Of a stretch of DNA of 64,000 nt, positions 1 to 64,000 are shown piece by piece (the stretch's first letter is position 1; the number at the start of each line of letters is the position of its first letter). Below the pieces are notes generated by a model. It did no database searches. It saw only the letters and a program-made list of their open reading frames with translations, and was not told the origin of the DNA. The stretch comes from Mesorhizobium sp. AR02. GTDB lineage: Bacteria > Pseudomonadota > Alphaproteobacteria > Rhizobiales > Rhizobiaceae. The translations under genes were made by a program, and so were the position numbers. The DNA lies in NCBI RefSeq assembly GCF_024746835.1, contig NZ_CP080531.1, positions 4,856,001 to 4,920,000 on the forward strand. The letters run 5' to 3'.

Positions 1-139
1 TTGGTCCGAGTGATTCATTTTACGTCGAAACGGATCGTACGGCCATTCGAATAGACAAGCCTGGTGACAGCTCGATTTCCATCCGACCGCAAGCGGCACT
101 ATGATGGTCCACGGGTATTCACCTTTTGGGGCCCTTTCC

Positions 140-961
140 ATGCAGACGTCCGACAACCCGCCATTTCCAGCAGCCCTGCGCGTTTTCTCCGCTGGGGTCA
201 TCATCGTCCTGATCGTGGGCGCCGGCCTGTTTTTCGCGCCGGCGCTGGTCAAGCCGCGCTGGCCCTGGCCCGTCACGCCATTCAGTGCCCGTTTCCTCGG
301 CGGCTTCTACACCGCCGAAATGGCGGTGATGGCGGCGCTCTTGTTCTGGAATCGCTGGTCGCCCGGCAGGCTGGTGCTCGTCATGGCCTTCATCTTCACC
401 GTCATCGTGTCGGCGGTTTCGTTGATCAATCTCGGCTATTTCAACTTCGAACGAAAAGCGGCCTGGCTCTGGTTCCTGGTCTATCTAGCCTCGGCCGCGG
501 TATCTGGGCTGTTCCTGTGGTGGGCCAGGGCCCGTCCTTCGGCAAAAGGCGTGACCCTAAACCCCGCATGGCGCGGCTATATGTTGGCGGAAACGGCGAT
601 CCTTGGGCTCTACGGCGTCGGCATGTTGCTGTTTCCCCAGGTGGTTAGCAGCAACTGGCCATGGCCGGTCGATCCCTTCCACGGCCAGGTCTACAGCGCC
701 ATCTTCCTCGCCGGCGCCGGCGGCACATACCTCGTCTGGAGAAGTGCGCCGCGCGAGGAACTGCTGGTGCTCGGCCTGGCGCAATTTCTGGTCGGCCTGC
801 TTGCCATCCTTGGCCTGGTCATCACCGACGCAGCGGTGCACCGGATCGACTGGACGGCGACTAAAACATTGTGCTGGCTCGCCCTTTTCGGCTGGATCGC
901 CGTCAGCGGCATCTTCAAACTCTACGCCGCTTCCCGCCATTTCAGCTCGCAAACGGTATAA
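140..961 (+). CDS. Multi-pass membrane protein with an internal two-fold repeat
   Basis: About 273 residues of mostly hydrophobic helices separated by short basic or tryptophan-rich loops, so an inner-membrane protein. The two halves share a pattern: FFAPALVKPRWPWPVTPF near residue 30 and LFPQVVSSNWPWPVDPF near residue 175, each followed by a helix starting a few residues later. This points to an internal duplication. I prefer the ATG at 140 over the in-frame ATG at 101 because the reading MQTSDNPPFP leads straight into the first membrane segment. No enzyme motif is visible and I do not recognise the family. It stands alone upstream of the acetyltransferase gene. Confidence 0.75.
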   Translation: MQTSDNPPFPAALRVFSAGVIIVLIVGAGLFFAPALVKPRWPWPVTPFSARFLGGFYTAEMAVMAALLFWNRWSPGRLVLVMAFIFTVIVSAVSLINLGYFNFERKAAWLWFLVYLASAAVSGLFLWWARARPSAKGVTLNPAWRGYMLAETAILGLYGVGMLLFPQVVSSNWPWPVDPFHGQVYSAIFLAGAGGTYLVWRSAPREELLVLGLAQFLVGLLAILGLVITDAAVHRIDWTATKTLCWLALFGWIAVSGIFKLYAASRHFSSQTV

Positions 962-1038
962 TAAGGTGCAGAGACGGCTGGATTTTCAGGTGACGTCCGG
1001 TGCATCGTGCCGAGCCGATTGCCTTCGCCGGGAACGCC

Positions 1039-1557
1039 ATGACCAGCACGACCTCCGCTGAGAAAATCCAGCCGCAGCTCCGCGCCGTAAGGCCGAGCGA
1101 TGCGGAGGCGCTTTGCGCCATCTTCAACATGCCGGGCTTCCGCTGGGGTACGCTCAGGATGCCTTTCGAGATGGTGGAGCAGGTGGAGCGGCGCATCGCC
1201 AAGTCCGGCCAGGAAACCACCTGGATCGTTGCCGAGTTGGACGGCAAGGTCGTCGGCCATGGCAACCTTGTTGTGCAGGGCTCGCCGCGCCGTTCGCATA
1301 TCGGCGAGATCAATATCGGCCTTGACGATGCCTTTGTCGGCAAGGGCATCGGCTCTGCCATACTTGGCGCGCTGCTTGACGTGGCCGACAACTGGCGCGC
1401 CCTGAAGCGGGTCGAATTGACCGTCTATGCCGACAACGAACCGGCGGTCCGTCTCTACACAAGCCACGGCTTCGAGGTCGAAGGCCGGCATGTTAAGGCC
1501 GGTTTTACCGACGGGCAGTACCACGACCTCCTGAGCATGGCCCGGCTGCGGTTCTGA
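1039..1557 (+). CDS. GNAT-family N-acetyltransferase (YhhY-like)
   Basis: A single-domain acetyl-CoA-dependent N-acetyltransferase of about 172 residues. The acetyl-CoA-binding motif A appears as GKGIGSAILGALLDVA, followed by the typical motif B stretch NEPAVRLYTSHGFEVEGRH. The N-terminal part (FNMPGFRWGTLRMPF) resembles the YhhY/amino-acid acetyltransferase subgroup, but the substrate cannot be read from the sequence. The ATG at 1039 is preferred; the GTG at 1000 would add 13 residues that do not belong to the fold. It is followed 50 bp later by an unassigned gene on the same strand. Confidence 0.85.
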   Translation: MTSTTSAEKIQPQLRAVRPSDAEALCAIFNMPGFRWGTLRMPFEMVEQVERRIAKSGQETTWIVAELDGKVVGHGNLVVQGSPRRSHIGEINIGLDDAFVGKGIGSAILGALLDVADNWRALKRVELTVYADNEPAVRLYTSHGFEVEGRHVKAGFTDGQYHDLLSMARLRF

Positions 1558-1607
1558 GATCCGCTGTCTCCCTTGGCGTTTGCACCGCAAGCGGCTAGAC
1601 GGGACCA

Positions 1608-2993
1608 ATGACCGCCGTCTTTGACCCAACCCCTACGCCTCCGGCAGAAATTCTGGCTGTGCTGTCGCGGCTCTGCCCGGAAGTCGTGCGTGACATCGAG
1701 CAGAACTGGAATGCACCGGTTTCCGATTACGCCCGCCATCTGTGGCGGCCGGTGGCAAGGCCTGCATCGGGCCCGGCGATCGCTGCCCGCTCGGTCCTGC
1801 GCGAAGTCCTGCAGCAGCGCCTCGGTATGATCATGCTGCCTGAGGAGATCGGCAAGGCGCTCGACGAGTTCGAGCACAGACCGGTGATTCAGTCCGGCCT
1901 GCACTGCCTGCTTCTTATGGACCGGATCACCTTCGATGCCCTCCTGCTTGCCTGGCTCGGCGCGGTCGAAATCGGGCTGTCGGCCTTCTTCTGCTTCATG
2001 GGAACGACGATGACCATGGAGACCATCGGCCGGGAGGGGCCGGGATGGCTCGATGTCGGCGACGACAAGGTCAATCTGTTTGGCATGGGCCGCCACAAAC
2101 TGTGCCGCAAAAGCGCCTGTGCGGCCGGTCCCGTCTCCCTCAACAAGCGCGCACTCGAAGCGGTGGGCGATGAAACGGATGCCAGCCGCTGGCTGGGCAC
2201 GTTGCTTTCCAGCCAGGACAAGGTGTTTGGAACCGCCGCCGATGCGCTGACAGCCCTCAACGAGGATCTGGTCGCCGATTGGGATCGTTCCGGCATGGCC
2301 CTGCCGGTTTTCATCGACGATCGGCTCGCCGCTTCTGCCATGGCGCGGCATCTAGAAGATGATGGCAGCCTTCTTTCCAGGCTGCTCATTGAGCCTGCAA
2401 GGCGCCAGCGTCTCGAACGTGCCTTGCAAGAGGCCGCATCGGGCCCATTTGGCAGATTCCTACCCAATACCACCGCCTATTTCTGGGGCATCCGCGAGGA
2501 GCGCGTGCGCAAGCTCGTCCTCGAGAACGGACACCTGATCGAGCTTGACAGGCCGCATGGCCTTTCCATCCCGTTCGAGCGGCAGCATCTCAAGCAGGCG
2601 CTGCTGGACGGCCTGCTGCTGCCGAACCTGTTCCTGACGTTCCTCGTCCTAGCCATATTGCCGCGGGTGCGGGTTGTGGGCGGCCTGAGACAGATTGGCT
2701 ATGTTGCGCTTTTCCATCAGACCCTGCTGGCTGCGCTAGACGAAAACGTGCCGGAGGAGCGCGATCTGGCTGCGGAGCTGCAGGTTCGGGAAAATGCCTG
2801 GGGCATGCGGGTCATCGATGAAAAGATCTCCGTCCGCGAGCAGCTTGCCGGCCTGCCGGAAGGGGCGCTCTTCCCCGACCTGCTGCGGCAATACCGTTTG
2901 CGGACTTTTGCAGAGACGACCGACGACCTGAAGCTGGTTCGCGAAAACGCCCGATGGCGCAAGATCGGCCACGCAGGGACCAAGGCGACCTGA
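1608..2993 (+). CDS. Uncharacterised 461-aa protein
   Basis: A full-length open frame with codon use like its neighbours, so probably a real gene, but I do not recognise the family. There is no signal peptide. One hydrophobic stretch near residues 335-375 (NLFLTFLVLAILPRVRVVGG and following) could be a membrane-associated helix pair or a buried core. A cysteine pair occurs in KLCRKSACAAG near residue 170. The start ATG at 1608 follows the acetyltransferase by 50 bp, so co-transcription is possible. The next gene is convergent, on the minus strand. No catalytic motif was identified. Confidence 0.6.
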   Translation: MTAVFDPTPTPPAEILAVLSRLCPEVVRDIEQNWNAPVSDYARHLWRPVARPASGPAIAARSVLREVLQQRLGMIMLPEEIGKALDEFEHRPVIQSGLHCLLLMDRITFDALLLAWLGAVEIGLSAFFCFMGTTMTMETIGREGPGWLDVGDDKVNLFGMGRHKLCRKSACAAGPVSLNKRALEAVGDETDASRWLGTLLSSQDKVFGTAADALTALNEDLVADWDRSGMALPVFIDDRLAASAMARHLEDDGSLLSRLLIEPARRQRLERALQEAASGPFGRFLPNTTAYFWGIREERVRKLVLENGHLIELDRPHGLSIPFERQHLKQALLDGLLLPNLFLTFLVLAILPRVRVVGGLRQIGYVALFHQTLLAALDENVPEERDLAAELQVRENAWGMRVIDEKISVREQLAGLPEGALFPDLLRQYRLRTFAETTDDLKLVRENARWRKIGHAGTKAT

Positions 2994-3045
2994 ACCTCAC
3001 TTCAGGCCTAGTTGATTTTCGTGCGCAGCCGCATGGCCTCACCTG

Positions 3046-4818
3046 TCATTGCACGATAGCGGCCTTGCGGAGGCCGTCGACCATGAGTTCGAAATCGGCA
3101 GGGTTCTTGTAAGGCAAGACTTTGCGACGGTATTCCAGCGAATAGTCGGGATTGACGCGAAGCACCTCCTGCCATGCCGTGCGGGCCTCCTCTAAACGGC
3201 CCAGATGGCCGTAGCTGGCGGCCAGAAGCGCGCGCGAGACGTCGGTGATAGCATTGCGAGCCAGCCGTTGCAGCAAGAGGTCAACGGCCTCGTCGTACCT
3301 TCCCAGTTGAAACAACGCCAAAGCCTGGAAGTGCAGAAGCACATCTGGAAAATATGGGTTCAAGGTCTTTCCCCGGGCGAAACTCTCGAGGGCCTCCTCA
3401 GGTCTGCCTGAATAGTACAGCGTTTCGCCGCGGCAGACATGCGCTTCGGCGAAGTTCGGATTGAGGACCAGTGCGCGCTCGACCTCTTCGATGGCCTCAT
3501 CGTGCCGTCGTGTGTACAGCTTGGCTATCGCCAACGCCCAGTGCGCCCAGGGATCGTTGTCATCGAGCGTTACCGCTCGCGTTGCGGCCTCTTCGGCTTG
3601 CGCCATCGATTCCGGCGGTGACGCACCCCACCTATTCAGGTAATCGATGCCGTGCGTGAGGGCAAGGAAAGCGTAGGCAGAGGCAAAGTTCGGGTCCAGT
3701 TCGGTGGCACGTTGCAAGAGCTCGCGGGCCGCGACGTTCGTGTCCTTCGTCAGCCGGTGCCACAGCTCCCGGCCCCGCAGGAAACAGTCATACGCCTCCG
3801 TGTTGCGCGGGTGCTCCGGCGCCAGCCGCAGACGGGCGCCATCAGTCAGGTTGAGCGCCAGCGCACCAACGATCTGCTGCGTCACGTCGTCCTGCACGGC
3901 GAATATGTCGGTCAGGTCGCGATCGAACCGCTCCGCCCAAAGATGGCCGCCCGTGGTTGCATCGATGAGCTGCGCGGTGATCCGCACCCTGTTCCCCGAC
4001 TTGCGTACGCTGCCCTCGAGTACATGCCGCACGCCGAGCTTCGTGCCCACCTCCTGCACATGGACGTTCTGGCCCTTGAAGGTGAACGACGAATTGCGTG
4101 CGATGACGAAGAGCTGCGACAGTTTGGACAGCGCCGTGATGATGTCTTCGGAGATGCCGTCGGCGAAGTAGTCCTGCTCGGCGTCACCGCTCATGTTGGC
4201 GAACGGCAGGACGGCGATCGACAGCTTCGGCGGCGCCGCCGCAGCCGGCCGGCTCGTCGCGGTTTCCGAGGTCGCGGCCGGCTTGGTCCCGACGCTGCCG
4301 ACTTGCAGCGAATAGACCCGGATCGGCTCGGCGATGTTCTTGAGCTGCGTGCTGCCGAGATCGCTGACCGAGAGGTCGAGCCTCGCCTTGACCTGGCGAT
4401 AGGCATCCTCGGACAGGCAGATGGCGCCGGGCGCCGCTACGCCCTCCAGACGCGAGGCGATATTGACGCCGTCGCCCATCAGGTCGCCGTCGCTTTCTTC
4501 GACCACATCCCCCAGATGGATGCCGATCCTGAACTCGATGCGGCGGTCCTGCGGCACGCCGGCATTGCGCTCAACCATACCATTCTGAACCTCAATGGCG
4601 CAGCGCACCGCATCCACCACACTGCGGAACTCAACCAGCGCCCCATCCCCGGTGCGCTTGATCACACGCCCGTTGTGCACTGCGATGATTGGATCGATCA
4701 GGTCGCTGCGCAGTGCCCGCAACCTCGCCAAAGTACGATCTTCGTCCGCGCTTGCGAGCCGGCTGTATCCAACCACATCTGCAGCCAGGATTGCCGCCAG
4801 CTTACGATTCTCGCTCAA
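3046..4818 (-). CDS. Class III adenylate/guanylate cyclase with TolB-like and TPR domains
   Basis: The 590-residue protein has three parts. Residues 1-170 form a class III nucleotide cyclase homology domain, with the first metal-binding Asp in LAADVVGYSRL and the second in KRTGDGALVEF. Residues 200-320 match the TolB/FlgO-like region often linked to such cyclases (LSIAVLPFANMSGDAEQDYF; VLEGSVRKSGNRVRITAQLI). The rest is a TPR array (ASAYAFLALTHG, DPWAHWALAIAKLY, FAEAHVCRGETLYYSGRPEE). Such proteins in rhizobia are cytosolic and make cAMP or cGMP. The start is a TTG at 4818 behind a GAGGAG Shine-Dalgarno-like sequence, reading LSENRKLAAIL. It is divergent from the next cyclase gene with about 213 bp between. 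A remnant of a paralogous start lies at 14.3-14.5 kb. Confidence 0.88.
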   Translation of the reverse strand: MSENRKLAAILAADVVGYSRLASADEDRTLARLRALRSDLIDPIIAVHNGRVIKRTGDGALVEFRSVVDAVRCAIEVQNGMVERNAGVPQDRRIEFRIGIHLGDVVEESDGDLMGDGVNIASRLEGVAAPGAICLSEDAYRQVKARLDLSVSDLGSTQLKNIAEPIRVYSLQVGSVGTKPAATSETATSRPAAAAPPKLSIAVLPFANMSGDAEQDYFADGISEDIITALSKLSQLFVIARNSSFTFKGQNVHVQEVGTKLGVRHVLEGSVRKSGNRVRITAQLIDATTGGHLWAERFDRDLTDIFAVQDDVTQQIVGALALNLTDGARLRLAPEHPRNTEAYDCFLRGRELWHRLTKDTNVAARELLQRATELDPNFASAYAFLALTHGIDYLNRWGASPPESMAQAEEAATRAVTLDDNDPWAHWALAIAKLYTRRHDEAIEEVERALVLNPNFAEAHVCRGETLYYSGRPEEALESFARGKTLNPYFPDVLLHFQALALFQLGRYDEAVDLLLQRLARNAITDVSRALLAASYGHLGRLEEARTAWQEVLRVNPDYSLEYRRKVLPYKNPADFELMVDGLRKAAIVQ

Positions 4819-5031
4819 GGGTCCGTCTCCTCATCCCCACGATAGCAGGAAGACGGCGGCAAGAGGGAACTTTCGCAAACGACGCCACGCACCGCCGGCA
4901 TCGGCAGCGCTCCGCCACAGGACCACACCGCGCTTGCCGGTCGACGGCTATCGGTTCATCCTTGCAAATACCCTGGCCGTGAAGTGCGTGGCGAGATCGC
5001 GCCGACACGGCCCCTAGTGAGGTCTTGTCCT

Positions 5032-8000
5032 ATGGACTGCTCGGGCTGCGGTTTCGAGGTTGATGGCGGCTTCGCTTTCTGTCCGAGGTGTGGCAGGCGC
5101 CAGCCCGTGCCATGCGCCAGTTGCGGCTACCTCTGCGCACCGGATTTCGAGTTCTGTCCAAAGTGTGGGGCAAGCGTCGGTGCGCCCGCAAAAGCCGTCG
5201 AACGGCCTGCTCCGACAGCAAGTCGGACCATTGTGCCGCCTTCTCGAACTCCGTCGCTGCTTGCGAACATCGAAAGCGAAGATGGGCTGCATCCCGTCTC
5301 TGACGCCGATCGCCGGACGGTAACGGTCCTGTTCGCCGACCTTTGCGGCTTCACGACACTCAGCGAGCAGCTCGACCCCGAGGTCATGCAAGCGCTGCAG
5401 AACGAACTGTTCAAGGAATTGACGGCGGCTGTGCGAAACTTTGGTGGTTTCGTCGACAAATTCATCGGCGATGCACTGCTCGCTTTGTTCGGTGCGCCGG
5501 TCGCGCATGAGGACGATCCGGAACGTGCGCTTCGCGCCGCTCTCGACATGATCGCCCGGACGGCGCGGCTCGGCGAAAGTGCCCCCCACTCCGGCACGCC
5601 TCTGCTGCTCCACATCGGCATAAACACCGGTCCAGTCGTCACTGGCGGATTGGGCATCGGCACCGCCAAATCCTATTCGGTGACCGGCGACACGGTGAAT
5701 ACGGCGCAGCGCCTGCAATCGCTGGCCGCACCGGGTGAGGTGCTGGTAGGCGAGCTCACGCACAGGCTGACCCGGCATGCCTTCTCTTACGAACCGCTGG
5801 GCGATGTCGTGCTTCGCGGCAAGGCTGGCAGTGTGCTCGTCCATCGACTGGATGCACCGCTTGCGGCGCCGCGTGCAGCGCGTGGGCTCGAGGCGCTCGG
5901 CCTCAGCGCGCCGATAATAGGTCGTGGTGCGGAGCTCCATAGAATGCTGGAGAGCCTTGACCAGGCGTGCGGCGGCTCTGCCCAGCTTGTCCGCCTCGTC
6001 GGAGAAGCCGGTATCGGGAAATCGCGGCTTGTGAAGGAGTTCGTCGCCCGCGTCGGCGACGAGGATCGTTTTCGCAACGTCGCCGTGCGGCAGGCCACCT
6101 GCTCACCGCTTGGCGAACAATCATTTGGCGCCTTGGGCGCAGTGGTGCGCAGCGCTGCCGGGATGATGCAAAACGACAATGGAGACGAAATGCGGGGGAA
6201 GCTCGCAGGCTTGCTTACCGATCTCGGCCTGCAGGGCGAGGAGGCGAAGCGGCTGATGCCTTTGCTCTACCATGTGCTTGGCCTTGGCGACCCCGATGCC
6301 ACCTTGCAGCATGTCGAGCCCGAGCAGTTGCGGCGGCAAATTCTCTACGCGGTTCGCACAATCATCGAACGGCGGCTTGCGTTGTCGCCGCTGTTGATTG
6401 TCGTCGAAGACCTGCACTGGGCCGACGCCGTGTCGCTCGAGGCACTACGTTTCGTGATGGACAGGTTGGAACGCAGGCGGTTGATGTTGCTGGTCACGCA
6501 TCGTCCGGCGCCGGACAACGACCAACTCGACTCAAGTCGGGTCAGCCACACGGCGCTCAGGCTTTCGCCGCTCAACGGCGATGACGGACGCAGCCTGCTG
6601 GCGGCGCTTTTCGGCGAGAACTGGGTAAACACCGCAGGCGGGCTTGTCGACCAGATCCTCGAGCGCGCGGGTGGCAACCCGCTTTTTGTCGAGGAGATCG
6701 TTCGCGGCCTTATCGATCGCGGGCTACTGGTGCGCGAGGGCCAGCGATGGCGCACCATGGCAGGCGAAGTCGCAACTGGCATTCCCGCCACCATCCAGGC
6801 GATGTTGCTTGCTCGCGTCGACCGACTGCCCCAGGAGGTGCGCCGGTTGGCCCAGGAAGCCGCGGTAATCGGCCCGCGCTTCGATGCCACACTTCTGAAA
6901 TCCGTGACGGCCGACCCAAGCCGGCTGGAAGCCGGCTGCGAACTGCTTTGCGATGCGGAAATCATCGAGGAAGTTGCCGGATCAGGCTCGGTCTCGTCGC
7001 AAAGCTACCGCTTCACGCAAACATTGCTGCAGGACGTGATCTACCAGAATCTGCTCCTGCAACGCCGGACCGACATCCACGGGCGGGTCGGTGCTGCCTT
7101 GGAGCAACTATACGGCGACAAGCCGGAACGGCTCGAGGATTTGACCGTGCTCGGTCATCATTTCGCACTGAGTGCCGAGCGGGAGAGAGGCGCACATCAC
7201 CTCCAGGCGGCGGGCGATCGCGCTCGCATGATATACGCCAATGACGACGCCCTTCGTCTCTACGAGCGAGCGCTGACTGCGTTGGGCGCGATCGGGCAAA
7301 CACCGCTCAAACTGGCAATTGCAGAGCGCATTGCCGATTTGAGCGGCCCGGCAGGCCGCCGCGAGATCGCGCACCACCACTACGAGACGGTGTTGCTGGC
7401 ATACCGCGACTCAGCCGATCGTGTCGCTTCGGCGCGGGTTTTGCGTAAGATCGGTCGGCTGCTCTGGGACGTCGGCAAGCGGGACAACGCAGAATCCCGC
7501 TACGCCGAAGCGGCAGCGCTCCTCGAGGGAGCGGATGCCCCGGTCGAGCAGGCGCATCTCTGGCAAGAACGTGGCCGGCAGGCGTTCCGCAGCGGAGATC
7601 ACGCTCTCGCGGCAAAATGGGCAGACGCGGCGCTGGATTGCGTAGCCACTCTGACAAGGGAACACGTCTCGGAGGTAGGGCGTGATGCCACTCTTGTGAC
7701 AGCCGAGGCACTCAATACCAAGGCTGTCGCGCTGGCTCGCCTCGGGCGAAACCACGAGGCCGTGGGTCAGGTTGAGCGCAGCATCGAATTGGCCGAAGCC
7801 GCCGGTCTGCTGGGCGCGGCCTGCCGTGGCTACACCAATCTCGGCGTGCTTTACACGACCATCGATCCGGCACGGGCGATCGAAGTCTGTCGGCGCGGTC
7901 TCGACGTGGCGCGCCGTATCGGTGATTTGGGCTTCCAGGCGCGCCTGCTGGCCAATCTGGCGGTCGCTTGCTGTACTTTCACGGATCGCTGTCCGACAGA

Positions 8001-8331
8001 GGGCGTGCCTGCCGCAGAAAAGGCCATTGAGATCGATCGGGCACTCGACCAGCGCGAGCACCTGCCGGTGCCGTTGATCGTACTTGGGCAGATCCACCAG
8101 TGCAACGGCCGCCCGGAACTGGCGGTTGGCTTGTTCCACGAAGCACTGGATGTCGCCTGCGAAACGGGCGAGCCCCAACTGCTGTTTCCGTGCTATAATG
8201 GTCTTGCAACGCTTAATCTCGATCTCGACAATCTGGCCGAGGCCGAACGCTACTTTTCCCTGGCGCAGGATATATGCGCCCAGCACGGGCTCGACCCGGA
8301 AGCGCTTGTGGTGCTGCCTTTTCTCGACTAG
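5032..8331 (+). CDS. Zinc-ribbon class III cyclase fused to AAA ATPase and TPR domain
   Basis: A signalling protein of about 1,099 residues. It begins with two double-Cys zinc ribbons (CSGCG..CPRCG and CASCG..CPKCG, residues 3-46). A class III cyclase domain follows at roughly 95-280, with metal Asp in FADLCGFT and FIGDALLALFG. Next is an AAA/STAND-type ATPase with Walker A GEAGIGKSRLV near 325 and Walker B LLIVVEDLHWAD near 460. The C-terminal half is TPR-like repeats. Related proteins are usually annotated as adenylate cyclase or as a predicted transcriptional ATPase; the ligand sensed is unknown. The ATG at 5032 is preferred because a GAGG lies 9 bases upstream and the ribbon starts at residue 3; a GTG at 4984 is an alternative. 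It is probably transcribed with the redoxin gene 19 bp downstream. Confidence 0.88.
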   Translation: MDCSGCGFEVDGGFAFCPRCGRRQPVPCASCGYLCAPDFEFCPKCGASVGAPAKAVERPAPTASRTIVPPSRTPSLLANIESEDGLHPVSDADRRTVTVLFADLCGFTTLSEQLDPEVMQALQNELFKELTAAVRNFGGFVDKFIGDALLALFGAPVAHEDDPERALRAALDMIARTARLGESAPHSGTPLLLHIGINTGPVVTGGLGIGTAKSYSVTGDTVNTAQRLQSLAAPGEVLVGELTHRLTRHAFSYEPLGDVVLRGKAGSVLVHRLDAPLAAPRAARGLEALGLSAPIIGRGAELHRMLESLDQACGGSAQLVRLVGEAGIGKSRLVKEFVARVGDEDRFRNVAVRQATCSPLGEQSFGALGAVVRSAAGMMQNDNGDEMRGKLAGLLTDLGLQGEEAKRLMPLLYHVLGLGDPDATLQHVEPEQLRRQILYAVRTIIERRLALSPLLIVVEDLHWADAVSLEALRFVMDRLERRRLMLLVTHRPAPDNDQLDSSRVSHTALRLSPLNGDDGRSLLAALFGENWVNTAGGLVDQILERAGGNPLFVEEIVRGLIDRGLLVREGQRWRTMAGEVATGIPATIQAMLLARVDRLPQEVRRLAQEAAVIGPRFDATLLKSVTADPSRLEAGCELLCDAEIIEEVAGSGSVSSQSYRFTQTLLQDVIYQNLLLQRRTDIHGRVGAALEQLYGDKPERLEDLTVLGHHFALSAERERGAHHLQAAGDRARMIYANDDALRLYERALTALGAIGQTPLKLAIAERIADLSGPAGRREIAHHHYETVLLAYRDSADRVASARVLRKIGRLLWDVGKRDNAESRYAEAAALLEGADAPVEQAHLWQERGRQAFRSGDHALAAKWADAALDCVATLTREHVSEVGRDATLVTAEALNTKAVALARLGRNHEAVGQVERSIELAEAAGLLGAACRGYTNLGVLYTTIDPARAIEVCRRGLDVARRIGDLGFQARLLANLAVACCTFTDRCPTEGVPAAEKAIEIDRALDQREHLPVPLIVLGQIHQCNGRPELAVGLFHEALDVACETGEPQLLFPCYNGLATLNLDLDNLAEAERYFSLAQDICAQHGLDPEALVVLPFLD

Positions 8332-8350
8332 CCGGGCGGGAGGTTGGACA

Positions 8351-9031
8351 ATGTCTGCGCCTAGTGACTTGGTACCGCTTCAACCGGGCGACCGTGCGCC
8401 GAACGTGATACTCGACGCCATTACCCAAGAAGGCAAGATCGCGCTTGACGACTTTCGCGGGCAAAAACCGGTGCTGGTCGGCCTGTTTCGAGGCCTGCAT
8501 TGCGCGTTTTGCCGGCGCCATATCGCCGCCCAGGCGCGGCTTGATCCGGAGCTGCGCGAAAAGGGTGTGGAGAGCCTGACGGTGGTCAACACGCCGATCG
8601 AACGGGCGCGCCTCTATTTCCGCTACCACCCGATGCCGAATCTGCTTGCGGCCTCCGACCCCGAACGTGCTTCACATCGTGCTTTTGGACTGCCCAATCT
8701 CGAATTTACCGAAAACGAGACGAACTGGCCGTACAAGGTCGCGATGGCAGCGGCAAAGGGCTTGCGGGTCGACATACCAGGCGTGCTGCCCGGCCCAATG
8801 GATCCTTTTGCGGCCGGTGAAATTCTCGAGAAGAAGGACCCCTACGAACTGACCGAAGCCGACGAGCAGATGATGGCAACGGGACACGGACAACTGGTCG
8901 GTCAGTTCCTGCTGGACCGGCAGGGGATCGTACGCTGGAGCTTCACGGAGGTTCCAGAGGGCGGGCGATACATGTTTGGGGCGCCAAACCCACGGGAGCT
9001 GATGTCGGCCGTGTCGCAAGTCGCCCAATAG
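8351..9031 (+). CDS. Redoxin/AhpC-TSA-family thiol peroxidase-like protein
   Basis: A thioredoxin-fold protein of 226 residues without signal peptide. The N-terminus reads LQPGDRAPNVILDAI, typical of AhpC/TSA proteins, and the likely redox site is the CxxC in GLHCAFCRRHI, at the position of the peroxidatic region. The middle (residues 90-190) is longer than in small redoxins. The C-terminus carries LVGQFLLDRQGIVRWSF, the usual strand-turn-strand of this fold. The ATG at 8351 has a GGGAGG just upstream. It lies 19 bp after the zinc-ribbon cyclase gene on the same strand, so redox control or shared expression with that signalling protein is possible, but this is inference. It converges on the next gene, only 13 bp away. 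Confidence 0.8.
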   Translation: MSAPSDLVPLQPGDRAPNVILDAITQEGKIALDDFRGQKPVLVGLFRGLHCAFCRRHIAAQARLDPELREKGVESLTVVNTPIERARLYFRYHPMPNLLAASDPERASHRAFGLPNLEFTENETNWPYKVAMAAAKGLRVDIPGVLPGPMDPFAAGEILEKKDPYELTEADEQMMATGHGQLVGQFLLDRQGIVRWSFTEVPEGGRYMFGAPNPRELMSAVSQVAQ

Positions 9032-9044
9032 ACAAGTTCACCGT

Positions 9045-11270
9045 TCATTCGAGCACGGCCTCGACAATGGCAACAAAGTCATCGAGCGAGCGATCCCCGC
9101 GAATCTCGATGCGCGGAAGGTCGATGGGATCGCAATCGAGGTCCGCCGGCCCGTGTTTGCGGCCGAAGCCGATTCGATAGCCGCACTCCTTGGCCAGCCG
9201 GCCAAGCCGTCGGTCAGTGACGGAGAAGGGTGCCGCGAACGCCGTGGTTGGCCGACCGGTCCACCGTTCGATGAACATACGGGAGCGCAGGAGCTCGGCG
9301 GCCAGGTCAGAGCTCGACAGACCATCGATCGCGCGATGTGTCGCCATATGGCTTCCGAAGAAGGCACCTTCGCCGGCGAGGCGTCGCACCATCCCAGCGT
9401 CCATAAGCGGCGTCGGCGGACCGCTGTGGGCGTCCCACTGTGCACTTTCACCCACCAAGTCCGTCACCAGGAACACTTCCGCGGTCAGGTCGTTGGCGCG
9501 CAAGGTCGGCCAGGCATGGTCGGCAAAGTTCTGGAAGCCGTCATCGAAGGTGATGAGCACAGGGCGGCCAACGAAAGGCTGACGGTTGGCGATGAACTGT
9601 TCCAGCTGCTCTGAACTAATCGCGTGAAAGCCATTGGCGCGCAGCCATGCCATCTGGCTGGCGAATGCGGCGGGCGTGAGCCGAAAACGGGCGAGCGCGG
9701 CCGCACCTTCATCGGCGACGCCGTGATACATGAGGACGGGGATACGCTGGCGCCGCTCGTTACGCGCGACGTCGCGGCGCAAGGCCCGCGCCCCGCCCCA
9801 GATGATATTTCGCGCGACCCCGATTTCGATGGGTGCGCGGATCGGCACATGATCAATCCTCGGTTCCGTCACCACATCGTCCGGTGACAGGCGGCGGAAG
9901 CGGTCTATGCGATAGAGCTCGGTCTGGATCGATTGCTCGAGGACGAGGCCTTCGGTCGCTGCCAGCGTCTCCGAGATGGCCTGGGCACCGAATGTGTTCC
10001 AGTCGAAGCCCGTCCTTTCAACATTGTCACGTAGGACGAATGCGTGTGCGCTGATGAAACTGCCGCCAGGCGCCAACGCCTCAGCGAATTTTTTGGTGAT
10101 GCGCCGCAACTCCGCGAGATTATCCAGATAGTAGAGCACTTCCGAACAAAAGATCAGATCCATCTCACCCGGCAGCGTGTCCGCAGCGAAATCCAGCACG
10201 CCGAACTCAATGTTAGGCTGATCGCTGCATCGCGCACGAGCCCGCTCGATGGCTATGGCGGAGATGTCGGTTGCGGTCAAATGGCTCACACGCGACGCCA
10301 GCTGCCGCGTGAAGTGGCCCTCCGCGCAGGCCAGCTCAAGCGCCCGTCCGATGGGACCGGCAGGCAGGATTTCGAGCTGCCGCTCATATTTTTCCTGCTC
10401 ATAGAACGAGCCGTAGTTCCACGGATCCTCGGTCGCGAAATAGCTATTCCAGAACGCCGTGCGATCATTCCTGTCCGTGGCCCGTGCTCGGCGCGGCGCG
10501 GCAGGAGGCTGTGCTGGTTCGGCGCTCGACCGGACCAGTTCCCGCGCTTCAGCGGCCAATTGGGCGAGCTTGCCGAAGTGACTGTCCGGATCGGACCGGC
10601 GTTCGGCTGTGGACAACAATGCCTCGGCTGCAAGCGTGTTTGACGTGTCGGCACCGGCGCCCTCCTGCGGCACAGCAGATCGTCCTGCAAGCCTTGCCGT
10701 ACTGTCTGCAAGCCGCTCAGCGGGCACGATATTCCGGATCAACTCAATCCAATGATCCCTTGTCACTGTCCCGAGCACGCCAAACTGCAAGGCAGCCTCG
10801 ATCTGGCCGTCCATCATCAGATAGGCATAAATTCGGTCGATGCCTTCCGGTAGTTCAATCGCGGTCGGATTGCGTGCGTCGACGCGAATTCCAAGTGTCC
10901 GCGCCAGCCTGCGCGGCGCGGCAAGATCGTCGGCATCGAGAAGCATTTGCTCAAGCTGATACTGGACGCGGCGACCCGCTGCGGGATTGTCCCAGACCTT
11001 GCCGAGTTCGATGATCAACTCGGTGATGGCCCCGCCGAACCTGTCCCACCTGGCAGCCAATTGCGCTGGCGCCGACAGGCTTCCCACCATAAGGCCGTCG
11101 AAGACCACCTTGGCGATCTCACGTGTCCACTTACGTCCTGCCGGGAGCGCGCGCAGGGACTGCGGATCGATCGAGCGCGAGCCGCGGCCGCAATCCGACG
11201 CGGCGTTCCACAACGCGGTCCACGCGAGGGCTTCGGAAGCGGTACCGCCGTTCGCATTATCCTTGGCCAT
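9045..11270 (-). CDS. NodS-like methyltransferase fused to NodB-like polysaccharide deacetylase
   Basis: 741 residues in three parts. Residues 1-270 are a helical region of unknown function. Residues about 275-470 are a SAM methyltransferase of NodS type: the entry motif TEDPWNYGSFYEQEKYE is followed by motif I ALELACAEGHFTRQLA and the acidic LDFAADTLPGEMDLIFCSEV. Residues about 520-741 are a NodB-homology carbohydrate esterase: metal Asp pair in LITFDDGFQNF, the metal His pair in GSHMATH, and the Arg/Pro-region motif AFAAPFSVTDRR. Nod NodS N-methylates and NodB deacetylates the terminal chitooligosaccharide sugar. By analogy this protein may deacetylate then N-methylate an amino sugar, but no nod genes are nearby, so the substrate is unknown. 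No signal peptide is seen, implying a cytosolic lipid- or nucleotide-linked substrate. Confidence 0.85.
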   Translation of the reverse strand: MAKDNANGGTASEALAWTALWNAASDCGRGSRSIDPQSLRALPAGRKWTREIAKVVFDGLMVGSLSAPAQLAARWDRFGGAITELIIELGKVWDNPAAGRRVQYQLEQMLLDADDLAAPRRLARTLGIRVDARNPTAIELPEGIDRIYAYLMMDGQIEAALQFGVLGTVTRDHWIELIRNIVPAERLADSTARLAGRSAVPQEGAGADTSNTLAAEALLSTAERRSDPDSHFGKLAQLAAEARELVRSSAEPAQPPAAPRRARATDRNDRTAFWNSYFATEDPWNYGSFYEQEKYERQLEILPAGPIGRALELACAEGHFTRQLASRVSHLTATDISAIAIERARARCSDQPNIEFGVLDFAADTLPGEMDLIFCSEVLYYLDNLAELRRITKKFAEALAPGGSFISAHAFVLRDNVERTGFDWNTFGAQAISETLAATEGLVLEQSIQTELYRIDRFRRLSPDDVVTEPRIDHVPIRAPIEIGVARNIIWGGARALRRDVARNERRQRIPVLMYHGVADEGAAALARFRLTPAAFASQMAWLRANGFHAISSEQLEQFIANRQPFVGRPVLITFDDGFQNFADHAWPTLRANDLTAEVFLVTDLVGESAQWDAHSGPPTPLMDAGMVRRLAGEGAFFGSHMATHRAIDGLSSSDLAAELLRSRMFIERWTGRPTTAFAAPFSVTDRRLGRLAKECGYRIGFGRKHGPADLDCDPIDLPRIEIRGDRSLDDFVAIVEAVLE

Positions 11271-11673
11271 CGAGCTTTCGTTTTCTTCGGCAAGAGTCGG
11301 CGAATGTCAAAAACGGATGACGGCATCGGATGGCAGCACTGCTCTGTCAAGGTCGGGGCGGATTAGAGGCAGGCAAAAAGGCTTGGTGACAGGCTGAATG
11401 GCAAGCGCTCATGCCCCTCGTGTATGGCCTGGGATCCTGGTGCCGGCGTTCTGTGCCCAGAATCACCGATGCCCGGTTCATGGAAACGCCCGGAGGCCCG
11501 AGCCGACGTCGAAATACCTCCCCTGGCGGCTAGTAGACACCGCCAAGTACCCGGCGCAACGGTCTAGCCCGCACCGATGACGCCTTGCACCACAACATTG
11601 GCTTGTTGAAGTTAGTAGCAACGACGGACATAGATGTCGTTGCTTGCCGATTTGACCGGAAGGTTACAGCACG
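11271..11673. other. Intergenic region between divergent genes
   Basis: About 400 bp separating the minus-strand methyltransferase-deacetylase gene from the plus-strand MscS gene. It must hold both promoters. I see no convincing open frame, repeat or hairpin in it. Confidence 0.5.
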
Positions 11674-13974
11674 ATGCCACGCATGATTCGACGATTGGGA
11701 GCCAGGAATCTGGCGCGCCGGGCACGACGTCTCGGATATCTGACTGCGATGTTTGTCCAGATTACCGGGCCGCTCGTCTGTGGTATCGCCCTCTTGCTGG
11801 CTGGTCCGGCACAGGCGCAGGCGGCGGCGAGCGTCCCGCCTGAAAGGGTCAAACAGCTGTTCGAGCTTCTTGACGATCCGTCAGTGAAGGCCTGGGTGGC
11901 CGAACAGCGAAATCAGGACGCCGGGTCAACGGCAGCGCCTGCCGCGGCAGGAGTTTCGCCGGCCGACGCATCGTCCGACGCCGTGGCCGCACCCGGCCAG
12001 ATGAATACGATGGCATCCTCGACGCTCGATCGGATCAAGCATCATATCGAAAGAATCGTGCGAACTTTGCCCTTGCTGCCAGGCCAGTTCGCGCGCGTTC
12101 GGGCACAGACCATGGAGGATATGTCCAGCAAAGGGCCTGCCGGCGTATCGGTGCTGATTACGATATTCATCGCTGCCGGCCTGGCGCTCACTTGGGCGAC
12201 ATACAAGCTCACCCGCCCATTTCGTCTTTGGATCATCGCGCAATCGAAGAATACGCCCACTGGGCGAGCCAAGAAGATTGGTGGCCGCCTGCTTTATTCC
12301 AGCATGCTGATCGTCTCGTTCGCACTGGGCAGCGCCGGCGCGTTCATGCTGTTCGACTGGCCAATGCTCATCCGCGAGATTGTACTGACATTTCTGATGG
12401 CTGCAGTCTTCACATGGGGTGTGCGCACTTACGTTTTGGCCATGCTCGTCCCTTCCTTCATGCACGTCGAGAACGCCGTCGAGGTTCGTGCCTTGCCGAT
12501 CACCGACGAAACGGCTGACCATTGGTTCTATTGGCTATCCCGGATCGTCGGCGTCTTCGCCTTCTTCGCCGCCGCCTTTAACCTCTTGCCCGGTCTCGGC
12601 ATCGATCGGGACGGAATGATGGTCCTGTCTCTGGGCGCCGATTTCGTGCTGCTGTTTCTGTGGCTGCTTGCCGTTTGGCGACGACCAAGAAGGGCGGCAG
12701 ACGGCGCGCACGGTAGCGGTCATGCGGGCGTGACCTGGTTGTTGACTGCTTATTTCGTCGTTCTGTTCCTGGAACGCATCGCCGGCTTATATACATGGTT
12801 CTGGTTTACCTTCGCTGCATTCGTCCTGCCCTTGGCAATCGTGCTGACGCAGCGCGGGGTCAATTTCGTCCTGCGACCGGGTTCGGAAGATGTTGGCCGG
12901 CCGACGATCCCGGCGGTGACGATCGCTGTCATCGATCGCGGTATCCGGATGATTTTGATCCTGGCGGCGGCTTACTTTCTCGCGCGCGTCTGGGGTCTGG
13001 ACATGCAATCCATGCGCGACAGCGATACGACGACTATGCTCATATTGAGCGGCTTGATCAATGTCGTGGTCATTGCGCTTGCAGCCGATTTCGGCTGGTC
13101 GATCATCAAAGCTCTGATCGAACGAAAGCTGGGCATCCACACACCGCATGCGGTGATCGGCGATGAGGACATCCTGACCCTCGATCCGCATCAGGCGCGG
13201 CTGCACACGCTGTTGCCGATCATCCAGAACATTCTGCTCGCAGTGATCATCGTGATGGCGGTGCTGATGATGCTCGCCTCAATTGGAATCCAGATCGGCC
13301 CGCTGATCGCCGGCGCTGGCGTCGTCGGCGTCGCCGTGGGTTTTGGTGCACAAACCATCGTCAAGGATGTGATCTCAGGCGTGTTCTATCTGCTCGACGA
13401 TGCTTTTCGTGTCGGCGAATACATTTCATCGGGCAGCTACAGGGGTACGGTGGAGAGCTTTTCGCTGCGCTCGGTGAAGCTGCGCCACCATCGTGGTCCG
13501 CTGTTCACAATACCTTTCGGCGAACTCGGGGCGGTGCAGAACCAGAGCCGCGACTGGGTCACCGACAAGTTCAACGTCACCGTTGGCTATGACACCGATA
13601 TCGAGCTCGCGCGCAAGCTGATCAAGCGGATAGGCCTCGAACTGGCGGAAGATCCAGAATTCAAACATTGGGTGATCGAACCGATCAAGATGCAGGGCGT
13701 ACAGGAGTTCGGCGAGTACGGCATCGTCTTGAGGGTCAAGGTCACAACCAGACCGGGAGGTGCCTTCAGTATGAAAGGCAGATTCTTTTTACGTCTCCGC
13801 CAGGCCTTCAAAGAGCAAGGCATCGAACTCCCATTCCCCACCGTCCACGTCCAGGGGCTGCAGAACCCACATGAGGCGGAGAATGCGCCTTTGGAGATCA
13901 CGCCCGAGTTAAGAATGGCCGTCGCGCAGTCGCACACCAATCGGCGCAGAAAAAAAGCCAGCACAACGGAGTAG
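11674..13974 (+). CDS. Large MscS-family mechanosensitive ion channel
   Basis: A 766-residue inner-membrane channel. A basic N-terminus and hydrophobic segment ending in AGPAQAQAA (residues 25-50) suggest a cleaved signal peptide. A periplasmic domain follows to about 155, and then roughly ten membrane helices. The MscS core is clear: the pore helix GVVGVAVGFGAQTIVKDVI near residue 550 followed by SGVFYLLDDAFRVGEYI, the start of the cytosolic beta domain. The length fits the YbiO-like moderate-conductance subfamily rather than the short MscS. Such channels release solutes on hypo-osmotic shock. The start at 11674 gives a plausible signal peptide. The gene stands alone, and a hairpin lies about 90 bp downstream. 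Confidence 0.88.
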   Translation: MPRMIRRLGARNLARRARRLGYLTAMFVQITGPLVCGIALLLAGPAQAQAAASVPPERVKQLFELLDDPSVKAWVAEQRNQDAGSTAAPAAAGVSPADASSDAVAAPGQMNTMASSTLDRIKHHIERIVRTLPLLPGQFARVRAQTMEDMSSKGPAGVSVLITIFIAAGLALTWATYKLTRPFRLWIIAQSKNTPTGRAKKIGGRLLYSSMLIVSFALGSAGAFMLFDWPMLIREIVLTFLMAAVFTWGVRTYVLAMLVPSFMHVENAVEVRALPITDETADHWFYWLSRIVGVFAFFAAAFNLLPGLGIDRDGMMVLSLGADFVLLFLWLLAVWRRPRRAADGAHGSGHAGVTWLLTAYFVVLFLERIAGLYTWFWFTFAAFVLPLAIVLTQRGVNFVLRPGSEDVGRPTIPAVTIAVIDRGIRMILILAAAYFLARVWGLDMQSMRDSDTTTMLILSGLINVVVIALAADFGWSIIKALIERKLGIHTPHAVIGDEDILTLDPHQARLHTLLPIIQNILLAVIIVMAVLMMLASIGIQIGPLIAGAGVVGVAVGFGAQTIVKDVISGVFYLLDDAFRVGEYISSGSYRGTVESFSLRSVKLRHHRGPLFTIPFGELGAVQNQSRDWVTDKFNVTVGYDTDIELARKLIKRIGLELAEDPEFKHWVIEPIKMQGVQEFGEYGIVLRVKVTTRPGGAFSMKGRFFLRLRQAFKEQGIELPFPTVHVQGLQNPHEAENAPLEITPELRMAVAQSHTNRRRKKASTTE

Positions 13975-14064
13975 GAAAGCTGTGACACCTGCCGGTCACA
14001 ACGCGGCTTTTCGCGCATCGGCCGTGACGGGGAACTCTTTTATGTTCAACCGATTGAGACGAAG

Positions 14065-14104
14065 AAAGTGCCGTCACGAACCTCACTGGCCCTGACGGTA
14101 CTTT
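14065..14104. terminator. Inverted repeat downstream of the MscS gene
   Basis: The arms AAAGTGCCGTCA (14065-14076) and TGACGGTACTTT (14093-14104) pair with one mismatch around a 16-base loop. The position after the MscS stop codon fits a terminator, but there is no T-run after the hairpin, so it could also be a remnant or a protein-binding site. Confidence 0.35.
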
Positions 14105-14204
14105 GAAATGTTCGGCCGGGAGTATGCCGGAGGTCCGTTGGACGTGGCGTTGGTGTCAAACTGTATGTGCCGACAGATGCCGAACGCCAGCGAACGGATT
14201 TATT

Positions 14205-14340
14205 CAATGCTTTGTGGCGCACATATTGAAGGTCAGGTTGAGTGGCCTTGATCACGCCCTGCGATGCGGTCGATTTCGTCGCAGCCGCGGTAAGCGCCGT
14301 TTGGTTGGTAGTAGAACACGGCGTCTTCGTGGATTGCGGC
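14205..14340 (-). pseudogene. Remnant of an NTF2/SnoaL-like protein gene
   Basis: On the minus strand, 14340 downwards reads AIHEDAVFYYQPNGAYRGC then DEIDRIAG. After one extra base the adjacent frame continues VIKATQPDLQYVR. Together these match the N-terminal half of a SnoaL/NTF2-like family seen in rhizobia, in which the pattern HEDAVFYDP, GRDEIDRIAG, IKATHPDFRY recurs (from my memory of the family). The single-base frameshift after DRIAG and the loss of the C-terminal half make it a pseudogene fragment. Its 5' end is joined directly to a cyclase-type translation start. Confidence 0.5.
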
Positions 14341-14475
14341 TAGCTCACGATTCTCGCTCAAGGGTCCATCTCCACCGATAGCAGGAACACGCAGTGTAAG
14401 AGGGAACTTCCGCAAGCGACGGCGATGCAGCCGCCCGAACCGGCAGCGCTCTGCCACAGGATCCACATGCACAAG
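14333..14475 (-). pseudogene. Duplicated 5' end and leader of a class III cyclase gene
   Basis: The stretch is clearly similar by eye to 4801-4925, the first codons and upstream leader of the minus-strand cyclase gene. Both contain the TTG start reading LSENR(K/E)LAAI, then the same leader landmarks in order: AAGGGTCC, CGATAGCAGGAA, AAGAGGGAACTT and CGGCAGCGCT. In this copy only about ten cyclase codons remain before the frame passes into an unrelated NTF2/SnoaL-like fragment. It is therefore a truncated paralogous copy whose body has been lost or replaced. The leader copy ends just before the IS110-like remnant. Confidence 0.6.
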
Positions 14476-14487
14476 ATCGCGCAACGC

Positions 14488-14750
14488 TGCGCAATCTGAA
14501 GGCCAAGTTCCGTGACCCGGAGAACGGCATCCGCCGCTTGCTGAGGTCATTCGGCCTCTGCTTGGGCAAGGTCGGACGCGGGGCTTTCGAGCAGGCGGTG
14601 CGCCCGGGCGGCGGGGGACGATCCGCTGCCGGCTGAACTGATAGACGCCATGCTGTCGGCGCACCCGGCATTGGAGGCAGTATTGCAGGCTCACGAGCTA
14701 GTCTTGAAGATCGTTGGGCGCAGTGCCTGATGCGCAACGGCCATCGGCGG
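14488..14750 (+). pseudogene. IS110-family transposase remnant
   Basis: Conceptual translation gives RNLKAKFRDPENGIRRLLRS then FGLCLGKVGRGAFEQAVR. After a frameshift it continues DDPLPAELIDAMLSAHPALE then AVLQAHELVLKIVGRSA and a stop. This is the middle of IS110/IS1111 (DEDD) transposases, where NxIRGLLRxFGL, FExxVR, DPLLxxLIxxML and a helix ending before the VPGVG region occur in this order. N- and C-terminal parts and element ends are absent. The fragment abuts the truncated cyclase leader, so an insertion element probably drove that rearrangement. Confidence 0.6.
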
Positions 14751-16466
14751 TCAGGAATATAATAGCCGACGTCCGCGACGCTTCCGTTTGCGCTTCGGCT
14801 TTTTCGCTTCAGATGCAGGGAACCAAAAACCCAGCTTCAACACTTCGTCGACGCTTGTGGGACTCGGGGCGGGTGCAAGCGGGCTGAAACCATGGCCAGA
14901 ATTCGAGAGGACCGTTGATCCTCCCCGATAGTCACCTTTGCCCTGACGCTTCGGCACTCCATTCCCCCAAGCCAATAAGATTGCAAGATTAGCGCAGGCT
15001 TGAGGAAGGCACCAGACGCGCCAGGCTCGTTTTCCATGGCGGAGGGCAGCATCGAGGTTGGCGACAAGGTCGCGAACTGGTCGTCGCGAACACGTTGTGC
15101 TTGGTGCAAAGCTATGCGGCGCCAAAGCGAAGGAAGTCATTGATTGACAGCCCGGATTGAAGACGCGAAAGAGCCCGCCTTCGGAGCCACTTGTCGGTGG
15201 CGGGAGACGGGCTGCGGAAGCCTTGGAGTGTCCGAGCTCGTCTGAAATGCTTCCTGCCGCACGAACTTCAGAAGGGGGAGCTCGGTTCCATCAGCCTTTG
15301 CTAGAATTAAGAGCGACTTCCCAAGACACCACCTTTGGGCTCGCCCCACTCGGGGCGATGCGGGTCCGGTTGAGGGTTGCGGACCTCAGCCAGCAGCGAC
15401 GGGCCGCTGACAGCGTTTGAAACATGCTTCGGAATATCAGGTTCCGCTTATGCAGCAAAAATGCCCGCCAGCTTTCGGCAGCGGCAAGGTCCAACAGAAC
15501 AAGAAACATTGCACTGAATGGGAATAGTGCAGCGGCGGAAGCGATTGGGCGCGCAAATGTTCCACGGACACCTACATGCCGACACCTTGGTATGAATCCG
15601 TAAATTGTCTTGAAGGGGCAGGCTTTAAGGCACATAATTCTTAGCGCCGGTCACCCCTTCCCTGGACTGGTCCGGTGCATGGCCCGGCCTGCGAAATGCT
15701 GTCACGTTCATTGCGCGGGCCGAGGTCCTTCACACTTGCCGGTGTGAGGCCCGAGCGTCTCCTGGCGGCTTGCTGTGGCCTCGATGCACCTCTGTTGCGC
15801 TCTAGCAGGTGCCGCCAGTGCTCGCCTCTGCAGTTGGATCGTCGTCTGCAGCTTGGCCAGCAAGTTCCGTTGTCCCTAAACTCGACTGTTTGGCTGCCGC
15901 GGGAGCATACGGAACGATACGGGGAGATTTCTGATTTTGGCCCACGAAAAAGCCAACAAAATCAACGGTTCTAATACGTCCTCCGGGCCCACCATAATCG
16001 TTATTTATCAATGGCTTATTGGCCTGTTCGCCAACAGGTTCGCCAGGCAGTGGTTTGCGCGTTACCAACCGTACGACGCGGTCCATGCACTGCACGGCCA
16101 GACCTAGGGCAGGGAACAGCAGCTGTCCGGCCCGGCCGGCATCGAAATCAGGTGGCTGCATCGCGACGGTGTCGCGGCGGGGCACGCCGAATTTAAGCTC
16201 GGTGGAATCCAAATGTCTGATACGGACAGTTTTGGAGAACCGATGCGGTCTTACCATGGTCATCGAGCAGAGGACCGATCGCCAGTATCGCATCAGCGTC
16301 GATGTTCCAGAGTAACTCGCGCATCGCCGCTCCAAGTTGCAAATATCGCATGAGAGGCTTGCAAGGTTGGTCAGTATAAATCACTGCACAGGCCCCATGC
16401 CTTTATTGCTTGTCCCTTGACAGAGGCGCTAAAAGATCATTCGAATGTTGCTGGCTTGATGCCGGC
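14751..16466. other. Non-coding or degraded stretch
   Basis: About 1.7 kb with no gene I can support. Several open frames of 60-180 codons overlap on both strands, which is common in GC-rich DNA. Two minus-strand frames near 16.0-16.4 kb (starting MRELLWNIDADAILAIG at 16324, and an overlapping frame with FGVPRRDTVAMQPPDFDAG) could be two halves of one frameshifted gene of unknown family. The context between an IS remnant and a frameshifted reductase suggests decayed DNA. Confidence 0.45.
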
Positions 16467-17418
16467 ATGAGAACGAGTCTGCGCCATGAAGCTATCGGCA
16501 GCACGGTATCAAGTATCGGTTTTGGCTGCGCTTCGCTTGGTTCTCGCATTGGAGTTCGCAAGGGCATCGAGACGCTCGAACGCGCGTACGAAGCAGGGGT
16601 AACCTGGTACGACGTAGCGCCTTCGTATGGCGACGGGATGGCTGAATCGATCTGGGGCGAATTTGCATCCCGGAAACGCGGTAGCGTCTGCGTCTGCACC
16701 AAGGTTGGCATGCGCCCGCCGAAGACCTCCGTACCCATGCGACTGCTGAAGCCGTTGTCGCGGATCGCTATTGCGGCGGCTCCGGCGCTTAAGCAATATG
16801 CTTCAAGAGTGCGCTCCACGCCCTTCAAGGTGCCGCTGTCTGCCGAGTTGATAAGATCAACTGTCGAGGAGAGCCTGGGGCGTCTTCGCACGGATTATGT
16901 CGATGTCCTCGCGCTGCACCGTCCGACCGCCGAAGAACTTGTTCGCGAGGGTATCATCCGGGCCGTGGAGCGCGGTTCAGGACGGGAAAGCCCGGGCCAT
17001 TTCGGTCGCAGGAGACCTTGAGGCTGGAATGACGGCTCTCAATGAATCGCTGCCTTATCGGTTCGTTCAGATTGCCAATACCCCGCTGGAGCCAAACCTC
17101 GGGAAGTTGAAGGAGCATGCTCACCGGCACAGAACGTTTGTAACGTACGGGACATTCTCGGGCCTCGACCGAATCGTCGCGAAGTTCAATGCGCAAAAGG
17201 AAATACTGGGCGCTCTTGGCGAACTCGGATACCGCGGCAGTCCCACTGAAATTGCTGTCGCGTTTCTCGCCGACTACGCATTCGCAACGAATTCAGCGGG
17301 CGTCACCCTGGTCTCTATGTTCAAGAAGGAGCACCTCGATTTCAATCTGCTGCGATTGAAGAACGATCCAACACCCGAGCGGCTAAATGCCCTCGTTGCC
17401 GCGCTGGACATGGTGTGA
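16467..17418 (+). pseudogene. Aldo/keto reductase, disrupted by a frameshift
   Basis: Two overlapping frames together make one aldo/keto-reductase TIM barrel. The first (ATG at 16467) has SSIGFGCASLGSR, YEAGVTWYDVAPSYGDG with the catalytic Asp and Tyr, and TDYVDVLALHRPT with the usual His. It reads to GIIRAVER and then runs out at 17021. The second frame picks up as AVQDGKARAISVAGDLEAG and continues to the stop at 17418 with PTEIAVAFLADYAFA. The switch lies near 16970-16978 and needs a one-base insertion (or equivalent). It is either a true pseudogene in this decayed region or a sequencing error. Nothing shows the substrate. Confidence 0.7.
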
Positions 17419-17572
17419 AGGACTGATCGGCTGGCACCTTGCCAGGATTCACCAACGACAGTCTCAGCAATCGCTGCTTTTGGTGGCGCCCCGTGCGAAT
17501 GGATGATTTCAGAGCAGGTTTGACTGGCGCACGAATGCCGAACACCTATACTGGGAAGATCAGGGGTTCGCC

Positions 17573-18265
17573 ATGAGCAAAGAGTTCAGTGTTGCCGACG
17601 CCTATGGCACGGGCCGCGCCATCTTCATGGGACTTGAGCTGCTCGTCGCGCCCGGTGCGCTCGTCCCCCGGCCAGAGACGGAGTTGCTGGGCACGACTGC
17701 TCTTGGTGTTTTGCATCAAATGAACCTGCCGGCGCCGCGCATAGTCGACATGTGCTGCGGCACTGGCAATCTGGCGTGTGCCATCGCCCACCACATTCCC
17801 ACCGCACGTGTCTGGGCGAGCGACCTCACCGATGAATGCGTCGAAGTAGCCCGCCGCAACGCCGCCCATCACGACATGGCTGACCGCGTTTCGGTGCTTC
17901 AGGGCGACTTGTTCGACGCGCTCTCCGGCCTGGGGCTTGACGGGACGATCGACGTGATCGTCTGCAATCCGCCCTACATTTCGGAAAAGCGGCTCGAGGG
18001 CGACCGCGCGCATCTGGTCGAGCTCGAGCCGCGTGAAGCATTCGCGGCCGGCCCTTACGGCCTGAGCATCCATATGCGGGTGGTGAAAGACGCGCCGCGA
18101 TACTTGCGGCCTGGCGGCATCCTGCTCTTCGAGGTCGGCCTTGGCCAGGACCGGCAGGTGATGGCTCTGCTGGAGCGCAGCAAGGCATACGAGAACATCC
18201 GTGCTGTCTCCAACGAAGCGGGCGAGGGCCGGGTGGTTCTGGGACAAGCCAAGGCGCAGGCATGA
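17573..18265 (+). CDS. PrmC/HemK-like SAM-dependent methyltransferase
   Basis: A class I methyltransferase of 230 residues. SAM motif I is RIVDMCCGTGNLACAIA near residue 60, and the N6/N5-amide methyltransferase signature is VIVCNPPYIS near 125. A PRPETE-like motif (LVPRPETELL) precedes the SAM domain, as in PrmC, which methylates the glutamine of release-factor GGQ motifs. The protein is about 50 residues shorter than true PrmC because the N-terminal release-factor-binding helical domain is missing, so another substrate is likely. Such stand-alone NPPY enzymes also occur in natural-product clusters. It converges on the acyl carrier protein gene 55 bp away, which supports, but does not prove, a role in that block. 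Confidence 0.8.
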   Translation: MSKEFSVADAYGTGRAIFMGLELLVAPGALVPRPETELLGTTALGVLHQMNLPAPRIVDMCCGTGNLACAIAHHIPTARVWASDLTDECVEVARRNAAHHDMADRVSVLQGDLFDALSGLGLDGTIDVIVCNPPYISEKRLEGDRAHLVELEPREAFAAGPYGLSIHMRVVKDAPRYLRPGGILLFEVGLGQDRQVMALLERSKAYENIRAVSNEAGEGRVVLGQAKAQA

Positions 18266-18274
18266 GCCGTGCGG

Positions 18275-18309
18275 AAAACCAGGGCAATTCCAGGAACCGC
18301 TCTGGCTTT
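18275..18309. terminator. Possible bidirectional terminator
   Basis: An imperfect inverted repeat lies between two convergent genes: AAAACCAGGGC (18275-18285) against GCTCTGGCTTT, with two mismatches that could form G-U pairs. The A-run and T-run on the outside fit a terminator usable in either direction. Confidence 0.35.
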
Positions 18310-18319
18310 ACGCCGGCAA

Positions 18320-18580
18320 TCAGTTCATTTTGCGGATGATGTATTGCTCGATCCCCCGAATGGAATCGAGGTTTTCAGGCAAGAGTTCGCTATCTTCGAC
18401 GATGATGCCAAAGGTCTCCTCGATAAAGCCGATAATCTCAAGCACCCCCGTCGAGTCGACGATGCCTTGATCGAGCAAGGACGTGTCGTTCACCAACGCC
18501 TTCACGTCGCTCACGTAGAAATTCGAAACCAGGAAATTGCGGATCTGCTCGCTGTAGGTTCGGTCCTTGACAGTCAACAT
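18320..18580 (-). CDS. Acyl carrier protein
   Basis: An 86-residue acidic helical protein of the phosphopantetheine carrier family. The attachment Ser is in GIVDSTGVLEII (Ser43), matching the DS(L/T) motif at the start of helix II, and is followed by the typical IEETFGIIVEDSEL. It would carry an acyl or aminoacyl group as a thioester. It is probably the last gene of a minus-strand block with the acyl-AMP ligase, AsnB-like, NadE-like and A-T-TE genes. About 156 bp including an intergenic repeat separate it from the ligase gene, so it may also have its own promoter. The natural loading partner is the neighbouring AMP-forming ligase (inference). No phosphopantetheinyl transferase is seen in the window. 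Confidence 0.9.
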   Translation of the reverse strand: MLTVKDRTYSEQIRNFLVSNFYVSDVKALVNDTSLLDQGIVDSTGVLEIIGFIEETFGIIVEDSELLPENLDSIRGIEQYIIRKMN

Positions 18581-18623
18581 GAATTCGCCCTCCGTAGCGA
18601 CACCACAAATCTAGCGACCTTGT

Positions 18624-18727
18624 CCTAAAGCGCGTCGCGTAGAGACGGATTCATGCGACGCGCTTTAGGTCCTTGTTTTATGCCTGTCGTTCTCCCAAAA
18701 CCGAGGTCACTTTTGGGCGACATGCAT
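18624..18727. repeat. Rhizobiales-type intergenic palindromic repeat
   Basis: Two hairpins in tandem. The first has perfect 15-base arms, CCTAAAGCGCGTCGC (18624-18638) and GCGACGCGCTTTAGG (18655-18669). The second pairs the region TGCCTGTCGTTCTCCCAAAA (18681-18700) with TTTTGGGCGACATGCA (18711-18726). I recognise this composite as a dispersed extragenic repeat common in Mesorhizobium-like genomes. Here it sits between the ligase and ACP genes, where the RNA hairpins could affect mRNA stability or read-through. Confidence 0.7.
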
Positions 18728-18736
18728 TGGCCCGCC

Positions 18737-20293
18737 TCATGACAGGGCCGTTTTCTTGAGTTTGCCTGTGTCTGTCATCGGCAGGCTGGCCACGACGACG
18801 ATGGACTTCGGAACCATGAAGTTTTCCAGTCGTTTCTGGCACTCCATCTGCAGCTGTTTTTCGCCGATGGTTCTTCCATGTTCCATGACGACAAACGCCT
18901 TCACCGCCTGCCCAAGGAGTTCGTCGGGAACACCGATGACCGCCGCTTCCCGAACGCCGGGAATATTCATAAGGACGTTCTCCACTTCCTTCGGCGCCAC
19001 CTTCTCGCCTCGCGACTTAATGATCTCGTCACCACGGCCAACGAAGTAGAGGTAACCCTCCGTGTCCATCCGGCAGTAGTCGCCGGTGTACAGGACCTGC
19101 TCGCCGGGCAGCGGGCCGGATTTGAGCTTCCTGGCCGTCGCCTCGGGCTTGCCCCAATATCCCTTCATCACCGTTGCGCCGCGAATAACGAGCTGGCCAA
19201 CGACGCCGGGCCCCACCCGCCTGTCATGTTCGTCTACGATCCACATTTCCGTATTCGGGATCGCGATCCCGACGCTCAATGGCTTTCGCTCGAGATCCGC
19301 CGGCGGCAAATAGGTGCAACGCTTGCATTCGGTGAGGCCGTACATCGAATAGATGCGCGCACTCGAAAACAGATCCCGAAGCATGAGAATATGCTTGAGG
19401 GGCAGGGCCGCCGCGGTGTTTGTGACGTAGCGAATGCTCGAGAAGTCCTGATCTTTAAGGGACTTGAGTTCGGAGAGTGCCGCAAAGATGGTCGGCACGC
19501 CGGGAAAGCCCGTAACCCCCTCTTGCCTGATCACCCCAAGGATCTGCGCCGGGAAAGCGAACGAGCGTTCGAGCACCAGCCGGGCGCCGGTACGAAACGC
19601 CATGATCATCTGGTACAGGCCGTAGTCGAAGGCGAGGGGTAGGACATTGAGGATCACCTCGTCCTCGGCAAGCTCGAGGTAGGAAGCGATAGACGCGCAC
19701 GCGGTCATCATGTTCCTGTGCGTCAGCATCACGCCCTTGGGTTCGCCTGTCGACCCGGACGTGTAGATGATGGCGGCAAGATCGACATCGATGCAACGCC
19801 GCGCCGGCGGTGCATCGCCGCCGTTGGCGACCGCGGTGTCCCAGCGCACGGCATGCGGCAATTGGGAGAGGTCGACGTCATCGGTCGATCCGGAAACGAT
19901 CACCCGCAGAAGTGACGGGCAACCGCGCGCCGGCTCGCGGAAGATGGGGTGCAGATGCGCGTCCGTGATCAGCGCCGCCGGTCGGCAGTCGTTGAGCAGA
20001 TAATCAAGCTTGTCACTCTTGGTGAGCGGGTTGACGATGCACACCACCGCATTTGCCTTGAGCACCGCCCAGAAGCTCACCACCGTCTCGACGGTGTTGT
20101 CGGCGAAGATCATCACGCGATCGCCGCGCACGACGCCTGATCCTGCCAGATCATGGGCGATTGCATTGGCGCGCGCCTCGAGCTCACCATAGGTGACACG
20201 TTGCTTGCCGCACACCAGCGCAACCTTGCCGCCAAGCCGGCCGGCGGAGTGGGCGAGGTAGTCATGCAGCAGAGGTACGGCATCATGCAACAT
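18737..20293 (-). CDS. AMP-forming acyl-CoA/acyl-ACP ligase
   Basis: An ANL-superfamily adenylate-forming enzyme of 518 residues. The P-loop IIYTSGSTGEPKGVMLTH lies near residue 170, the hinge and core motifs are GYLYFVGRGDEIIKSRGEK, and the catalytic lysine motif is TDTGKLKKTAL at the C-terminus. It activates a carboxylic acid as acyl-AMP and transfers it to a thiol; the adjacent acyl carrier protein is the obvious acceptor. The start at 20293 (MLHDAVPLLHDYL) matches the family N-terminus; the long upstream extension is a shadow of the previous gene. It overlaps the AsnB-like gene by 11 bp, indicating translational coupling. Similar ligase, carrier and amidotransferase sets accompany XrtA-type polysaccharide loci, but no exosortase is visible here. 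Confidence 0.88.
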   Translation of the reverse strand: MLHDAVPLLHDYLAHSAGRLGGKVALVCGKQRVTYGELEARANAIAHDLAGSGVVRGDRVMIFADNTVETVVSFWAVLKANAVVCIVNPLTKSDKLDYLLNDCRPAALITDAHLHPIFREPARGCPSLLRVIVSGSTDDVDLSQLPHAVRWDTAVANGGDAPPARRCIDVDLAAIIYTSGSTGEPKGVMLTHRNMMTACASIASYLELAEDEVILNVLPLAFDYGLYQMIMAFRTGARLVLERSFAFPAQILGVIRQEGVTGFPGVPTIFAALSELKSLKDQDFSSIRYVTNTAAALPLKHILMLRDLFSSARIYSMYGLTECKRCTYLPPADLERKPLSVGIAIPNTEMWIVDEHDRRVGPGVVGQLVIRGATVMKGYWGKPEATARKLKSGPLPGEQVLYTGDYCRMDTEGYLYFVGRGDEIIKSRGEKVAPKEVENVLMNIPGVREAAVIGVPDELLGQAVKAFVVMEHGRTIGEKQLQMECQKRLENFMVPKSIVVVASLPMTDTGKLKKTALS

Positions 20294-22310
20294 GCAAGCG
20301 CTCCTCCCGATGTTCGCAGTCGACGTCGACGCTGAGCCCATGCACGCGGGTTCCACTGGGACAGCTCGCGACAAACTGCTGATGAAGGAGTTGGGTAGAC
20401 AGCACGCCGACGAGCGCCATGTTGTCGGCATTGGAAAGATCACCGTCACCGGTCCTGGCCTGGCACTTGCCGAGCAGGCGTGTGACCGAAGCCGGATCGA
20501 AAACATTCGCCTCGCGTATCGCTGTCTCCGAAAGCGCTTCGCGAATGTATTCCGGTGCGGCGTCGGCGGTGAAGCAAAGCGCGTTGGGCGCCCGGAATGG
20601 CTGCTTCTTGCGTGTTACGATCTCAGAGGGGATGATCGGCTCTGCCACGCGTTTGAGCACGTGCTTCTCATCGAGGACACGCAGCTTGTAGGAAGGCGGA
20701 AGTGAATTCGCGAGCCTCACAAGTTCATCGTCCAGGAACGGGAAGCGCCCCTCGACGGAGTGAGCCATCAGCATCCTGTCGCCTTGCGAAGAAAGCAGAT
20801 AGCCCGACATCAATGTCTGGATCTCGAGATATTGGTCCTGCGCAAGAGGGCTCCAACGCGAAAACGCCGCGGGCAGGCGGGCGAGCAGTTCCGACACAGC
20901 GTCGCGGCGCTGGGACTCGGCGCGCAGGTCCGCGGAAAACAAGCGCTTGATGGCGCTGGTGCTGCGCCAGCGCGTGTCATGGGCAAAGCCGGGGGCGTCA
21001 TAGCTCTCGATACCGCGCCCGAAGAACTGGCGCGCCATCGCTTGCTGTTGCACCGGCGAGCGAGTGAGATACGGGTAAAGGCGCTCCAGGAGCCGCGAGC
21101 GTCGTGTCGATGCCGGCTGGTGTCCCCAGAAGCGGCGAACCTTGCCTTCGCGGAACAGGTCGTAGCCAGCAAACATTTCGTCGGCACCCTCGCCGGTCAG
21201 CACGACCTTGATGCCACGCTCGCGCACCAGCCTCGAGAGCAGGAACAGCGGCGCCGGGGCGGTCCTCAGTATCGGGCGCTCGGTGTGGTAGATCACCTCC
21301 GGAAAGATTGCGGCGATATCGCTGCGCGAAACCACCACTTCATGGTGCTCACTGCCGGTTGCTTCGGCAACCAGGCGCTGGAAGCGGGTCTCGTCATATT
21401 CGGCGTCGGCAAAACGCAAGGAGAAGGTCTGGAAGCGTCGGCCGGCGAAGCGCCGTCCCAATGTCGTCACAAGCGAACTGTCCAGCCCTCCGGAGAGGTA
21501 ACAGCCGACAGGCACGTCGGCGCGCACCATTCGGAGCGCCGTCGCGGCCTCGAGGGCGCCACGCACGCGGTCCACCGCGTCATCGCACGACCCGGTGAAC
21601 TCGCCGTGCCGCGATCCGAAATTTTCGGGGTAGGAAGGCTGCCAGAAGGCCTGCTCGCGAACGGTGCCATCCTGGTAGGTGCGGACATGCCCTGGCACGA
21701 GTTCATGGATCCCCTGAAATACGCCTTGCGGCGGAACGACTGTCCAGAGCGTGAAGGTCTGATCGAGGCCGGCGGGATCAAAGGCGCGAGGGATGGTTGG
21801 ATCGGCCGCGAAAATGGCCTTCACTTCGCTGGCGAAATAAAGCCGGCCCGCGTGCTCACAGAAATGCAGGGGGCAAATGCCGAACCGGTCGCGCGACAAG
21901 ACGAGACGACCCGCTATCGAGTCCCAGATTGCGATTGCCCATTGGCCGTTCATACGCTCGAAGGCCGCTTCTCCCCACGCACGATATGCGTGTAGCGCGA
22001 CCTCTGTGTCGCTGCGGGTTCGGAAGCGGTGGCCGAGTGCAATCAGCTTTTCACGCAACTCGACGTAATTGAATATCTCGCCGTTGAACACGATCCAGGT
22101 CGTGTCGCCTGTGTCCGCAAGCGGCTGCTGGCCACTGGAAAGATCGACGACGGACAGGCGGGCATGCGCCAGCCCCGCGCGTTTGTCCCGGTAAAGGCCG
22201 CGCTCGTCCGGGCCGCGATGCGCCAGCGCACCCACCATCCGCATCAGCGCCTCGCGCGAAGGAGACGCCGCCGCGGCGTTCAGCGCCACAATTCCAGCGA
22301 TGCCGCACAT
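20283..22310 (-). CDS. AsnB-like glutamine-dependent amidotransferase (copy 1)
   Basis: A 675-residue asparagine-synthetase (class B) homologue. The N-terminal glutaminase has Cys2 as nucleophile (MCGIAGIV), with LAHRGPDERGLY and VFNGEIFNYVELR. The C-terminal ATP-pyrophosphatase domain has the PP-loop CYLSGGLDSSLVTTL near residue 260 and VVLTGEGADEMFAGYD near 365. True AsnB makes asparagine from aspartate, but homologues in O-antigen and natural-product clusters amidate other acids such as uronic acids or carrier-bound acyl groups. Its place between an ammonia-ligase-like gene (6 bp upstream) and an acyl ligase (11-bp overlap) favours a tailoring role. A second homologue lies at 34.9 kb. Confidence 0.87.
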   Translation of the reverse strand: MCGIAGIVALNAAAASPSREALMRMVGALAHRGPDERGLYRDKRAGLAHARLSVVDLSSGQQPLADTGDTTWIVFNGEIFNYVELREKLIALGHRFRTRSDTEVALHAYRAWGEAAFERMNGQWAIAIWDSIAGRLVLSRDRFGICPLHFCEHAGRLYFASEVKAIFAADPTIPRAFDPAGLDQTFTLWTVVPPQGVFQGIHELVPGHVRTYQDGTVREQAFWQPSYPENFGSRHGEFTGSCDDAVDRVRGALEAATALRMVRADVPVGCYLSGGLDSSLVTTLGRRFAGRRFQTFSLRFADAEYDETRFQRLVAEATGSEHHEVVVSRSDIAAIFPEVIYHTERPILRTAPAPLFLLSRLVRERGIKVVLTGEGADEMFAGYDLFREGKVRRFWGHQPASTRRSRLLERLYPYLTRSPVQQQAMARQFFGRGIESYDAPGFAHDTRWRSTSAIKRLFSADLRAESQRRDAVSELLARLPAAFSRWSPLAQDQYLEIQTLMSGYLLSSQGDRMLMAHSVEGRFPFLDDELVRLANSLPPSYKLRVLDEKHVLKRVAEPIIPSEIVTRKKQPFRAPNALCFTADAAPEYIREALSETAIREANVFDPASVTRLLGKCQARTGDGDLSNADNMALVGVLSTQLLHQQFVASCPSGTRVHGLSVDVDCEHREERLHVA

Positions 22311-22316
22311 CCCCGG

Positions 22317-23276
22317 TCAATCCTCGCCAATTTCCACGGAAAGCAAAGGTCGCGCGTGAAGATAGTGGGCGGCCCGCCGTTTCGCGTCGATGTCCTTGAA
22401 GACTTTCTGCAGCTGGGGCTCGGTGAGGCCGGCAACCGCCGCGACCTCATCGCTGGCGATCCCGTGGTTCAGGCCGCAAAGGCATAGATCCATCAGGTGA
22501 TAGGGCAGCGCGAAGTAGAATTCCTCCTGGCTTTGCGCCATGGAGAATGTGTCGGTTGTCGGTGCCCGCCGCCGGATTTCCTCGTCCACGCCGAGATATT
22601 CCGCGAGCTGATAAACCTGGGTTTTGTAAAGGTGGACGATCGGCATCAGGTCGGCGGTTCCGTCACCTTGCTTGACGAAAAACCCCTGGTCGTACTCCAA
22701 ACGGTTTGGTGTCCCCGCAACCGCGTATTTGAGGCGGTCGGCGTGGTAGTATTCCGTCATCTTGCGCAGGCGCTGCTTATAGTTGGTCGCTGCGACGATC
22801 TGCAGATAGGCAGCTGGCGACAGACGCACCGTGTCGACCTTACCCTCTGGGTCCTGGACGGTGAGCCGGGTGATGTTGAGGCCGTTGCTCTCGAGAACCG
22901 GCTCAAGCACCAGCTTGCATTTCCAGCCGTCCCCATAGTCGGGAACGACGGTTCGGATTGCCTCGAGCTGCCGGCTATAGGCGCCAATGGCCTCCAGTGC
23001 CGGGCCTATGTTTTCCAGGACGCTCTCAATGCCAAGCTGGGCCGCGACACGGCGGCCAAGTCTAAGGGAGTCGCCGGAGGAATCCCGCTCCGGCATGAAC
23101 AGTCCCAAGACCTTGTCCTTCCCGAACGCGCGCGTGCACAAGGTCGCGACGACGGAACTGTCGATGCCGCCGGAAAGGCCGACAACCACGCCTCGACGAT
23201 GGAGCGTGCCAAGAACCTGCCTGCGCAAGGTGTCAACGATGCGATCGACCTCCGCACGAGCATCGAGCACCAGCAC
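22317..23276 (-). CDS. NAD-synthase-like (NadE) ammonia ligase
   Basis: A 319-residue N-type ATP pyrophosphatase of the NAD synthase family. The PP-loop GLSGGIDSSVVATL is near residue 35. Typical NadE stretches follow: LSPAAYLQIVAATNYKQRLR, YAVAGTPNRLEYDQGFFVK, and the acidic GDGTADLMPIVHLYKTQVY. It lacks a nitrilase-type glutaminase domain, so it uses free ammonia or ammonia handed over by a partner. NadE adenylates deamido-NAD and amidates it. In a biosynthetic operon such a duplicate may amidate another carboxylate, or simply provide NAD. It sits 6 bp upstream of the AsnB-like gene and 20 bp downstream of the A-T-TE gene on the same strand, arguing for a pathway role. Confidence 0.82.
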   Translation of the reverse strand: MLVLDARAEVDRIVDTLRRQVLGTLHRRGVVVGLSGGIDSSVVATLCTRAFGKDKVLGLFMPERDSSGDSLRLGRRVAAQLGIESVLENIGPALEAIGAYSRQLEAIRTVVPDYGDGWKCKLVLEPVLESNGLNITRLTVQDPEGKVDTVRLSPAAYLQIVAATNYKQRLRKMTEYYHADRLKYAVAGTPNRLEYDQGFFVKQGDGTADLMPIVHLYKTQVYQLAEYLGVDEEIRRRAPTTDTFSMAQSQEEFYFALPYHLMDLCLCGLNHGIASDEVAAVAGLTEPQLQKVFKDIDAKRRAAHYLHARPLLSVEIGED

Positions 23277-23296
23277 GTCCTTGCTGAAGTGCGAGA

Positions 23297-26053
23297 TTAC
23301 GTCGATGACAAATCCTCCCTTTTGCGAGACTCGGCCGGGGAGTAGGTCTGCACGACGGCCGTCTCGATGAGCGGACGGTTGGTGGCAAGATTAGGCTCTA
23401 TGACAAGGTCGATGTGGTTGCCCTTGATTGGAACCACGTCCAGGTGTGCCAAAGCGCTATCCCAGCCCAAAGCCCGAGGCATTCCCTCCCGACGACATCG
23501 AAACAAGGTGCCGGAGATGGGCAGAGCCGGTTTCGGCGCCTCGAGCCACTGGAAGAAAGACTGCGCCCGCAAGACCTCCTGCAGTTCCAGTTTGGTTCTG
23601 AAGCTCGTCGGGTTGAACTCTCCCTTGGCAAACCGGTCGAGAATCCTGGCGAGATACGCTTCGCAGCCCATGGCAACGGTGATTTTCGCAAGGGCTCGGC
23701 AAGCCATTCGGTGGGCGGATATGCGATTCGTGCGAATACGATGGAATGTGCGGGTAAGTGTCTCCCAATGGTTGCTCGGCTCGTCCAGAAGGCTCGTATC
23801 GAGGATACCCAAAAACCTCACCGACCGCCCGGCTTCCAGAAGCCGTGCCGCAACCTCGAATGCAACCGCGCCACCAAGCGAATGGCCGAGAAGTCGCACG
23901 GGGCCGGCAGGTTGGGCGCGGCTTATCTGCTCGAGTGCGGCGGCAGCCATGGCGGAGAGAGTGTTATGTCCGTCCAGTATCGCGGCGAGGCCAGGATACC
24001 GGATGGGGCTCACCCGGGCGACTTTGCCCATGGCGGCTGCGAACGCAGCCAGGCTCGGACCATAGCCGACGGACCCTGGAAACAGGAAAAGAACCGGGGG
24101 GTGATGCTTCGTCGCGCGCCGTTCGCCCGCCTGTGCGGACACGACCGCCTCAACCATCTGGTCGAAGCTCATGCCGACGGTGAAGGCCTCGAGGCCCAGC
24201 TCTTGCCCGATAGCGCTTTCGATCGCCATGACGCAATGCAGCAGCTGCAGCGAATCTCCTCCCGCGTCATCCCAGTTTCCCGCGGCAACGCCCGTGTTGA
24301 GAACGTGCATCCACGCGTGCTGCACCATTTGCCTTGTATTCAGTTCGCCTCTTGCGGGGGGCGGTCGGGGAGTGGACGGCCGGGCGGCTGGCGCCGTCTT
24401 TCTCTCCGAACGATCCATTTCGGTCAGCGTTGCCAGGTCGACCTTCCCTCCCAACAGGCGCGGGATCGCGGCGATGGTGTGCAACCGCAAGGGACACAGT
24501 GGCGCCGGCAACGTTGTTCTGACGAGCTGGCGAAGCTCATCCGCAAAAGCAGCGCCTGCGAAGTGCTGGGGAACCGCGAATGCGATGAGTTCCTCCGCTG
24601 GCGTAACGATTGCCACGGCATCCGCCACCGAAGGCGCGCAACGCAGGACCCGTTCGAGCTCGGCGGGCTCGATGCGTCGACCATTGATCTTGATCTGGCG
24701 CCCTTTGCGGCCGACGATCCACAACAGGCCATCATCGTCCAGCCGAACGAGGTCGCCCGTCGCAAAAAGCCGAACATCGGGATCGTCCGGGTCCGGCCGC
24801 GCGGGAACGACGACACCGTTCTCCCAATGACCAAGCAGAACATAGGGGCTTCTGATCAGAAGCTCTCCACTCTCGCCTGTCCCAACATTGCGCCCGGCTT
24901 CGTCGACAATAGCGAATGCCATCCCGGGAAGCAGCCTGCCAACGGGAACCGACGCGTCTTGCTCCGGCCAGTCCGGCGGCAAGAACCATTGCGAACCGGT
25001 GGTTTCCGTTGATGAGTAGCCGATCTGGATCAGGCACTGGTCCGAAACGGCTTTGCGCAGCAACGCGATGTCCGTCCACGACACCTTCTCGCCACCGAGC
25101 CGGGCCACTCTGAGTGACTGGAAGGCGTCAGCTGGGGCCTCAGTCAGGAGTGCCCGAAGCAGCGCCGGCACAAGATACACAACCGTTACGCCTTCGGCTT
25201 GAACCCGAGCGCGGACGGCGCGCAGGCCGACCGCCTCCACCTCGAGAAGATGCAACGTGGCGCCCGTCAGCAACGCCGTAAAAATCTCCCGGCAACCGGC
25301 AATCGTGGCGGGCCCGGTCAGCGGCAGAAAAACGTCATCTGCGTTGATATGGCACGCGTCAACATATTGCCGGACCCGCCACAGCAGGCTGCGTTGGCTG
25401 TTGACGATCCCCTTGGGACGTCCTGTGCTACCTGAGGTGTAAAGCACCATTGCCGGCGCATCGACGGAAACCGGAGTGGGCTGCGGTTGCTGTGATGACT
25501 TTTGATCGTTCGGCGCGACGGCGGCCGCAATATCGATCCATAGGACGTCCTGCGCCAGATCGACGGGGTGAACATTTCCAGCGCCTATGATGGCGCCGAG
25601 CCGTGCGGCGTTCACAATCTCGATGATCCGGGAGCCTGGATCTCTTATATTGAGCGGAACGGAAGGCCGCCCGGCCGCGATGCTCGCCAGTATTGCCACA
25701 GCGTACCAGACCGAGTTGGCATGAAGGATGCCGACCGCCTGTCCTTCGGGGACGGCAACGGCGATCCGGTGAGACAGTGTCTCGACAGCCCGGAAAAGCT
25801 CCGAGTAAGTCAGGCGATTGGTGCCGTCGCCAATCGCGAGCTTGTCGGGATATTGCCTTGCGACGTTTCCAAGGTGATCGAAGACGGGAATGTCCGCAAA
25901 TTCGGCGCCCATCTGTTGATAGTGGCGCCAGACAGGGCCTCCCTGGTCAAGAGCATATTCAGGCACATCTGACCATTTGCGGGTCGTCGTTGGTCGACAA
26001 TCCACCTGTAGATCTTGATTCACCGCTTCCGAGTGCAAATACGCTGAAGACAT
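23297..26053 (-). CDS. NRPS-like A-T-TE protein (copy 1)
   Basis: A 918-residue single-module enzyme without a condensation domain. An adenylation domain (about 55-550) carries VLYTSGSTGRPKGIV and LLWIVGRKGRQIKINGRR, with the catalytic lysine motif LLGGKVDLATL. A carrier domain (about 574-640) has GGDSLQLLH with the phosphopantetheine Ser near 601. A type I thioesterase (about 652-918) has the nucleophile in LLGHSLGGAVAFEVA near 725 and a probable catalytic His in IKGNHIDLV. It would activate one amino or other acid, hold it as a thioester, and release or transfer it through the TE. It heads the minus-strand block that includes NadE-like, AsnB-like and ligase genes. The paralogue at 29.3-32.1 kb has the same architecture and long shared motifs. 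Confidence 0.9.
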   Translation of the reverse strand: MSSAYLHSEAVNQDLQVDCRPTTTRKWSDVPEYALDQGGPVWRHYQQMGAEFADIPVFDHLGNVARQYPDKLAIGDGTNRLTYSELFRAVETLSHRIAVAVPEGQAVGILHANSVWYAVAILASIAAGRPSVPLNIRDPGSRIIEIVNAARLGAIIGAGNVHPVDLAQDVLWIDIAAAVAPNDQKSSQQPQPTPVSVDAPAMVLYTSGSTGRPKGIVNSQRSLLWRVRQYVDACHINADDVFLPLTGPATIAGCREIFTALLTGATLHLLEVEAVGLRAVRARVQAEGVTVVYLVPALLRALLTEAPADAFQSLRVARLGGEKVSWTDIALLRKAVSDQCLIQIGYSSTETTGSQWFLPPDWPEQDASVPVGRLLPGMAFAIVDEAGRNVGTGESGELLIRSPYVLLGHWENGVVVPARPDPDDPDVRLFATGDLVRLDDDGLLWIVGRKGRQIKINGRRIEPAELERVLRCAPSVADAVAIVTPAEELIAFAVPQHFAGAAFADELRQLVRTTLPAPLCPLRLHTIAAIPRLLGGKVDLATLTEMDRSERKTAPAARPSTPRPPPARGELNTRQMVQHAWMHVLNTGVAAGNWDDAGGDSLQLLHCVMAIESAIGQELGLEAFTVGMSFDQMVEAVVSAQAGERRATKHHPPVLFLFPGSVGYGPSLAAFAAAMGKVARVSPIRYPGLAAILDGHNTLSAMAAAALEQISRAQPAGPVRLLGHSLGGAVAFEVAARLLEAGRSVRFLGILDTSLLDEPSNHWETLTRTFHRIRTNRISAHRMACRALAKITVAMGCEAYLARILDRFAKGEFNPTSFRTKLELQEVLRAQSFFQWLEAPKPALPISGTLFRCRREGMPRALGWDSALAHLDVVPIKGNHIDLVIEPNLATNRPLIETAVVQTYSPAESRKREDLSST

Positions 26054-26411
26054 TCAGGGCCCCGCCAAGCTGAATGCCGAACATCGCTCGCCACTGAACT
26101 CTTTTCATCAATCATTCGGATGATGCCTCGATCTTAACCGGGCAGCGCTTTCCCGATCCGCCCTCCGGAAAGATCTCTATTCGTCTCCAGCAACGGCCGG
26201 TTCCCCTCGAAGGTCCTTCGACCGCGAGACGCTTGCCCAGGCCAATCCCGCGTGCCACCGGCGGCAGGTATTATGATCCGGAGGCGGGCGCCTCCAAGAA
26301 TCCACGAATCGGAACAGTCATTCAAATGAACGTTGGTGTGGTTTGTATTCTGGCTAAGCTTTGATCCGCAGGTGAATGAATGCTTGCTCGGAGACGCTTG
26401 GGCATTCCTCC
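26054..26411. other. Intergenic region between divergent genes
   Basis: About 360 bp between the A-T-TE gene (minus) and the P-loop kinase gene (plus); both promoters must lie here. A short minus-strand frame (26134-26325) ends with FEGNRPLLETNRDL, which resembles the C-terminal NRPLIET of the two A-T-TE proteins. The likeness is too short to call a remnant. Confidence 0.4.
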
Positions 26412-27149
26412 ATGATCATCGAGTTGTTTGGGCCGCCTGGTGCAGGCAAGACCACACTTCTTCGCGGCCTCTGCCAGGGGATGGCGAAACACGGCATCAA
26501 CGTGAAGACAGTGAACGGGTATCGCCTGATCGAATATGGGTCGGCCCAGGACGACGGTCCGGAAGTACGCCATGGCATTGGGCGTATTGGCAAGAAGATT
26601 GCCACATCCGGTCCTGTCCTGCTGTCGACCTTGCCAAAGGACGGTGTCGCGGCCCGGCTTCTGGCATCAATCCCTCTACGAAGCCGCACATGGTCATGGC
26701 GCATGAAGGTCGACATCGCCCTGCTGTGCGAGTCCTGGCGTCAGGCACAGGAATCGGAAGGCTACTTCATTTTCGAAGAGGGCCTAATCCAGGCTTTGTG
26801 TGCGCTGGTTGTGCTGGCGCGAACTCCAAGCATTGACGTGGTTCGTGACTGCCTGGCGTTCCTGCCGCGACCGGACCTCCTTATCCAGCTCGATGCGCCG
26901 CAGGAAACGTTGCGCAGCCGTCTTATGGATCGGCATGCGCAGCAACCGCTCCTCGAGGTCCTGCTGTTCGAACTCGGCGTGGACAGGGGGTTGAGGCAGG
27001 CCGAGATCTCAAGGGAGATCGGCGAATGCCTGCGCCAGGACCGATGGCCCTTGATAAAAGTCAACGGTGGTGAACCTCACGATTTCAACAAGGTCATCGC
27101 GCGGGTCTTGGAAGAGCATGAGACTGCCCCGGAGTGGCCAAGGCGATAA
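26412..27149 (+). CDS. P-loop kinase-like NTPase, stand-alone copy
   Basis: About 245 residues starting MIIELFGPPGAGKTTLLRGL, a Walker A P-loop at the very N-terminus as in nucleotide, sugar and antibiotic kinases. Another conserved point is the acidic stretch GYFIFEEGLIQALCALV near residue 125. PRPDLLIQLDAPQETLRSRL near 165 looks like the strand before a lid region with arginines, as in thymidylate-kinase-like enzymes. The N-terminus and acidic motif match those of the kinase domain fused to a flippase at 39.2 kb (MIIEFFGPPGSGKTTF; EIVIFDQGYVQAIG), so the two are one family. The acceptor is unknown; a sugar or lipid intermediate is possible from context. The ATG at 26412 is chosen over 26376 because it matches the paralogue. 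Confidence 0.7.
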   Translation: MIIELFGPPGAGKTTLLRGLCQGMAKHGINVKTVNGYRLIEYGSAQDDGPEVRHGIGRIGKKIATSGPVLLSTLPKDGVAARLLASIPLRSRTWSWRMKVDIALLCESWRQAQESEGYFIFEEGLIQALCALVVLARTPSIDVVRDCLAFLPRPDLLIQLDAPQETLRSRLMDRHAQQPLLEVLLFELGVDRGLRQAEISREIGECLRQDRWPLIKVNGGEPHDFNKVIARVLEEHETAPEWPRR

Positions 27150-27262
27150 AAGCTGAAACCACTGGACCTATGGCGCAGTTTTGCATTTGCTCAACTGGCA
27201 TGGTGCGATTAAGGCGTTGCGCCAATTTGTGTACGGCACTGCCGATCCAGCCAGACGCGCAA

Positions 27263-27475
27263 TCATTTCGTATCGCGTTGGTCGAGCACCTCAAGCATGG
27301 TGGTCAACATGCTTCCGACTTCTTCCGAGATTTCCTCGGGGCGAATTCCCGCCCTGATGGCATCCGCCGTTGCTTGGTCTGCGAGTTTCGCCGCAAGGGC
27401 CGGGTCGGGGTTCGAAATGGGTGGAACATTGTCCTCCACCCATTTCTGCAGGAATTCGATGCCCCGAGCGCTCAT
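27263..27475 (-). CDS. DUF768 family protein
   Basis: A 70-residue protein starting MSARGIEFLQKWVEDNVP and continuing LADQATADAIRAGI with EEISEEVGSMLTTMLEVL. This matches my memory of the DUF768 family, small proteins found mainly in Mesorhizobium and related rhizobia, often in several copies per genome. The function is unknown. The start is an ATG at 27475. It lies downstream of the RTX protein gene on the same strand, separated by a terminator-like hairpin, so it probably has its own promoter. It converges on the P-loop kinase gene. Confidence 0.75.
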   Translation of the reverse strand: MSARGIEFLQKWVEDNVPPISNPDPALAAKLADQATADAIRAGIRPEEISEEVGSMLTTMLEVLDQRDTK

Positions 27476-27520
27476 GACGGACTAATGCGCGTTGGAGCGA
27501 TTTCGTTCCCCCGAAGTATG

Positions 27521-27561
27521 TTCAAGAAAACGTCAGACCCTTGTGATCAGGGCCTGACGTT
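27521..27561 (-). terminator. Rho-independent terminator of the RTX glycosidase-like gene
   Basis: Ten bases beyond the stop of the minus-strand gene, arms AACGTCAGACCCT (27529-27541) and AGGGCCTGACGTT (27549-27561) pair with one mismatch around a 7-base loop. Read on the minus strand, the hairpin is followed by TTTTCTT, the usual U-tract. Confidence 0.75.
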
Positions 27562-27570
27562 CCCCAAGGC

Positions 27571-29124
27571 TCACATTACGAGGAACGAAGACGCCGTCAA
27601 CGCCAGGTGCGGAGCAAGAGTGGCAAACTGGATCTGGTGTGCGCCGCCTGCGCCATCGGCGTCGAAAGAGAGGGCGCCGGTCGAACTGTTGTAGATGATG
27701 TGGTCACCGCTGTCATGCGCACCCTTGCCGACGTGGAATGCCGAGGTGGGAAGGGTGCTGCCTTGAAGGCCGGTAAACACAGTGTGGTCGAGAAGGATCT
27801 TGTCCTGGGCCACATTGAAGTCGGTGATCTTGTCGACATTGCTGGTATTGAGGGCGGATTTGAAGACAAAGACATCCGCGCCCCCATTTCCCGTGAGAAC
27901 GTCTTTCCCGCCACCGCCGTTGATGTAGTTGTTGCCGGCATTGCCATCTATGGTTTGGGAGAACTCGTTTCCTTTGAGATTGATGGGGGAGGTGTCGGAC
28001 TTGCTCGTGGTGGCGAGATGTTCGATCTCCGAGCCGGCCGACAATACATAACTCACCGATGCCAGCACGGTATCGTTGCCGCCGCCCGGCAGTTCCACCA
28101 CCTTGTCGCCGGCGTTGTTGACATAATAGGTGTCGTTGTAGCCGCGGCCGATCATCGTGTCGGCGCCAGTGGTGCCGTGAAGCACATCCGCGCCGCCCGT
28201 GCCGTAGAAAGTGTGATCGCTGGTCGAAGGCACACTGGTGGTCGGGGGCACACTGCTGACCGGAGGCACACTGCTGACCGGAGGCACACTGCTGACCGGA
28301 GGCACGGTGCTGGGCGGAGGCACGGTGCTGGTTGGGGGCACAGTGCTGCCAGTCGTATCGCCGGTCGAAGGCGTGCTGGTGGTGCTCTGGTTGTGCTGAA
28401 GGAAGAGGGCTTGCAGCGCCGACGAGTTGCCAAGCGCCGTGTCGCCCTGTTGAGAACCCCACGCATAGGCATAGTCGAAGGCGGGCGATGGCGCCACCTT
28501 GGCCCAGTGGTCCAGCATGGTCTGTTCCTGGGCGACGGTGGGAAGGACATATTGGCCGCCCGTATCAGTTGTGAAACTGCCGCCCCCAAACGTCTGGTAA
28601 ACCGGAACGATCTGGCTGACCGGGATGCCCGAGGCGACAGCCGCGGCCACGTTCCTGTCGATCATGTTGTAGTCAACCGTGCTTGTGCCGGTGCGTACCG
28701 GGTAGGGATCCACGCCGTAATAGTCGATATGCGTGTTGGCGGGATTGTAAGTGTTTGAAAAATCGGGATTTGCGGAAGACCCCATGTTCATCATGGTGAT
28801 GAAGGTCTTGGCGCCGGGCAGGTTTGTGTGGATCCAGTCGGATTCCGCCTTCAGATTCGCGGCAGTGGCATAGGTCCCCCATTTGCCGGTCGGGTCCGGC
28901 TCATCGACGAGGAAGAAGCCGAATGCCTTCGGATTGCCGATGAAGGGCGTGACTTTCTGGATAAAGGACGAGGTTGCGCCATTGGCTTCATTGAGCCACA
29001 CCAGACCTTTCGTGCCGGCCGGCAAGGCGTTGAGTTCGTCCACGGATGAAACGTCGACAAGATTGAATCCGGCGGCGGTGACCTCGGAGGCCGATCCACC
29101 CGAGGCGTAATGGAGGGTTGTCAT
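27571..29124 (-). CDS. Secreted glycosidase-like protein with RTX calcium-binding repeats
   Basis: 517 residues. The N-terminal part (1-245) looks like a glycoside-hydrolase TIM barrel: AFGFFLVDEPDPTG offers a candidate acid/base Glu, and HIDYYGVDPYPV and YAYAWGSQQGD are typical barrel-end motifs. A low-complexity VPP-rich linker (about 258-300) follows. The C-terminus has RTX-type glycine/aspartate repeats (GTGGADVLHGTTGADTMIG; GGGGKDVLTGNGGADVFVF) and ends in a hydrophobic tail LTASSFLVM. There is no N-terminal signal peptide; RTX repeats plus such a tail indicate type I secretion. The ABC/HlyD pair at 56-59 kb is a likely exporter, as PrsDE exports EPS-glycanases in Rhizobium. The ATG at 29124 follows an AAGGA site. 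A polysaccharide-trimming role is inference. Confidence 0.8.
   Translation of the reverse strand: MTTLHYASGGSASEVTAAGFNLVDVSSVDELNALPAGTKGLVWLNEANGATSSFIQKVTPFIGNPKAFGFFLVDEPDPTGKWGTYATAANLKAESDWIHTNLPGAKTFITMMNMGSSANPDFSNTYNPANTHIDYYGVDPYPVRTGTSTVDYNMIDRNVAAAVASGIPVSQIVPVYQTFGGGSFTTDTGGQYVLPTVAQEQTMLDHWAKVAPSPAFDYAYAWGSQQGDTALGNSSALQALFLQHNQSTTSTPSTGDTTGSTVPPTSTVPPPSTVPPVSSVPPVSSVPPVSSVPPTTSVPSTSDHTFYGTGGADVLHGTTGADTMIGRGYNDTYYVNNAGDKVVELPGGGNDTVLASVSYVLSAGSEIEHLATTSKSDTSPINLKGNEFSQTIDGNAGNNYINGGGGKDVLTGNGGADVFVFKSALNTSNVDKITDFNVAQDKILLDHTVFTGLQGSTLPTSAFHVGKGAHDSGDHIIYNSSTGALSFDADGAGGAHQIQFATLAPHLALTASSFLVM
28226..28351. repeat. 18-bp tandem repeat encoding the VPP linker
   Basis: Seven consecutive 18-bp units related to GGAGGCACACTGCTGACC lie inside the RTX glycosidase-like gene. 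Three central units are (near) identical and the outer ones diverge. Each encodes six residues of the type VSSVPP on the minus strand. Copy number is likely to vary between strains. Confidence 0.85.
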
Positions 29125-29348
29125 GCAAATATCCTTCGTCCGATTCGGTAGGTGCCCCACACCTGCCTACGGGAAAGGATACATTAGAGACAAATCACAT
29201 ACCGGCGCCTGTTGATAGAATCTTTGATCATCGTGAAGAAAACGCTACCGGCTCGGCCGGCTAGCTTGCCTCCGAGGCTTGTAGACTATCCAACGATTTT
29301 TGGCACTCCACGCAGGACTGTGGAGTGCGCATGGCGACCGTCTATTTG

Positions 29349-32117
29349 CTATGCGCCACTCATCAGAAGGGCCCTTTCTATCAACGGACGGTTGTGGCTG
29401 AGATGGGGTTCAACGAGCATGTCCAGGTGCCCGCCGACGATCGGGACTATGTTCAGGCCGGTAACGAAAGCACTCCACCCAAGGTCTGTCGGAACGCCTG
29501 TGCGCCTGCACCGAAACAAGGTGGCGGTAATCGGCAATGCGGGCTTCGGTTGCGCGAGCCATTGGCCAAATGCCCGCATCCGCAGGATTTCTTCGAGCTC
29601 GAGGCGCAAAATGAATCGCGTTCTGGCGAAGGTCTTCCATTTAAGCCAGTCGATGCCTCTCGCGAGCTGGGCCTCGGCACCAAATCGGGCAAACAATTTT
29701 GCCAGAGCCCGCAAAGTCATGCGATCCACCGTCACTCTATGCGCGCGGATGCGCTGAGCGGTTCGTGCAAGAGTTTCACGGTAATTGTGCTGCCCAGGCC
29801 CGATATTGGTGTCGAGGATTCCCAGGAACGTGACCGACCGACCGGCAGCAACAAGTTTGGCGGCAACTTCGAACGCGACGCCGCCACCAAGCGAATAGCC
29901 GATCAGCTTGACATTGCCATCAGGCTGGACCTGGCCGATCTGGTCGACAACCGCATCCACCATCCGCGGTATCGTGCCATGTCCCCTCAGCAGATCGTTC
30001 AGATCCCCGTAGCGCACGGCAACAACCCTGGCGACATTGCCCATCTCGGCACCGAAGGCCGCCAGGCTTGGGCCGTAGCCGATCGATCCCGGCACGATGA
30101 ACAAAATGGGCCTCGGGTCGGAAGCCTCGATAAGCGAGCTACTTGTGTCCTGCCCTGGAGACGCAGCCCGGACGACATCGGCAAAGCTCATCCCGACTGT
30201 GAACGCGTCCAGGTTGAGTTCCCGCCCCAGAGCCGTCTCAAGTTCCATGACGAATTGCAGCAGTTTCAATGAATCGCCACCGGCATCGTCCCAGCGGCTG
30301 CCAGCAGCCCTTTTGCCCGGGAGAATCCTTTCCCATACGGCCGCAGCGGTGCCTTCGATATCAAGCGGGTTCGCTGCCTGCCGGGCGATGGGCGTATTCT
30401 GGGCGTCTTGCGCGTTCAGTGCGCGATCCAGTTCCCGCAGCCTGACACCGTCGACCTTGCCGCCTTTGAGCTGCGGTATCTCGGCAACACTGTGCAGTCG
30501 CGTCGGATGAACCGCCGGCGGCAAGGCCGTCCTGATCAAGTCGCGCAATTCAGCAATGAGCTCGCTTTCGCCAGGTCTCGCGGGGACGACAAAGGCCACC
30601 AGTTCGTTCGCATCCGTCACCACCGCAACGGCATCATCCACCTGGGGCGCCCGGCGCAAGACGAGTTCCAGCTCGGCAGGTTCGACCCGCCTTCCGTTTA
30701 TTTTGATCTGGCGTCCCTTTCGTCCGACGATCCACATCATTCCGGTGTCGTCGACCTTGACCAGATCGCCCGTTGCGAAGGTTCGAAGCCGGGGGTTGCC
30801 GGAGTTCGCTTGAAGAGGGACGTTTTCCCCATCCGCCCAATAGCCGAGCGTGGTGTAGTTGCCTCTGATCAGCAACTCTCCTTCATCGCCCGGGGCGACT
30901 TCGCATGCGTTCTCATCCACGATGGTATATTCGATGCCGGGTAGGACGAAGCCAACCGGGACCGTCGCGCCTCGTTCCTGGTAGCCTCTCGGCAGAAACC
31001 ATTGGGTGCCAGTCGTTTCCGTGGACGAATAGCTGATCTGGACAAGACAGGAATCGGGAACGCTGTCGCGGAGCCGGTCGATATCGGACCATAGAATCTT
31101 TTCTCCGCCGACCCGCACGATCCGCAAGGAAGAGAATGTGTCGGGCGCAGAACCATTCATCAACACACGCAGCAGGGCCGGCACGAGATAGACGACCGTT
31201 ACCCGCCATTTCTCGAAATTTTCGCGGGCGGCGCGAATGCCGGCGCTCTCGATATCCGAGAGGTACAATGTGGCGCCGCACAGCATCGGGGTCATCATCT
31301 CGCGGCATCCCGCGATCGTCGCCGGCCCGGTCAGTGGCATGAACACGTCGTCGGGACCGAAGTGGCAGGCATCCACATACTGCTGAACGCGTTGGAGGAT
31401 CGCCCGCTGGCTGTTGACGACGCCCTTCGGCGCCCCGGTGCTGCCCGACGTGTACAGAACGATTGCCGGGGCATCGACCGACACTTCGGACGGTAACGCC
31501 GATAAGCTGCCATCCGGCGTTGCGGCCATGCAATTTGCCGCGTCGATCCATATGAGGGAGGAGGCATCCGGCCAGCCTGCCGGCTTGCCCGGCCCTGGCT
31601 TTATGATTGCAGCCAGCCGCGCGCTGGTGGCAATTGCAGCGAGGCGCTGAAATGGATCCCGGGGGTTCAACGGCACGGCGGGCCTGCCAGCCCGCATGGC
31701 GGCGAGCATGGCCACCGGATACCAGAGGGTATTTCCGATAAGAAGCCCGACAGCCTTGCCCGGTGGGACCGAACCAGCAATCGCACCCGCCAGGGTTTGG
31801 ACTGCGTTGAGCAGTTCCGAAAAGCTGAGGGATGTGGAGCCGTCACTGATCGCGATCTTGTCAGGGTATTTTTCGACAATCCGCTCCAGGTGAAAGAATG
31901 CCGATTTTTCGGAGAAGTCGTCGCCCATCCAGGGGAAGGGGAGGCTGGTTGGCCCGTCCATGTCCAGAGGGTGGGTGGAGGCCTGTTTCCATGTGAAGCC
32001 GTCTGGAGGGCTGGTGTTGCGATTTGTCACAACACCTTGATCCGTCGGTCCGCCAACGAAAGGCAAGGTGCGTGTAAAATAGCTTTCTAAACGCGGGCGC
32101 CCCGACGTTTCCAACAC
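29349..32117 (-). CDS. NRPS-like A-T-TE protein (copy 2)
   Basis: 922 residues with the same layout as copy 1: adenylation domain (VLYTSGSTGAPKGVVNSQR; MWIVGRKGRQIKINGRRVE; LKGGKVDGVRL), carrier domain with DDAGGDSLKLLQ, and thioesterase with LIGYSLGGGVAFEVA, where the usual GHS is GYS, and IVGGHLDML for the His region. Long segments agree with copy 1, for instance YVDACH, GPATIAGCRE and VVYLVPALLR, so they arose by duplication. It would load and release a single acid; differences in the adenylation pocket could change the substrate. The start is uncertain: GTG at 32117 or TTG at 32114 with AAGGGGG nearby, or an internal ATG at 31961 without a clear ribosome site. It is divergent from the polysaccharide locus. 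Confidence 0.88.
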   Translation of the reverse strand: MLETSGRPRLESYFTRTLPFVGGPTDQGVVTNRNTSPPDGFTWKQASTHPLDMDGPTSLPFPWMGDDFSEKSAFFHLERIVEKYPDKIAISDGSTSLSFSELLNAVQTLAGAIAGSVPPGKAVGLLIGNTLWYPVAMLAAMRAGRPAVPLNPRDPFQRLAAIATSARLAAIIKPGPGKPAGWPDASSLIWIDAANCMAATPDGSLSALPSEVSVDAPAIVLYTSGSTGAPKGVVNSQRAILQRVQQYVDACHFGPDDVFMPLTGPATIAGCREMMTPMLCGATLYLSDIESAGIRAARENFEKWRVTVVYLVPALLRVLMNGSAPDTFSSLRIVRVGGEKILWSDIDRLRDSVPDSCLVQISYSSTETTGTQWFLPRGYQERGATVPVGFVLPGIEYTIVDENACEVAPGDEGELLIRGNYTTLGYWADGENVPLQANSGNPRLRTFATGDLVKVDDTGMMWIVGRKGRQIKINGRRVEPAELELVLRRAPQVDDAVAVVTDANELVAFVVPARPGESELIAELRDLIRTALPPAVHPTRLHSVAEIPQLKGGKVDGVRLRELDRALNAQDAQNTPIARQAANPLDIEGTAAAVWERILPGKRAAGSRWDDAGGDSLKLLQFVMELETALGRELNLDAFTVGMSFADVVRAASPGQDTSSSLIEASDPRPILFIVPGSIGYGPSLAAFGAEMGNVARVVAVRYGDLNDLLRGHGTIPRMVDAVVDQIGQVQPDGNVKLIGYSLGGGVAFEVAAKLVAAGRSVTFLGILDTNIGPGQHNYRETLARTAQRIRAHRVTVDRMTLRALAKLFARFGAEAQLARGIDWLKWKTFARTRFILRLELEEILRMRAFGQWLAQPKPALPITATLFRCRRTGVPTDLGWSAFVTGLNIVPIVGGHLDMLVEPHLSHNRPLIERALLMSGA

Positions 32118-32410
32118 AGCCCCCTTGTTTTGCTGCCTAGCTTTGCAGTGTCGTACGCGACCATGTTGGCCCTTGCATCGTTAGAACGAATGAGTTCCCG
32201 GTCGACTCAGCGATCCGACAGCAGTTGTCGTTGCATCGCCGCATCGTCCAACCCCTTGCTTCATTCAAACAGACGAGGACAGCGCGAAGGCCTGCTCCTA
32301 GCGTGGACTTGGGTGTTGTGTGTGCAGGGGCGATGAAGCCGGGCCATGAAAACAGATAGGGCCAGCGGTTTTGCGCGATTGGGATACTGCCGGCATCCAG
32401 GAGGGACAAG
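32118..32410. other. Divergent promoter region of the first polysaccharide operon
   Basis: Almost 300 bp between the minus-strand A-T-TE gene and the plus-strand glycosyltransferase gene. It should hold both promoters. I found no clear operator or promoter consensus. Confidence 0.4.
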
Positions 32411-33634
32411 ATGAGTCCGCATCTGGTTTGCGTTGGAGGCGAGGATCACCGGCTTAGAATCCCGTTCCTTCTGGCGCTGCGTGAAAGGGGCTTTCGGGTC
32501 ACTGCCGTCTCGAGCGATGCCGGAGGCGCCTTTTCACCCCATGGCATTCCGCATCGCCGGCTTGCGTTCGACCGCTTTGCCAGTGGCGGTGGAGAATGGG
32601 GCGCTGTCAGCGCGGTCCGTAAATTGATGTCCGAACTGCGTCCGGACATCGTTCAAAGTTTCGATACCAAGCCGAACCTCCTGACCCCTTTGGCCGTGCG
32701 CGGGCAGGTTCCGGTCATTCGCACCATCAATGGGCTTGGTTGGACATTCTCATCACGGGAACCGCGGGCGTTGGCGCTGCGTCCGGTCTTTTGCGGCCTT
32801 CAGGGGCTGGCATCACTTTGGACAGCCATGACGGTCTTCCAGAATCGCGACGATCAGGCCTTCTTCGAGCGCTATCGGCTGGTGGGTCACGGCAAAGGGC
32901 GATTGATCCGGAGTTCTGGCATCGACCCGAATGCGTTCTCGACAGCAAGGTATCGTGGCCCTTCGGCCACCACGATGCGCGAGGAGCTTGGGCTTCAGTC
33001 GGCCGAAGTCATAATCTTTGTCGGTCGGCTGACTCGCCAGAAGGGGATTCCGACCCTCATCAAGGCGGTTCCCCGCGTCCTCTCCGAGAGGCCCAACGCG
33101 CGTTTCGTGCTTGTCGGTCCGCAAGACTCCGAAGGTCCGTTCGCGGTCAGCAGGTCCGATATCGAGCAATATGCTCCTCACGTCATCGCCCTGGGGCCAA
33201 GGCGGGACGTTCCGGCCCTCCTTGGCATGGCGGATCTGTTCGCGTTTCCAACGCAGTATCGCGAGGGAATTCCGCGCGTCCTGCTGGAGGCAGGATTGTC
33301 CGGATTGCCAATCGTCGCCTCCCGAATGCCCGGCTGCAATGACGTGGTTGAAGATGGTTGGAATGGCTATCTCGTCGCGCCGCGCGATGCGGATGGCCTG
33401 GCATCCAGAATAATCGATCTTCTGTCCGACCGCGCCCGCGGAAAGATCATGGGCAGCCGTTCCGTCGGCCTCGTGCGGGAGCGCTTTTCGCTGTCGTGGG
33501 TCGTCGACCAATATTGCGACCTATACAAGACTGTCCTCGGTGGCAAATACCGCGGCAGTCTTGCTCGACCCGCACCCGCGATCTTGAGGGAAGAGGGTGC
33601 GCGGAGCCCCCGACTGGGCGAGGCACGGCAATGA
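32411..33634 (+). CDS. Family 4 glycosyltransferase
   Basis: A GT-B fold retaining glycosyltransferase of 407 residues. The N-terminal acceptor half contains RPDIVQSFDTKPNLLTPLA. The C-terminal donor-binding half has IIFVGRLTRQKGIPTLIKAV and the E-x7-E-like signature REGIPRVLLEAGLSGLPIV near residue 285. It transfers one sugar from a nucleotide donor to a lipid-linked acceptor at the cytosolic membrane face; donor and linkage cannot be read. The ATG at 32411 lies behind a strong GGAGGG. It is the first gene of the plus-strand locus and overlaps the next by ATGA. Some residues resemble CapM/WbnK-like enzymes that act early in repeat-unit assembly. Confidence 0.88.
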   Translation: MSPHLVCVGGEDHRLRIPFLLALRERGFRVTAVSSDAGGAFSPHGIPHRRLAFDRFASGGGEWGAVSAVRKLMSELRPDIVQSFDTKPNLLTPLAVRGQVPVIRTINGLGWTFSSREPRALALRPVFCGLQGLASLWTAMTVFQNRDDQAFFERYRLVGHGKGRLIRSSGIDPNAFSTARYRGPSATTMREELGLQSAEVIIFVGRLTRQKGIPTLIKAVPRVLSERPNARFVLVGPQDSEGPFAVSRSDIEQYAPHVIALGPRRDVPALLGMADLFAFPTQYREGIPRVLLEAGLSGLPIVASRMPGCNDVVEDGWNGYLVAPRDADGLASRIIDLLSDRARGKIMGSRSVGLVRERFSLSWVVDQYCDLYKTVLGGKYRGSLARPAPAILREEGARSPRLGEARQ

Positions 33635-34890
33635 TCCGTGACGCGCTCCTGGCCTTCGGCATCGCGATGTCCTACGCGGTGCAACTCAGCATTCCGGGGC
33701 TGCCGTTCGGCTACAGCGAACTGTTCCTCACGCTCTGGATATTGCTGTCGATCACGCGGATCCTTGCTGGCGGCCGACTGGAGGTTACGCCGGCCGTGGC
33801 CAAACTTGGACGTTTCTGGCTGATCCTGACGCTTGCCCTGGGCGTGGGTTCCATCATCGGCTTTCTGACGACCACACTGTTCCTCGATCCGTTGCTGCAT
33901 GACACGATGGCGTATGTGCTGTTGGCCTGCGTTACCTGCCTGGCTGCCGCGGAGCCCAACGCGGCTGTCCGTTTACGCCGTATCGCCTGGTGGATGATCG
34001 CTGTCGCGAGTGCGGGCTTTGTCATTCAGGTAGGGCTTGGTTTCGGCTGGATCCATCAGTCTGGCGTCCACCCCTGGTACTGGGACCGCTTCTGCGGTTG
34101 GTCTGACAATCCGAACCAGCTTGCGCTCTACTGCGCTCTCCTCGGTCCGCTGGCTCTGCATCTTGCCACAACCACCAGCAATCCGTGGGGACGATGCCTT
34201 GGGGTGTGCAGCCTGATCCTCACCTTCTATGTCGGAAGACTGACAAAGAGCGATACCTATCTCTATACGACAGTCCTGGCTTGCCTGATCCTTCTCGGAC
34301 TGCGGATTCGGGCATGGCTGACAAGCGACGGCGGCAAGGTCAGCCTGCCGCGGCAACTTGCCCTCCTGTTCGCCGTTGGCTTCCTTCCGTTGGCCATATC
34401 AATGGCGCCTTACGCCCTCAGCGAGGCCGCCAGCGCCGAAGACTTCGCCAAGAGCCTCACCAAGGACAAGGGCGGGGAGGCGACCGCGGAAACCGCGGCA
34501 CTTCGCCTCTACCTTTGGGACGCGGCATTGGACAAGGGGGCAAGATCCGGATCTCTGGGTCTCGGCCCAGGCCCGCACCTTGATACTCCCCCCGTCGTCA
34601 ATCAGCAGTTTCTGCCGCGGCCCTTCGAGGCCCATAGCACGATCCTCGATCTCTACACTCAGGGCGGCCTGATTTCAGTCCTGGCCCTGGTGTGGATCCT
34701 CGGTTCGTCCGCCTTGTCCGCCTGGCGTGCGAAGCTGGACGCGCTCGTGGCGCTCGTGGCATCGATCGCTGTCTTCAGTGCTCCGCATCTGATCATCCGC
34801 CATCCGATCGTGTGGTTCTGCCTGACCCTCTGCCTTGTCGCAGGAACGCCGCAGGCGATCCCCGCGATCGTTCGCCAGAGGAGATATTAG
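33631..34890 (+). CDS. O-antigen ligase/polymerase-like membrane protein (Wzy-like)
   Basis: 419 residues with about ten to twelve membrane helices. A larger polar loop near residues 270-330 contains LRLYLWDAALDKGARSGSLG and ends HSTILDLYTQGGLISVLALV, the pattern of the O-antigen-ligase superfamily, whose periplasmic loop and WDNPNQLA-type motif (here GWSDNPNQLALYC) are typical. It would polymerise repeat units or ligate the chain in the periplasm. The ATG at 33631 overlaps the previous stop by 4 bp, so the pair is translationally coupled. A position in the same operon as a flippase and a Wzc-like protein supports a Wzy role. Confidence 0.85.
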   Translation: MIRDALLAFGIAMSYAVQLSIPGLPFGYSELFLTLWILLSITRILAGGRLEVTPAVAKLGRFWLILTLALGVGSIIGFLTTTLFLDPLLHDTMAYVLLACVTCLAAAEPNAAVRLRRIAWWMIAVASAGFVIQVGLGFGWIHQSGVHPWYWDRFCGWSDNPNQLALYCALLGPLALHLATTTSNPWGRCLGVCSLILTFYVGRLTKSDTYLYTTVLACLILLGLRIRAWLTSDGGKVSLPRQLALLFAVGFLPLAISMAPYALSEAASAEDFAKSLTKDKGGEATAETAALRLYLWDAALDKGARSGSLGLGPGPHLDTPPVVNQQFLPRPFEAHSTILDLYTQGGLISVLALVWILGSSALSAWRAKLDALVALVASIAVFSAPHLIIRHPIVWFCLTLCLVAGTPQAIPAIVRQRRY

Positions 34891-34891
34891 A

Positions 34892-36889
34892 ATGTGTGGG
34901 ATCGCCGGAATTCTCTTGGCGCCCGATGCAGCCAATGCCAACGCGCTCAGGGCGATCGGACCGATGATGATGGCCCTTCGTCATCGCGGGCCTGATGGCG
35001 AGGCATTCTGGATGAGCCGTGAAGCCGGGATCGCCTTCGGCCACCGGCGTCTGGCCATCGTCGACCTGTCGGAGGCGGGTCGCCAGCCGATGCACTCCGC
35101 GAGCGGCCGGTATGTCATGACCTTCAATGGCGAAATATACAATTTTCGTGATCTGCGCCGCGAACTGGAAGGGGCGGGTCACCATTTCCGCGGCACCAGC
35201 GACACGGAAGTCATGCTGTGCGCCATCGAGAGCTGGGGCCTCGATACGGCACTCGCGCGCTTCGCCGGCATGTTCGCTTTCGGGCTGTGGGATCTGCAGA
35301 AACGGATTCTCCATCTCGCCCGTGACCGAATGGGCAAAAAGCCGCTCTATGTCGCCTCGACACGTGAAGCGCTCGTCTTCGCCTCGGAGCTGAAGGCGGT
35401 CACTTGTTTCCCGGGATTCACCCCGGAACTCGATGTCGATGCGGCGGCGACGATGCTTTCGAAAGGGTGGGTGCCGGATGACCGGTGCATCTGGCAGGGC
35501 GTGTTCAAGCTGCCGCCCGGTTCAGTCCTGTCGGTGACGGCGGCGGATTTCGCCAATGCACGCGGCGCCGGTTCGCTTGCGCATCGCATTCGCCGCTGGT
35601 GGTCGCTGGCCGATGTCGCCTGCAAGGGGCAGCGGGATCCGATCGCCGGCAGCGACGAGGACCTTACGACTGAGCTCGACAGCCTGCTCCGCCTTGCCGT
35701 CAGAGAACGAATGATTGCCGATGTACCGCTAGGCGCCTTTCTGTCGGGCGGAATTGACAGCTCGACGGTCGTCGCCCTGATGCAGGCACAGTCCCGGAAG
35801 CCTGTTCGCACGTTCACCATAGCGTTCGGCGAGAGCGGGTTCGATGAGGCCCCCCATGCGGCCGCGGTTGCGCGGCATCTGGGCACCGATCATACGGAAC
35901 TTCATCTCTCACCGGCCGCGGCGCTTGAGGTCATCCCGGAGCTGCCTCGGATTTGGGACGAGCCGTTCGCCGATGAGTCGCAGATACCGACGCTGCTGGT
36001 GTCGCGCCTCGCCCGGCAACATGTAACCGTGGCGCTGTCAGGCGATGGTGGCGACGAGTGCTTTGCGGGCTATTCTCGACACTTCCTGGCAACCCGCCTC
36101 GAAAGGCAGCATCAGTTGCCATCGTCATTTCGTCGGATGTTGGCGGCGGGGGCTGGATTGCTGGCCCAGGCCTCTCAGAAGAATATGTTCGGCAGCCTGC
36201 CGCTTTCGGCAAATATGCGGCACGGATTGCGCAGTGACCGCCTGAATCGCCTCGCGCGCCTGCTCGCGGCGACAGATGAGGACGACCTGCTTCGACAACT
36301 GACGGGGTCTTCGACCAACGACCTTGTTCATCGCAAGCCGCCGGCATCGCTTGCCGGCACAACAAAGCTCGACGACCTGCTCTCCCGTCTCCTGTTCGAC
36401 GACATGACCGGCTATCTGCCGGGCGACATCCTGGTGAAGCTCGATCGCGCCACCATGGCCAACAGCCTCGAGGGACGATGCCCGATCCTGGACCATCGCG
36501 TCGTTGAATTCGCCTGGCGTCTGCCGAGCAGTGCCAAGGTCCGAAATGGCAAGGGCAAATGGATACTTCGCCAACTCCTTGATCGTTATGTACCGCGCCG
36601 ACTGGTCGATCGGCCCAAGCAAGGTTTCGACGTTCCGGTCGGGGCCTGGCTGAAGGGACCCCTGCGCGACTGGGCAGCGGATATCATCGCCACGATACGC
36701 CTATCCGGAGACGGGGTCATCGACTGTGCGAAGGTCGACGCATGTTGGCGCGATCATCTGCATGGAAGCCAAGATCATTTCCGCGATCTGTGGCCGGTGC
36801 TCATGTTCCAGGCGTGGCGCAACGAAGCCATGCGGCCATCGGCGCCGGCAACGCGCCCTTCTTACGATATCGAACTGACAGGGGATTGA
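34892..36889 (+). CDS. AsnB-like glutamine-dependent amidotransferase (copy 2)
   Basis: 665 residues. The class II glutaminase domain begins MCGIAGILLAPDA with nucleophile Cys2 and has LRHRGPDGEAFWM and TFNGEIYNFRDLR. The synthetase domain has FLSGGIDSSTVVALM near residue 290 and TVALSGDGGDECFAGYSRH near 385. The ATG at 34892 follows AGAGGAGA and puts Cys at position 2, as required. Located between Wzy-like and Wzc-like genes, it probably amidates a sugar acid or an acyl substituent of the polysaccharide, as AsnB homologues do in several O-antigen loci, rather than making asparagine. The nearby UDP-glucuronate-epimerase-like gene could supply a uronic acid (inference). It ends one base before the next start codon. 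Confidence 0.88.
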   Translation: MCGIAGILLAPDAANANALRAIGPMMMALRHRGPDGEAFWMSREAGIAFGHRRLAIVDLSEAGRQPMHSASGRYVMTFNGEIYNFRDLRRELEGAGHHFRGTSDTEVMLCAIESWGLDTALARFAGMFAFGLWDLQKRILHLARDRMGKKPLYVASTREALVFASELKAVTCFPGFTPELDVDAAATMLSKGWVPDDRCIWQGVFKLPPGSVLSVTAADFANARGAGSLAHRIRRWWSLADVACKGQRDPIAGSDEDLTTELDSLLRLAVRERMIADVPLGAFLSGGIDSSTVVALMQAQSRKPVRTFTIAFGESGFDEAPHAAAVARHLGTDHTELHLSPAAALEVIPELPRIWDEPFADESQIPTLLVSRLARQHVTVALSGDGGDECFAGYSRHFLATRLERQHQLPSSFRRMLAAGAGLLAQASQKNMFGSLPLSANMRHGLRSDRLNRLARLLAATDEDDLLRQLTGSSTNDLVHRKPPASLAGTTKLDDLLSRLLFDDMTGYLPGDILVKLDRATMANSLEGRCPILDHRVVEFAWRLPSSAKVRNGKGKWILRQLLDRYVPRRLVDRPKQGFDVPVGAWLKGPLRDWAADIIATIRLSGDGVIDCAKVDACWRDHLHGSQDHFRDLWPVLMFQAWRNEAMRPSAPATRPSYDIELTGD

Positions 36890-36890
36890 G

Positions 36891-39089
36891 ATGGAAGGTT
36901 CCATAGCCAGCCGCGCCAGGCTTCCGCGCGCTACGCAGATGGCAGTCGCTACGCTCAACACCAATCCGCGCATGATACGACCGCCACGCGAGCCCATGCA
37001 ATCGTCTCCCTTTCATCAGCTCGTCATCACCCTGGCGACGAGAAAATGGTTCTTGCTTGCCGTCGCCCTTCTGGGCGGCATCCTGGCCGGCCTCGCGGGC
37101 TTTACTCGCCCGGTGCTGTTCGAGGCGACGACGCAGGTCATCATCGACGCCCCGAGCGGCGGCACTTCGGGCGGCACGGCATCCGCTCAAGACTCGCTGG
37201 AATCGAGCATCGATGACCATCTGACGATGCTCTCGTCACAAGGCCATCTGCGTCGAGTTCTGACGGCGCTTCGCCAACCGCAGGCAGCCGACGTTGCCGG
37301 AAAAAGCGGCATCAGTGCCGTCCCGCCCGCCACAGGCTCGTTTGTGAGTGATCTCCTGAATCGGGTCTGGGCACGGGGCAAGCCGGCTGCGGGAAGTCCG
37401 GAAGCGGACGAGGCCGCGCTGAAGACGCTGCGGAACGGAATGAGGGTCGGACAAGAGCTGCGCTCGCGCGTCATCACCATCGGCTTCACCGATGCCAGTC
37501 CGGCGCGTGCTGCGCTTGTCGCGAACACATTCGCCCAGGTCTATATCGAAGATCTCGTACAGAAACGCCGTGCATCGGATCAGTTCGCGCTGGACTCGCT
37601 GGTCGCCAGCCTGCCGCAAGTACAAAGGGATCTGGTCGAAGCGACCGATCGGCTGGAGACGTACCGGCTGACACACGGCGCCGTTGATCAAAGTGCGGCC
37701 AACAACGCAGCTAATGAGACAGCGGAGCTCGGCCGACAGATTTTCTTGTCGAAAGCCAATCTTTCAGCCTCCGAATCGCGCCTTCGCCATATCGAAGACC
37801 TGCGGAAGGCGGGCGCGCCCGTCACGGCCATCGCTGAAGAAATCGGATCGCCTGTGTTGACGGACCTGGTGGCACGCCAGCCGGGTGCCGCTGCGGACGA
37901 CGATCTGGGCAACGCGATCACTCGCGAAATGGAGCAAAGCATCGCACGCATCGCTGCCGAGGCAAACGTCTACCGCGCCCAGGTTGCGGCTCTCGAGGAA
38001 CGCAAGAGGGTGCTCGATGCGGCCGTGGCCGACACTGCGAGCCAGCTTTCCGGGTTGCGTGCCCTCGAGCCGCAGGTGGCCATCGTGACACAGCACTACA
38101 ACGAGCTCCTTGGCCGGCAGCAGGACCTGATACGGCGCATCGCCGCTCCCTCGCCAGGTGTAGCGGTCCTTTCGACGGCATGGCCGCCGTCAAATCCCAA
38201 GACCCTGTCGCCAATTTTCCTGATTCCACCCGGCATGATCGTGTTTGGTCTGATGGGGGCGGTCTTCGTCCTGATCCGTAACGGCTTCAATCAGACCTTG
38301 CGCAGTGAAGCTGAAGCCGAAGCCGAGCTTGGGATCCCGTGCATAGGGCTGCTTCCCAAGGTTTCGGGACTTCATGCCAGACAGCTGCGGCATCTGGTTC
38401 TGGGCCAGCAGAACTCGCCGTTCAGTCGCGCCGCGACATCCCTGCTCATCACCGCAGCGCCAACTCAGGGCAGGGGGCAGCCGCCGCATATCATCCTCGT
38501 AACGTCCAGCATCCAGGACGATGGCAAGACAGAGTTGGCATGGAGCCTGGCGCTGGCGGCAACGCGGCTGGGAGGAAGGGTGCTTTTCCTCGACCTCGAC
38601 CGCAAGGACGTGCGCCTTACGAACGAGTTTCGTGGCGAATTCAGCACCGTCAAGACTCACAACTCCTTTGGAGATTATGTGAGTGAACGCTGCATGCTGC
38701 CGGATGCAATCACGAGAATGCCAGAAATCGGCATCGATCTCATGGCCGCTCCAGCACCTTCGGATGATCTGCTGACGCTTCTGTCCACTGTCGACAAATC
38801 CCAGTTCACCGATGAACTGCTCTCGGTCTACGACGTCGTCATCATGAACGGACCCTTGGGACTGGGAGGGCCCGAAACCAGGCTTCTGAAGCGCTGGGCC
38901 GATGCGGTGCTTTTCGCCGTTCGCTGGGCCAGGACGAGGCGCAGCATTGCCCGTGGTGTTCTGGAGTCACTCCGGGCTGGTGGATCCGTCACCGCTCCCG
39001 TGGGGAGTGTGCTCACCCAGGTGAATCTAAAGAGGCACGCCGGCTACCGGCTCGGGGATAGCGCCGACCTCCTGTTGGAGAAGGTTTGA
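36891..39089 (+). CDS. Wzz/Wzc-like chain-length and export protein, kinase motifs altered
   Basis: 732 residues. A Wzz-type membrane helix (WFLLAVALLGGILAGLAGF, residues 51-69) is followed by a periplasmic coiled-coil region to about 440. A second helix (IFLIPPGMIVFGLMGAVFVL) leads into a cytosolic ATPase domain. In true bacterial tyrosine kinases this domain has a Walker A GxGKS/T and Walker A' LLVDADLRRP. Here they read SSIQDDGKTELAWSLA and VLFLDLDRKDVRL, so the P-loop glycine is replaced by Asp. The C-terminus lacks the usual tyrosine cluster. It may control chain length and couple polymerisation to the Wza-like channel without normal autokinase cycling. The ATG at 36891 is next to the previous stop. 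Confidence 0.85.
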   Translation: MEGSIASRARLPRATQMAVATLNTNPRMIRPPREPMQSSPFHQLVITLATRKWFLLAVALLGGILAGLAGFTRPVLFEATTQVIIDAPSGGTSGGTASAQDSLESSIDDHLTMLSSQGHLRRVLTALRQPQAADVAGKSGISAVPPATGSFVSDLLNRVWARGKPAAGSPEADEAALKTLRNGMRVGQELRSRVITIGFTDASPARAALVANTFAQVYIEDLVQKRRASDQFALDSLVASLPQVQRDLVEATDRLETYRLTHGAVDQSAANNAANETAELGRQIFLSKANLSASESRLRHIEDLRKAGAPVTAIAEEIGSPVLTDLVARQPGAAADDDLGNAITREMEQSIARIAAEANVYRAQVAALEERKRVLDAAVADTASQLSGLRALEPQVAIVTQHYNELLGRQQDLIRRIAAPSPGVAVLSTAWPPSNPKTLSPIFLIPPGMIVFGLMGAVFVLIRNGFNQTLRSEAEAEAELGIPCIGLLPKVSGLHARQLRHLVLGQQNSPFSRAATSLLITAAPTQGRGQPPHIILVTSSIQDDGKTELAWSLALAATRLGGRVLFLDLDRKDVRLTNEFRGEFSTVKTHNSFGDYVSERCMLPDAITRMPEIGIDLMAAPAPSDDLLTLLSTVDKSQFTDELLSVYDVVIMNGPLGLGGPETRLLKRWADAVLFAVRWARTRRSIARGVLESLRAGGSVTAPVGSVLTQVNLKRHAGYRLGDSADLLLEKV

Positions 39090-39164
39090 TGACACCGTCG
39101 TCTCCGCTCTTCAAAAAATACCATCGGGAAACAACTTCGTTCCCGCAATCGGGCCTGCTTCAGA

Positions 39165-41333
39165 ATGATCATTGAATTTTTCGGACCGCCAGGATCCGGC
39201 AAAACAACGTTTGCGCATGCGCTCGCCCAGCAGTTGCGCGGGAAAGGCTATCACGCCAAGGTCGCTCTCAGCTATAAGCCCAGCACCAGGGCCGGGAGCT
39301 TCGATCTTGGAATCTTTCTGTTCGTCTCAAGGATCGTATCGGCAATACTTTCGACCGCAAGAATATTGCTCTCATCCGTAGGGCGACTGGACGATATTTC
39401 CAATTCGTTGTCGATGGTGAGGCTGATACCGCCAAAGAAACGAATCTGGCGCGCCCGAATCTGGCGATATATCTTGCACCTTTCGCGTTGCTGGAATGCC
39501 GCGAAGCAATCACCCGAAATTGTAATATTCGATCAAGGATACGTTCAAGCGATTGGATCGCTGGCGATGTTCAATGGGGGCACCGACCTCGGAGCGCTTG
39601 AAAAGGCGCTCAGCCTCGCGCCGACGGCCGATCTCACCGTCAGGCTGGTGGTGCCATCTGCGGTTGTGGAGAGTCGCCTGCGACAGCGGATGGAGCTCGA
39701 GCCGCCGGCAGAACGAATTTTCGAGGCCGACTTGAACGTGAATATGCGCTCCATTGGCGTTTTTGAAGCTATAAATGATCTTCTGGCGATTTCTGGTCGG
39801 GAAATCATTTCCGTCGACAACACTGACCGTCAATCGACCTTCAAAAGTATTTGTCAGGTCGAGAAGCAAATAATTTCCGCATTGTTACGTACGGATAGGC
39901 CCGCCGCTGAAAAACAAACGGAATTGCCTAATCAACCCGCAGGCGTTCCTGCTTCAGCAACGACGCCGCCGCGGAACAAGGACATGGGCTCGCGGCTCGC
40001 TTGGGCGAGCATCTTCGCCCTGTTGATCTATATCGGAGGCGCTGGGCTGACCAGTCTTGCGCAGTTGGCAATTGCACGCCTCATCGGGCCACGCAACTAC
40101 GGCATCTATTCCTACGTTCTGGCATGGACCTCCGTGCTCGCTTATCTGGCAACGCTTGGCTTCAATGTATCCTTGTTGCGTTTTGTCCCCGCCTATAGAG
40201 CCAATGGCAGGCTTGATCTGGCACGGGGTGTCATAAGATTTGCCCTGCAAAGATCGCTGGTGGCGGCGACGCTGTTCGGGATGATTGGCGCTGCCTCTGT
40301 CCTGTTCTTTTCAGATCACACGCAAAGAGGGCTTGAGATAAGCATTATGCTCGGCATGGTGGCCGTGCCCTTGATTACCGCTTATGCTCTCGGAGCCACG
40401 CTGGTGCGTGCTTTCGGCGGCGTTGTCTCGGCGCTATTGCCGGAGCGCATCGTGCGAGACGGGCTCCTGCTGGCGCTGGTGGCGCTGCTGGCCAAGTCCG
40501 GATTGCGAACAGTGGATGCGCCATCCGTGACGCTTGCGGTGGTGGTAAGTTCCGCTTTCACGGTTGGGCTGGTGTTCATCACCGCCAGGAGGTTTGAACC
40601 AGCTGGCTTGCGGCAGGCCCAGCCTAGTTATGCATCGAGGGAATGGTGGTTTGCTGTCCCCCCGCTCATGCTCATCACCGGGCTCGATGTTTTTGTCAGC
40701 CGGGCGGGGGTGCTGGTTTTGGGCTGGACAAACCATATTCGTGAAGCCGGTGTTTTCGCCTTGGCGTTGAATGTCGCGATGCTCGTGGGCCTCTCCCGCA
40801 TCGCGGTCGCCACCATGTTTTCGCCAACAGCTGCCGATCTGTTTGCCAGAGGCGATCGCAAGGGCCTGCAGCAGCTGTTTGCGCGCGCTACCTTGCTTTC
40901 TGCTGGCGGCGCCATCGTGGTGGCCATCCCCATGATGGTGATCGTCGAGCCGTTCTTGAGCTATTTCGGTGAAGGCTACATCGCGGGAGCGCCGATCGCA
41001 CGGGTTCTCATTTTGGGATATGTCTTTGTCGCGCTGTGCGGGCCTCAGCAGAATCTCCTGACCATGACTGGAAACGAATGGGCCGCCGCAACGACCATGA
41101 TCGCCGGTGCTGTGGCCAACATCATAGCCTGTGCAGCGGGTGTCGCGATATACGGTCCGATTGGCGCTGCCGTGGGTGTCGCGCTTGCCCTGAGCATCTG
41201 GAGCGTTGCCATGGCCATCTTTATCGGCAAGCGACTGAAAATCATGCCAGGCTTGGTTTTTGCTCTGCTCTCGATCAAGGCGAGCGCGATCGATGCCCAT
41301 CAATGGAATTGGTTCCTGAGGGCGAGCAAATGA
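39165..41333 (+). CDS. P-loop kinase-like domain fused to Wzx-type flippase
   Basis: 722 residues. The first 240 or so form a P-loop NTPase starting MIIEFFGPPGSGKTTFAHAL, with EIVIFDQGYVQAIGSLAMF near residue 120, the same family as the stand-alone protein at 26.4 kb. A hydrophilic linker rich in Pro, Ala and Thr follows. From about residue 278 the protein is a MATE/polysaccharide-transporter-type flippase of about twelve helices (LTSLAQLAIARLIGPRNYGI; TLGFNVSLLRFVPAYRANG). Wzx proteins flip undecaprenyl-linked repeat units. A cytosolic kinase domain on a flippase is unusual and could phosphorylate the lipid-linked substrate or gate transport. An ATG at 39987 could also allow a separate flippase product. 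The gene lies in the polysaccharide locus 75 bp after the Wzc-like gene. Confidence 0.8.
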   Translation: MIIEFFGPPGSGKTTFAHALAQQLRGKGYHAKVALSYKPSTRAGSFDLGIFLFVSRIVSAILSTARILLSSVGRLDDISNSLSMVRLIPPKKRIWRARIWRYILHLSRCWNAAKQSPEIVIFDQGYVQAIGSLAMFNGGTDLGALEKALSLAPTADLTVRLVVPSAVVESRLRQRMELEPPAERIFEADLNVNMRSIGVFEAINDLLAISGREIISVDNTDRQSTFKSICQVEKQIISALLRTDRPAAEKQTELPNQPAGVPASATTPPRNKDMGSRLAWASIFALLIYIGGAGLTSLAQLAIARLIGPRNYGIYSYVLAWTSVLAYLATLGFNVSLLRFVPAYRANGRLDLARGVIRFALQRSLVAATLFGMIGAASVLFFSDHTQRGLEISIMLGMVAVPLITAYALGATLVRAFGGVVSALLPERIVRDGLLLALVALLAKSGLRTVDAPSVTLAVVVSSAFTVGLVFITARRFEPAGLRQAQPSYASREWWFAVPPLMLITGLDVFVSRAGVLVLGWTNHIREAGVFALALNVAMLVGLSRIAVATMFSPTAADLFARGDRKGLQQLFARATLLSAGGAIVVAIPMMVIVEPFLSYFGEGYIAGAPIARVLILGYVFVALCGPQQNLLTMTGNEWAAATTMIAGAVANIIACAAGVAIYGPIGAAVGVALALSIWSVAMAIFIGKRLKIMPGLVFALLSIKASAIDAHQWNWFLRASK

Positions 41334-41443
41334 GAGCACTCCATCCGTCGGTGGTCCCATCGTCGAGGAGGCGGTCACGAAGGCCCGGATACATATTGAT
41401 CGGCATTGCGGCCAGTGGGCTTAAGCACCTCCTGGATGGCTGA
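41330..41443 (+). CDS. Possible small protein coupled to the flippase gene
   Basis: A 37-codon frame whose ATG overlaps the flippase stop as ATGA. The product is very basic at the start (SSRRRSRRPGYILIG) with a short hydrophobic end. ATGA overlap is common in this locus, which is the only support; it may be chance. Confidence 0.2.
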   Translation: MRALHPSVVPSSRRRSRRPGYILIGIAASGLKHLLDG

Positions 41444-41565
41444 AGGCATAAGGTCATAGGGTCTCACAGAAGCGTCGACGTTCACCCGCCTCCCGACACC
41501 TGCGCCCCCTGCCGGCAGGGCCTCCATATTTTACGGGCTGTGTCCGTCATTTGAAGGATGCATGA

Positions 41566-42870
41566 GTGCCTGACGTGCCTCACGGTGTTGTGGCAAGCTG
41601 CGGAGCATCCATGGAACAAGCACCAATGGCGACGGCCTCGACGCCTCCGATGCGCCATCGGTCCGAAAGATCGACGCCTGTCGAGCCCAGCCAACGCGAA
41701 ACCCTCACTCAGGTCCAGGTTCTGCGCGCCCTCGCGGCCACTTCGGTCGCGCTGCGCCACGCCCAGCATGATGCGGCGACCCTGGAACTGGAAGCCGGCC
41801 GCACCTTTCGGGCCTGGGATCCGATACCATGGAGCGCTGGAGTCGATATTTTCTTCGTGATCTCCGGCCTGATCATGGTGCACACGTCGCGACAGCTGTT
41901 CGCAAAGACGGGTGGCGCGCGTCTCTTCCTTTCCCGCCGGATCGCCCGGATTGTCCCGCTTTATTGGTCGGTCACCACACTCTACCTTGTAGTGGCGTTG
42001 CTCGCTCCCACCTTTCTCAATCAGAGCTACATCAATTTCAGGTTTGTAATCGAATCCTACTTCTTCATCCCCACCGCTCGCCCTGACGGCGTCGTTCAGC
42101 CTGTCTACGAGTTAGGTTGGACGCTCAACTATGAGATGCTTTTCTACGTGTTGTTTACCGCGGCGATCGTGCTGCCCATGCGTTGGGCCGTCACGGTCCT
42201 GCTCACGACCCTGGCGGGGATGGTGCTCGCAGGCCGTCTCGCGGCGCCTTTGTCAGAGCCATTCGCTTTCTGGACCGATCCGATCATCCTTGAGTTCGCT
42301 TTCGGCGCGATAATCGGGATCATGTGCGCCTCGGGCCTGCGGCCCTCCGGTTTAATCAGGGCCTGTGTCGCTGCAACGGGACTGGGTGCCCTGATGCTCG
42401 CGGCGGCATTTCCCGATATTTCGATCGGCCTTACCCGCCCCGTTGTCTATGGTATCCCGGCATCTCTTATCGTTTGGAGTGCTGCCTTGGCGCCAGGCGA
42501 TTTGAGGCACGAAAGCCTGGCCGCGCGATGGGGTGCTGGCGTCGGCGATGCGTCCTATGCTCTCTACCTGCTGCATCCATTCGTGATCCGCGCTATGCGC
42601 ATCTTCTTTTGGCGAACAGGCTTGATTTTGGTGCTCGGCCCGTGGGCCTTTATCGCGTCGGCGCTGGCGATCACCCTTGGCGTGGCAATCATCACTTACC
42701 GCCTGTTCGAGAAGCCGGCGACTCGCCGTGCCCGACGCCTCTTGGGAGTCGGGTCCAGCGCCCGGCAGCAGCTTCGCCCATGTCCGGTGCCGGCCCATCC
42801 TAACACAGACCGATCGAGCGCAACGACCCTGCCGGCTGGGGACAGGGCGAACGCCATCCGCATGGATTGA
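41566..42870 (+). CDS. Acyltransferase 3 family protein (ExoZ-like)
   Basis: About 434 residues with ten membrane helices, belonging to the acyltransferase-3 superfamily that O-acetylates polysaccharides. Signature elements are LTQVQVLRALAATSVALRHA, with the conserved Arg and His of the first helix, WSAGVDIFFVISGLIMVHTS, and FLSRRIARIVPLYWSVTTLY. This matches rhizobial ExoZ-type proteins that transfer acetyl groups to EPS. The start is probably the GTG at 41566 (AAGGA 9-10 bases upstream) or the ATG at 41611; the first 45 residues are not part of the domain. It is the last gene on the plus strand of the locus and converges on the epimerase gene. Confidence 0.85.
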   Translation: MPDVPHGVVASCGASMEQAPMATASTPPMRHRSERSTPVEPSQRETLTQVQVLRALAATSVALRHAQHDAATLELEAGRTFRAWDPIPWSAGVDIFFVISGLIMVHTSRQLFAKTGGARLFLSRRIARIVPLYWSVTTLYLVVALLAPTFLNQSYINFRFVIESYFFIPTARPDGVVQPVYELGWTLNYEMLFYVLFTAAIVLPMRWAVTVLLTTLAGMVLAGRLAAPLSEPFAFWTDPIILEFAFGAIIGIMCASGLRPSGLIRACVAATGLGALMLAAAFPDISIGLTRPVVYGIPASLIVWSAALAPGDLRHESLAARWGAGVGDASYALYLLHPFVIRAMRIFFWRTGLILVLGPWAFIASALAITLGVAIITYRLFEKPATRRARRLLGVGSSARQQLRPCPVPAHPNTDRSSATTLPAGDRANAIRMD

Positions 42871-42943
42871 GTCGTGAAATCACATAGGCCTGGGTAAATG
42901 AACCGGCGTTGTGCTCGCCGCCCGGCCATCCGTTGTTCTCGCC

Positions 42944-44074
42944 CTATGCCTGAATGAATGCTGGTCGTGCTCGGCCGACGGGGCTTGCATGGAAATCCCG
43001 ATACCATTCCACGAAACGTTGCACGCCGTCCTCGAGTGCCGTCGCCGGTGCGAAGCCGACAGCGCGGCGGAGGTCGCTGACGTCGGCGCGGGTTTCCAGG
43101 ACGTCACCTGGGGGTAAAGGCACGTTGACGCGAAGGGCGCGGCGACCAAGGGCCGTCTCGATGATCGCGATCAGACGGTTGATCTCTTCGGGCCGGTCAT
43201 TGCCGATATTGTAGATCCGATATGGCGCCGAACTGGTAGCGGGATCGGCCGTCTGGCTGTCCCAACCGGGGTTCGCACGCGGTGGCGCGGCGAGCACGCG
43301 AACCACACCCTCTACGATGTCGTCGATATAAGTGAAATCTCGCCATACGCGGCCGGCATTGGCAATTTCGATCGTTCGGCCCTCGGCGATGGCATGGGTG
43401 AACGTATAGACTGCCATGTCAGGCCTGCCCCAGGGACCATAGACGGTGAAGAAGCGCAATCCGGTCACGGGCAAGCCGAACAGATGGCTGTAGGAATGCG
43501 CCATGCATTCGTTTGCGCTCTTGGTCGCGGCATAGAAGCTGACCGGATGACTGGCGCCATGGTGCTCGGAAAAGGGTATGCGTCGATTGGCGCCATAAAC
43601 GGAGCTCGACGAGGCATAAACGAGATGGCTGACGCCGGCGTGTCGGCAGCCCTCCAGAACATTGAGAAACGCGACTATGTTCGACTGCACATAGGCATGC
43701 GGGTCAACGAGCGAATAACGCACCCCAGCCTGGGCGGCGAGGTGCACGAAGTGCGATGGCTGGAAGTCGGAAAACAGGGCTTTTACCAGCGCCTGGTCCG
43801 CCAGGTCCATCCGCATGGGCGTGAATCTCGGCTCGGCGCAGAGCTGTGCAAATCGCGCCTCCTTTAGCTTCAGGTCGTAGTAGGGCGTGAAATTGTCGAC
43901 GCCGATGACGTCGACGCCGTGCCGCAAAAGCCGCAACGCAACATGAAACCCGATAAACCCGGCGGCACCTGTGACGATGACCGGCCCCGAGCGTGCAAGT
44001 TTCAACACAGCACCATCCGACCGCGCATGAGCGGTATCCGCCAGCTTGTGGACCGTCGAATTTGCTTCGACCAT
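42944..44074 (-). CDS. UDP-glucuronate 4-epimerase-like SDR enzyme
   Basis: 376 residues of the extended short-chain dehydrogenase/epimerase family. The NAD-binding motif is VIVTGAAGFIGFHVALRLL near residue 35, followed by GVDNFTPYYDLKLKEARF, the hallmark of the CapI/LspL subgroup of UDP-glucuronate 4-epimerases. Catalytic residues are in YASSSSVYG and the Y-x3-K of FYAATKSANECMA. The product would be UDP-galacturonate, a building block for acidic polysaccharide or LPS core. The ATG at 44074 has GGAG 9 bases upstream. It stands alone on the minus strand beside the acyltransferase; a 22-bp palindrome lies about 100 bp upstream of the start. Confidence 0.85.
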   Translation of the reverse strand: MVEANSTVHKLADTAHARSDGAVLKLARSGPVIVTGAAGFIGFHVALRLLRHGVDVIGVDNFTPYYDLKLKEARFAQLCAEPRFTPMRMDLADQALVKALFSDFQPSHFVHLAAQAGVRYSLVDPHAYVQSNIVAFLNVLEGCRHAGVSHLVYASSSSVYGANRRIPFSEHHGASHPVSFYAATKSANECMAHSYSHLFGLPVTGLRFFTVYGPWGRPDMAVYTFTHAIAEGRTIEIANAGRVWRDFTYIDDIVEGVVRVLAAPPRANPGWDSQTADPATSSAPYRIYNIGNDRPEEINRLIAIIETALGRRALRVNVPLPPGDVLETRADVSDLRRAVGFAPATALEDGVQRFVEWYRDFHASPVGRARPAFIQA

Positions 44075-44173
44075 GGCAAGTCACTCCCGTTACCAGATTC
44101 CGCGCTCTGCCTGAGTTCAGCAGCGCGTCGAAAGGTTGGAGATGGCACCGTCAGTTCCAAGATCTGCGCGACT

Positions 44174-44195
44174 GCGGCCGCACATGTGCGGCCGC
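44174..44195. promoter_or_regulatory. Perfect 22-bp palindrome upstream of the epimerase gene
   Basis: The arm GCGGCCGCACA (44174-44184) is followed immediately by its exact complement TGTGCGGCCGC (44185-44195). It lies 100 bp upstream of the epimerase start and 68 bp past the stop of the PAS-LuxR gene, both on the minus strand. It could be a terminator hairpin for the regulator or an operator for the epimerase; no T-run follows. Confidence 0.4.
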
Positions 44196-44262
44196 GTTGT
44201 AATGGCACCGATCTCGGTCGCCTGAATCCGGGCGGATGCAGACACCCGGCGAAATCGCTATT

Positions 44263-44940
44263 TCATGGCAGGACCGAAATGCGCCCCAGAAGAGCCACCA
44301 GTTCCGCCTGACGCCTCGTCTCGGTCTTGGCGAACAGCGAGGCAAGCTGGGAGCGGATCGTCGTGCGACTGAGATGCCAGCTGCGGGCGATCTCCAGGGG
44401 CGCATCGCCTTGCGCCAGGCGCAACGCCAGCTGCGTTTCCGCGCTGGTCAAACCGAACATCCTTTGCAAGGTCTGAGGGTTGGCCGCCGATGTGTTCTCC
44501 CGGTCCAGTAATGCGACGATGCTCGTCCCGTCCGGTGTGACGACGCCCGTCTCATTCAGGATCACAGGCCTGTCGCCTCTGCTGCGGATCACCACCCATG
44601 AGAGTGAGCCCGGCTGGAGGTGGACCGGAACATTCGCGACCAGCCGCCTTAGCCCGGCGGCAAGCTCGACGGCCGTGCCGGCCGCTTCGCCCTGGCGCTC
44701 AAGCGTGTCCTGGGCGGCAGCGTTCCATTCGATTACTTTCCTGTCGCGGTCCAGCACGAGATAGCCGCAACCGATTCGATCAAGCATGCCGGTTATGCAT
44801 TCCAGACTGCGTCGCTGCGATCCGCCAACCCTGGCGTCCGGTCGATCCGAAAGGTTTATCGGACGTGCGTGACGAGTATCCTTCAGTACAATATATTGGC
44901 TGACTGCAACAGTATCGTTGCGTCTTTCAATCAGTGTCAT
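44263..44940 (-). CDS. PAS-containing LuxR-type transcription regulator
   Basis: 225 residues. A PAS-like fold occupies residues 45-150 (GCGYLVLDRDRKVIEWNAAA). A LuxR-type helix-turn-helix follows at about 160-220 (GLTSAETQLALRLAQGDAPL; EIARSWHLSRTTIRSQLASL). There is no receiver domain and no transmembrane segment, so it probably senses a cytosolic signal through the PAS fold. It is divergent from the histidine kinase gene with 283 bp between them, where a near-perfect 26-bp palindrome lies 33 bp upstream of its start codon; the regulator may bind there (inference). Its place between polysaccharide genes suggests control of that locus. Confidence 0.8.
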   Translation of the reverse strand: MTLIERRNDTVAVSQYIVLKDTRHARPINLSDRPDARVGGSQRRSLECITGMLDRIGCGYLVLDRDRKVIEWNAAAQDTLERQGEAAGTAVELAAGLRRLVANVPVHLQPGSLSWVVIRSRGDRPVILNETGVVTPDGTSIVALLDRENTSAANPQTLQRMFGLTSAETQLALRLAQGDAPLEIARSWHLSRTTIRSQLASLFAKTETRRQAELVALLGRISVLP

Positions 44941-44972
44941 CGCTTCTACCCCAACCCTAGTTGCTACTGACC

Positions 44973-44998
44973 CAAGTAAATTTTGTGTAATTTACTTG
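44973..44998. promoter_or_regulatory. 26-bp palindrome, candidate operator
   Basis: Arms CAAGTAAATT (44973-44982) and AATTTACTTG (44989-44998) are exact inverted repeats around the 6-base spacer TTGTGT. It is AT-rich in GC-rich surroundings and lies between the divergent PAS-LuxR and histidine kinase genes, 33 bp from the former's start. Size and symmetry fit a dimeric regulator site. Confidence 0.55.
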
Positions 44999-45223
44999 CT
45001 TTGAATTCCGCCTGACGGCGAGAGTGCGCTCCTTCGACTTAAATTTCGACACAGCTATAGAAATCTGCGGAAGGATTTTCCGCAGCGTTCGTTGAATATG
45101 CCTTCCTGAAGAGCCCTGCCGATCCTGATTCTATTCGCCGGCAAAGCCATGGCAATCCGGCAGTGGTATTAGGGCTGCCCCCTCTCGGCCTAGTCTCGAC
45201 GAGCTAGACAGAAGGTTGTAGTC

Positions 45224-46972
45224 TTGCGCATGGGTTCGTACCTGCGCTGGCTCAAATCGAATGTGTCAAGCACCCCGTTGGCTCATGTAGCTTCGCTGTT
45301 GGTGCTTGCAGTATCGATAATACTCGAAGCGTTAAATACGATATATGTCGACCAGGGGGTGACGTTTATTGCGTTTATCCCCGTAATTATTGTTATCGTG
45401 TATCTTGAGGGGCGTTTTGTTGCCATCGCCGCAACGCTTCTCATGACCGCCGCCGGCTTGTGGATGCGACGCTTCCTGAACGGTCAACTCTCTGCTGAAG
45501 ATTGGACCAGCGCCATCTTCCTTCTGGTCTCAGGTGGCCTGATCGCATCTGTGTTCCACCGCCTGCGACAAGATTTGCACAGCGCGCTGGAGGTTGCAGA
45601 GGCGAGGCTCGCTGCCATCGATGCTGCCGAGAGCCGCTATCGTTGGGCCTTCGAGCGTGCCGCCTTGGGTTTTGCAAATGCCAATCGACGTGGCGAACTG
45701 CTGCAATCGAACAGACGTTTTTTTGAGATGACCGGCTACGGAGGAGAGGAACTTGCCCAGCTCACGCTGGAGGGACTCGTTCTTCCCGACGATCGAGATG
45801 CCGTGCGGGATCTGTTGAAAGATCTGGATAATGGCGCCGCGTCGTCCGCTGCGGATATTCGCGTATTACGCAAGGACGGCAAGGCATTCTGGGCTCGTCT
45901 GGCCCTGTCTTCGTCGCGGCCTGACGAGGCATCCACTGAGAGCGTGTTCGTGGTGGTCGACGATATTTCCGAGCGACGAGCGGCACGCGAGGCTCTTCGG
46001 GCTCAGAAGGAATGGCTTGATCTCGCCCTGTCTGCCGGGCGCCTGGGCACGTGGCAAATAGATATCAAAGAGGGGACAGTCGCCGGCTCTGGCAAGTTCT
46101 GGGACATTCTCGGTCTGCCCCCGACGCCGGTCCGCCGCTTGGAAGAACTCTCGGCCGTGATCCATCCGGCCGATTGGCCGAAGCTGGCCGCCTCGGCAAA
46201 ACCCTCGTCGGCAGTAAATTACGACGCTGAGATTCGTGTCAGGCGGATGGATGGTCACATACGCTGGGTTGCTCTGCGCGGACGGCAGGAAGAACATGGC
46301 GACCGCAAAATGCGCATCGGGGTGGCGGCCGATCTGACCGAGCGTCGACAAACCACGCTGCTTCGCGCCGCCGTGAAGAAGCGCGAGCGCATCATGCTCG
46401 AAGAGCGCCATCGGTTCAGTAACTTGTTTCCGGTGATCACGGCCCTGGTAAAGATGATCAATGTCCCCGAGAACGACGTTGCCAAATACAAGGAGATGCT
46501 GATCGATCGGATTCGAACGCTGGAAGCGACCCATCTCATCCTTTCTCGTCACACCAGCCTGTCAGGGATGCTCCACGATCTCGTGGCTCAGGAGTTGCAG
46601 CCCTTCAAGGAGACACGGGACATAACGATCAGTGGTCCCTCCCTCACAGTGCCAAGTGGCGCCGCCGAGAGCTTTGCGATGATCCTTCACGAGCTGACGA
46701 CAAACTCCGTGAAACATGGTGCGCTGGGTGACTCACAAGGTAAGGTCGAAGTTAAGTGGCAATTTGCACCCGACGGCGCAGGTGACGACCTCGTGTTCGA
46801 TTGGGTGGAATCGGGACGGCGGAAGAATTCAAAAGTCGTGCGCCACGGGTTCGGGTCCCTGATAATCGGCGTGGACAGCACGCCGCTTGTCGGTCATTCC
46901 CCGAAACTGGAAATATCGGAATATGGACTGCGATATTCGTTGCGGCTATCGCGGAAGGAAATTGAATTGTAG
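45224..46972 (+). CDS. Membrane-bound PAS-PAS HWE/HisKA_2-type sensor histidine kinase
   Basis: 582 residues. Three or four membrane helices occupy residues 20-120 (VASLLVLAVSIILEALNTI; GVTFIAFIPVIIVIVYLEG), and a coiled linker follows. PAS domain 1 covers about 135-255 (ESRYRWAFERAALGFANANR) and PAS domain 2 about 260-385. The kinase core starts with the phospho-acceptor LEERHRFSNLFPVITALVKM. The ATP-binding domain has ILHELTTNSVKHGALG and ends with RHGFGSLIIGVDS, as in HWE/HisKA_2 kinases common in Rhizobiales. The H-box deviates from the usual NHRVKN, reading RHRFSN. The start is TTG at 45224 (8 bases after AAGG) or ATG at 45230. It faces a response-regulator gene, a likely partner. Confidence 0.85.
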   Translation: MRMGSYLRWLKSNVSSTPLAHVASLLVLAVSIILEALNTIYVDQGVTFIAFIPVIIVIVYLEGRFVAIAATLLMTAAGLWMRRFLNGQLSAEDWTSAIFLLVSGGLIASVFHRLRQDLHSALEVAEARLAAIDAAESRYRWAFERAALGFANANRRGELLQSNRRFFEMTGYGGEELAQLTLEGLVLPDDRDAVRDLLKDLDNGAASSAADIRVLRKDGKAFWARLALSSSRPDEASTESVFVVVDDISERRAAREALRAQKEWLDLALSAGRLGTWQIDIKEGTVAGSGKFWDILGLPPTPVRRLEELSAVIHPADWPKLAASAKPSSAVNYDAEIRVRRMDGHIRWVALRGRQEEHGDRKMRIGVAADLTERRQTTLLRAAVKKRERIMLEERHRFSNLFPVITALVKMINVPENDVAKYKEMLIDRIRTLEATHLILSRHTSLSGMLHDLVAQELQPFKETRDITISGPSLTVPSGAAESFAMILHELTTNSVKHGALGDSQGKVEVKWQFAPDGAGDDLVFDWVESGRRKNSKVVRHGFGSLIIGVDSTPLVGHSPKLEISEYGLRYSLRLSRKEIEL

Positions 46973-47010
46973 TGCATGTCGCTCCAAATGCGATCTCGGA
47001 TTTGGGAAAC

Positions 47011-47042
47011 TGACATGCATGAAAACTGACATGCATGAAAAC
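47011..47042. repeat. Perfect 16-bp tandem duplication
   Basis: The unit TGACATGCATGAAAAC occurs twice in direct succession (47011-47026 and 47027-47042), between the convergent histidine kinase and response regulator genes. Each copy contains the palindrome ATGCAT. It is probably a replication slippage product. Confidence 0.85.
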
Positions 47043-47051
47043 AGAGACCCA

Positions 47052-47079
47052 AAGCGCGCTGGTCTCCTATGACGCGCTT
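47052..47079. terminator. Hairpin between convergent regulator genes
   Basis: Arms AAGCGCG (47052-47058) and CGCGCTT (47073-47079) pair exactly around 14 bases. It resembles a shortened version of the intergenic repeat at 18624 and could serve as a bidirectional terminator. Confidence 0.35.
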
Positions 47080-47129
47080 AAGTTTCCGTGCATGCCCGCC
47101 CGATCCGTTACCGCTTCGGGTGGCATACG

Positions 47130-47807
47130 TCAGTTCACATGTCTCGACAGCCAGGTTTGTAGCAAAACGGCCGCTTCAGTCCGGTTTCGTACTCCAAGCT
47201 CGCGCAGAATGGCTGCGGCATGGATTTTCGTTGTCGCTTCGGCAATATCGAGATTGCGGGCAATCTCCTTGTTAGAGTACCCCTCTGCCATCAGCTTGAG
47301 GACGTCCTTCTGCCTTGATGTCAATCTACCGAGATCGCTCGAGCCAACGCGCCGACGGGTTGGATTTTTCGCCGAGGGCAGGGTGGCATACGATCTCTGG
47401 TCGGCAGACGTTCGAGACAAAAGTGCTGGTACATAGATCCGGCCCGCGAGGATCTCGTTTACAGCCAGCACGACTTCTTCGTCTTTCTGCGATTTGACGA
47501 TGTACCCGTGAAGCCCGATCGAAAGAGCGGTAAGGATCTCCGAGCGGGAATCGTCCCCGGAAACGATCGCAAAGCGTGTGTCAGGATACGCAGAGAGAAC
47601 GTCGCTGAGCACTTCCTGATCAAACAGCCCAGGCATGTTCAGGTCGAGGATCGCAAGATTGATGGATGCCTGCTCCTCTAGAAGATTGACCACAGCATCG
47701 AAACACGCAGCCTCGAATATTTCGACGCTTGGAATTCCAGCCATAAGTGCCAACCGGAGGCCGCGCCGATATAAGCCGTGATCGTCGGCAATGACGATCC
47801 GATACAT
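47130..47807 (-). CDS. NarL/FixJ-type response regulator
   Basis: 225 residues from the ATG at 47807 (MYRIVIADDHGLYRRGL). The receiver domain covers 1-125: acidic pair ADDH, phospho-acceptor Asp in LAILDLNMPG near 55, and conserved Lys in GYIVKSQKDEE near 105. A LuxR-type helix-turn-helix follows at about 158-220 (LGRLTSRQKDVLKLMAEGYS; NKEIARNLDIAEATTKIHAA). The linker is rich in Arg and Ser. The longer frame to 47915 is not needed; a GGGGTGG stretch precedes the chosen ATG. It converges on the HWE-type histidine kinase, its probable partner, and a 15-bp palindrome lies about 117 bp upstream. Confidence 0.88.
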   Translation of the reverse strand: MYRIVIADDHGLYRRGLRLALMAGIPSVEIFEAACFDAVVNLLEEQASINLAILDLNMPGLFDQEVLSDVLSAYPDTRFAIVSGDDSRSEILTALSIGLHGYIVKSQKDEEVVLAVNEILAGRIYVPALLSRTSADQRSYATLPSAKNPTRRRVGSSDLGRLTSRQKDVLKLMAEGYSNKEIARNLDIAEATTKIHAAAILRELGVRNRTEAAVLLQTWLSRHVN

Positions 47808-48437
47808 GTAACCACCCCAACGCGTTACTCGGTTCCCGACGAGAAAACCCGCTGGAACCTCCCATTTCTGTCTGATGGACGGAACCGTGGTGATCCTAAA
47901 GTCGTGTCTAACCACTGGTCATCACATCACAGTGATGTCCGTCGCGTCCCCATCCACGCACATCACATATGGCTAATATAATACTAATTTCCGAAGAAAC
48001 TCTATTAGTTTTTTTAACGCTGGCGTGCGGTGCCTGCCCGCCGAAAGATGCCCAGTTCCCGTTTCCAGTGTCCAGACCCAGTGTGCTGCACAGCCTTTTG
48101 ATGCCGGCACCTGCCTTCGCTGGTGGCGCGTAGGCCGGTTCCGGCGTTGGCGGATCGCTGCTTTTTTGATCGCAAGACTCATTCGATTTCATTGGTCTCA
48201 TGGTCAGGTCCAAATCGCTTCGATCTGTTCTTGATCTCGTGGCCATTTAATACCGGAAACGCCTTGGATCGTTACCATTCGAACGCACGACGACAGCCGC
48301 CCCGGCTGTCACATACCCTTCACATATGATGTTCGGATTGCCGCCGAGGGTCGGGCCGGATTTGACGGGATGCCAGGTCCGAATGAACTCGAATACGAAA
48401 TCCCCGGACACAGCCAACTATAAATCAGGAGGATCGG
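47808..48437. other. Intergenic region upstream of the second polysaccharide operon
   Basis: 630 bp between the response regulator (minus) and the nucleotidyltransferase (plus). It contains an AT-rich stretch near 47969-48019 with an inverted ACTAAT/ATTAGT pair next to a T-run, and the palindrome at 47924. Both divergent promoters should lie here. The open frames present are short and unconvincing. Confidence 0.45.
47924..47938. promoter_or_regulatory. 15-bp palindrome upstream of the response regulator gene
   Basis: ACATCAC, one base, then GTGATGT form a perfect dyad 117 bp upstream of the response-regulator start codon. It is a candidate binding site for a dimeric regulator, perhaps this one. 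Confidence 0.4.
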
Positions 48438-49160
48438 ATGAAAGCGGTGATTCAATGTGGTGGGATGGGTACGCGCCTTCGGCCTTTCACGTCGGTCTTG
48501 CCGAAACCATTGATGCCGATAGGGGCCCGGCCCGTTCTCGAGTTGCTTCTGAAGTGGCTACGGCGTAACGGCATCGAAGAGGTCTATATCACGACCGGGT
48601 ATCTCGGGCACTTGATCCGCAGCGTCTGCGGCGACGGATCGCAATGGAATCTGAAGATCAAATACACCCAGGAAATGGAGCCACTCGGTACCATCGGGCC
48701 GCTCTCTCTGATCAGGGATGAACTGAACGACACATTTGTCGTGCTGAACGGCGATGTTCTTACCGATCTGAGCCTCAGCCGGTTCGTGGCCTCGCACCGC
48801 CTGCATAAGGATCCGGTTACGATCGCCACGGCCTGCCGCCTCATCAAGATGGATTTCGGCGTCATCGACGAGATCGACAATGCCGTTCAGCTCTTCCGGG
48901 AAAAGCCGACGCTTTCCCATCTCGTCAGCATGGGGATTTACTGCATGAACCCGGATGTCCTGCGGTTCATTCCTTCCGGCATCCCATTCGGGTTCGATGA
49001 CCTGATGCTGCAGATGATGCAGGGCGGCACGACCGTGCACGTCTACAAGCATGACGGTCTCTGGCTCGACATCGGTCGCGTCGACGACTTCCAGAATGCA
49101 CAGGCAATTGCCTGGGAAGAGCAGTCGACCTCGATCGAGGTCGCGGCCGCGGCCGCATGA
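48438..49160 (+). CDS. Sugar-phosphate nucleotidyltransferase
   Basis: 240 residues with the nucleotidyltransferase signature AVIQCGGMGTRLRPFTSVLP and KPLMPIGARPVLELLL, and the metal-binding VVLNGDVLTD near residue 100. LVSMGIYCMNPDVLRFIP and DGLWLDIGRVDDFQNAQ complete the fold. It joins a sugar-1-phosphate to a nucleoside triphosphate (glucose-, mannose- or amino-sugar type cannot be told apart). It lacks a C-terminal hexapeptide-repeat domain. The ATG at 48438 follows AGGAGG. It is the first gene of the second operon; the next starts 52 bp later, and the set of aminotransferase, dehydratase and sugar-phosphate transferase suggests amino-deoxysugar supply. Confidence 0.87.
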   Translation: MKAVIQCGGMGTRLRPFTSVLPKPLMPIGARPVLELLLKWLRRNGIEEVYITTGYLGHLIRSVCGDGSQWNLKIKYTQEMEPLGTIGPLSLIRDELNDTFVVLNGDVLTDLSLSRFVASHRLHKDPVTIATACRLIKMDFGVIDEIDNAVQLFREKPTLSHLVSMGIYCMNPDVLRFIPSGIPFGFDDLMLQMMQGGTTVHVYKHDGLWLDIGRVDDFQNAQAIAWEEQSTSIEVAAAAA

Positions 49161-49212
49161 AAATCCGGATGTAGAGGCCGAACCCACAAACAAGGATTTT
49201 TAGGAGGTCAAG

Positions 49213-50350
49213 ATGCTCTTGGTGAGCGCCCCAATCCTAGGCGTGCCGGAGAAGGCAGCCCTGTCAAAGGTGATTGATAGCGGCTGGCTTACGATGGGGG
49301 ACAGGGTACGAGCGTTCGAACAGGCCTTTGCCAGCATGCATGGCGCGGAGGATTGCGTGGCGGTCGGTTCCTGCACCGCGGCGCTTCATCTCATCCTGCA
49401 TGCACTGGGAATCGGCCCTGGCGACGAAGTACTGGTTCCATCACTGACTTTCGTGGCGACCGCAAATGCGGTGCTGTATGTCGGGGCGACTCCGGTCTTC
49501 GTCGACATCGAGTCGGTCGACGTGCCGTTGATGTCGCTTGCGGAAGCCGAAGCGCGGTGCACGCCGCGCACAAAGGCGGTCATTCTCGTTCACTTCGCAG
49601 GCTATCTCCCCAATCGGGAACAATGGCAGCGGTTCGCCCGGCTTCGCGGGCTGCATATCATCGAGGATGCCGCGCATGCGCCCGGCCTGAGGGAAGTGGG
49701 GACATTCGGCACCGCGGCCGCCTTCAGCTTCTATGGCAACAAGAACATGACGACGGCGGAAGGGGGCGCCGTGATTGCCCGTGACCCCGATCTGCTCGAC
49801 AGGGTTCGCCAGGCCCGCGGGCACGGGATGACCACCGGGACACATCAGCGGCTGAACAGTCGTACCCCGCAATATGATGTCACGATGCTCGGGTTCAACT
49901 ACCGCATGGACGAGATGCGGGCGGCGATAGGGCTGGTTCAGCTGCAGAACCTGCAAGAGTGGAACGAAATCAGACGTATCCTGGCCGTCCTGTACCGGCG
50001 CCTCATCGCAGAACGTTGCCCGGCCGTGACCATTCCATTCAGCGAACCCCGGACGTCGGCTTACCACATCATGCCGGTCCTCCTGCCGCGCTACCGCGAG
50101 GCGGCAGGACGTTATCGACGAACTGCGGACGCAGGGGATACAGACCACCATACACTATCCGCCGGTGCACCAGATGACGTTCTATCGCGAGCGTTATCCC
50201 GGCATCACTTTGCCCCGTACAGAGGACTTTGCCCAGCGAGAGCTGACAATTCCACTGCACCCCCAGATCACTGCACCTGTCGTCGAAGCGGTTGTGGCTG
50301 CACTCGCAACCGCGCTCAAAGGCGACGCCCAAACAGGAACTGCGGCATGA
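49213..50350 (+). pseudogene. DegT/DnrJ/EryC1 sugar aminotransferase with a frameshift
   Basis: A PLP-dependent nucleotide-sugar aminotransferase. The main frame begins MLLVSAPILGVPEKAALSKV and has the PLP region AFSFYGNKNMTTAEGGAVIA with the Schiff-base Lys. After TSAYHIMPVLLPR (about residue 292) the homology moves to the +1 frame, which reads RQDVIDELRTQGIQTTIHYP and then PPVHQMTFYRERYPG and ends ALKGDAQTGTAA at 50350. The shift lies near 50088-50105. In the original frame translation does not stop, but runs in frame through the downstream sugar transferase to 51021. Either the enzyme is inactive, a sequencing error exists, or a fusion is made. The family adds a 4-amino group to a 4-keto-6-deoxy sugar. 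Confidence 0.8.
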
Positions 50351-51021
50351 ATGCGTTGGACCTTTCTCTGCATCGGCGCTTCGTCTCAAGGCCCGCTCAC
50401 GGCTTGGCGAGACGCTCGATCGATATCGTGGTCGCAGGCGTCGCGGCCGTCATATTCGCACCATTGATGCTGCTGATCGCCGGAGCGCTTCTGCTCGAAG
50501 GCGGTGGCTCGATCTTATTCGAACAGACCCGCATGGGCGCTGGTGGCCGACCCTTCCGCATGTACAAATTTCGCAAGTTCGGTGTGAACTGCGGCTCTCA
50601 AGGCCTCGCACTGACCGTCGTGGGCGACAGCCGCATGACGACGGTGGGCCGGTTCCTCGCCGCGACAAAGTTCGACGAACTGCCGCAGTTGTGGAATGTC
50701 CTCAAAGGCGAGATGGCGATCGTCGGCCCGCGACCCGAGAGCCTGGCTTTCGCCGATTGTTTCCGGGGCGACCTCGAGGCCGTTCTGCAATACAAGCCCG
50801 GCTTGCTGGGTCCAACCCAGGTTCTTTTCCGCCATGAGGCACATTATTTTCCCCGATCCGTGGATCCGATCGTGTTCTACCGGGAGGTCATGTTCCCCGC
50901 CAAGGCCAGACTCGACCTCTCCTACTATCCGCGGCGCACCATCGTCTCCGACATCGTGTGGATGGCGCGGGGCTTCCTGGCGGTTGTCGGCTGGGTTCCA
51001 GCGCCGCCGATCGACGTGTGA
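50347..51021 (+). CDS. Undecaprenyl-phosphate sugar-1-phosphate transferase (initiating)
   Basis: 224 residues of the bacterial sugar transferase family (PglC-like, single N-terminal membrane helix). The helix IDIVVAGVAAVIFAPLMLLI is followed by SILFEQTRMGAGGRPFRMYK and FRKF, and the catalytic core KFDELPQLWNVLKGEMAIVG then PRPE. It transfers a sugar-1-phosphate from a nucleotide sugar onto undecaprenyl phosphate, starting repeat-unit assembly. The ATG at 50347 overlaps the restored aminotransferase stop as ATGA. Because of the upstream frameshift it is also in frame with the aminotransferase start. Small size fits the PglC/WecP-type minimal transferases rather than WbaP. Confidence 0.9.
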   Translation: MNALDLSLHRRFVSRPAHGLARRSIDIVVAGVAAVIFAPLMLLIAGALLLEGGGSILFEQTRMGAGGRPFRMYKFRKFGVNCGSQGLALTVVGDSRMTTVGRFLAATKFDELPQLWNVLKGEMAIVGPRPESLAFADCFRGDLEAVLQYKPGLLGPTQVLFRHEAHYFPRSVDPIVFYREVMFPAKARLDLSYYPRRTIVSDIVWMARGFLAVVGWVPAPPIDV

Positions 51022-51066
51022 AATCCAAACGTGAAGCGTTCCAATCAGCCAAGGCAATGCGCAGTC

Positions 51067-52071
51067 ATGAATTACAACGGCAAGAAAGTTCTGGTGACGG
51101 GCGCGGACGGATTTATCGGTTCGCATCTCACCGAGGCGCTCGTCCGCAATGGAGCGGATGTCACGGCCCTGGCGCTCTACAATTCCTTCGACAGCCATGG
51201 ATGGCTGGACGATCTGCCGGACAGCATCCGCAGCCAGCTGAAGCTCGTCCGCGGTGACGTCCGCGACAGCGCGTTCCTGAACCGGATCATGCGCGGCCAG
51301 GCCGTTGTGTTTCACCTGGCTGCGCTTATCGCGATCCCATATTCCTACGCCGCTGCCCAGTCCTATGTGGAAACCAACATCCTGGGCACGGTGAACGTTC
51401 TTGAAGCGGCGCGTCAATGGGAGACGGAGCGGGTGGTGCATACCTCCACGAGCGAGGTCTATGGAACTGCCCAAACCATGCCCATCCGCGAAACGCACCC
51501 GCTGCAGGGACAGTCACCCTATTCGGCATCCAAGATCGGCGCCGACATGATGGCGGAGTCCTACGCCAGGTCGTTCGATGTCCCTGTGGTCATTATGCGA
51601 CCCTTCAACACTTATGGTCCGCGCCAGAGTGAGCGCGCCATCGTGCCGACCATCATCCGGCAGGCCCTCGACCCGAATTGCCCGGCAATCATGGTCGGGG
51701 ATACAAGCCCGATCCGTGATCTGACCTTTGTCGAAGACACCGCGGCAGCGTTCCTGACCGCAGGCCAGGCCGGGCTCGAATTCGGCCATGCCTACAATGC
51801 CGGCAGCCAACGCGCCGTGACCGTCTCCGACGTATTGGATCTTGTCCTCGAATTGAGCGGTTCGAAAAAGCCGGTCCACCGTGACGAAAGCCGTTTGCGT
51901 CCGCAAAATTCGGAGGTTCGCGCCTTGCTTGCCGATTCCTCGCGCTTTGAAGGCGAGACCGGATGGCGGGCGCAGACCAGCCTGCGCGATGGGCTGGAGC
52001 GAACGATCGCATGGTGGCGCGCGCGCCTTAGTGAAGGCCGGGTACGACGCGAAATGGGTTACATGACATGA
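51067..52071 (+). CDS. NAD-dependent 4,6-dehydratase-like SDR (LegB/PglF-like)
   Basis: 334 residues. NAD motif VLVTGADGFIGSHLTEALV, then ALYNSFDSHGWLDDLP, catalytic THTSTSEVYGTAQ-type Ser/Thr region (VHTSTSEVYG), and SPYSASKIGADMMAESYARS with the Y-x3-K pair. VIMRPFNTYGPRQSERAIVP is typical of the legionaminic/4,6-dehydratase group. With DegT and the initiating transferase in the same operon it probably makes the 4-keto-6-deoxy intermediate of an amino sugar such as a bacillosamine-like donor (inference). The ATG at 51067 is preferred over 51031 as it is next to the NAD motif. It overlaps the following gene by 4 bp. Confidence 0.85.
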   Translation: MNYNGKKVLVTGADGFIGSHLTEALVRNGADVTALALYNSFDSHGWLDDLPDSIRSQLKLVRGDVRDSAFLNRIMRGQAVVFHLAALIAIPYSYAAAQSYVETNILGTVNVLEAARQWETERVVHTSTSEVYGTAQTMPIRETHPLQGQSPYSASKIGADMMAESYARSFDVPVVIMRPFNTYGPRQSERAIVPTIIRQALDPNCPAIMVGDTSPIRDLTFVEDTAAAFLTAGQAGLEFGHAYNAGSQRAVTVSDVLDLVLELSGSKKPVHRDESRLRPQNSEVRALLADSSRFEGETGWRAQTSLRDGLERTIAWWRARLSEGRVRREMGYMT

Positions 52072-53345
52072 CCCTGTTCCGCCGGCATGTGTTGGCGCTG
52101 CTGCTAATTGCCGGTGCCATGTTCCCCAATATCTACGTGGCCGGTGGTCGCGAAAGCAGCGCATCGCAACCGTCGACCACACCGGTGGTGAAAAACCTGC
52201 CGGACTATCTGCGCGAAACAAGGGATCCGGGGTCTGGCACGATTTTCGTACGGATCACCGAACCCGGAATTCTCGGCCTGGCGGGTGTATGCGGGAAGAA
52301 ATACTGCACCCACCGTTACTCAAGCGCACAGGCTTGGAATGCTGACCAGAGCCTTCTCCTGATCGTCAATGGTTGCGGTGGCATGTGCTTTCTCGACGGG
52401 CACACCTACGTGCCATTGTTCCACCGCGACCGCTCGACTGAATGCGAATGGCATCCCAGGGATCCCCGGCTGATGATCTGCGTTGCCGGCCGGCAGATTT
52501 CGACCTGGGCGCCACGCACCAATCATGAGGATGTCATGTTCGCCTCGGCAGCCTACAGCAATCTTCGGTTCGGGCCCTACAAAGGCAATCCGAGCCGCGA
52601 CGGCAACCGCATTGCGGTGCGTGCAACGCGCAAGGACGGCAAAGCGGTGGTCTTTGGCTACGACCTCAAGCTGCGGCAGAAATTCCCGGATATCGAACTT
52701 GCCCAGCTTCCAGGAACCACCGGCTCCTGCTCGATCTCCCCGCTCGGCATCAACATCGTGTGCTCACAGCAATTGCCCGACGGCAATGAACCGAGCTTCA
52801 TCTTTTCCATCGACGGCGTCTTGCGCCAGAAGTGGATGGAGCACCACCGGCCCGGTCACGGCGACATGACGGTCGATGCCGACGGCAGCGAAGTCTATGT
52901 CGGGATCAGCAAATCGGATCCCGACAAATATCAGGTGATCAAGCGCCGATTGGCTGACGGCAAGGTCACCTCGCTGATGAAATATGGCGAGGCCATGCAT
53001 GCGTCACTCAGGTCGCTGGACAGGCCGGGCTGGGTGTTTCTGAGCTATGGCGGCACGCCAGCCGAAATATCGCAGCACCCGGATTGGGCGCCTTACGCGC
53101 AGCAGGTCATTGCGCTGCGTATGGACGGCAGCGGAGAGGTCCGCCGTATCGTAGACACGCAAAACGCGCACTTCGACTACTGGAGCGAGACGCATGCCTC
53201 GCCGTCTCCAGACGGCTCACAGGTGGTCTGGTCGAGCAATTGGGGCATGCCCGGTGGCCCGGTATACGATTTCGTTACCCGTGTTGAATGGCCTTCGGAG
53301 CCGGTGCCGAACCAGAAGGAGATTGTCGCAAATGGCCTTCACTAA
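52068..53345 (+). CDS. Secreted beta-propeller-like protein of unknown function
   Basis: 425 residues. A signal peptide is likely: RRHVLALLLIAGAMFPNIYV followed by a polar stretch rich in Ser and Thr. The mature part has repeated short strands with PSRDGNRIAVRATRKDGKA, ASPSPDGSQVVWSSNWG and similar patterns, as in TolB/WD40-type propellers. Cysteines cluster in GLAGVCGKKYCTH and NGCGGMCFLDG, suggesting disulfides or a metal site. It overlaps the dehydratase stop (ATGA) and the start of the Wza-like gene, so it is firmly in the export operon. It may be a periplasmic or surface partner of the exported chain. No enzyme residues are recognised. Confidence 0.75.
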   Translation: MTLFRRHVLALLLIAGAMFPNIYVAGGRESSASQPSTTPVVKNLPDYLRETRDPGSGTIFVRITEPGILGLAGVCGKKYCTHRYSSAQAWNADQSLLLIVNGCGGMCFLDGHTYVPLFHRDRSTECEWHPRDPRLMICVAGRQISTWAPRTNHEDVMFASAAYSNLRFGPYKGNPSRDGNRIAVRATRKDGKAVVFGYDLKLRQKFPDIELAQLPGTTGSCSISPLGINIVCSQQLPDGNEPSFIFSIDGVLRQKWMEHHRPGHGDMTVDADGSEVYVGISKSDPDKYQVIKRRLADGKVTSLMKYGEAMHASLRSLDRPGWVFLSYGGTPAEISQHPDWAPYAQQVIALRMDGSGEVRRIVDTQNAHFDYWSETHASPSPDGSQVVWSSNWGMPGGPVYDFVTRVEWPSEPVPNQKEIVANGLH

Positions 53346-54591
53346 ACGAACCGTTCTTGCCGCGGTTGCGGTGATGTCCCTGACATCGATGGCAAGCGCT
53401 GGCGAAGCCGAGCCCTATCAACTGTCACCTGGCGATACCGTCGAGATAGGAATAGCGCCGATCCCGGATCGGACGCAGCGCGCCGTGGTCCAGATGGACG
53501 GCAATATCGCCCTTCCCGCAGTCGGGATGGTCATGGTCGCAGGCTTGACGGCATCTCAACTGCAGACGCGCATGCAAGCGCTTTTGCCGACCAAGATTTT
53601 TCACGTGCGTCTGGCCGATGGACGCGAGCAGATGGTTGTCGTCAAGCCAGACGACGTGACCGCCATCATCGCCGACTATCGTCCGATCTATGTGATGGGC
53701 GACGTGCTCACCCCGGGACAACAGGCCTACCGTCCGCTCATGACCGTGCGGCAGGCGCTTGCCGTCTCCGGCGGCTTCAGCCTTTTGCGGTCACGGGCCG
53801 GCCAGACCGGGCCTGATCCGGTTGATCTCAGGCGCGACTACGAAACACTTTGGGGGGATTACACCAAAGACTATTTTCGCGCCGCCCGTATCCGCGCCGA
53901 ACTTCAGGACCAGGCGGATTTCGACAAGCAGACGCCACAGGGATCACCTCTGTCACCCAGCGTCGGAGCCGCGATCGCCCAGGCTGAAGCGGACGGGCTG
54001 AAGATTGCGCTGAGCGACTTCCAGCAGGAGCAGGCTTTTCTTGAGAAGGGCGAGAAGGACGCGGGCGATCAAATCGAGGTCTTGCAGAAGCGCGAACAGG
54101 TCGAGGCCGAGAGCGTGAAGGCGGATCAGGAAGACCTGGCGAAAGTAACCAAGGCGTTTGAGGCAGGCAATCTGACCAACAACCGGCTCGCGGATGTCAG
54201 GCGCGCCTTGCTCCTGTCTTCAAGCGGTGCGCTGCAAACCTCGGTCGAGCTCATGAGAGCGCGACGCCAGCAGGAGGACTATGTCAGGCAGCACGAACGC
54301 AACGACAATCAAAGGAGGATTGGCTTGCTGACGGATCTGAAGGACACCAACGCGCGACTGGCGGATGTCACCGCCAGACTCCATGCCGCCAGCGAGAAGC
54401 TGCAACCGACCGGAGCATCCACCCAGCCATTGCCGATTGCCGGTGAAACAATCCGGGCTCAGGTGACTATCGTGCGCAAGATTGGCGATGAGTGGCGCAA
54501 GCTATCGGCTGACGAAGATACGATTGTGATGCCGGGGGATACTGTCGAAGCCAGGTTCAGCAGTGATCTGCAAAGTGTGGCAATCCAATAG
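53332..54591 (+). CDS. Wza-like polysaccharide biosynthesis/export protein
   Basis: 419 residues. A signal peptide (residues 1-25, VLAAVAVMSLTSMASAGEA) precedes the polysaccharide-export domain YQLSPGDTVEIGIAPIPD with DGNIALPAVGMVMVAGLT. An SLBB-like segment is PIYVMGDVLTPGQQAYRPL. The C-terminal half (about 200-370) is a long coiled coil rich in Glu, Gln and Lys, unlike Escherichia coli Wza but usual for rhizobial ExoF-type proteins. There is no lipobox Cys, another ExoF-like trait. It would form the periplasmic/outer-membrane passage with the Wzc-like protein. The ATG at 53332 follows AAGGAG and overlaps the previous gene by 14 bp. Confidence 0.87.
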   Translation: MAFTKRTVLAAVAVMSLTSMASAGEAEPYQLSPGDTVEIGIAPIPDRTQRAVVQMDGNIALPAVGMVMVAGLTASQLQTRMQALLPTKIFHVRLADGREQMVVVKPDDVTAIIADYRPIYVMGDVLTPGQQAYRPLMTVRQALAVSGGFSLLRSRAGQTGPDPVDLRRDYETLWGDYTKDYFRAARIRAELQDQADFDKQTPQGSPLSPSVGAAIAQAEADGLKIALSDFQQEQAFLEKGEKDAGDQIEVLQKREQVEAESVKADQEDLAKVTKAFEAGNLTNNRLADVRRALLLSSSGALQTSVELMRARRQQEDYVRQHERNDNQRRIGLLTDLKDTNARLADVTARLHAASEKLQPTGASTQPLPIAGETIRAQVTIVRKIGDEWRKLSADEDTIVMPGDTVEARFSSDLQSVAIQ

Positions 54592-54675
54592 GCCGCGTCA
54601 GTCGCAGTCCAATAAAAATGAGTGGGAGCTTACTGTTCGATCGGGCAGTCGAGCACAACCGAACGGGAGATACAG

Positions 54676-55593
54676 GTGAGGGTCAATTCCAAGCAAGGGG
54701 TGAAGCTGGCGCCGCTGACGAACGCGGATCAAATGGCACAGTCGGCAAGTTATGCTTTCGATACGCCTTCAGCAGCGCGAATTTCGCGGGCCAGGTCCCA
54801 GACCGGTGAGTCCAGAATTTGGCAGGAGCAGACGTCCAACCAGGAGGTCCCCGCGCAGGGCGACCGAGTGTCGGACAACTACAGGACCAGCCATTGCGCG
54901 CCGGGCTACGGCGCGCATTACAACAAAACACACGAGTCCGGCTATTATGGCGCGCTTTGGGAGAAAATCGAAAAGCCCCTGATCCTGGACGTTCTTCGCC
55001 CCTTGGGCGGAGCCGGCCGAAACTGCCTCGATTTCGCATGCGGAACAGGTCGCATCGCCAACGTCGCGGCCGGGCTCTTCGGCGAGGTGGTGGGCGCCGA
55101 CATTTCCAGACCCATGCTCGACTGCGCGCAAGTTCCGCCCAATGTGAGACTGCGTCACATCGATATGACGAGGGAGCCTCTCGGCGAGACCTTCGACGTC
55201 GTAACGGCATTTCGCTTCTTCCTGAACGCAGAGGATCAACTGAAGTGGGATGCGCTGAAGGCGATAAATGAGCATCTGAAAGACGGCGGGCGGCTTGTGT
55301 GCAATGTTCACATGAATGCAACGTCACCCATCGGCCTGGTTTCACGGCTGCTCAATCGGTTATCTGGACGCACAATTCGCCACACGCTAAGCGCAGCGAA
55401 GTTCAAGGCGCTCCTGACCGCGTCGGGGTTCCTTGTCGAGGAGATGATACCTTACGGCTATCTGCCCCGGCCGGGAAACCTGTTGCCAGGGGTCTGTGAA
55501 GCGTTGATGGAGCCCTTCGAGAAGGCATCCAGAACTCTTCGCGCTCCTGGACAACTGGCACAACATTTCCTGGTTATTGCGAAGAAGCGCTAA
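54676..55593 (+). CDS. Class I SAM-dependent methyltransferase
   Basis: About 305 residues. A variable N-terminal region (1-90) precedes the SAM domain. Motif I is NCLDFACGTGRIANVAAGLF near residue 120, followed by VGADISRPMLDCA and the acidic TFDVVTAFRFFLNAED. The C-terminal part (LLPGVCEALMEPFEKASR) is family specific. It probably methylates a sugar, lipid-linked or terminal residue of the polysaccharide, since it ends the second export operon, 84 bp after the Wza-like gene. The GTG at 54676 is chosen because GGGAG lies 6 bases upstream; a GTG at 54622 would extend it by 18 residues. A hairpin follows the stop codon. Confidence 0.8.
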   Translation: MRVNSKQGVKLAPLTNADQMAQSASYAFDTPSAARISRARSQTGESRIWQEQTSNQEVPAQGDRVSDNYRTSHCAPGYGAHYNKTHESGYYGALWEKIEKPLILDVLRPLGGAGRNCLDFACGTGRIANVAAGLFGEVVGADISRPMLDCAQVPPNVRLRHIDMTREPLGETFDVVTAFRFFLNAEDQLKWDALKAINEHLKDGGRLVCNVHMNATSPIGLVSRLLNRLSGRTIRHTLSAAKFKALLTASGFLVEEMIPYGYLPRPGNLLPGVCEALMEPFEKASRTLRAPGQLAQHFLVIAKKR

Positions 55594-55946
55594 AAACGAC
55601 ATCGCACACGCAAATGGCTCCGTGAAAACGGCTGGGGAGCCGTTGGTCTGAGGGGCGAATCACCTCCCGAAAGGAAGGCACGGTGTCGCTCCCATTGCCT
55701 GGAACGCGGCCCTCAACAGCCACCAATGCACCCTAAAACGGCAGTTTTCCCCTGATTTAATGCGCCAGTTCGGGCTTTCTCGGGCTGGTGCCACGATTTT
55801 GCTACATTTGAAAGAAAGGCCACGTACGTTAGTGGGGCGTAATATTATAAGGCAAAGAGGGATACGCTCCTGAAAACCAAAAATTTGTCCATGGCCGGCA
55901 GAGACGACGGGCCGGTCCGTCGATTTCTTGCGAGAGGTCGCAAGCC
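55594..55946. other. Intergenic region before the type I secretion genes
   Basis: About 350 bp. Apart from the hairpin at 55627 it shows an AT-rich stretch near 55840-55850 (TAATATTATAAGG) that could belong to the promoter of the ABC transporter gene. No gene is seen. Confidence 0.45.
55627..55644 (+). terminator. Hairpin after the methyltransferase gene
   Basis: AACGGCT, four G bases, then AGCCGTT form a perfect stem 34 bp past the stop codon. It likely ends the second polysaccharide operon, though the following T-run is weak. Confidence 0.5.
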
Positions 55947-57701
55947 ATGAGCTCCGGCGGGAAACGCTCGCCCGATCTGCGTGGCGCCATGCTTGACGTC
56001 GCACACGCGCTGGTAGGCGTTGGTGTGTTCTCGGCGGTCATCAACATTCTCGCCCTGACCGGCTCCGTTTATATGCTGCAAATCTACGATCGCGTTCTGC
56101 CTTCACAGAGCGTTCCGACACTTGTCGGATTTACGATCGGAATGCTGGGCCTTTACGCGGTTTATGGGCTGCTGGATTTCGTGCGGCTTCGGCTCCTGGT
56201 TCGAATCGGCAATCGTCTCCATAGGAATCTGCAGCAAAAGGTCTTCGGCCTCTCACTGTCCTTGCCGCTCATCGGCGGGCAGGATGCGAACCGGATACAG
56301 CCGCTGCGTGATCTCGATCAGTTGCGCGGCTTCCTTTCAGGGTTGGGGCCGACCGTCATCTTCGACGCGCCGTGGATACCGTTTTATCTGCTGATCATTT
56401 ACTTCCTGCATCCGGCGCTCGGTCTGCTGGCGACAAGCGGTGCGATAATTGTCGTGCTGCTTACGGTGATCGCGGAAGTGCTTGGTCGCTCATCTGCGGC
56501 GCGCGCGTCCGAGACAATGGTGTCGCAACGCAATCTTGCAGATTCCGGCCGCCGCAACGCGGAGGTTGTGCGCGCGATGGGCCTTTCCGGGCGGCTTGCC
56601 CGCCGCTGGAGTGAGATCAATCAGGCATATCTCGCGCACCAGGAGCGGCTTTCCGACATTGTCGGTGCCACCGGCGCACTGTCGAGGGCGCTGCGGATGG
56701 CCTTGCAGTCCTGCGTTCTGGGGCTGGGCGCCTATCTCGTGATCGGAGGCGAAGCGTCGCCAGGTGTAATCATAGCATCCTCCATATTGCTGGGCCGCTC
56801 GCTGGCTCCGGTTGATGCCGCGCTTGCAAACTGGCGAGGGTTCGCGGCGTTCCGGCAAAGCTATTCCCAACTGGCGACGGTGCTGGCCGCCTTCGGTGGC
56901 CATGAAGAACTCATGGAGTTGCCGCGCCCGCAGGCGATGCTTGCGGTCGAGGAACTGACGATAGCTCCGCCAGGCGAGCAAAAACCGACCGTGGCCAATG
57001 TCAGCTTCAGCCTGTCCGGGGGCACGGGAATGGCCATTGTCGGCCCGAGCGGATCCGGGAAAACGACACTTGTGCGCGCACTGGTGGGAGTGTGGCAGCC
57101 GCTTCGCGGAACGGTAAGGCTGGACGAAGCCTCGCTCGACCAATGGGGCCAGGAACAGCTTGGCGCTCATATCGGCTACCTGCCGCAGGACGTCGAACTG
57201 TTTGATGGAACGGTTGCCGACAACATTTCGCGATTTGGCGGCAAGGGCGACGCCAAAGGCGTGCTGGCAGCCGCCAAGGCAGCGGGCGTCGACAAGATGA
57301 TCATGCGATTGCCAAATGGTTTTCAAACACGCGTAGGCGAGGGAGGGGCAGCCCTTTCGGCCGGACAGCGGCAACTCGTTGGGCTTGCCAGGGCACTTTA
57401 TGGCGACCCGTTTCTTGTCGTCCTCGACGAGCCGAATTCAAACCTGGACGTCGATGGCGATACCGCCCTGGCCGGCGCGATCCTGGGGGTGCGCCGACGT
57501 GGAGGCATCGTCATCGTTGTTGCGCACCGTCCTTCCGCCCTCACCAATATCGACAAGGTACTCGTAATGTCGAATGGGACGCTTCACTCCTTTGGCTCGC
57601 GCGAGGAGGTCCTGGCTAACGTTATCCGGCCCTTCCCTTCGCCTGCTGAACGGCCGGCGGCGGTTGTCCCGATGCAGAAAGGGGTGAGCGGTCATGCATG
57701 A
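55947..57701 (+). CDS. Type I secretion ABC transporter (PrtD/PrsD-like)
   Basis: 584 residues. An N-terminal exporter domain of six membrane helices (VFSAVINILALTGSVYMLQI; YDRVLPSQSVPTLVGF is typical of PrtD proteins) is followed by an ATPase with Walker A VGPSGSGKTTLV near 370, signature LSAGQRQLVGLARALYG near 475 and Walker B FLVVLDEPNSNLD. It drives one-step secretion of proteins carrying C-terminal signals. In Rhizobium the PrsDE pair exports glycanases and adhesins and lies near EPS genes. The RTX glycosidase-like protein at 27.6-29.1 kb is a candidate substrate. The ATG at 55947 follows GAGAGG. It overlaps the HlyD-type gene by 4 bp. Confidence 0.92.
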   Translation: MSSGGKRSPDLRGAMLDVAHALVGVGVFSAVINILALTGSVYMLQIYDRVLPSQSVPTLVGFTIGMLGLYAVYGLLDFVRLRLLVRIGNRLHRNLQQKVFGLSLSLPLIGGQDANRIQPLRDLDQLRGFLSGLGPTVIFDAPWIPFYLLIIYFLHPALGLLATSGAIIVVLLTVIAEVLGRSSAARASETMVSQRNLADSGRRNAEVVRAMGLSGRLARRWSEINQAYLAHQERLSDIVGATGALSRALRMALQSCVLGLGAYLVIGGEASPGVIIASSILLGRSLAPVDAALANWRGFAAFRQSYSQLATVLAAFGGHEELMELPRPQAMLAVEELTIAPPGEQKPTVANVSFSLSGGTGMAIVGPSGSGKTTLVRALVGVWQPLRGTVRLDEASLDQWGQEQLGAHIGYLPQDVELFDGTVADNISRFGGKGDAKGVLAAAKAAGVDKMIMRLPNGFQTRVGEGGAALSAGQRQLVGLARALYGDPFLVVLDEPNSNLDVDGDTALAGAILGVRRRGGIVIVVAHRPSALTNIDKVLVMSNGTLHSFGSREEVLANVIRPFPSPAERPAAVVPMQKGVSGHA

Positions 57702-59071
57702 GGTGCTGTTTCTTGTCTGACGCGACGATGGTTTCATATGCTCCGATAGACAATGGGAGCCGAAGGGCCGAGGCGAATTCGGCCGATGCGCGGGATGATA
57801 TCAGGGCCAACCTGATCCTGGGCGCGGCGGTCACGGTTATGTTGATTGCCGGCGGCGGGCTTTGGCTCGGTTTGACCAAGATCGCCGGCGCGGTGATTGC
57901 GCCTGCGACCGTGGTGGTCGAAAGCAACATCAAGAAAGTCCAGCATCTGACCGGCGGTACGATCGGGGGCATCTTCGCGCAAGATGGGGATCATGTGCGG
58001 GCTGGCGAGGTGGTGGCGAGGCTGGACGACACGCTGACGCGGGCCAACCTGCAAATAATCAGCGAGGATCTTGATCGCACAACCGTTCGTCTTGCGCGGC
58101 TGGAGGCCGAGCGGCAAGGTCTGCCGGAAATACAGCTTCCGTCCAGCCTTCAAACGCGGATGGGTGACCCGGAACTGGCTGCGCTGGTGAGTGGGGAGCG
58201 CACCCTCTTCGAAAGCCGCGCAACGGCGTTGACGGGGCAGAAGGCACAGTTGCAAAGCCGCTCAAAGCAACTCGAACGCCAGATCGATGGCCTTAAGGCG
58301 CAGCAGGCCGCGGAAGACCATTCCGTGGTCCTGCTGGACGCAGATCTTGCCGATATCCAGGCGCTTTTTACCAAAAAATTGGTGTCCAAAGAGAGACTGA
58401 GCAACATCAGATTGGACGCCACCCGGGCGCACGGAGAATCAGGACGCCTCGCGGCCGCGGTTGCTGAGGCCCAGGCCCGAGTTAGCGAGACTGAATTGCA
58501 AATTCTTCAGCTCGATGAACAAAGGCGCAGTGAAGTAACGAGCGAACTTCGTGAAACGGAAGCCAAGCAGACCGAACTCAGCGAGCGCAAGGTTGTGGCG
58601 CAAGACGAATTGACCAAAACCAACATCCGCGCTTCGCAATCGGGAACGGTGCAGGAATCCTCTATCCACACAATCGGCGGCGTGATCGCTCCCGGGGAGG
58701 TGATTATGATGATCGTCCCCGACGCCGACAATCTCGTCGTCGACGCGCTGATTCCCCCATCGCGCATAGATGACGTTCGTCCAGGTCAGCGGGTCTCGAT
58801 CCGGTTCCCGGCTTTCGATGCCGGCACCACGCCTGCTTGCCAGGGATCGGTCAAGCGCATCTCGGCGGATCTGATTAAGGATCAACAAAAACAGCTTTCG
58901 TATTTCTCGGCGCGTATCGATGTCGAAAACAAGGCAACCTGCCTGACCGACGCCAAGGTGCTCAAACCGGGTATGCCGGCTGAGGTTCACATAAGCACCG
59001 ACGAACGCAGCGTCTGGTCTTATCTGCTGAAGCCTCTCACGGATCAGATGTCCAGGGCTTTCCGCCAATGA
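57698..59071 (+). CDS. HlyD-family type I secretion membrane-fusion protein (PrsE-like)
   Basis: 457 residues with one membrane helix (LGAAVTVMLIAGGGLWLGL, about 42-60). The periplasmic lipoyl half-motif VQHLTGGTIGGIFAQDGDHV and VRAGEVVARLDDT follows, then a coiled-coil hairpin (about 120-310). A second lipoyl half is TKTNIRASQSGTVQESSIHT-like (TNIRASQSGTVQES), and IGGVIAPGEVIMMIVPDADN is typical of the PrtE/HlyD group. It bridges the ABC transporter and an outer-membrane TolC-type channel, which is not in the window. The ATG at 57698 overlaps the ABC gene stop (ATGA); an ATG at 57728 is an alternative. It converges on the coiled-coil gene. Confidence 0.9.
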   Translation: MRCCFLSDATMVSYAPIDNGSRRAEANSADARDDIRANLILGAAVTVMLIAGGGLWLGLTKIAGAVIAPATVVVESNIKKVQHLTGGTIGGIFAQDGDHVRAGEVVARLDDTLTRANLQIISEDLDRTTVRLARLEAERQGLPEIQLPSSLQTRMGDPELAALVSGERTLFESRATALTGQKAQLQSRSKQLERQIDGLKAQQAAEDHSVVLLDADLADIQALFTKKLVSKERLSNIRLDATRAHGESGRLAAAVAEAQARVSETELQILQLDEQRRSEVTSELRETEAKQTELSERKVVAQDELTKTNIRASQSGTVQESSIHTIGGVIAPGEVIMMIVPDADNLVVDALIPPSRIDDVRPGQRVSIRFPAFDAGTTPACQGSVKRISADLIKDQQKQLSYFSARIDVENKATCLTDAKVLKPGMPAEVHISTDERSVWSYLLKPLTDQMSRAFRQ

Positions 59072-59119
59072 CATGACGAACTGTTGGACGCGAGCCGCAA
59101 ATACGATCAGCTCTTCCTC

Positions 59120-60574
59120 CTACGACGCGGTGAGCGCCCTCCGGCGAACGCGGCGAGCGGTACGCACCGTTCGCTCCGCCGTCACTGGAACCTTGGCCAC
59201 ATCGTTCTTATGCGGCGCGGCGTTCGTGGTGCTATGGAGCCTCTCATAGGGCAGTAATTCCCTGATCCGGGCGTTGACCAATGCAATTTCGGCCCGCAGG
59301 TCTTCGCATTCCTGCCGTCTGATATCGAGTTGTATCTGATCGGACGCCTGCTGCAGCGAAAGCTGTGAAAAATTGGCGGTTACCTTCGAAAGGTTCAGCT
59401 TGTCGGTTTCGGCTTCCTTGGTGAGGGCAGCCAACCTTTCATCCGCCACCTGCTTTTCCGCCACGGCGTCGCTCCATTGAAGCCTGAGCCTGTCGATCTC
59501 AGCCGAGGCTTCGTTATTTGTGCTTGATGTGAGCTCAAGTCGCGAGTGGAGGCTCTGAACTTCGGAACGCAATCCCCGAATCTCGGCCCGGCAGCGTTCG
59601 AGCTCGGCATCCTTGTCCGCCTGCATGATCCTGGCGGTTTCCGTCACATCCGACAGTTTCGCCTGAGTGACCTCGAGCGAGTGGTGGAGCCGTGTCGCTT
59701 CCTTTTCGCTCTTGCCGAGCGCACCCAGTATTTCAGAATTTTTCGCAGCTTCGGTGGCATGGATCGAGGAGAAGGCGTCCAGCCTGTGCCGCGCCTCGTC
59801 CTCCCGCTTCAGCGCCTTTTCCAGGTCGATCGACAGGCTGACATTCTTTTCACGCAGCAGTTTGTTCTCGCGCGCGCGTCTGTCGGCCTCGACGGTTGCG
59901 GCGGCAAGCGTGTTTGTCAGGTCTCCGAATTCCGCCTCGTTCTTTGCGTTGGTGTTCGCCGCTTCAACCAGTTCCAGCCTTGCCGCGGCCAATGCGCCAC
60001 GAAGCGCTTCGCTGTCCTGAACCAGGCTTGCCTCGCGCTGCTGCAAAGCCTCAACCATGTTTTCACGCTCATGCTGCCGTCGGTTCAGATCATTGAGCTT
60101 GTCCGACAAGCTCCTTTGATCCGCGGTCAGGTTTTGATTCGCCAGCTCCAGTTCGTTGGCGCGGAGAATGTCGGCGTGAAGGATGTGAAAGAATTCGAAG
60201 GTCAGTTGATGTGTGCTTTTGATCTCGGACAGTTTCGCGTTGATCTCCTCGAAATGGAGCTTCGCATCGCGAAACAGCCCATCAAAGGAACTCAAGGCAG
60301 CCATACGGCTCTGCGTATGAGTGGTCAGCCGTCGCGCGGGTTCCGGAGTGCCAGCATCATCTGTGCCAGCGTCGTCTTCGCCTGGCGCGCTGTCGTCCTG
60401 CTCGTTGTCGTCCTCTGGCATGGGCGGCTCGTCCGCGACATCGTCCCTTGCCAGCGCTGACAGGTCATCCAAACCGAGGCACTCGTCGACGGCGTCAGCC
60501 AAGTCAGCTTCGAGATTCTCGAATGACTTCTCCACATTATTGTCGGCACGTCTGATCAGATCTCTGAACTTCAT
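59120..60574 (-). CDS. Long coiled-coil protein of unknown function
   Basis: 484 residues, almost wholly helical from about 100 to 440 with heptad patterns, such as LNDLNRRQHERENMVEALQQ and VTQAKLSDVTETARIMQADK. The N-terminus is acidic (LADAVDECLGLDDLSALARD and a stretch rich in Asp and Glu with PEDDNEQDDSAPGEDDAG). The C-terminus is strongly basic (ERTVRTARRVRRRALTAS). No signal peptide or membrane helix is seen, so it is cytosolic. Charged poles plus a coiled coil suggest a scaffold or filament-forming protein. It lies on the opposite strand to the secretion genes, 48 bp away. No family is recognised; a role in envelope or polysaccharide organisation is only a guess. Confidence 0.7.
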   Translation of the reverse strand: MKFRDLIRRADNNVEKSFENLEADLADAVDECLGLDDLSALARDDVADEPPMPEDDNEQDDSAPGEDDAGTDDAGTPEPARRLTTHTQSRMAALSSFDGLFRDAKLHFEEINAKLSEIKSTHQLTFEFFHILHADILRANELELANQNLTADQRSLSDKLNDLNRRQHERENMVEALQQREASLVQDSEALRGALAAARLELVEAANTNAKNEAEFGDLTNTLAAATVEADRRARENKLLREKNVSLSIDLEKALKREDEARHRLDAFSSIHATEAAKNSEILGALGKSEKEATRLHHSLEVTQAKLSDVTETARIMQADKDAELERCRAEIRGLRSEVQSLHSRLELTSSTNNEASAEIDRLRLQWSDAVAEKQVADERLAALTKEAETDKLNLSKVTANFSQLSLQQASDQIQLDIRRQECEDLRAEIALVNARIRELLPYERLHSTTNAAPHKNDVAKVPVTAERTVRTARRVRRRALTAS

Positions 60575-61207
60575 GCCCTACATCCCCCTTCCGCATTCCT
60601 GAACCCAGCAAGGCGCGGACTGAGCTTCCTTTTTTATCGAGAGGTCGGTTCCGCGTCTTCGTGCAATCAAACGATACCAGGTGCCAGCGATTCAGCGCCT
60701 TGACGGCAACGGGCCGTCCAGAATTGTTGGCGACAGCCTTAAGGTTTGGCGGTTGCCGATAACCTACACCCACCTTTTGTAACCTATGCCAGGATGGCTT
60801 TTGCGCCGATGGCCCTTCTTGTGTTCGTCCTGACGTCATTTGTGCGTAGACCCCAGCGCCGCTCGCCTGTCGGCACGCGAGGCAGCCCGGAGCGCTTTCG
60901 CGTTTGAGCCCCCAGGGTAGATCAAGCGGCCCGACAGCCTCTAGTAGGGGGGCATCAGGCGGCCGGGCCTAACCGGCTGTTGGGTGTGTTTTGGTTTGCC
61001 GGCTGACTCAACATGCGCCTTGGCCGACGGACGCGCATCATTCGAACGAACTGTTCGTCGGGCGGGCCTCACTCGGTCAATCACGCAAGCTCCGCCACCC
61101 GGACCTGTGCCCTCTTGGATCACTTCGGAAGCACGATGGTTCTGGTCGTGATTAAGGCCGTAGGCTCCTTCGAATGAACGATCAGCCCGTAATCAAGGAG
61201 GGATATT
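60575..61207. other. Intergenic region upstream of glmS
   Basis: About 630 bp between the coiled-coil gene and glmS. It has a small perfect dyad, ACGAAC-T-GTTCGT (61046-61058), and a repeated motif AACCTA (60762-60790 region). No open frame is convincing. The promoter of glmS and any leader should lie here. Confidence 0.45.
61197..61202 (+). promoter_or_regulatory. Strong Shine-Dalgarno sequence pointing at an upstream GTG
   Basis: AGGAGG lies 5 bases before a GTG at 61208 that is in frame with glmS, 12 codons upstream of the MCGIVG start. The ATG at 61244 has only a G-run before it. So either a leader peptide is made or the amino acids are removed. Confidence 0.5.
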
Positions 61208-61243
61208 GTGGGCCGGAACTCTGCAGATTATGGGGGCAAAGCC

Positions 61244-63067
61244 ATGTGCGGTATCGTGGGAATCGTCGGCCATTCGCAGGTTGCGCCGCTCATTGTCGCC
61301 ACGTTGAAGCGGCTCGAATATCGCGGCTATGACTCGGCCGGCGTCGCCACCATCGAGAAGGGTCAACTCGCCCGCCGGCGCGCCGAAGGCAAGCTGATCA
61401 ACCTCGAGCGCCGGCTCAGGGACGAGCCGCTCGACGGCACGATCGGCATCGGCCACACGCGCTGGGCGACGCATGGCGTGCCCAACGAGATCAATGCGCA
61501 TCCGCATTTTTCCGACGGTGTCGCCATCGTCCACAACGGCATCATCGAGAATTTTTCCGAGCTGCGCGACGAGTTGATCCGTGACGGTTATGCCTTCTCG
61601 TCGCAGACCGACACCGAGGTTGTCGCCCATCTGGTGGCGCACGAACTCGCCAAGGGGCTGAAGCCGGTCGAGGCCGCGCACCAGGCGCTGAAGCGGCTGG
61701 AAGGTGCCTTTGCGCTGGCCATCATGTTCAAGGGCGACGAGGACCTGATCGTCGGCGCCCGCAACGGCCCGCCACTGGCCGTCGGCCATGGCGATGGCGA
61801 GATGTTCTTGGGCTCCGATGCCATCGCGCTCGCGCCGTTCACCAATTCCATCACCTATCTCGAAGATGGCGACTGGGCTGTGGTGCGCCGCGACAGCGTC
61901 GCCATCTTCGACATCGACGGCAAAAAGGTCGAGCGCAAGCGGCAGCAGTCGCTATCGACCAGTTTCATGGTCGACAAGGGCAACCGGCGCCATTTCATGG
62001 AGAAGGAAATCCATGAGCAGCCCGAAGTGATCTCGCACACGCTGGCGCATTATGTGGATTTCGTCTCCGGCGTCTCGAAGCCGCTCGATCTGCCATTCGA
62101 TTTCGCCAAGATCGGCCGGCTGGCGATCTCGGCCTGCGGCACTGCCTATCTCGCCGGCCTGATCGGCAAATACTGGTTCGAGCGCTATGCGCGGCTGCCG
62201 GTCGACATCGATGTCGCCTCGGAATTCCGCTATCGCGAGATGCCGCTGTCGGCCAACGATGCCGCTTTCTTCATCTCGCAGTCGGGCGAGACCGCCGACA
62301 CGCTGGCTTCGCTGCGCTACTGCCGCAAGGCCGGCATGAAGATCGGCGCCGTCGTCAATGTGCGGGAATCGACCATGGCGCGCGAATCCGACGTCGTGCT
62401 GCCGACGCTGGCCGGGCCGGAGATCGGCGTCGCCTCGACCAAGGCTTTTACCTGCCAGCTGTCCGTCCTTGCGTCTCTCGCCGTGCGCGCCGGCGTGGCA
62501 CGCGGCACGATCTCGAGAGAGCAGGAAAAGACCCTGGTGCGCGCGCTTTCGGAAGCGCCGCGCTATGCCAACCAGGTGCTCAAGCTCGAAGAGCAGATCG
62601 AACGCATCGCGCGCGAACTGTCGCGCTACAAGGACGTGCTCTATCTCGGCCGCGACACCAATTTCCCGCTGGCCATGGAAGGCGCGCTGAAGCTCAAGGA
62701 AATCTCCTATATCCACGCCGAAGGCTATGCGGCGGGCGAGTTGAAGCATGGGCCGATCGCGCTGATCGACGAGAACATGCCGGTCATCGTCATCGCCCCG
62801 CATGACCGGATTTTCGAGAAAACCGTGTCGAACATGCAAGAAGTGGCGGCGCGTGGCGGCAAGATCATCCTGATCACCGACAGCAAGGGCGCAGCGCACT
62901 CAAGCGTGAAGACGATGGAGACGATCATCCTGCCGGACGTGCCGGAAATCATCTCGCCGATCATCTATGCGCTGCCGATCCAGATGCTGGCCTATTTCGC
63001 CGCCGTGTTCATGGGCACCGACGTCGACCAGCCGCGCAATCTGGCGAAATCGGTGACGGTGGAGTGA
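61244..63067 (+). CDS. glmS: Glutamine-fructose-6-phosphate aminotransferase (isomerising)
   Basis: 607 residues, the standard GlmS length. The glutaminase domain begins MCGIVGIVGHSQVAPLIV with nucleophile Cys2 and contains IGHTRWATHGVPNEINAHPH. Two SIS isomerase domains follow (ISACGTAYLAGLIGKYWFER; FFISQSGETADTLASLRYC). The enzyme converts fructose-6-phosphate and glutamine to glucosamine-6-phosphate, the first step to UDP-GlcNAc, feeding peptidoglycan, LPS and the amino-sugar polysaccharide made by the genes upstream. The ATG at 61244 places Cys directly after Met, as required; an in-frame GTG at 61208 has the stronger ribosome site. Rhizobia may carry a second copy (nodM), which this could be only if nod genes were near; none is seen. 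Confidence 0.95.
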   Translation: MCGIVGIVGHSQVAPLIVATLKRLEYRGYDSAGVATIEKGQLARRRAEGKLINLERRLRDEPLDGTIGIGHTRWATHGVPNEINAHPHFSDGVAIVHNGIIENFSELRDELIRDGYAFSSQTDTEVVAHLVAHELAKGLKPVEAAHQALKRLEGAFALAIMFKGDEDLIVGARNGPPLAVGHGDGEMFLGSDAIALAPFTNSITYLEDGDWAVVRRDSVAIFDIDGKKVERKRQQSLSTSFMVDKGNRRHFMEKEIHEQPEVISHTLAHYVDFVSGVSKPLDLPFDFAKIGRLAISACGTAYLAGLIGKYWFERYARLPVDIDVASEFRYREMPLSANDAAFFISQSGETADTLASLRYCRKAGMKIGAVVNVRESTMARESDVVLPTLAGPEIGVASTKAFTCQLSVLASLAVRAGVARGTISREQEKTLVRALSEAPRYANQVLKLEEQIERIARELSRYKDVLYLGRDTNFPLAMEGALKLKEISYIHAEGYAAGELKHGPIALIDENMPVIVIAPHDRIFEKTVSNMQEVAARGGKIILITDSKGAAHSSVKTMETIILPDVPEIISPIIYALPIQMLAYFAAVFMGTDVDQPRNLAKSVTVE

Positions 63068-63336
63068 CGGCACAAACGGCGAGCCCTCCGCCTCAGAGCG
63101 CCAGCGCCCTCTCGAGATCACCATGCGCGAAGGCGCTCGCCATGCGGATGGCCCCATCGGCCAGCCTGTGCTGAACAGCACTGCTCTCCGCTTTCGCTCT
63201 GGCGGCAACAGGACAGGCCGCCGAGAAAGAGGTCGTCCTGGCAGCGTTGAGGTGAGCGTCCAGATGCATCGCAAGCAGCAACACCAACCCGGCATTGTCA
63301 TCGACAGTCGGGCCGTGATGCGCATTCTGCGCAAAT
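63068..63336. other. Intergenic region between glmS and the LacI-type gene
   Basis: Nearly 270 bp between convergent genes. A minus-strand frame ending at 63093 (LADGAIRMASAFAHGDLERA) has some coding character but no recognisable family or convincing start. Confidence 0.35.
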
Positions 63337-64000
63337 TCAGGCTGAGCTTCGCAGCATCAGTTCGGCGTTGAGCAGAATGCGTCCGCTTTCGCGTTTCGCC
63401 GCCTTTTCATCCAGCCGCGCCAGCAGCAGCTCGATGGCCAGGCGGCCGATCTCGTTGTAGTTCTGCGCGACCGTCGTGATTGGCGGGCAGGCATAGCGCG
63501 ACAATGGATGGTCGTCGTGTCCAGCAACCCGCAGGTCGCAATCCGCGCCATGGCCGACCTTCAGGCCGAGCTGGAACGCGGCGCCGATCACGCCGAAGGC
63601 GACACGGTCGTTGGCGCAAAGCACCGTCTTCGTCGGGAACCCTTGCGCCTGCAGGATGCGAAGCGCTTCGTCAAAGCCGAATTTTTCGAAATCCCACGAT
63701 CTGAGGTCGGCGACGGGCACGATTTCAGGCGTCATCTTGAACTGCTGCATGGCCTCGACATAGGCGTCCTGCCGTGCCGAAGCGTTGTTGTTGACGAGCG
63801 GCATGGCGAAGTAGCAGGGGGGCTCGCCAGATCTGCAGAGATAGTCGACGATGAGCCTGAAGCTCTGCCTGTTGTCGGTGCCGACGAACGAGGAGGTCTC
63901 GTCAAGCGGCGAGTCGACATAGATCAGCGGGATGCTCGATCCGAGTTCGGCCAGGATCCGGTGATGAGACTGCACGCCGAGCGGCGCGATGATGGCGCCG
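63337..64000 (-). CDS. LacI-family transcription regulator, C-terminal part (runs off the window)
   Basis: The frame is open through the right edge, where it reads GAIIAPLGVQSHHRILAELG. At least 221 residues of the periplasmic-binding-protein-like effector domain are present: SIPLIYVDSPLDETSSFVGT, VLCANDRVAFGVIGAAFQLG and ITTVAQNYNEIGRLAIELLL, then the ending RESGRILLNAELMLRSSA. These are classic LacI/GalR features. The N-terminal DNA-binding helix-turn-helix lies beyond the window. It probably responds to a sugar or sugar phosphate; its targets are not known. The internal Met at 63975 is not the start. Confidence 0.88.
   Translation of the reverse strand, partial: GAIIAPLGVQSHHRILAELGSSIPLIYVDSPLDETSSFVGTDNRQSFRLIVDYLCRSGEPPCYFAMPLVNNNASARQDAYVEAMQQFKMTPEIVPVADLRSWDFEKFGFDEALRILQAQGFPTKTVLCANDRVAFGVIGAAFQLGLKVGHGADCDLRVAGHDDHPLSRYACPPITTVAQNYNEIGRLAIELLLARLDEKAAKRESGRILLNAELMLRSSA

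Follow-up and report, generated by a model that had tools for sequence, protein, structure and literature searches.

The window analysed here is a stretch of 64,000 nucleotides from the genome of Mesorhizobium sp. AR02. Five of its minus-strand open reading frames had been read, in the original prediction, as an unassigned biosynthetic operon, and the layout given for them (intergenic gaps of 20 bp and 6 bp, one overlap of 11 bp, and 156 bp to the acyl carrier protein (ACP) gene) was correct throughout on re-measurement. Pfam bore out the domain assignments as well (PP-binding, AMP-binding, AsnB with a glutaminase domain, NAD_synthase, and AMP-binding plus Thioesterase) and, with them, the pairing of two adenylating enzymes with two ATP-pyrophosphatase amidating enzymes in a carrier-protein pathway. 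The PrmC-like gene and the second A-T-TE gene listed below had been overlooked in that first reading.

17573..18265, plus strand: PrmC/HemK-like methyltransferase consisting of the catalytic domain alone (with NPPY), transcribed divergently from the operon
18320..18580, minus strand: ACP with the pantetheine site D-S-T (PF00550)
18737..20293, minus strand: adenylate-forming ligase (PF00501/PF13193), putatively ACP-loading; 518 aa when started at the ATG at 20293
20283..22310, minus strand: AsnB-like glutamine-hydrolysing amidotransferase, glutaminase domain present
22317..23276, minus strand: NadE-like ammonia-type amidating enzyme, NAD_synthase domain
23297..26053, minus strand: A-T-TE protein 1 (PF00501, PF00975), accessory, Mesorhizobium branch
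26376..27149, plus strand: kinase-like P-loop protein (weak AAA matches) encoded between the two A-T-TE genes, association only
27571..29160, minus strand: RTX-repeat protein (PF00353) with an EglC-like C-terminal part (scoring 64 bits on NF052454, cut-off 700), association only
29349..32117, minus strand: A-T-TE protein 2, paralogue of A-T-TE 1 (52% identity over 895 columns)
32411..54591, plus strand with a few genes on the opposite strand: adjoining exopolysaccharide locus (Pfam/NCBIfam matches)

The ATG of the ligase sits after the stretch GGGAGGAG, and longer in-frame starts exist, including the GTG at 20356 from which ligase residues are numbered (subtracting 21 gives the numbering from the ATG at 20293). 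The exopolysaccharide locus comprises GT4, a second AsnB, Wzz-like, flippase-like, acyltransferase, sugar nucleotide, DegT/polyprenyl transferase and export genes, with the Wzz-like and flippase-like matches slightly below Pfam cut-offs.

The four-gene core and its variable partners

Co-occurrence of all five gene families in other genomes, as raised in the original prediction, held for four of them. Among 61 loci in which the NadE-like gene is flanked by at least 5 kb in both directions, the ligase was found in 61, AsnB in 60 and the ACP in 57, all three standing beside the NadE-like gene in 57/61; the same-strand sets in these loci showed six complete gene orders of the core. In a genome-drawn sample, 16/397 Pseudomonadota were positive for the NadE-like query (own genome included), and the 10 positives outside the genus contained the ligase in 10/10, the ACP in 10/10 and AsnB in 8/10 cases. 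As for incomplete sets, no recognisable ACP was present in L080, L084 and L092, and both AsnB and ACP were missing from L097, all despite full flanks, while AsnB was not found in L140 and L141 within the 20 kb read. The ligase-model matches in the 80-locus census include A-T-TE adenylation domains, and each locus concerned also has a free-standing ligase match. Because the core is kept across species in several gene orders, chance clustering was ruled out; judged by gene content, what has been conserved is a four-gene core (AsnB, ACP, ligase and NadE-like), kept together in very different bacteria. Gene fusion was also considered as a clue to the reaction order. The sole open frame joining two families, in which A-T-TE reads on into the NadE-like gene of L046, gives no evidence on that order because the A-T-TE match is split in that locus, and the 1581-residue open frame of G253 (L143) carried no second family.

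The fifth family did not follow. Among the 80 loci, full-length A-T-TE matches were confined to L042-L062, and five Bradyrhizobium-, Tardiphaga- and Phreatobacter-type loci matched its C-terminal part only, a part that was thioesterase-type in the two scanned. The A-T-TE gene came first in the operon in 10/10 type-I loci fetched and occurred in 0/10 type-II loci fetched from relatives. On this distribution A-T-TE is a local add-on outside the core, and joining to an A-T-TE-bound acid, the coupling originally proposed, therefore cannot be the general chemistry. Both paralogues occur together in L043, L044 and L048, and the P-loop kinase-like gene adjoins A-T-TE 1 in L042-L044, L046 and L048. 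In place of A-T-TE, other lineages carry a thioesterase-type protein, a GDSL-type hydrolase or a tandem-GNAT acyltransferase. The GNAT partner was present in 21/80 loci, and that of L118 (outside the window) has a predicted fold like N-myristoyltransferase and Eis at about 10% identity.

A-T-TE 1 itself has the motifs GGDSL at 598, GHSLGG at 723 and NHIDL at 879; its T domain gave no Pfam match at E 0.001, yet the GGDSL site is present. The predicted lack of a condensation domain was upheld, as Pfam matched none in either A-T-TE protein, which places both outside modular NRPSs. The pocket of A-T-TE 1 reads IARYALGGSK without an Asp235 equivalent, and in the adenylation domains of the A-T-TE proteins the Asp that anchors the alpha-amine is missing. 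These proteins may resemble alpha-keto-acid A-T-TE enzymes.

Catalytic motifs and relatives of the module proteins

The pantetheine site D-S-T of the ACP was found in 68/68 relatives. The ligase model matched in 73 loci, and pockets were read in 72 of these, L095 being cut short and left out. The window ligase aligned as DYYPVNMRCK, and the code DYYP[VIL]NMRC recurred in 52/72 related ligases. An Asp at the equivalent of GrsA position 235, which we take to be the alpha-amine anchor, marks amino-acid activation; it is present in the window ligase and 57/72 relatives, as placed by sequence alignment only, and absent from 15/72, while the Arg330 equivalent was found in 72/72. With an Asp anchor for the amine and an invariant Arg, the ligase probably takes one particular amino acid, likely with a second carboxylate; Arg330 also occurs in all 14 XrtA-type ligases read, however, and therefore need not imply a dicarboxylic substrate. 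Where the pocket differs, the ligase may accept another acid. Like DltA/DltC and the beta-aminoacyl-ACP synthetases, the module has a separate ligase and a separate ACP, but it adds two amidating enzymes and a methyltransferase to such pairs. No DltB-type transferase was seen among the proteins covered by the general Pfam scan.

The AsnB-like protein carries the N-terminal Cys glutaminase and the SGGxDS synthetase motif of asparagine synthases, scored 579.5 bits against TIGR01536, and its glutaminase Cys2 was found in 71/71 relatives. The NadE-like protein passes the NCBI NadE models (NF002048, 509.9 against 313; TIGR00552, 150.7 against 63.65), and its fold and its P-loop SGGIDSS, GTxNxxE and GDG stretches are common to the NH3-dependent NAD synthetase NadE and the related NMN synthetase (3fiu). 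Unlike NadE, it has in the structure prediction an additional three-stranded insertion, roughly residues 108-152, lies in an operon with an ACP and a ligase, and is redundant with another, complete NAD synthetase of 570 aa elsewhere in the genome. The adaptation of a NadE homologue as an NMN synthetase is on record in the available passages of PMC3376133.

The PrmC-like protein (230 aa) shares with the glutamine N5-methyltransferase PrmC/HemK a catalytic domain with NPPY, a motif found in 34/34 relatives. In contrast to PrmC/HemK, it has no N-terminal domain, aligning to HemK only from HemK residue 69 on; it is linked to the module; and its 184.1 bits to TIGR03534, against a cut-off of 199.1, leave it outside PrmC proper. 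A second PrmC candidate in the genome shows 29% identity to it. The gene adjoins the module in 34/80 loci, and methylation would be optional because it was not found in the other 46/80.

Glycan neighbourhood, proposed pathway and alternatives

Glycan-specific families (GT2, GT4, DegT, polyprenyl transferase, export, nucleotidyl transferase and flippase) were matched within 10 kb in 16/30 loci and in 14/38 other loci, compared with 0/20 arbitrary regions, these controls being 20-kb stretches at hand-picked positions in 20 module-carrying genomes. Epimerase-type matches, present in 4/20 controls, were left out of this tally as unspecific; when they are included, glycan context rises to 21/30 and 23/38 loci against 4/20 arbitrary regions. 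The tally is a lower bound because the seeds were proteins of the window and of the L067/L101 type. At least two contigs occur in both sets (L065 with L138, L036 with L117), the type-I Mesorhizobium rows represent a single lineage and the set of 38 has no matched control, so the counts are not independent events. The idea that the genes track with polysaccharide loci was thus upheld relative to arbitrary regions, but not for about half of the loci (14/30 and 24/38 without a glycan-specific match within 10 kb), and glycan transfer may for this reason not be general.

The gene set, its conservation, the intact catalytic motifs and the conserved ligase pocket are read directly from the sequence. 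The reading we prefer, with about even confidence, is that the conserved module uses a dedicated ACP to assemble an aminoacyl group that bears an amide, and that the likeliest destination of this group in the present Mesorhizobium is the exopolysaccharide of the adjoining locus. In this pathway, the ligase would adenylate one particular amino acid and then load the ACP, a step that is directly testable because the ligase pocket is conserved. AsnB, using glutamine, and the NadE-like enzyme, using ammonia, would adenylate and amidate carboxylates of the ACP-bound group or of its acceptor, and the PrmC-like enzyme, if present, would N-methylate an amide. Release or transfer may fall to a thioesterase (alone or within A-T-TE), a GDSL-type hydrolase or a tandem-GNAT N-acyltransferase, and the acceptor could be a surface glycan or another amine. 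More tentatively, we suggest a form of aminoacyl-ACP tailoring not described before and present in several phyla. Here a NadE-family enzyme, taken over from cofactor synthesis, would amidate a carrier- or glycan-linked acid, and a PrmC-type enzyme, taken over from translation, would N-methylate the amide, so that surface glycans or other amines are capped with an N-methyl-amide.

The loci without glycan-family matches would be expected if the product were a small molecule in free form, for example a compatible solute or a signal, made by a logic like that of N-acetylglutaminylglutamine amide, with the glycan neighbourhood incidental. That pathway likewise combines a GNAT, as in type-II loci, with AsnB amidation, and the operon AsnB has a sub-threshold match to its amidotransferase model (TIGR03104, 378.8 bits, cut-off 570.1). 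The lack of glycan-specific families in the arbitrary regions speaks against it, as do the additional ACP and ligase, which point to a tethered acyl group, and the ATP-grasp domain, found in none of the 40 proteins Pfam-scanned (a small part of the neighbours); we consider a free product possible but rather improbable. Descent from the XrtA/PEP-CTERM exopolysaccharide set, as a member or recent offshoot with the exosortase lost, seems unlikely. The XrtA-like flavour noticed at the outset is real, since XrtA models are the best NCBIfam match of the ligase (TIGR03098) and the second best of the operon AsnB (TIGR03108), and the second AsnB in the window is nearer still to TIGR03108, at 561 of 816.9. 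The XrtA set also has an AsnB-like enzyme, often a glycan context, and a ligase with similar pocket anchors: D, M and R in 14/14 and N in 13/14 of the ligases read, which are the motif-readable 14 of 16 (L183 and L188 left out; 8 above and 6 below the XrtA cut-off). However, the scores of the ligase (477.5 against 592.35) and the operon AsnB (408.9 against 816.9) fall under the curated cut-offs, as does that of the second AsnB, and the window ligase pocket differs at at least three places from all 14. The NadE-like gene occurred in 0/16 genomes with XrtA-type ligases, by the query that was positive in 16/397 Pseudomonadota, and the predicted lack of an exosortase was confirmed by a PF09721 search of the whole genome, which gave no match but was positive in 1/14 control genomes.

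The A-T-TE proteins might instead be the main product-forming enzymes, with the core feeding an amide precursor into a Mesorhizobium-specific metabolite; their first place in type-I operons, the two paralogues in some strains and pockets suggestive of a non-amino acid fit this idea, but their narrow distribution, and the core genes retained in L046 where the A-T-TE match is split, make it very unlikely. Least probable of all is that the NadE-like gene encodes a surplus NAD synthetase of the ammonia-dependent kind, in an operon that merely gathers nitrogen-assimilating genes: fold, motifs and model scores are those of NadE, but the insert, the complete enzyme elsewhere and the 57/61 complete sets in six orders argue otherwise.

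Searching the literature by title and abstract opening, with subscription journals thinly covered, gave no counterpart, in agreement with the original view that no pathway or product had been assigned; the gene set is likewise absent from the available passages of PMC2922099, PMC11340318 and PMC3376133. If the preferred pathway is true, it would add a route for decorating bacterial surfaces and a case in which secondary metabolism has recruited the NadE and PrmC folds, and metabolic models should leave this NadE subfamily out of NAD synthesis. In public annotation, this deeply conserved biosynthetic module is masked by housekeeping names (asparagine and NAD synthesis); one annotated Mesorhizobium plasmid labels it nadE, asnB, AMP-binding protein, acyl carrier protein and SAM-dependent methyltransferase.

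Gene set and its linkage across bacteria

The five genes and their spacing in the 8.9-Mb genome were confirmed by ORF coordinates, and the most likely start of the ligase gene, 20293, gives the 11-bp overlap of the original prediction. GC3 was 0.69-0.76 across the five genes and 0.67-0.68 in two antisense comparison ORFs, so GC3 by itself is weak evidence and the case rests on homology. Among the matches listed, the closest named relatives of the NadE-like protein belong to Mesorhizobium. One annotated plasmid record labels the genes as nadE, asnB, AMP-binding protein, acyl carrier protein and SAM-dependent methyltransferase. A possibly broken gene also lies in the window, where one ORF runs into a second that overlaps it in a different frame:

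16410-17021, plus strand, aldo/keto reductase-like ORF (whole stretch 16410-17418)

Using the NadE-like protein as the anchor, 34 matches were found in 30 of 101 genomes (own genome counted), and 20 of these matches, from 17 genomes, were retrieved with flanks. The proposed co-occurrence of five families held for four of them, since AsnB, ligase and ACP genes adjoin the NadE-like gene in all 20 loci, but the adenylation-thiolation-thioesterase (A-T-TE) protein was confined to ten. These ten type I loci, the window's type, have the order A-T-TE, NadE-like, AsnB, ligase, ACP, and all carry a PrmC-like gene. The ten type II loci have the order AsnB, ACP, ligase, NadE-like; here no A-T-TE match was detected, a PrmC-like gene was present in three, and a GNAT-fold gene was present in all ten (one being a weak partial match). 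In the module locus on NZ_CP080529.1 (L046), the four core genes are annotated and the A-T-TE match is split and unannotated. A type II module also occurs on a contig labelled Bacillus subtilis SK6B4 (L088), whose gene order and partners resemble the modules on contigs of Pseudochrobactrum and Brucellaceae (L093, L095); our guess is that this assembly is contaminated.

A scan of a one-genome-per-species collection yielded at least 589 stretches, at least 585 of them encoding NadE-like relatives. In a family-model census of the best 80 of these at least 585 relatives, AsnB was found in 75, ligase in 73, ACP in 69, PrmC-like in 34, GNAT in 21 and GDSL-type genes in six, with six complete same-strand gene orders. 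Most absent partner genes are those of loci at contig ends; AsnB, ligase and ACP were all present in 57 of the 61 census loci with at least 5 kb on each side. Among these 61, ACP was unrecognised in L080, L084 and L092, and AsnB and ACP were missing in L097; partners were also missing in the sequence of L068 and L098, which have 10 kb on one side only. Complete sets among the best 80 occur in records whose titles point to Pseudomonadota, Myxococcota, Bacteroidota, Planctomycetota, Nitrospirota and Armatimonadota (several being metagenome bins), and partial sets in all four Acidobacteria-labelled records (L080, L084, L092, L106) and in records without flanks, e.g. L109. A by-genome sample of Pseudomonadota gave 16 NadE-like positives in 397 (own genome counted). 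The ten positives outside the genus all had ligase and ACP, and eight had AsnB; two genomes of the same family (L140, L141) showed no AsnB in the 20 kb examined, with NadE-like, ligase, ACP and GNAT genes present.

Relation to the XrtA set and predicted chemistry

The likeness to XrtA-associated sets noted in the original prediction was borne out, as the XrtA set is the nearest described system; its defining features, namely scores above the ligase and amidotransferase model cut-offs and an exosortase in the genome, were tested for and not found. Fourteen XrtA-type ligases (eight above and six below the TIGR03098 cut-off) share D, M and R (14/14) and N (13/14) with the module ligase, whereas its Y-P-C combination occurs in none of them. 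No NadE-like gene was found in the 16 genomes carrying XrtA-type ligases. The view that no described pathway has exactly this composition stands, with no description of the gene set found in the literature searched. We rate the module as a predicted form of aminoacyl-ACP tailoring, a kind already known.

By alignment, the specificity positions of the ligase are DYYPVNMRCK. The code DYYP[VIL]NMRC recurs in 52 of 72 relatives' ligases, in hosts as far apart as Mesorhizobium, Myxococcota and an Armatimonadota bin, which argues for a single conserved substrate. The alpha-amine-anchoring Asp is present in 57/72, and Arg at the 330 position in 72/72. Ligases of L066, L074, L076, L080, L084, L092, L094 and L105 lack this Asp and have another pocket (e.g. 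VYSAVQMRLK), suggesting that these variants use a different acid. Both A-T-TE adenylation pockets of the window (IARYALGGSK and IARYVVSGTK) are also without Asp, so these domains probably take an acid other than an alpha-amino acid.

The glutaminase Cys and synthetase P-loop of AsnB are retained in 71/71 relatives, and the ACP serine in 68/68. Structure comparison of the predicted model gave a NadE fold for the NadE-like protein, with a three-strand insert at residues ~108-152 that the two listed alignments to solved NadE proteins pass over; its P-loop, GTPNRLE, GDG and LYK residues are invariant or near-invariant in 48 aligned sequences. The host genome encodes a separate 570-aa glutamine-dependent-type NAD synthetase away from the module. 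The PrmC-like protein, which lacks the N-terminal domain and shows 29% identity to the host's sole other strong PrmC match, retains NPPY (34/34). PrmC uses this motif to methylate the amide nitrogen of a glutamine, and methylation of this type would suit an amide-making pathway.

Glycan context of the module

An exopolysaccharide locus (32.4-54.6 kb) adjoins the module and includes the following genes:

34835-36889, plus strand, second AsnB-like enzyme
49213-51021, plus strand, DegT aminotransferase and polyprenyl-phosphate sugar transferase domains in a single ORF (domain matches)

The second AsnB-like enzyme, scoring 561 of the 816.9 bits of the XrtA amidotransferase model, is nearer to that model than the operon's AsnB. 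Excluding epimerase-type hits, glycan-specific families flank 16/30 loci (relatives and phylum sample) and 14/38 others, versus 0/20 arbitrary 20-kb regions of module-carrying genomes; counting such hits, the figures are 21/30, 23/38 and 4/20. The type II module of Microvirga lupini (L112) keeps the same company as the window's module, namely an RTX protein, a GT4 and a second AsnB. The tracking with polysaccharide loci that the original prediction proposed to check is thus real, though not universal, the remaining loci having no glycan-specific hit within 10 kb.

Two further features lie in the window:

9045-11270, minus strand, NodS-like methyltransferase and polysaccharide deacetylase domains in a single ORF (domain matches)
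55947-59071, plus strand, type I secretion pair of ABC exporter and HlyD-type adaptor (domain matches)

The former recalls Nod-factor-type chemistry, and the latter shares the window with an RTX protein (27571-29160).
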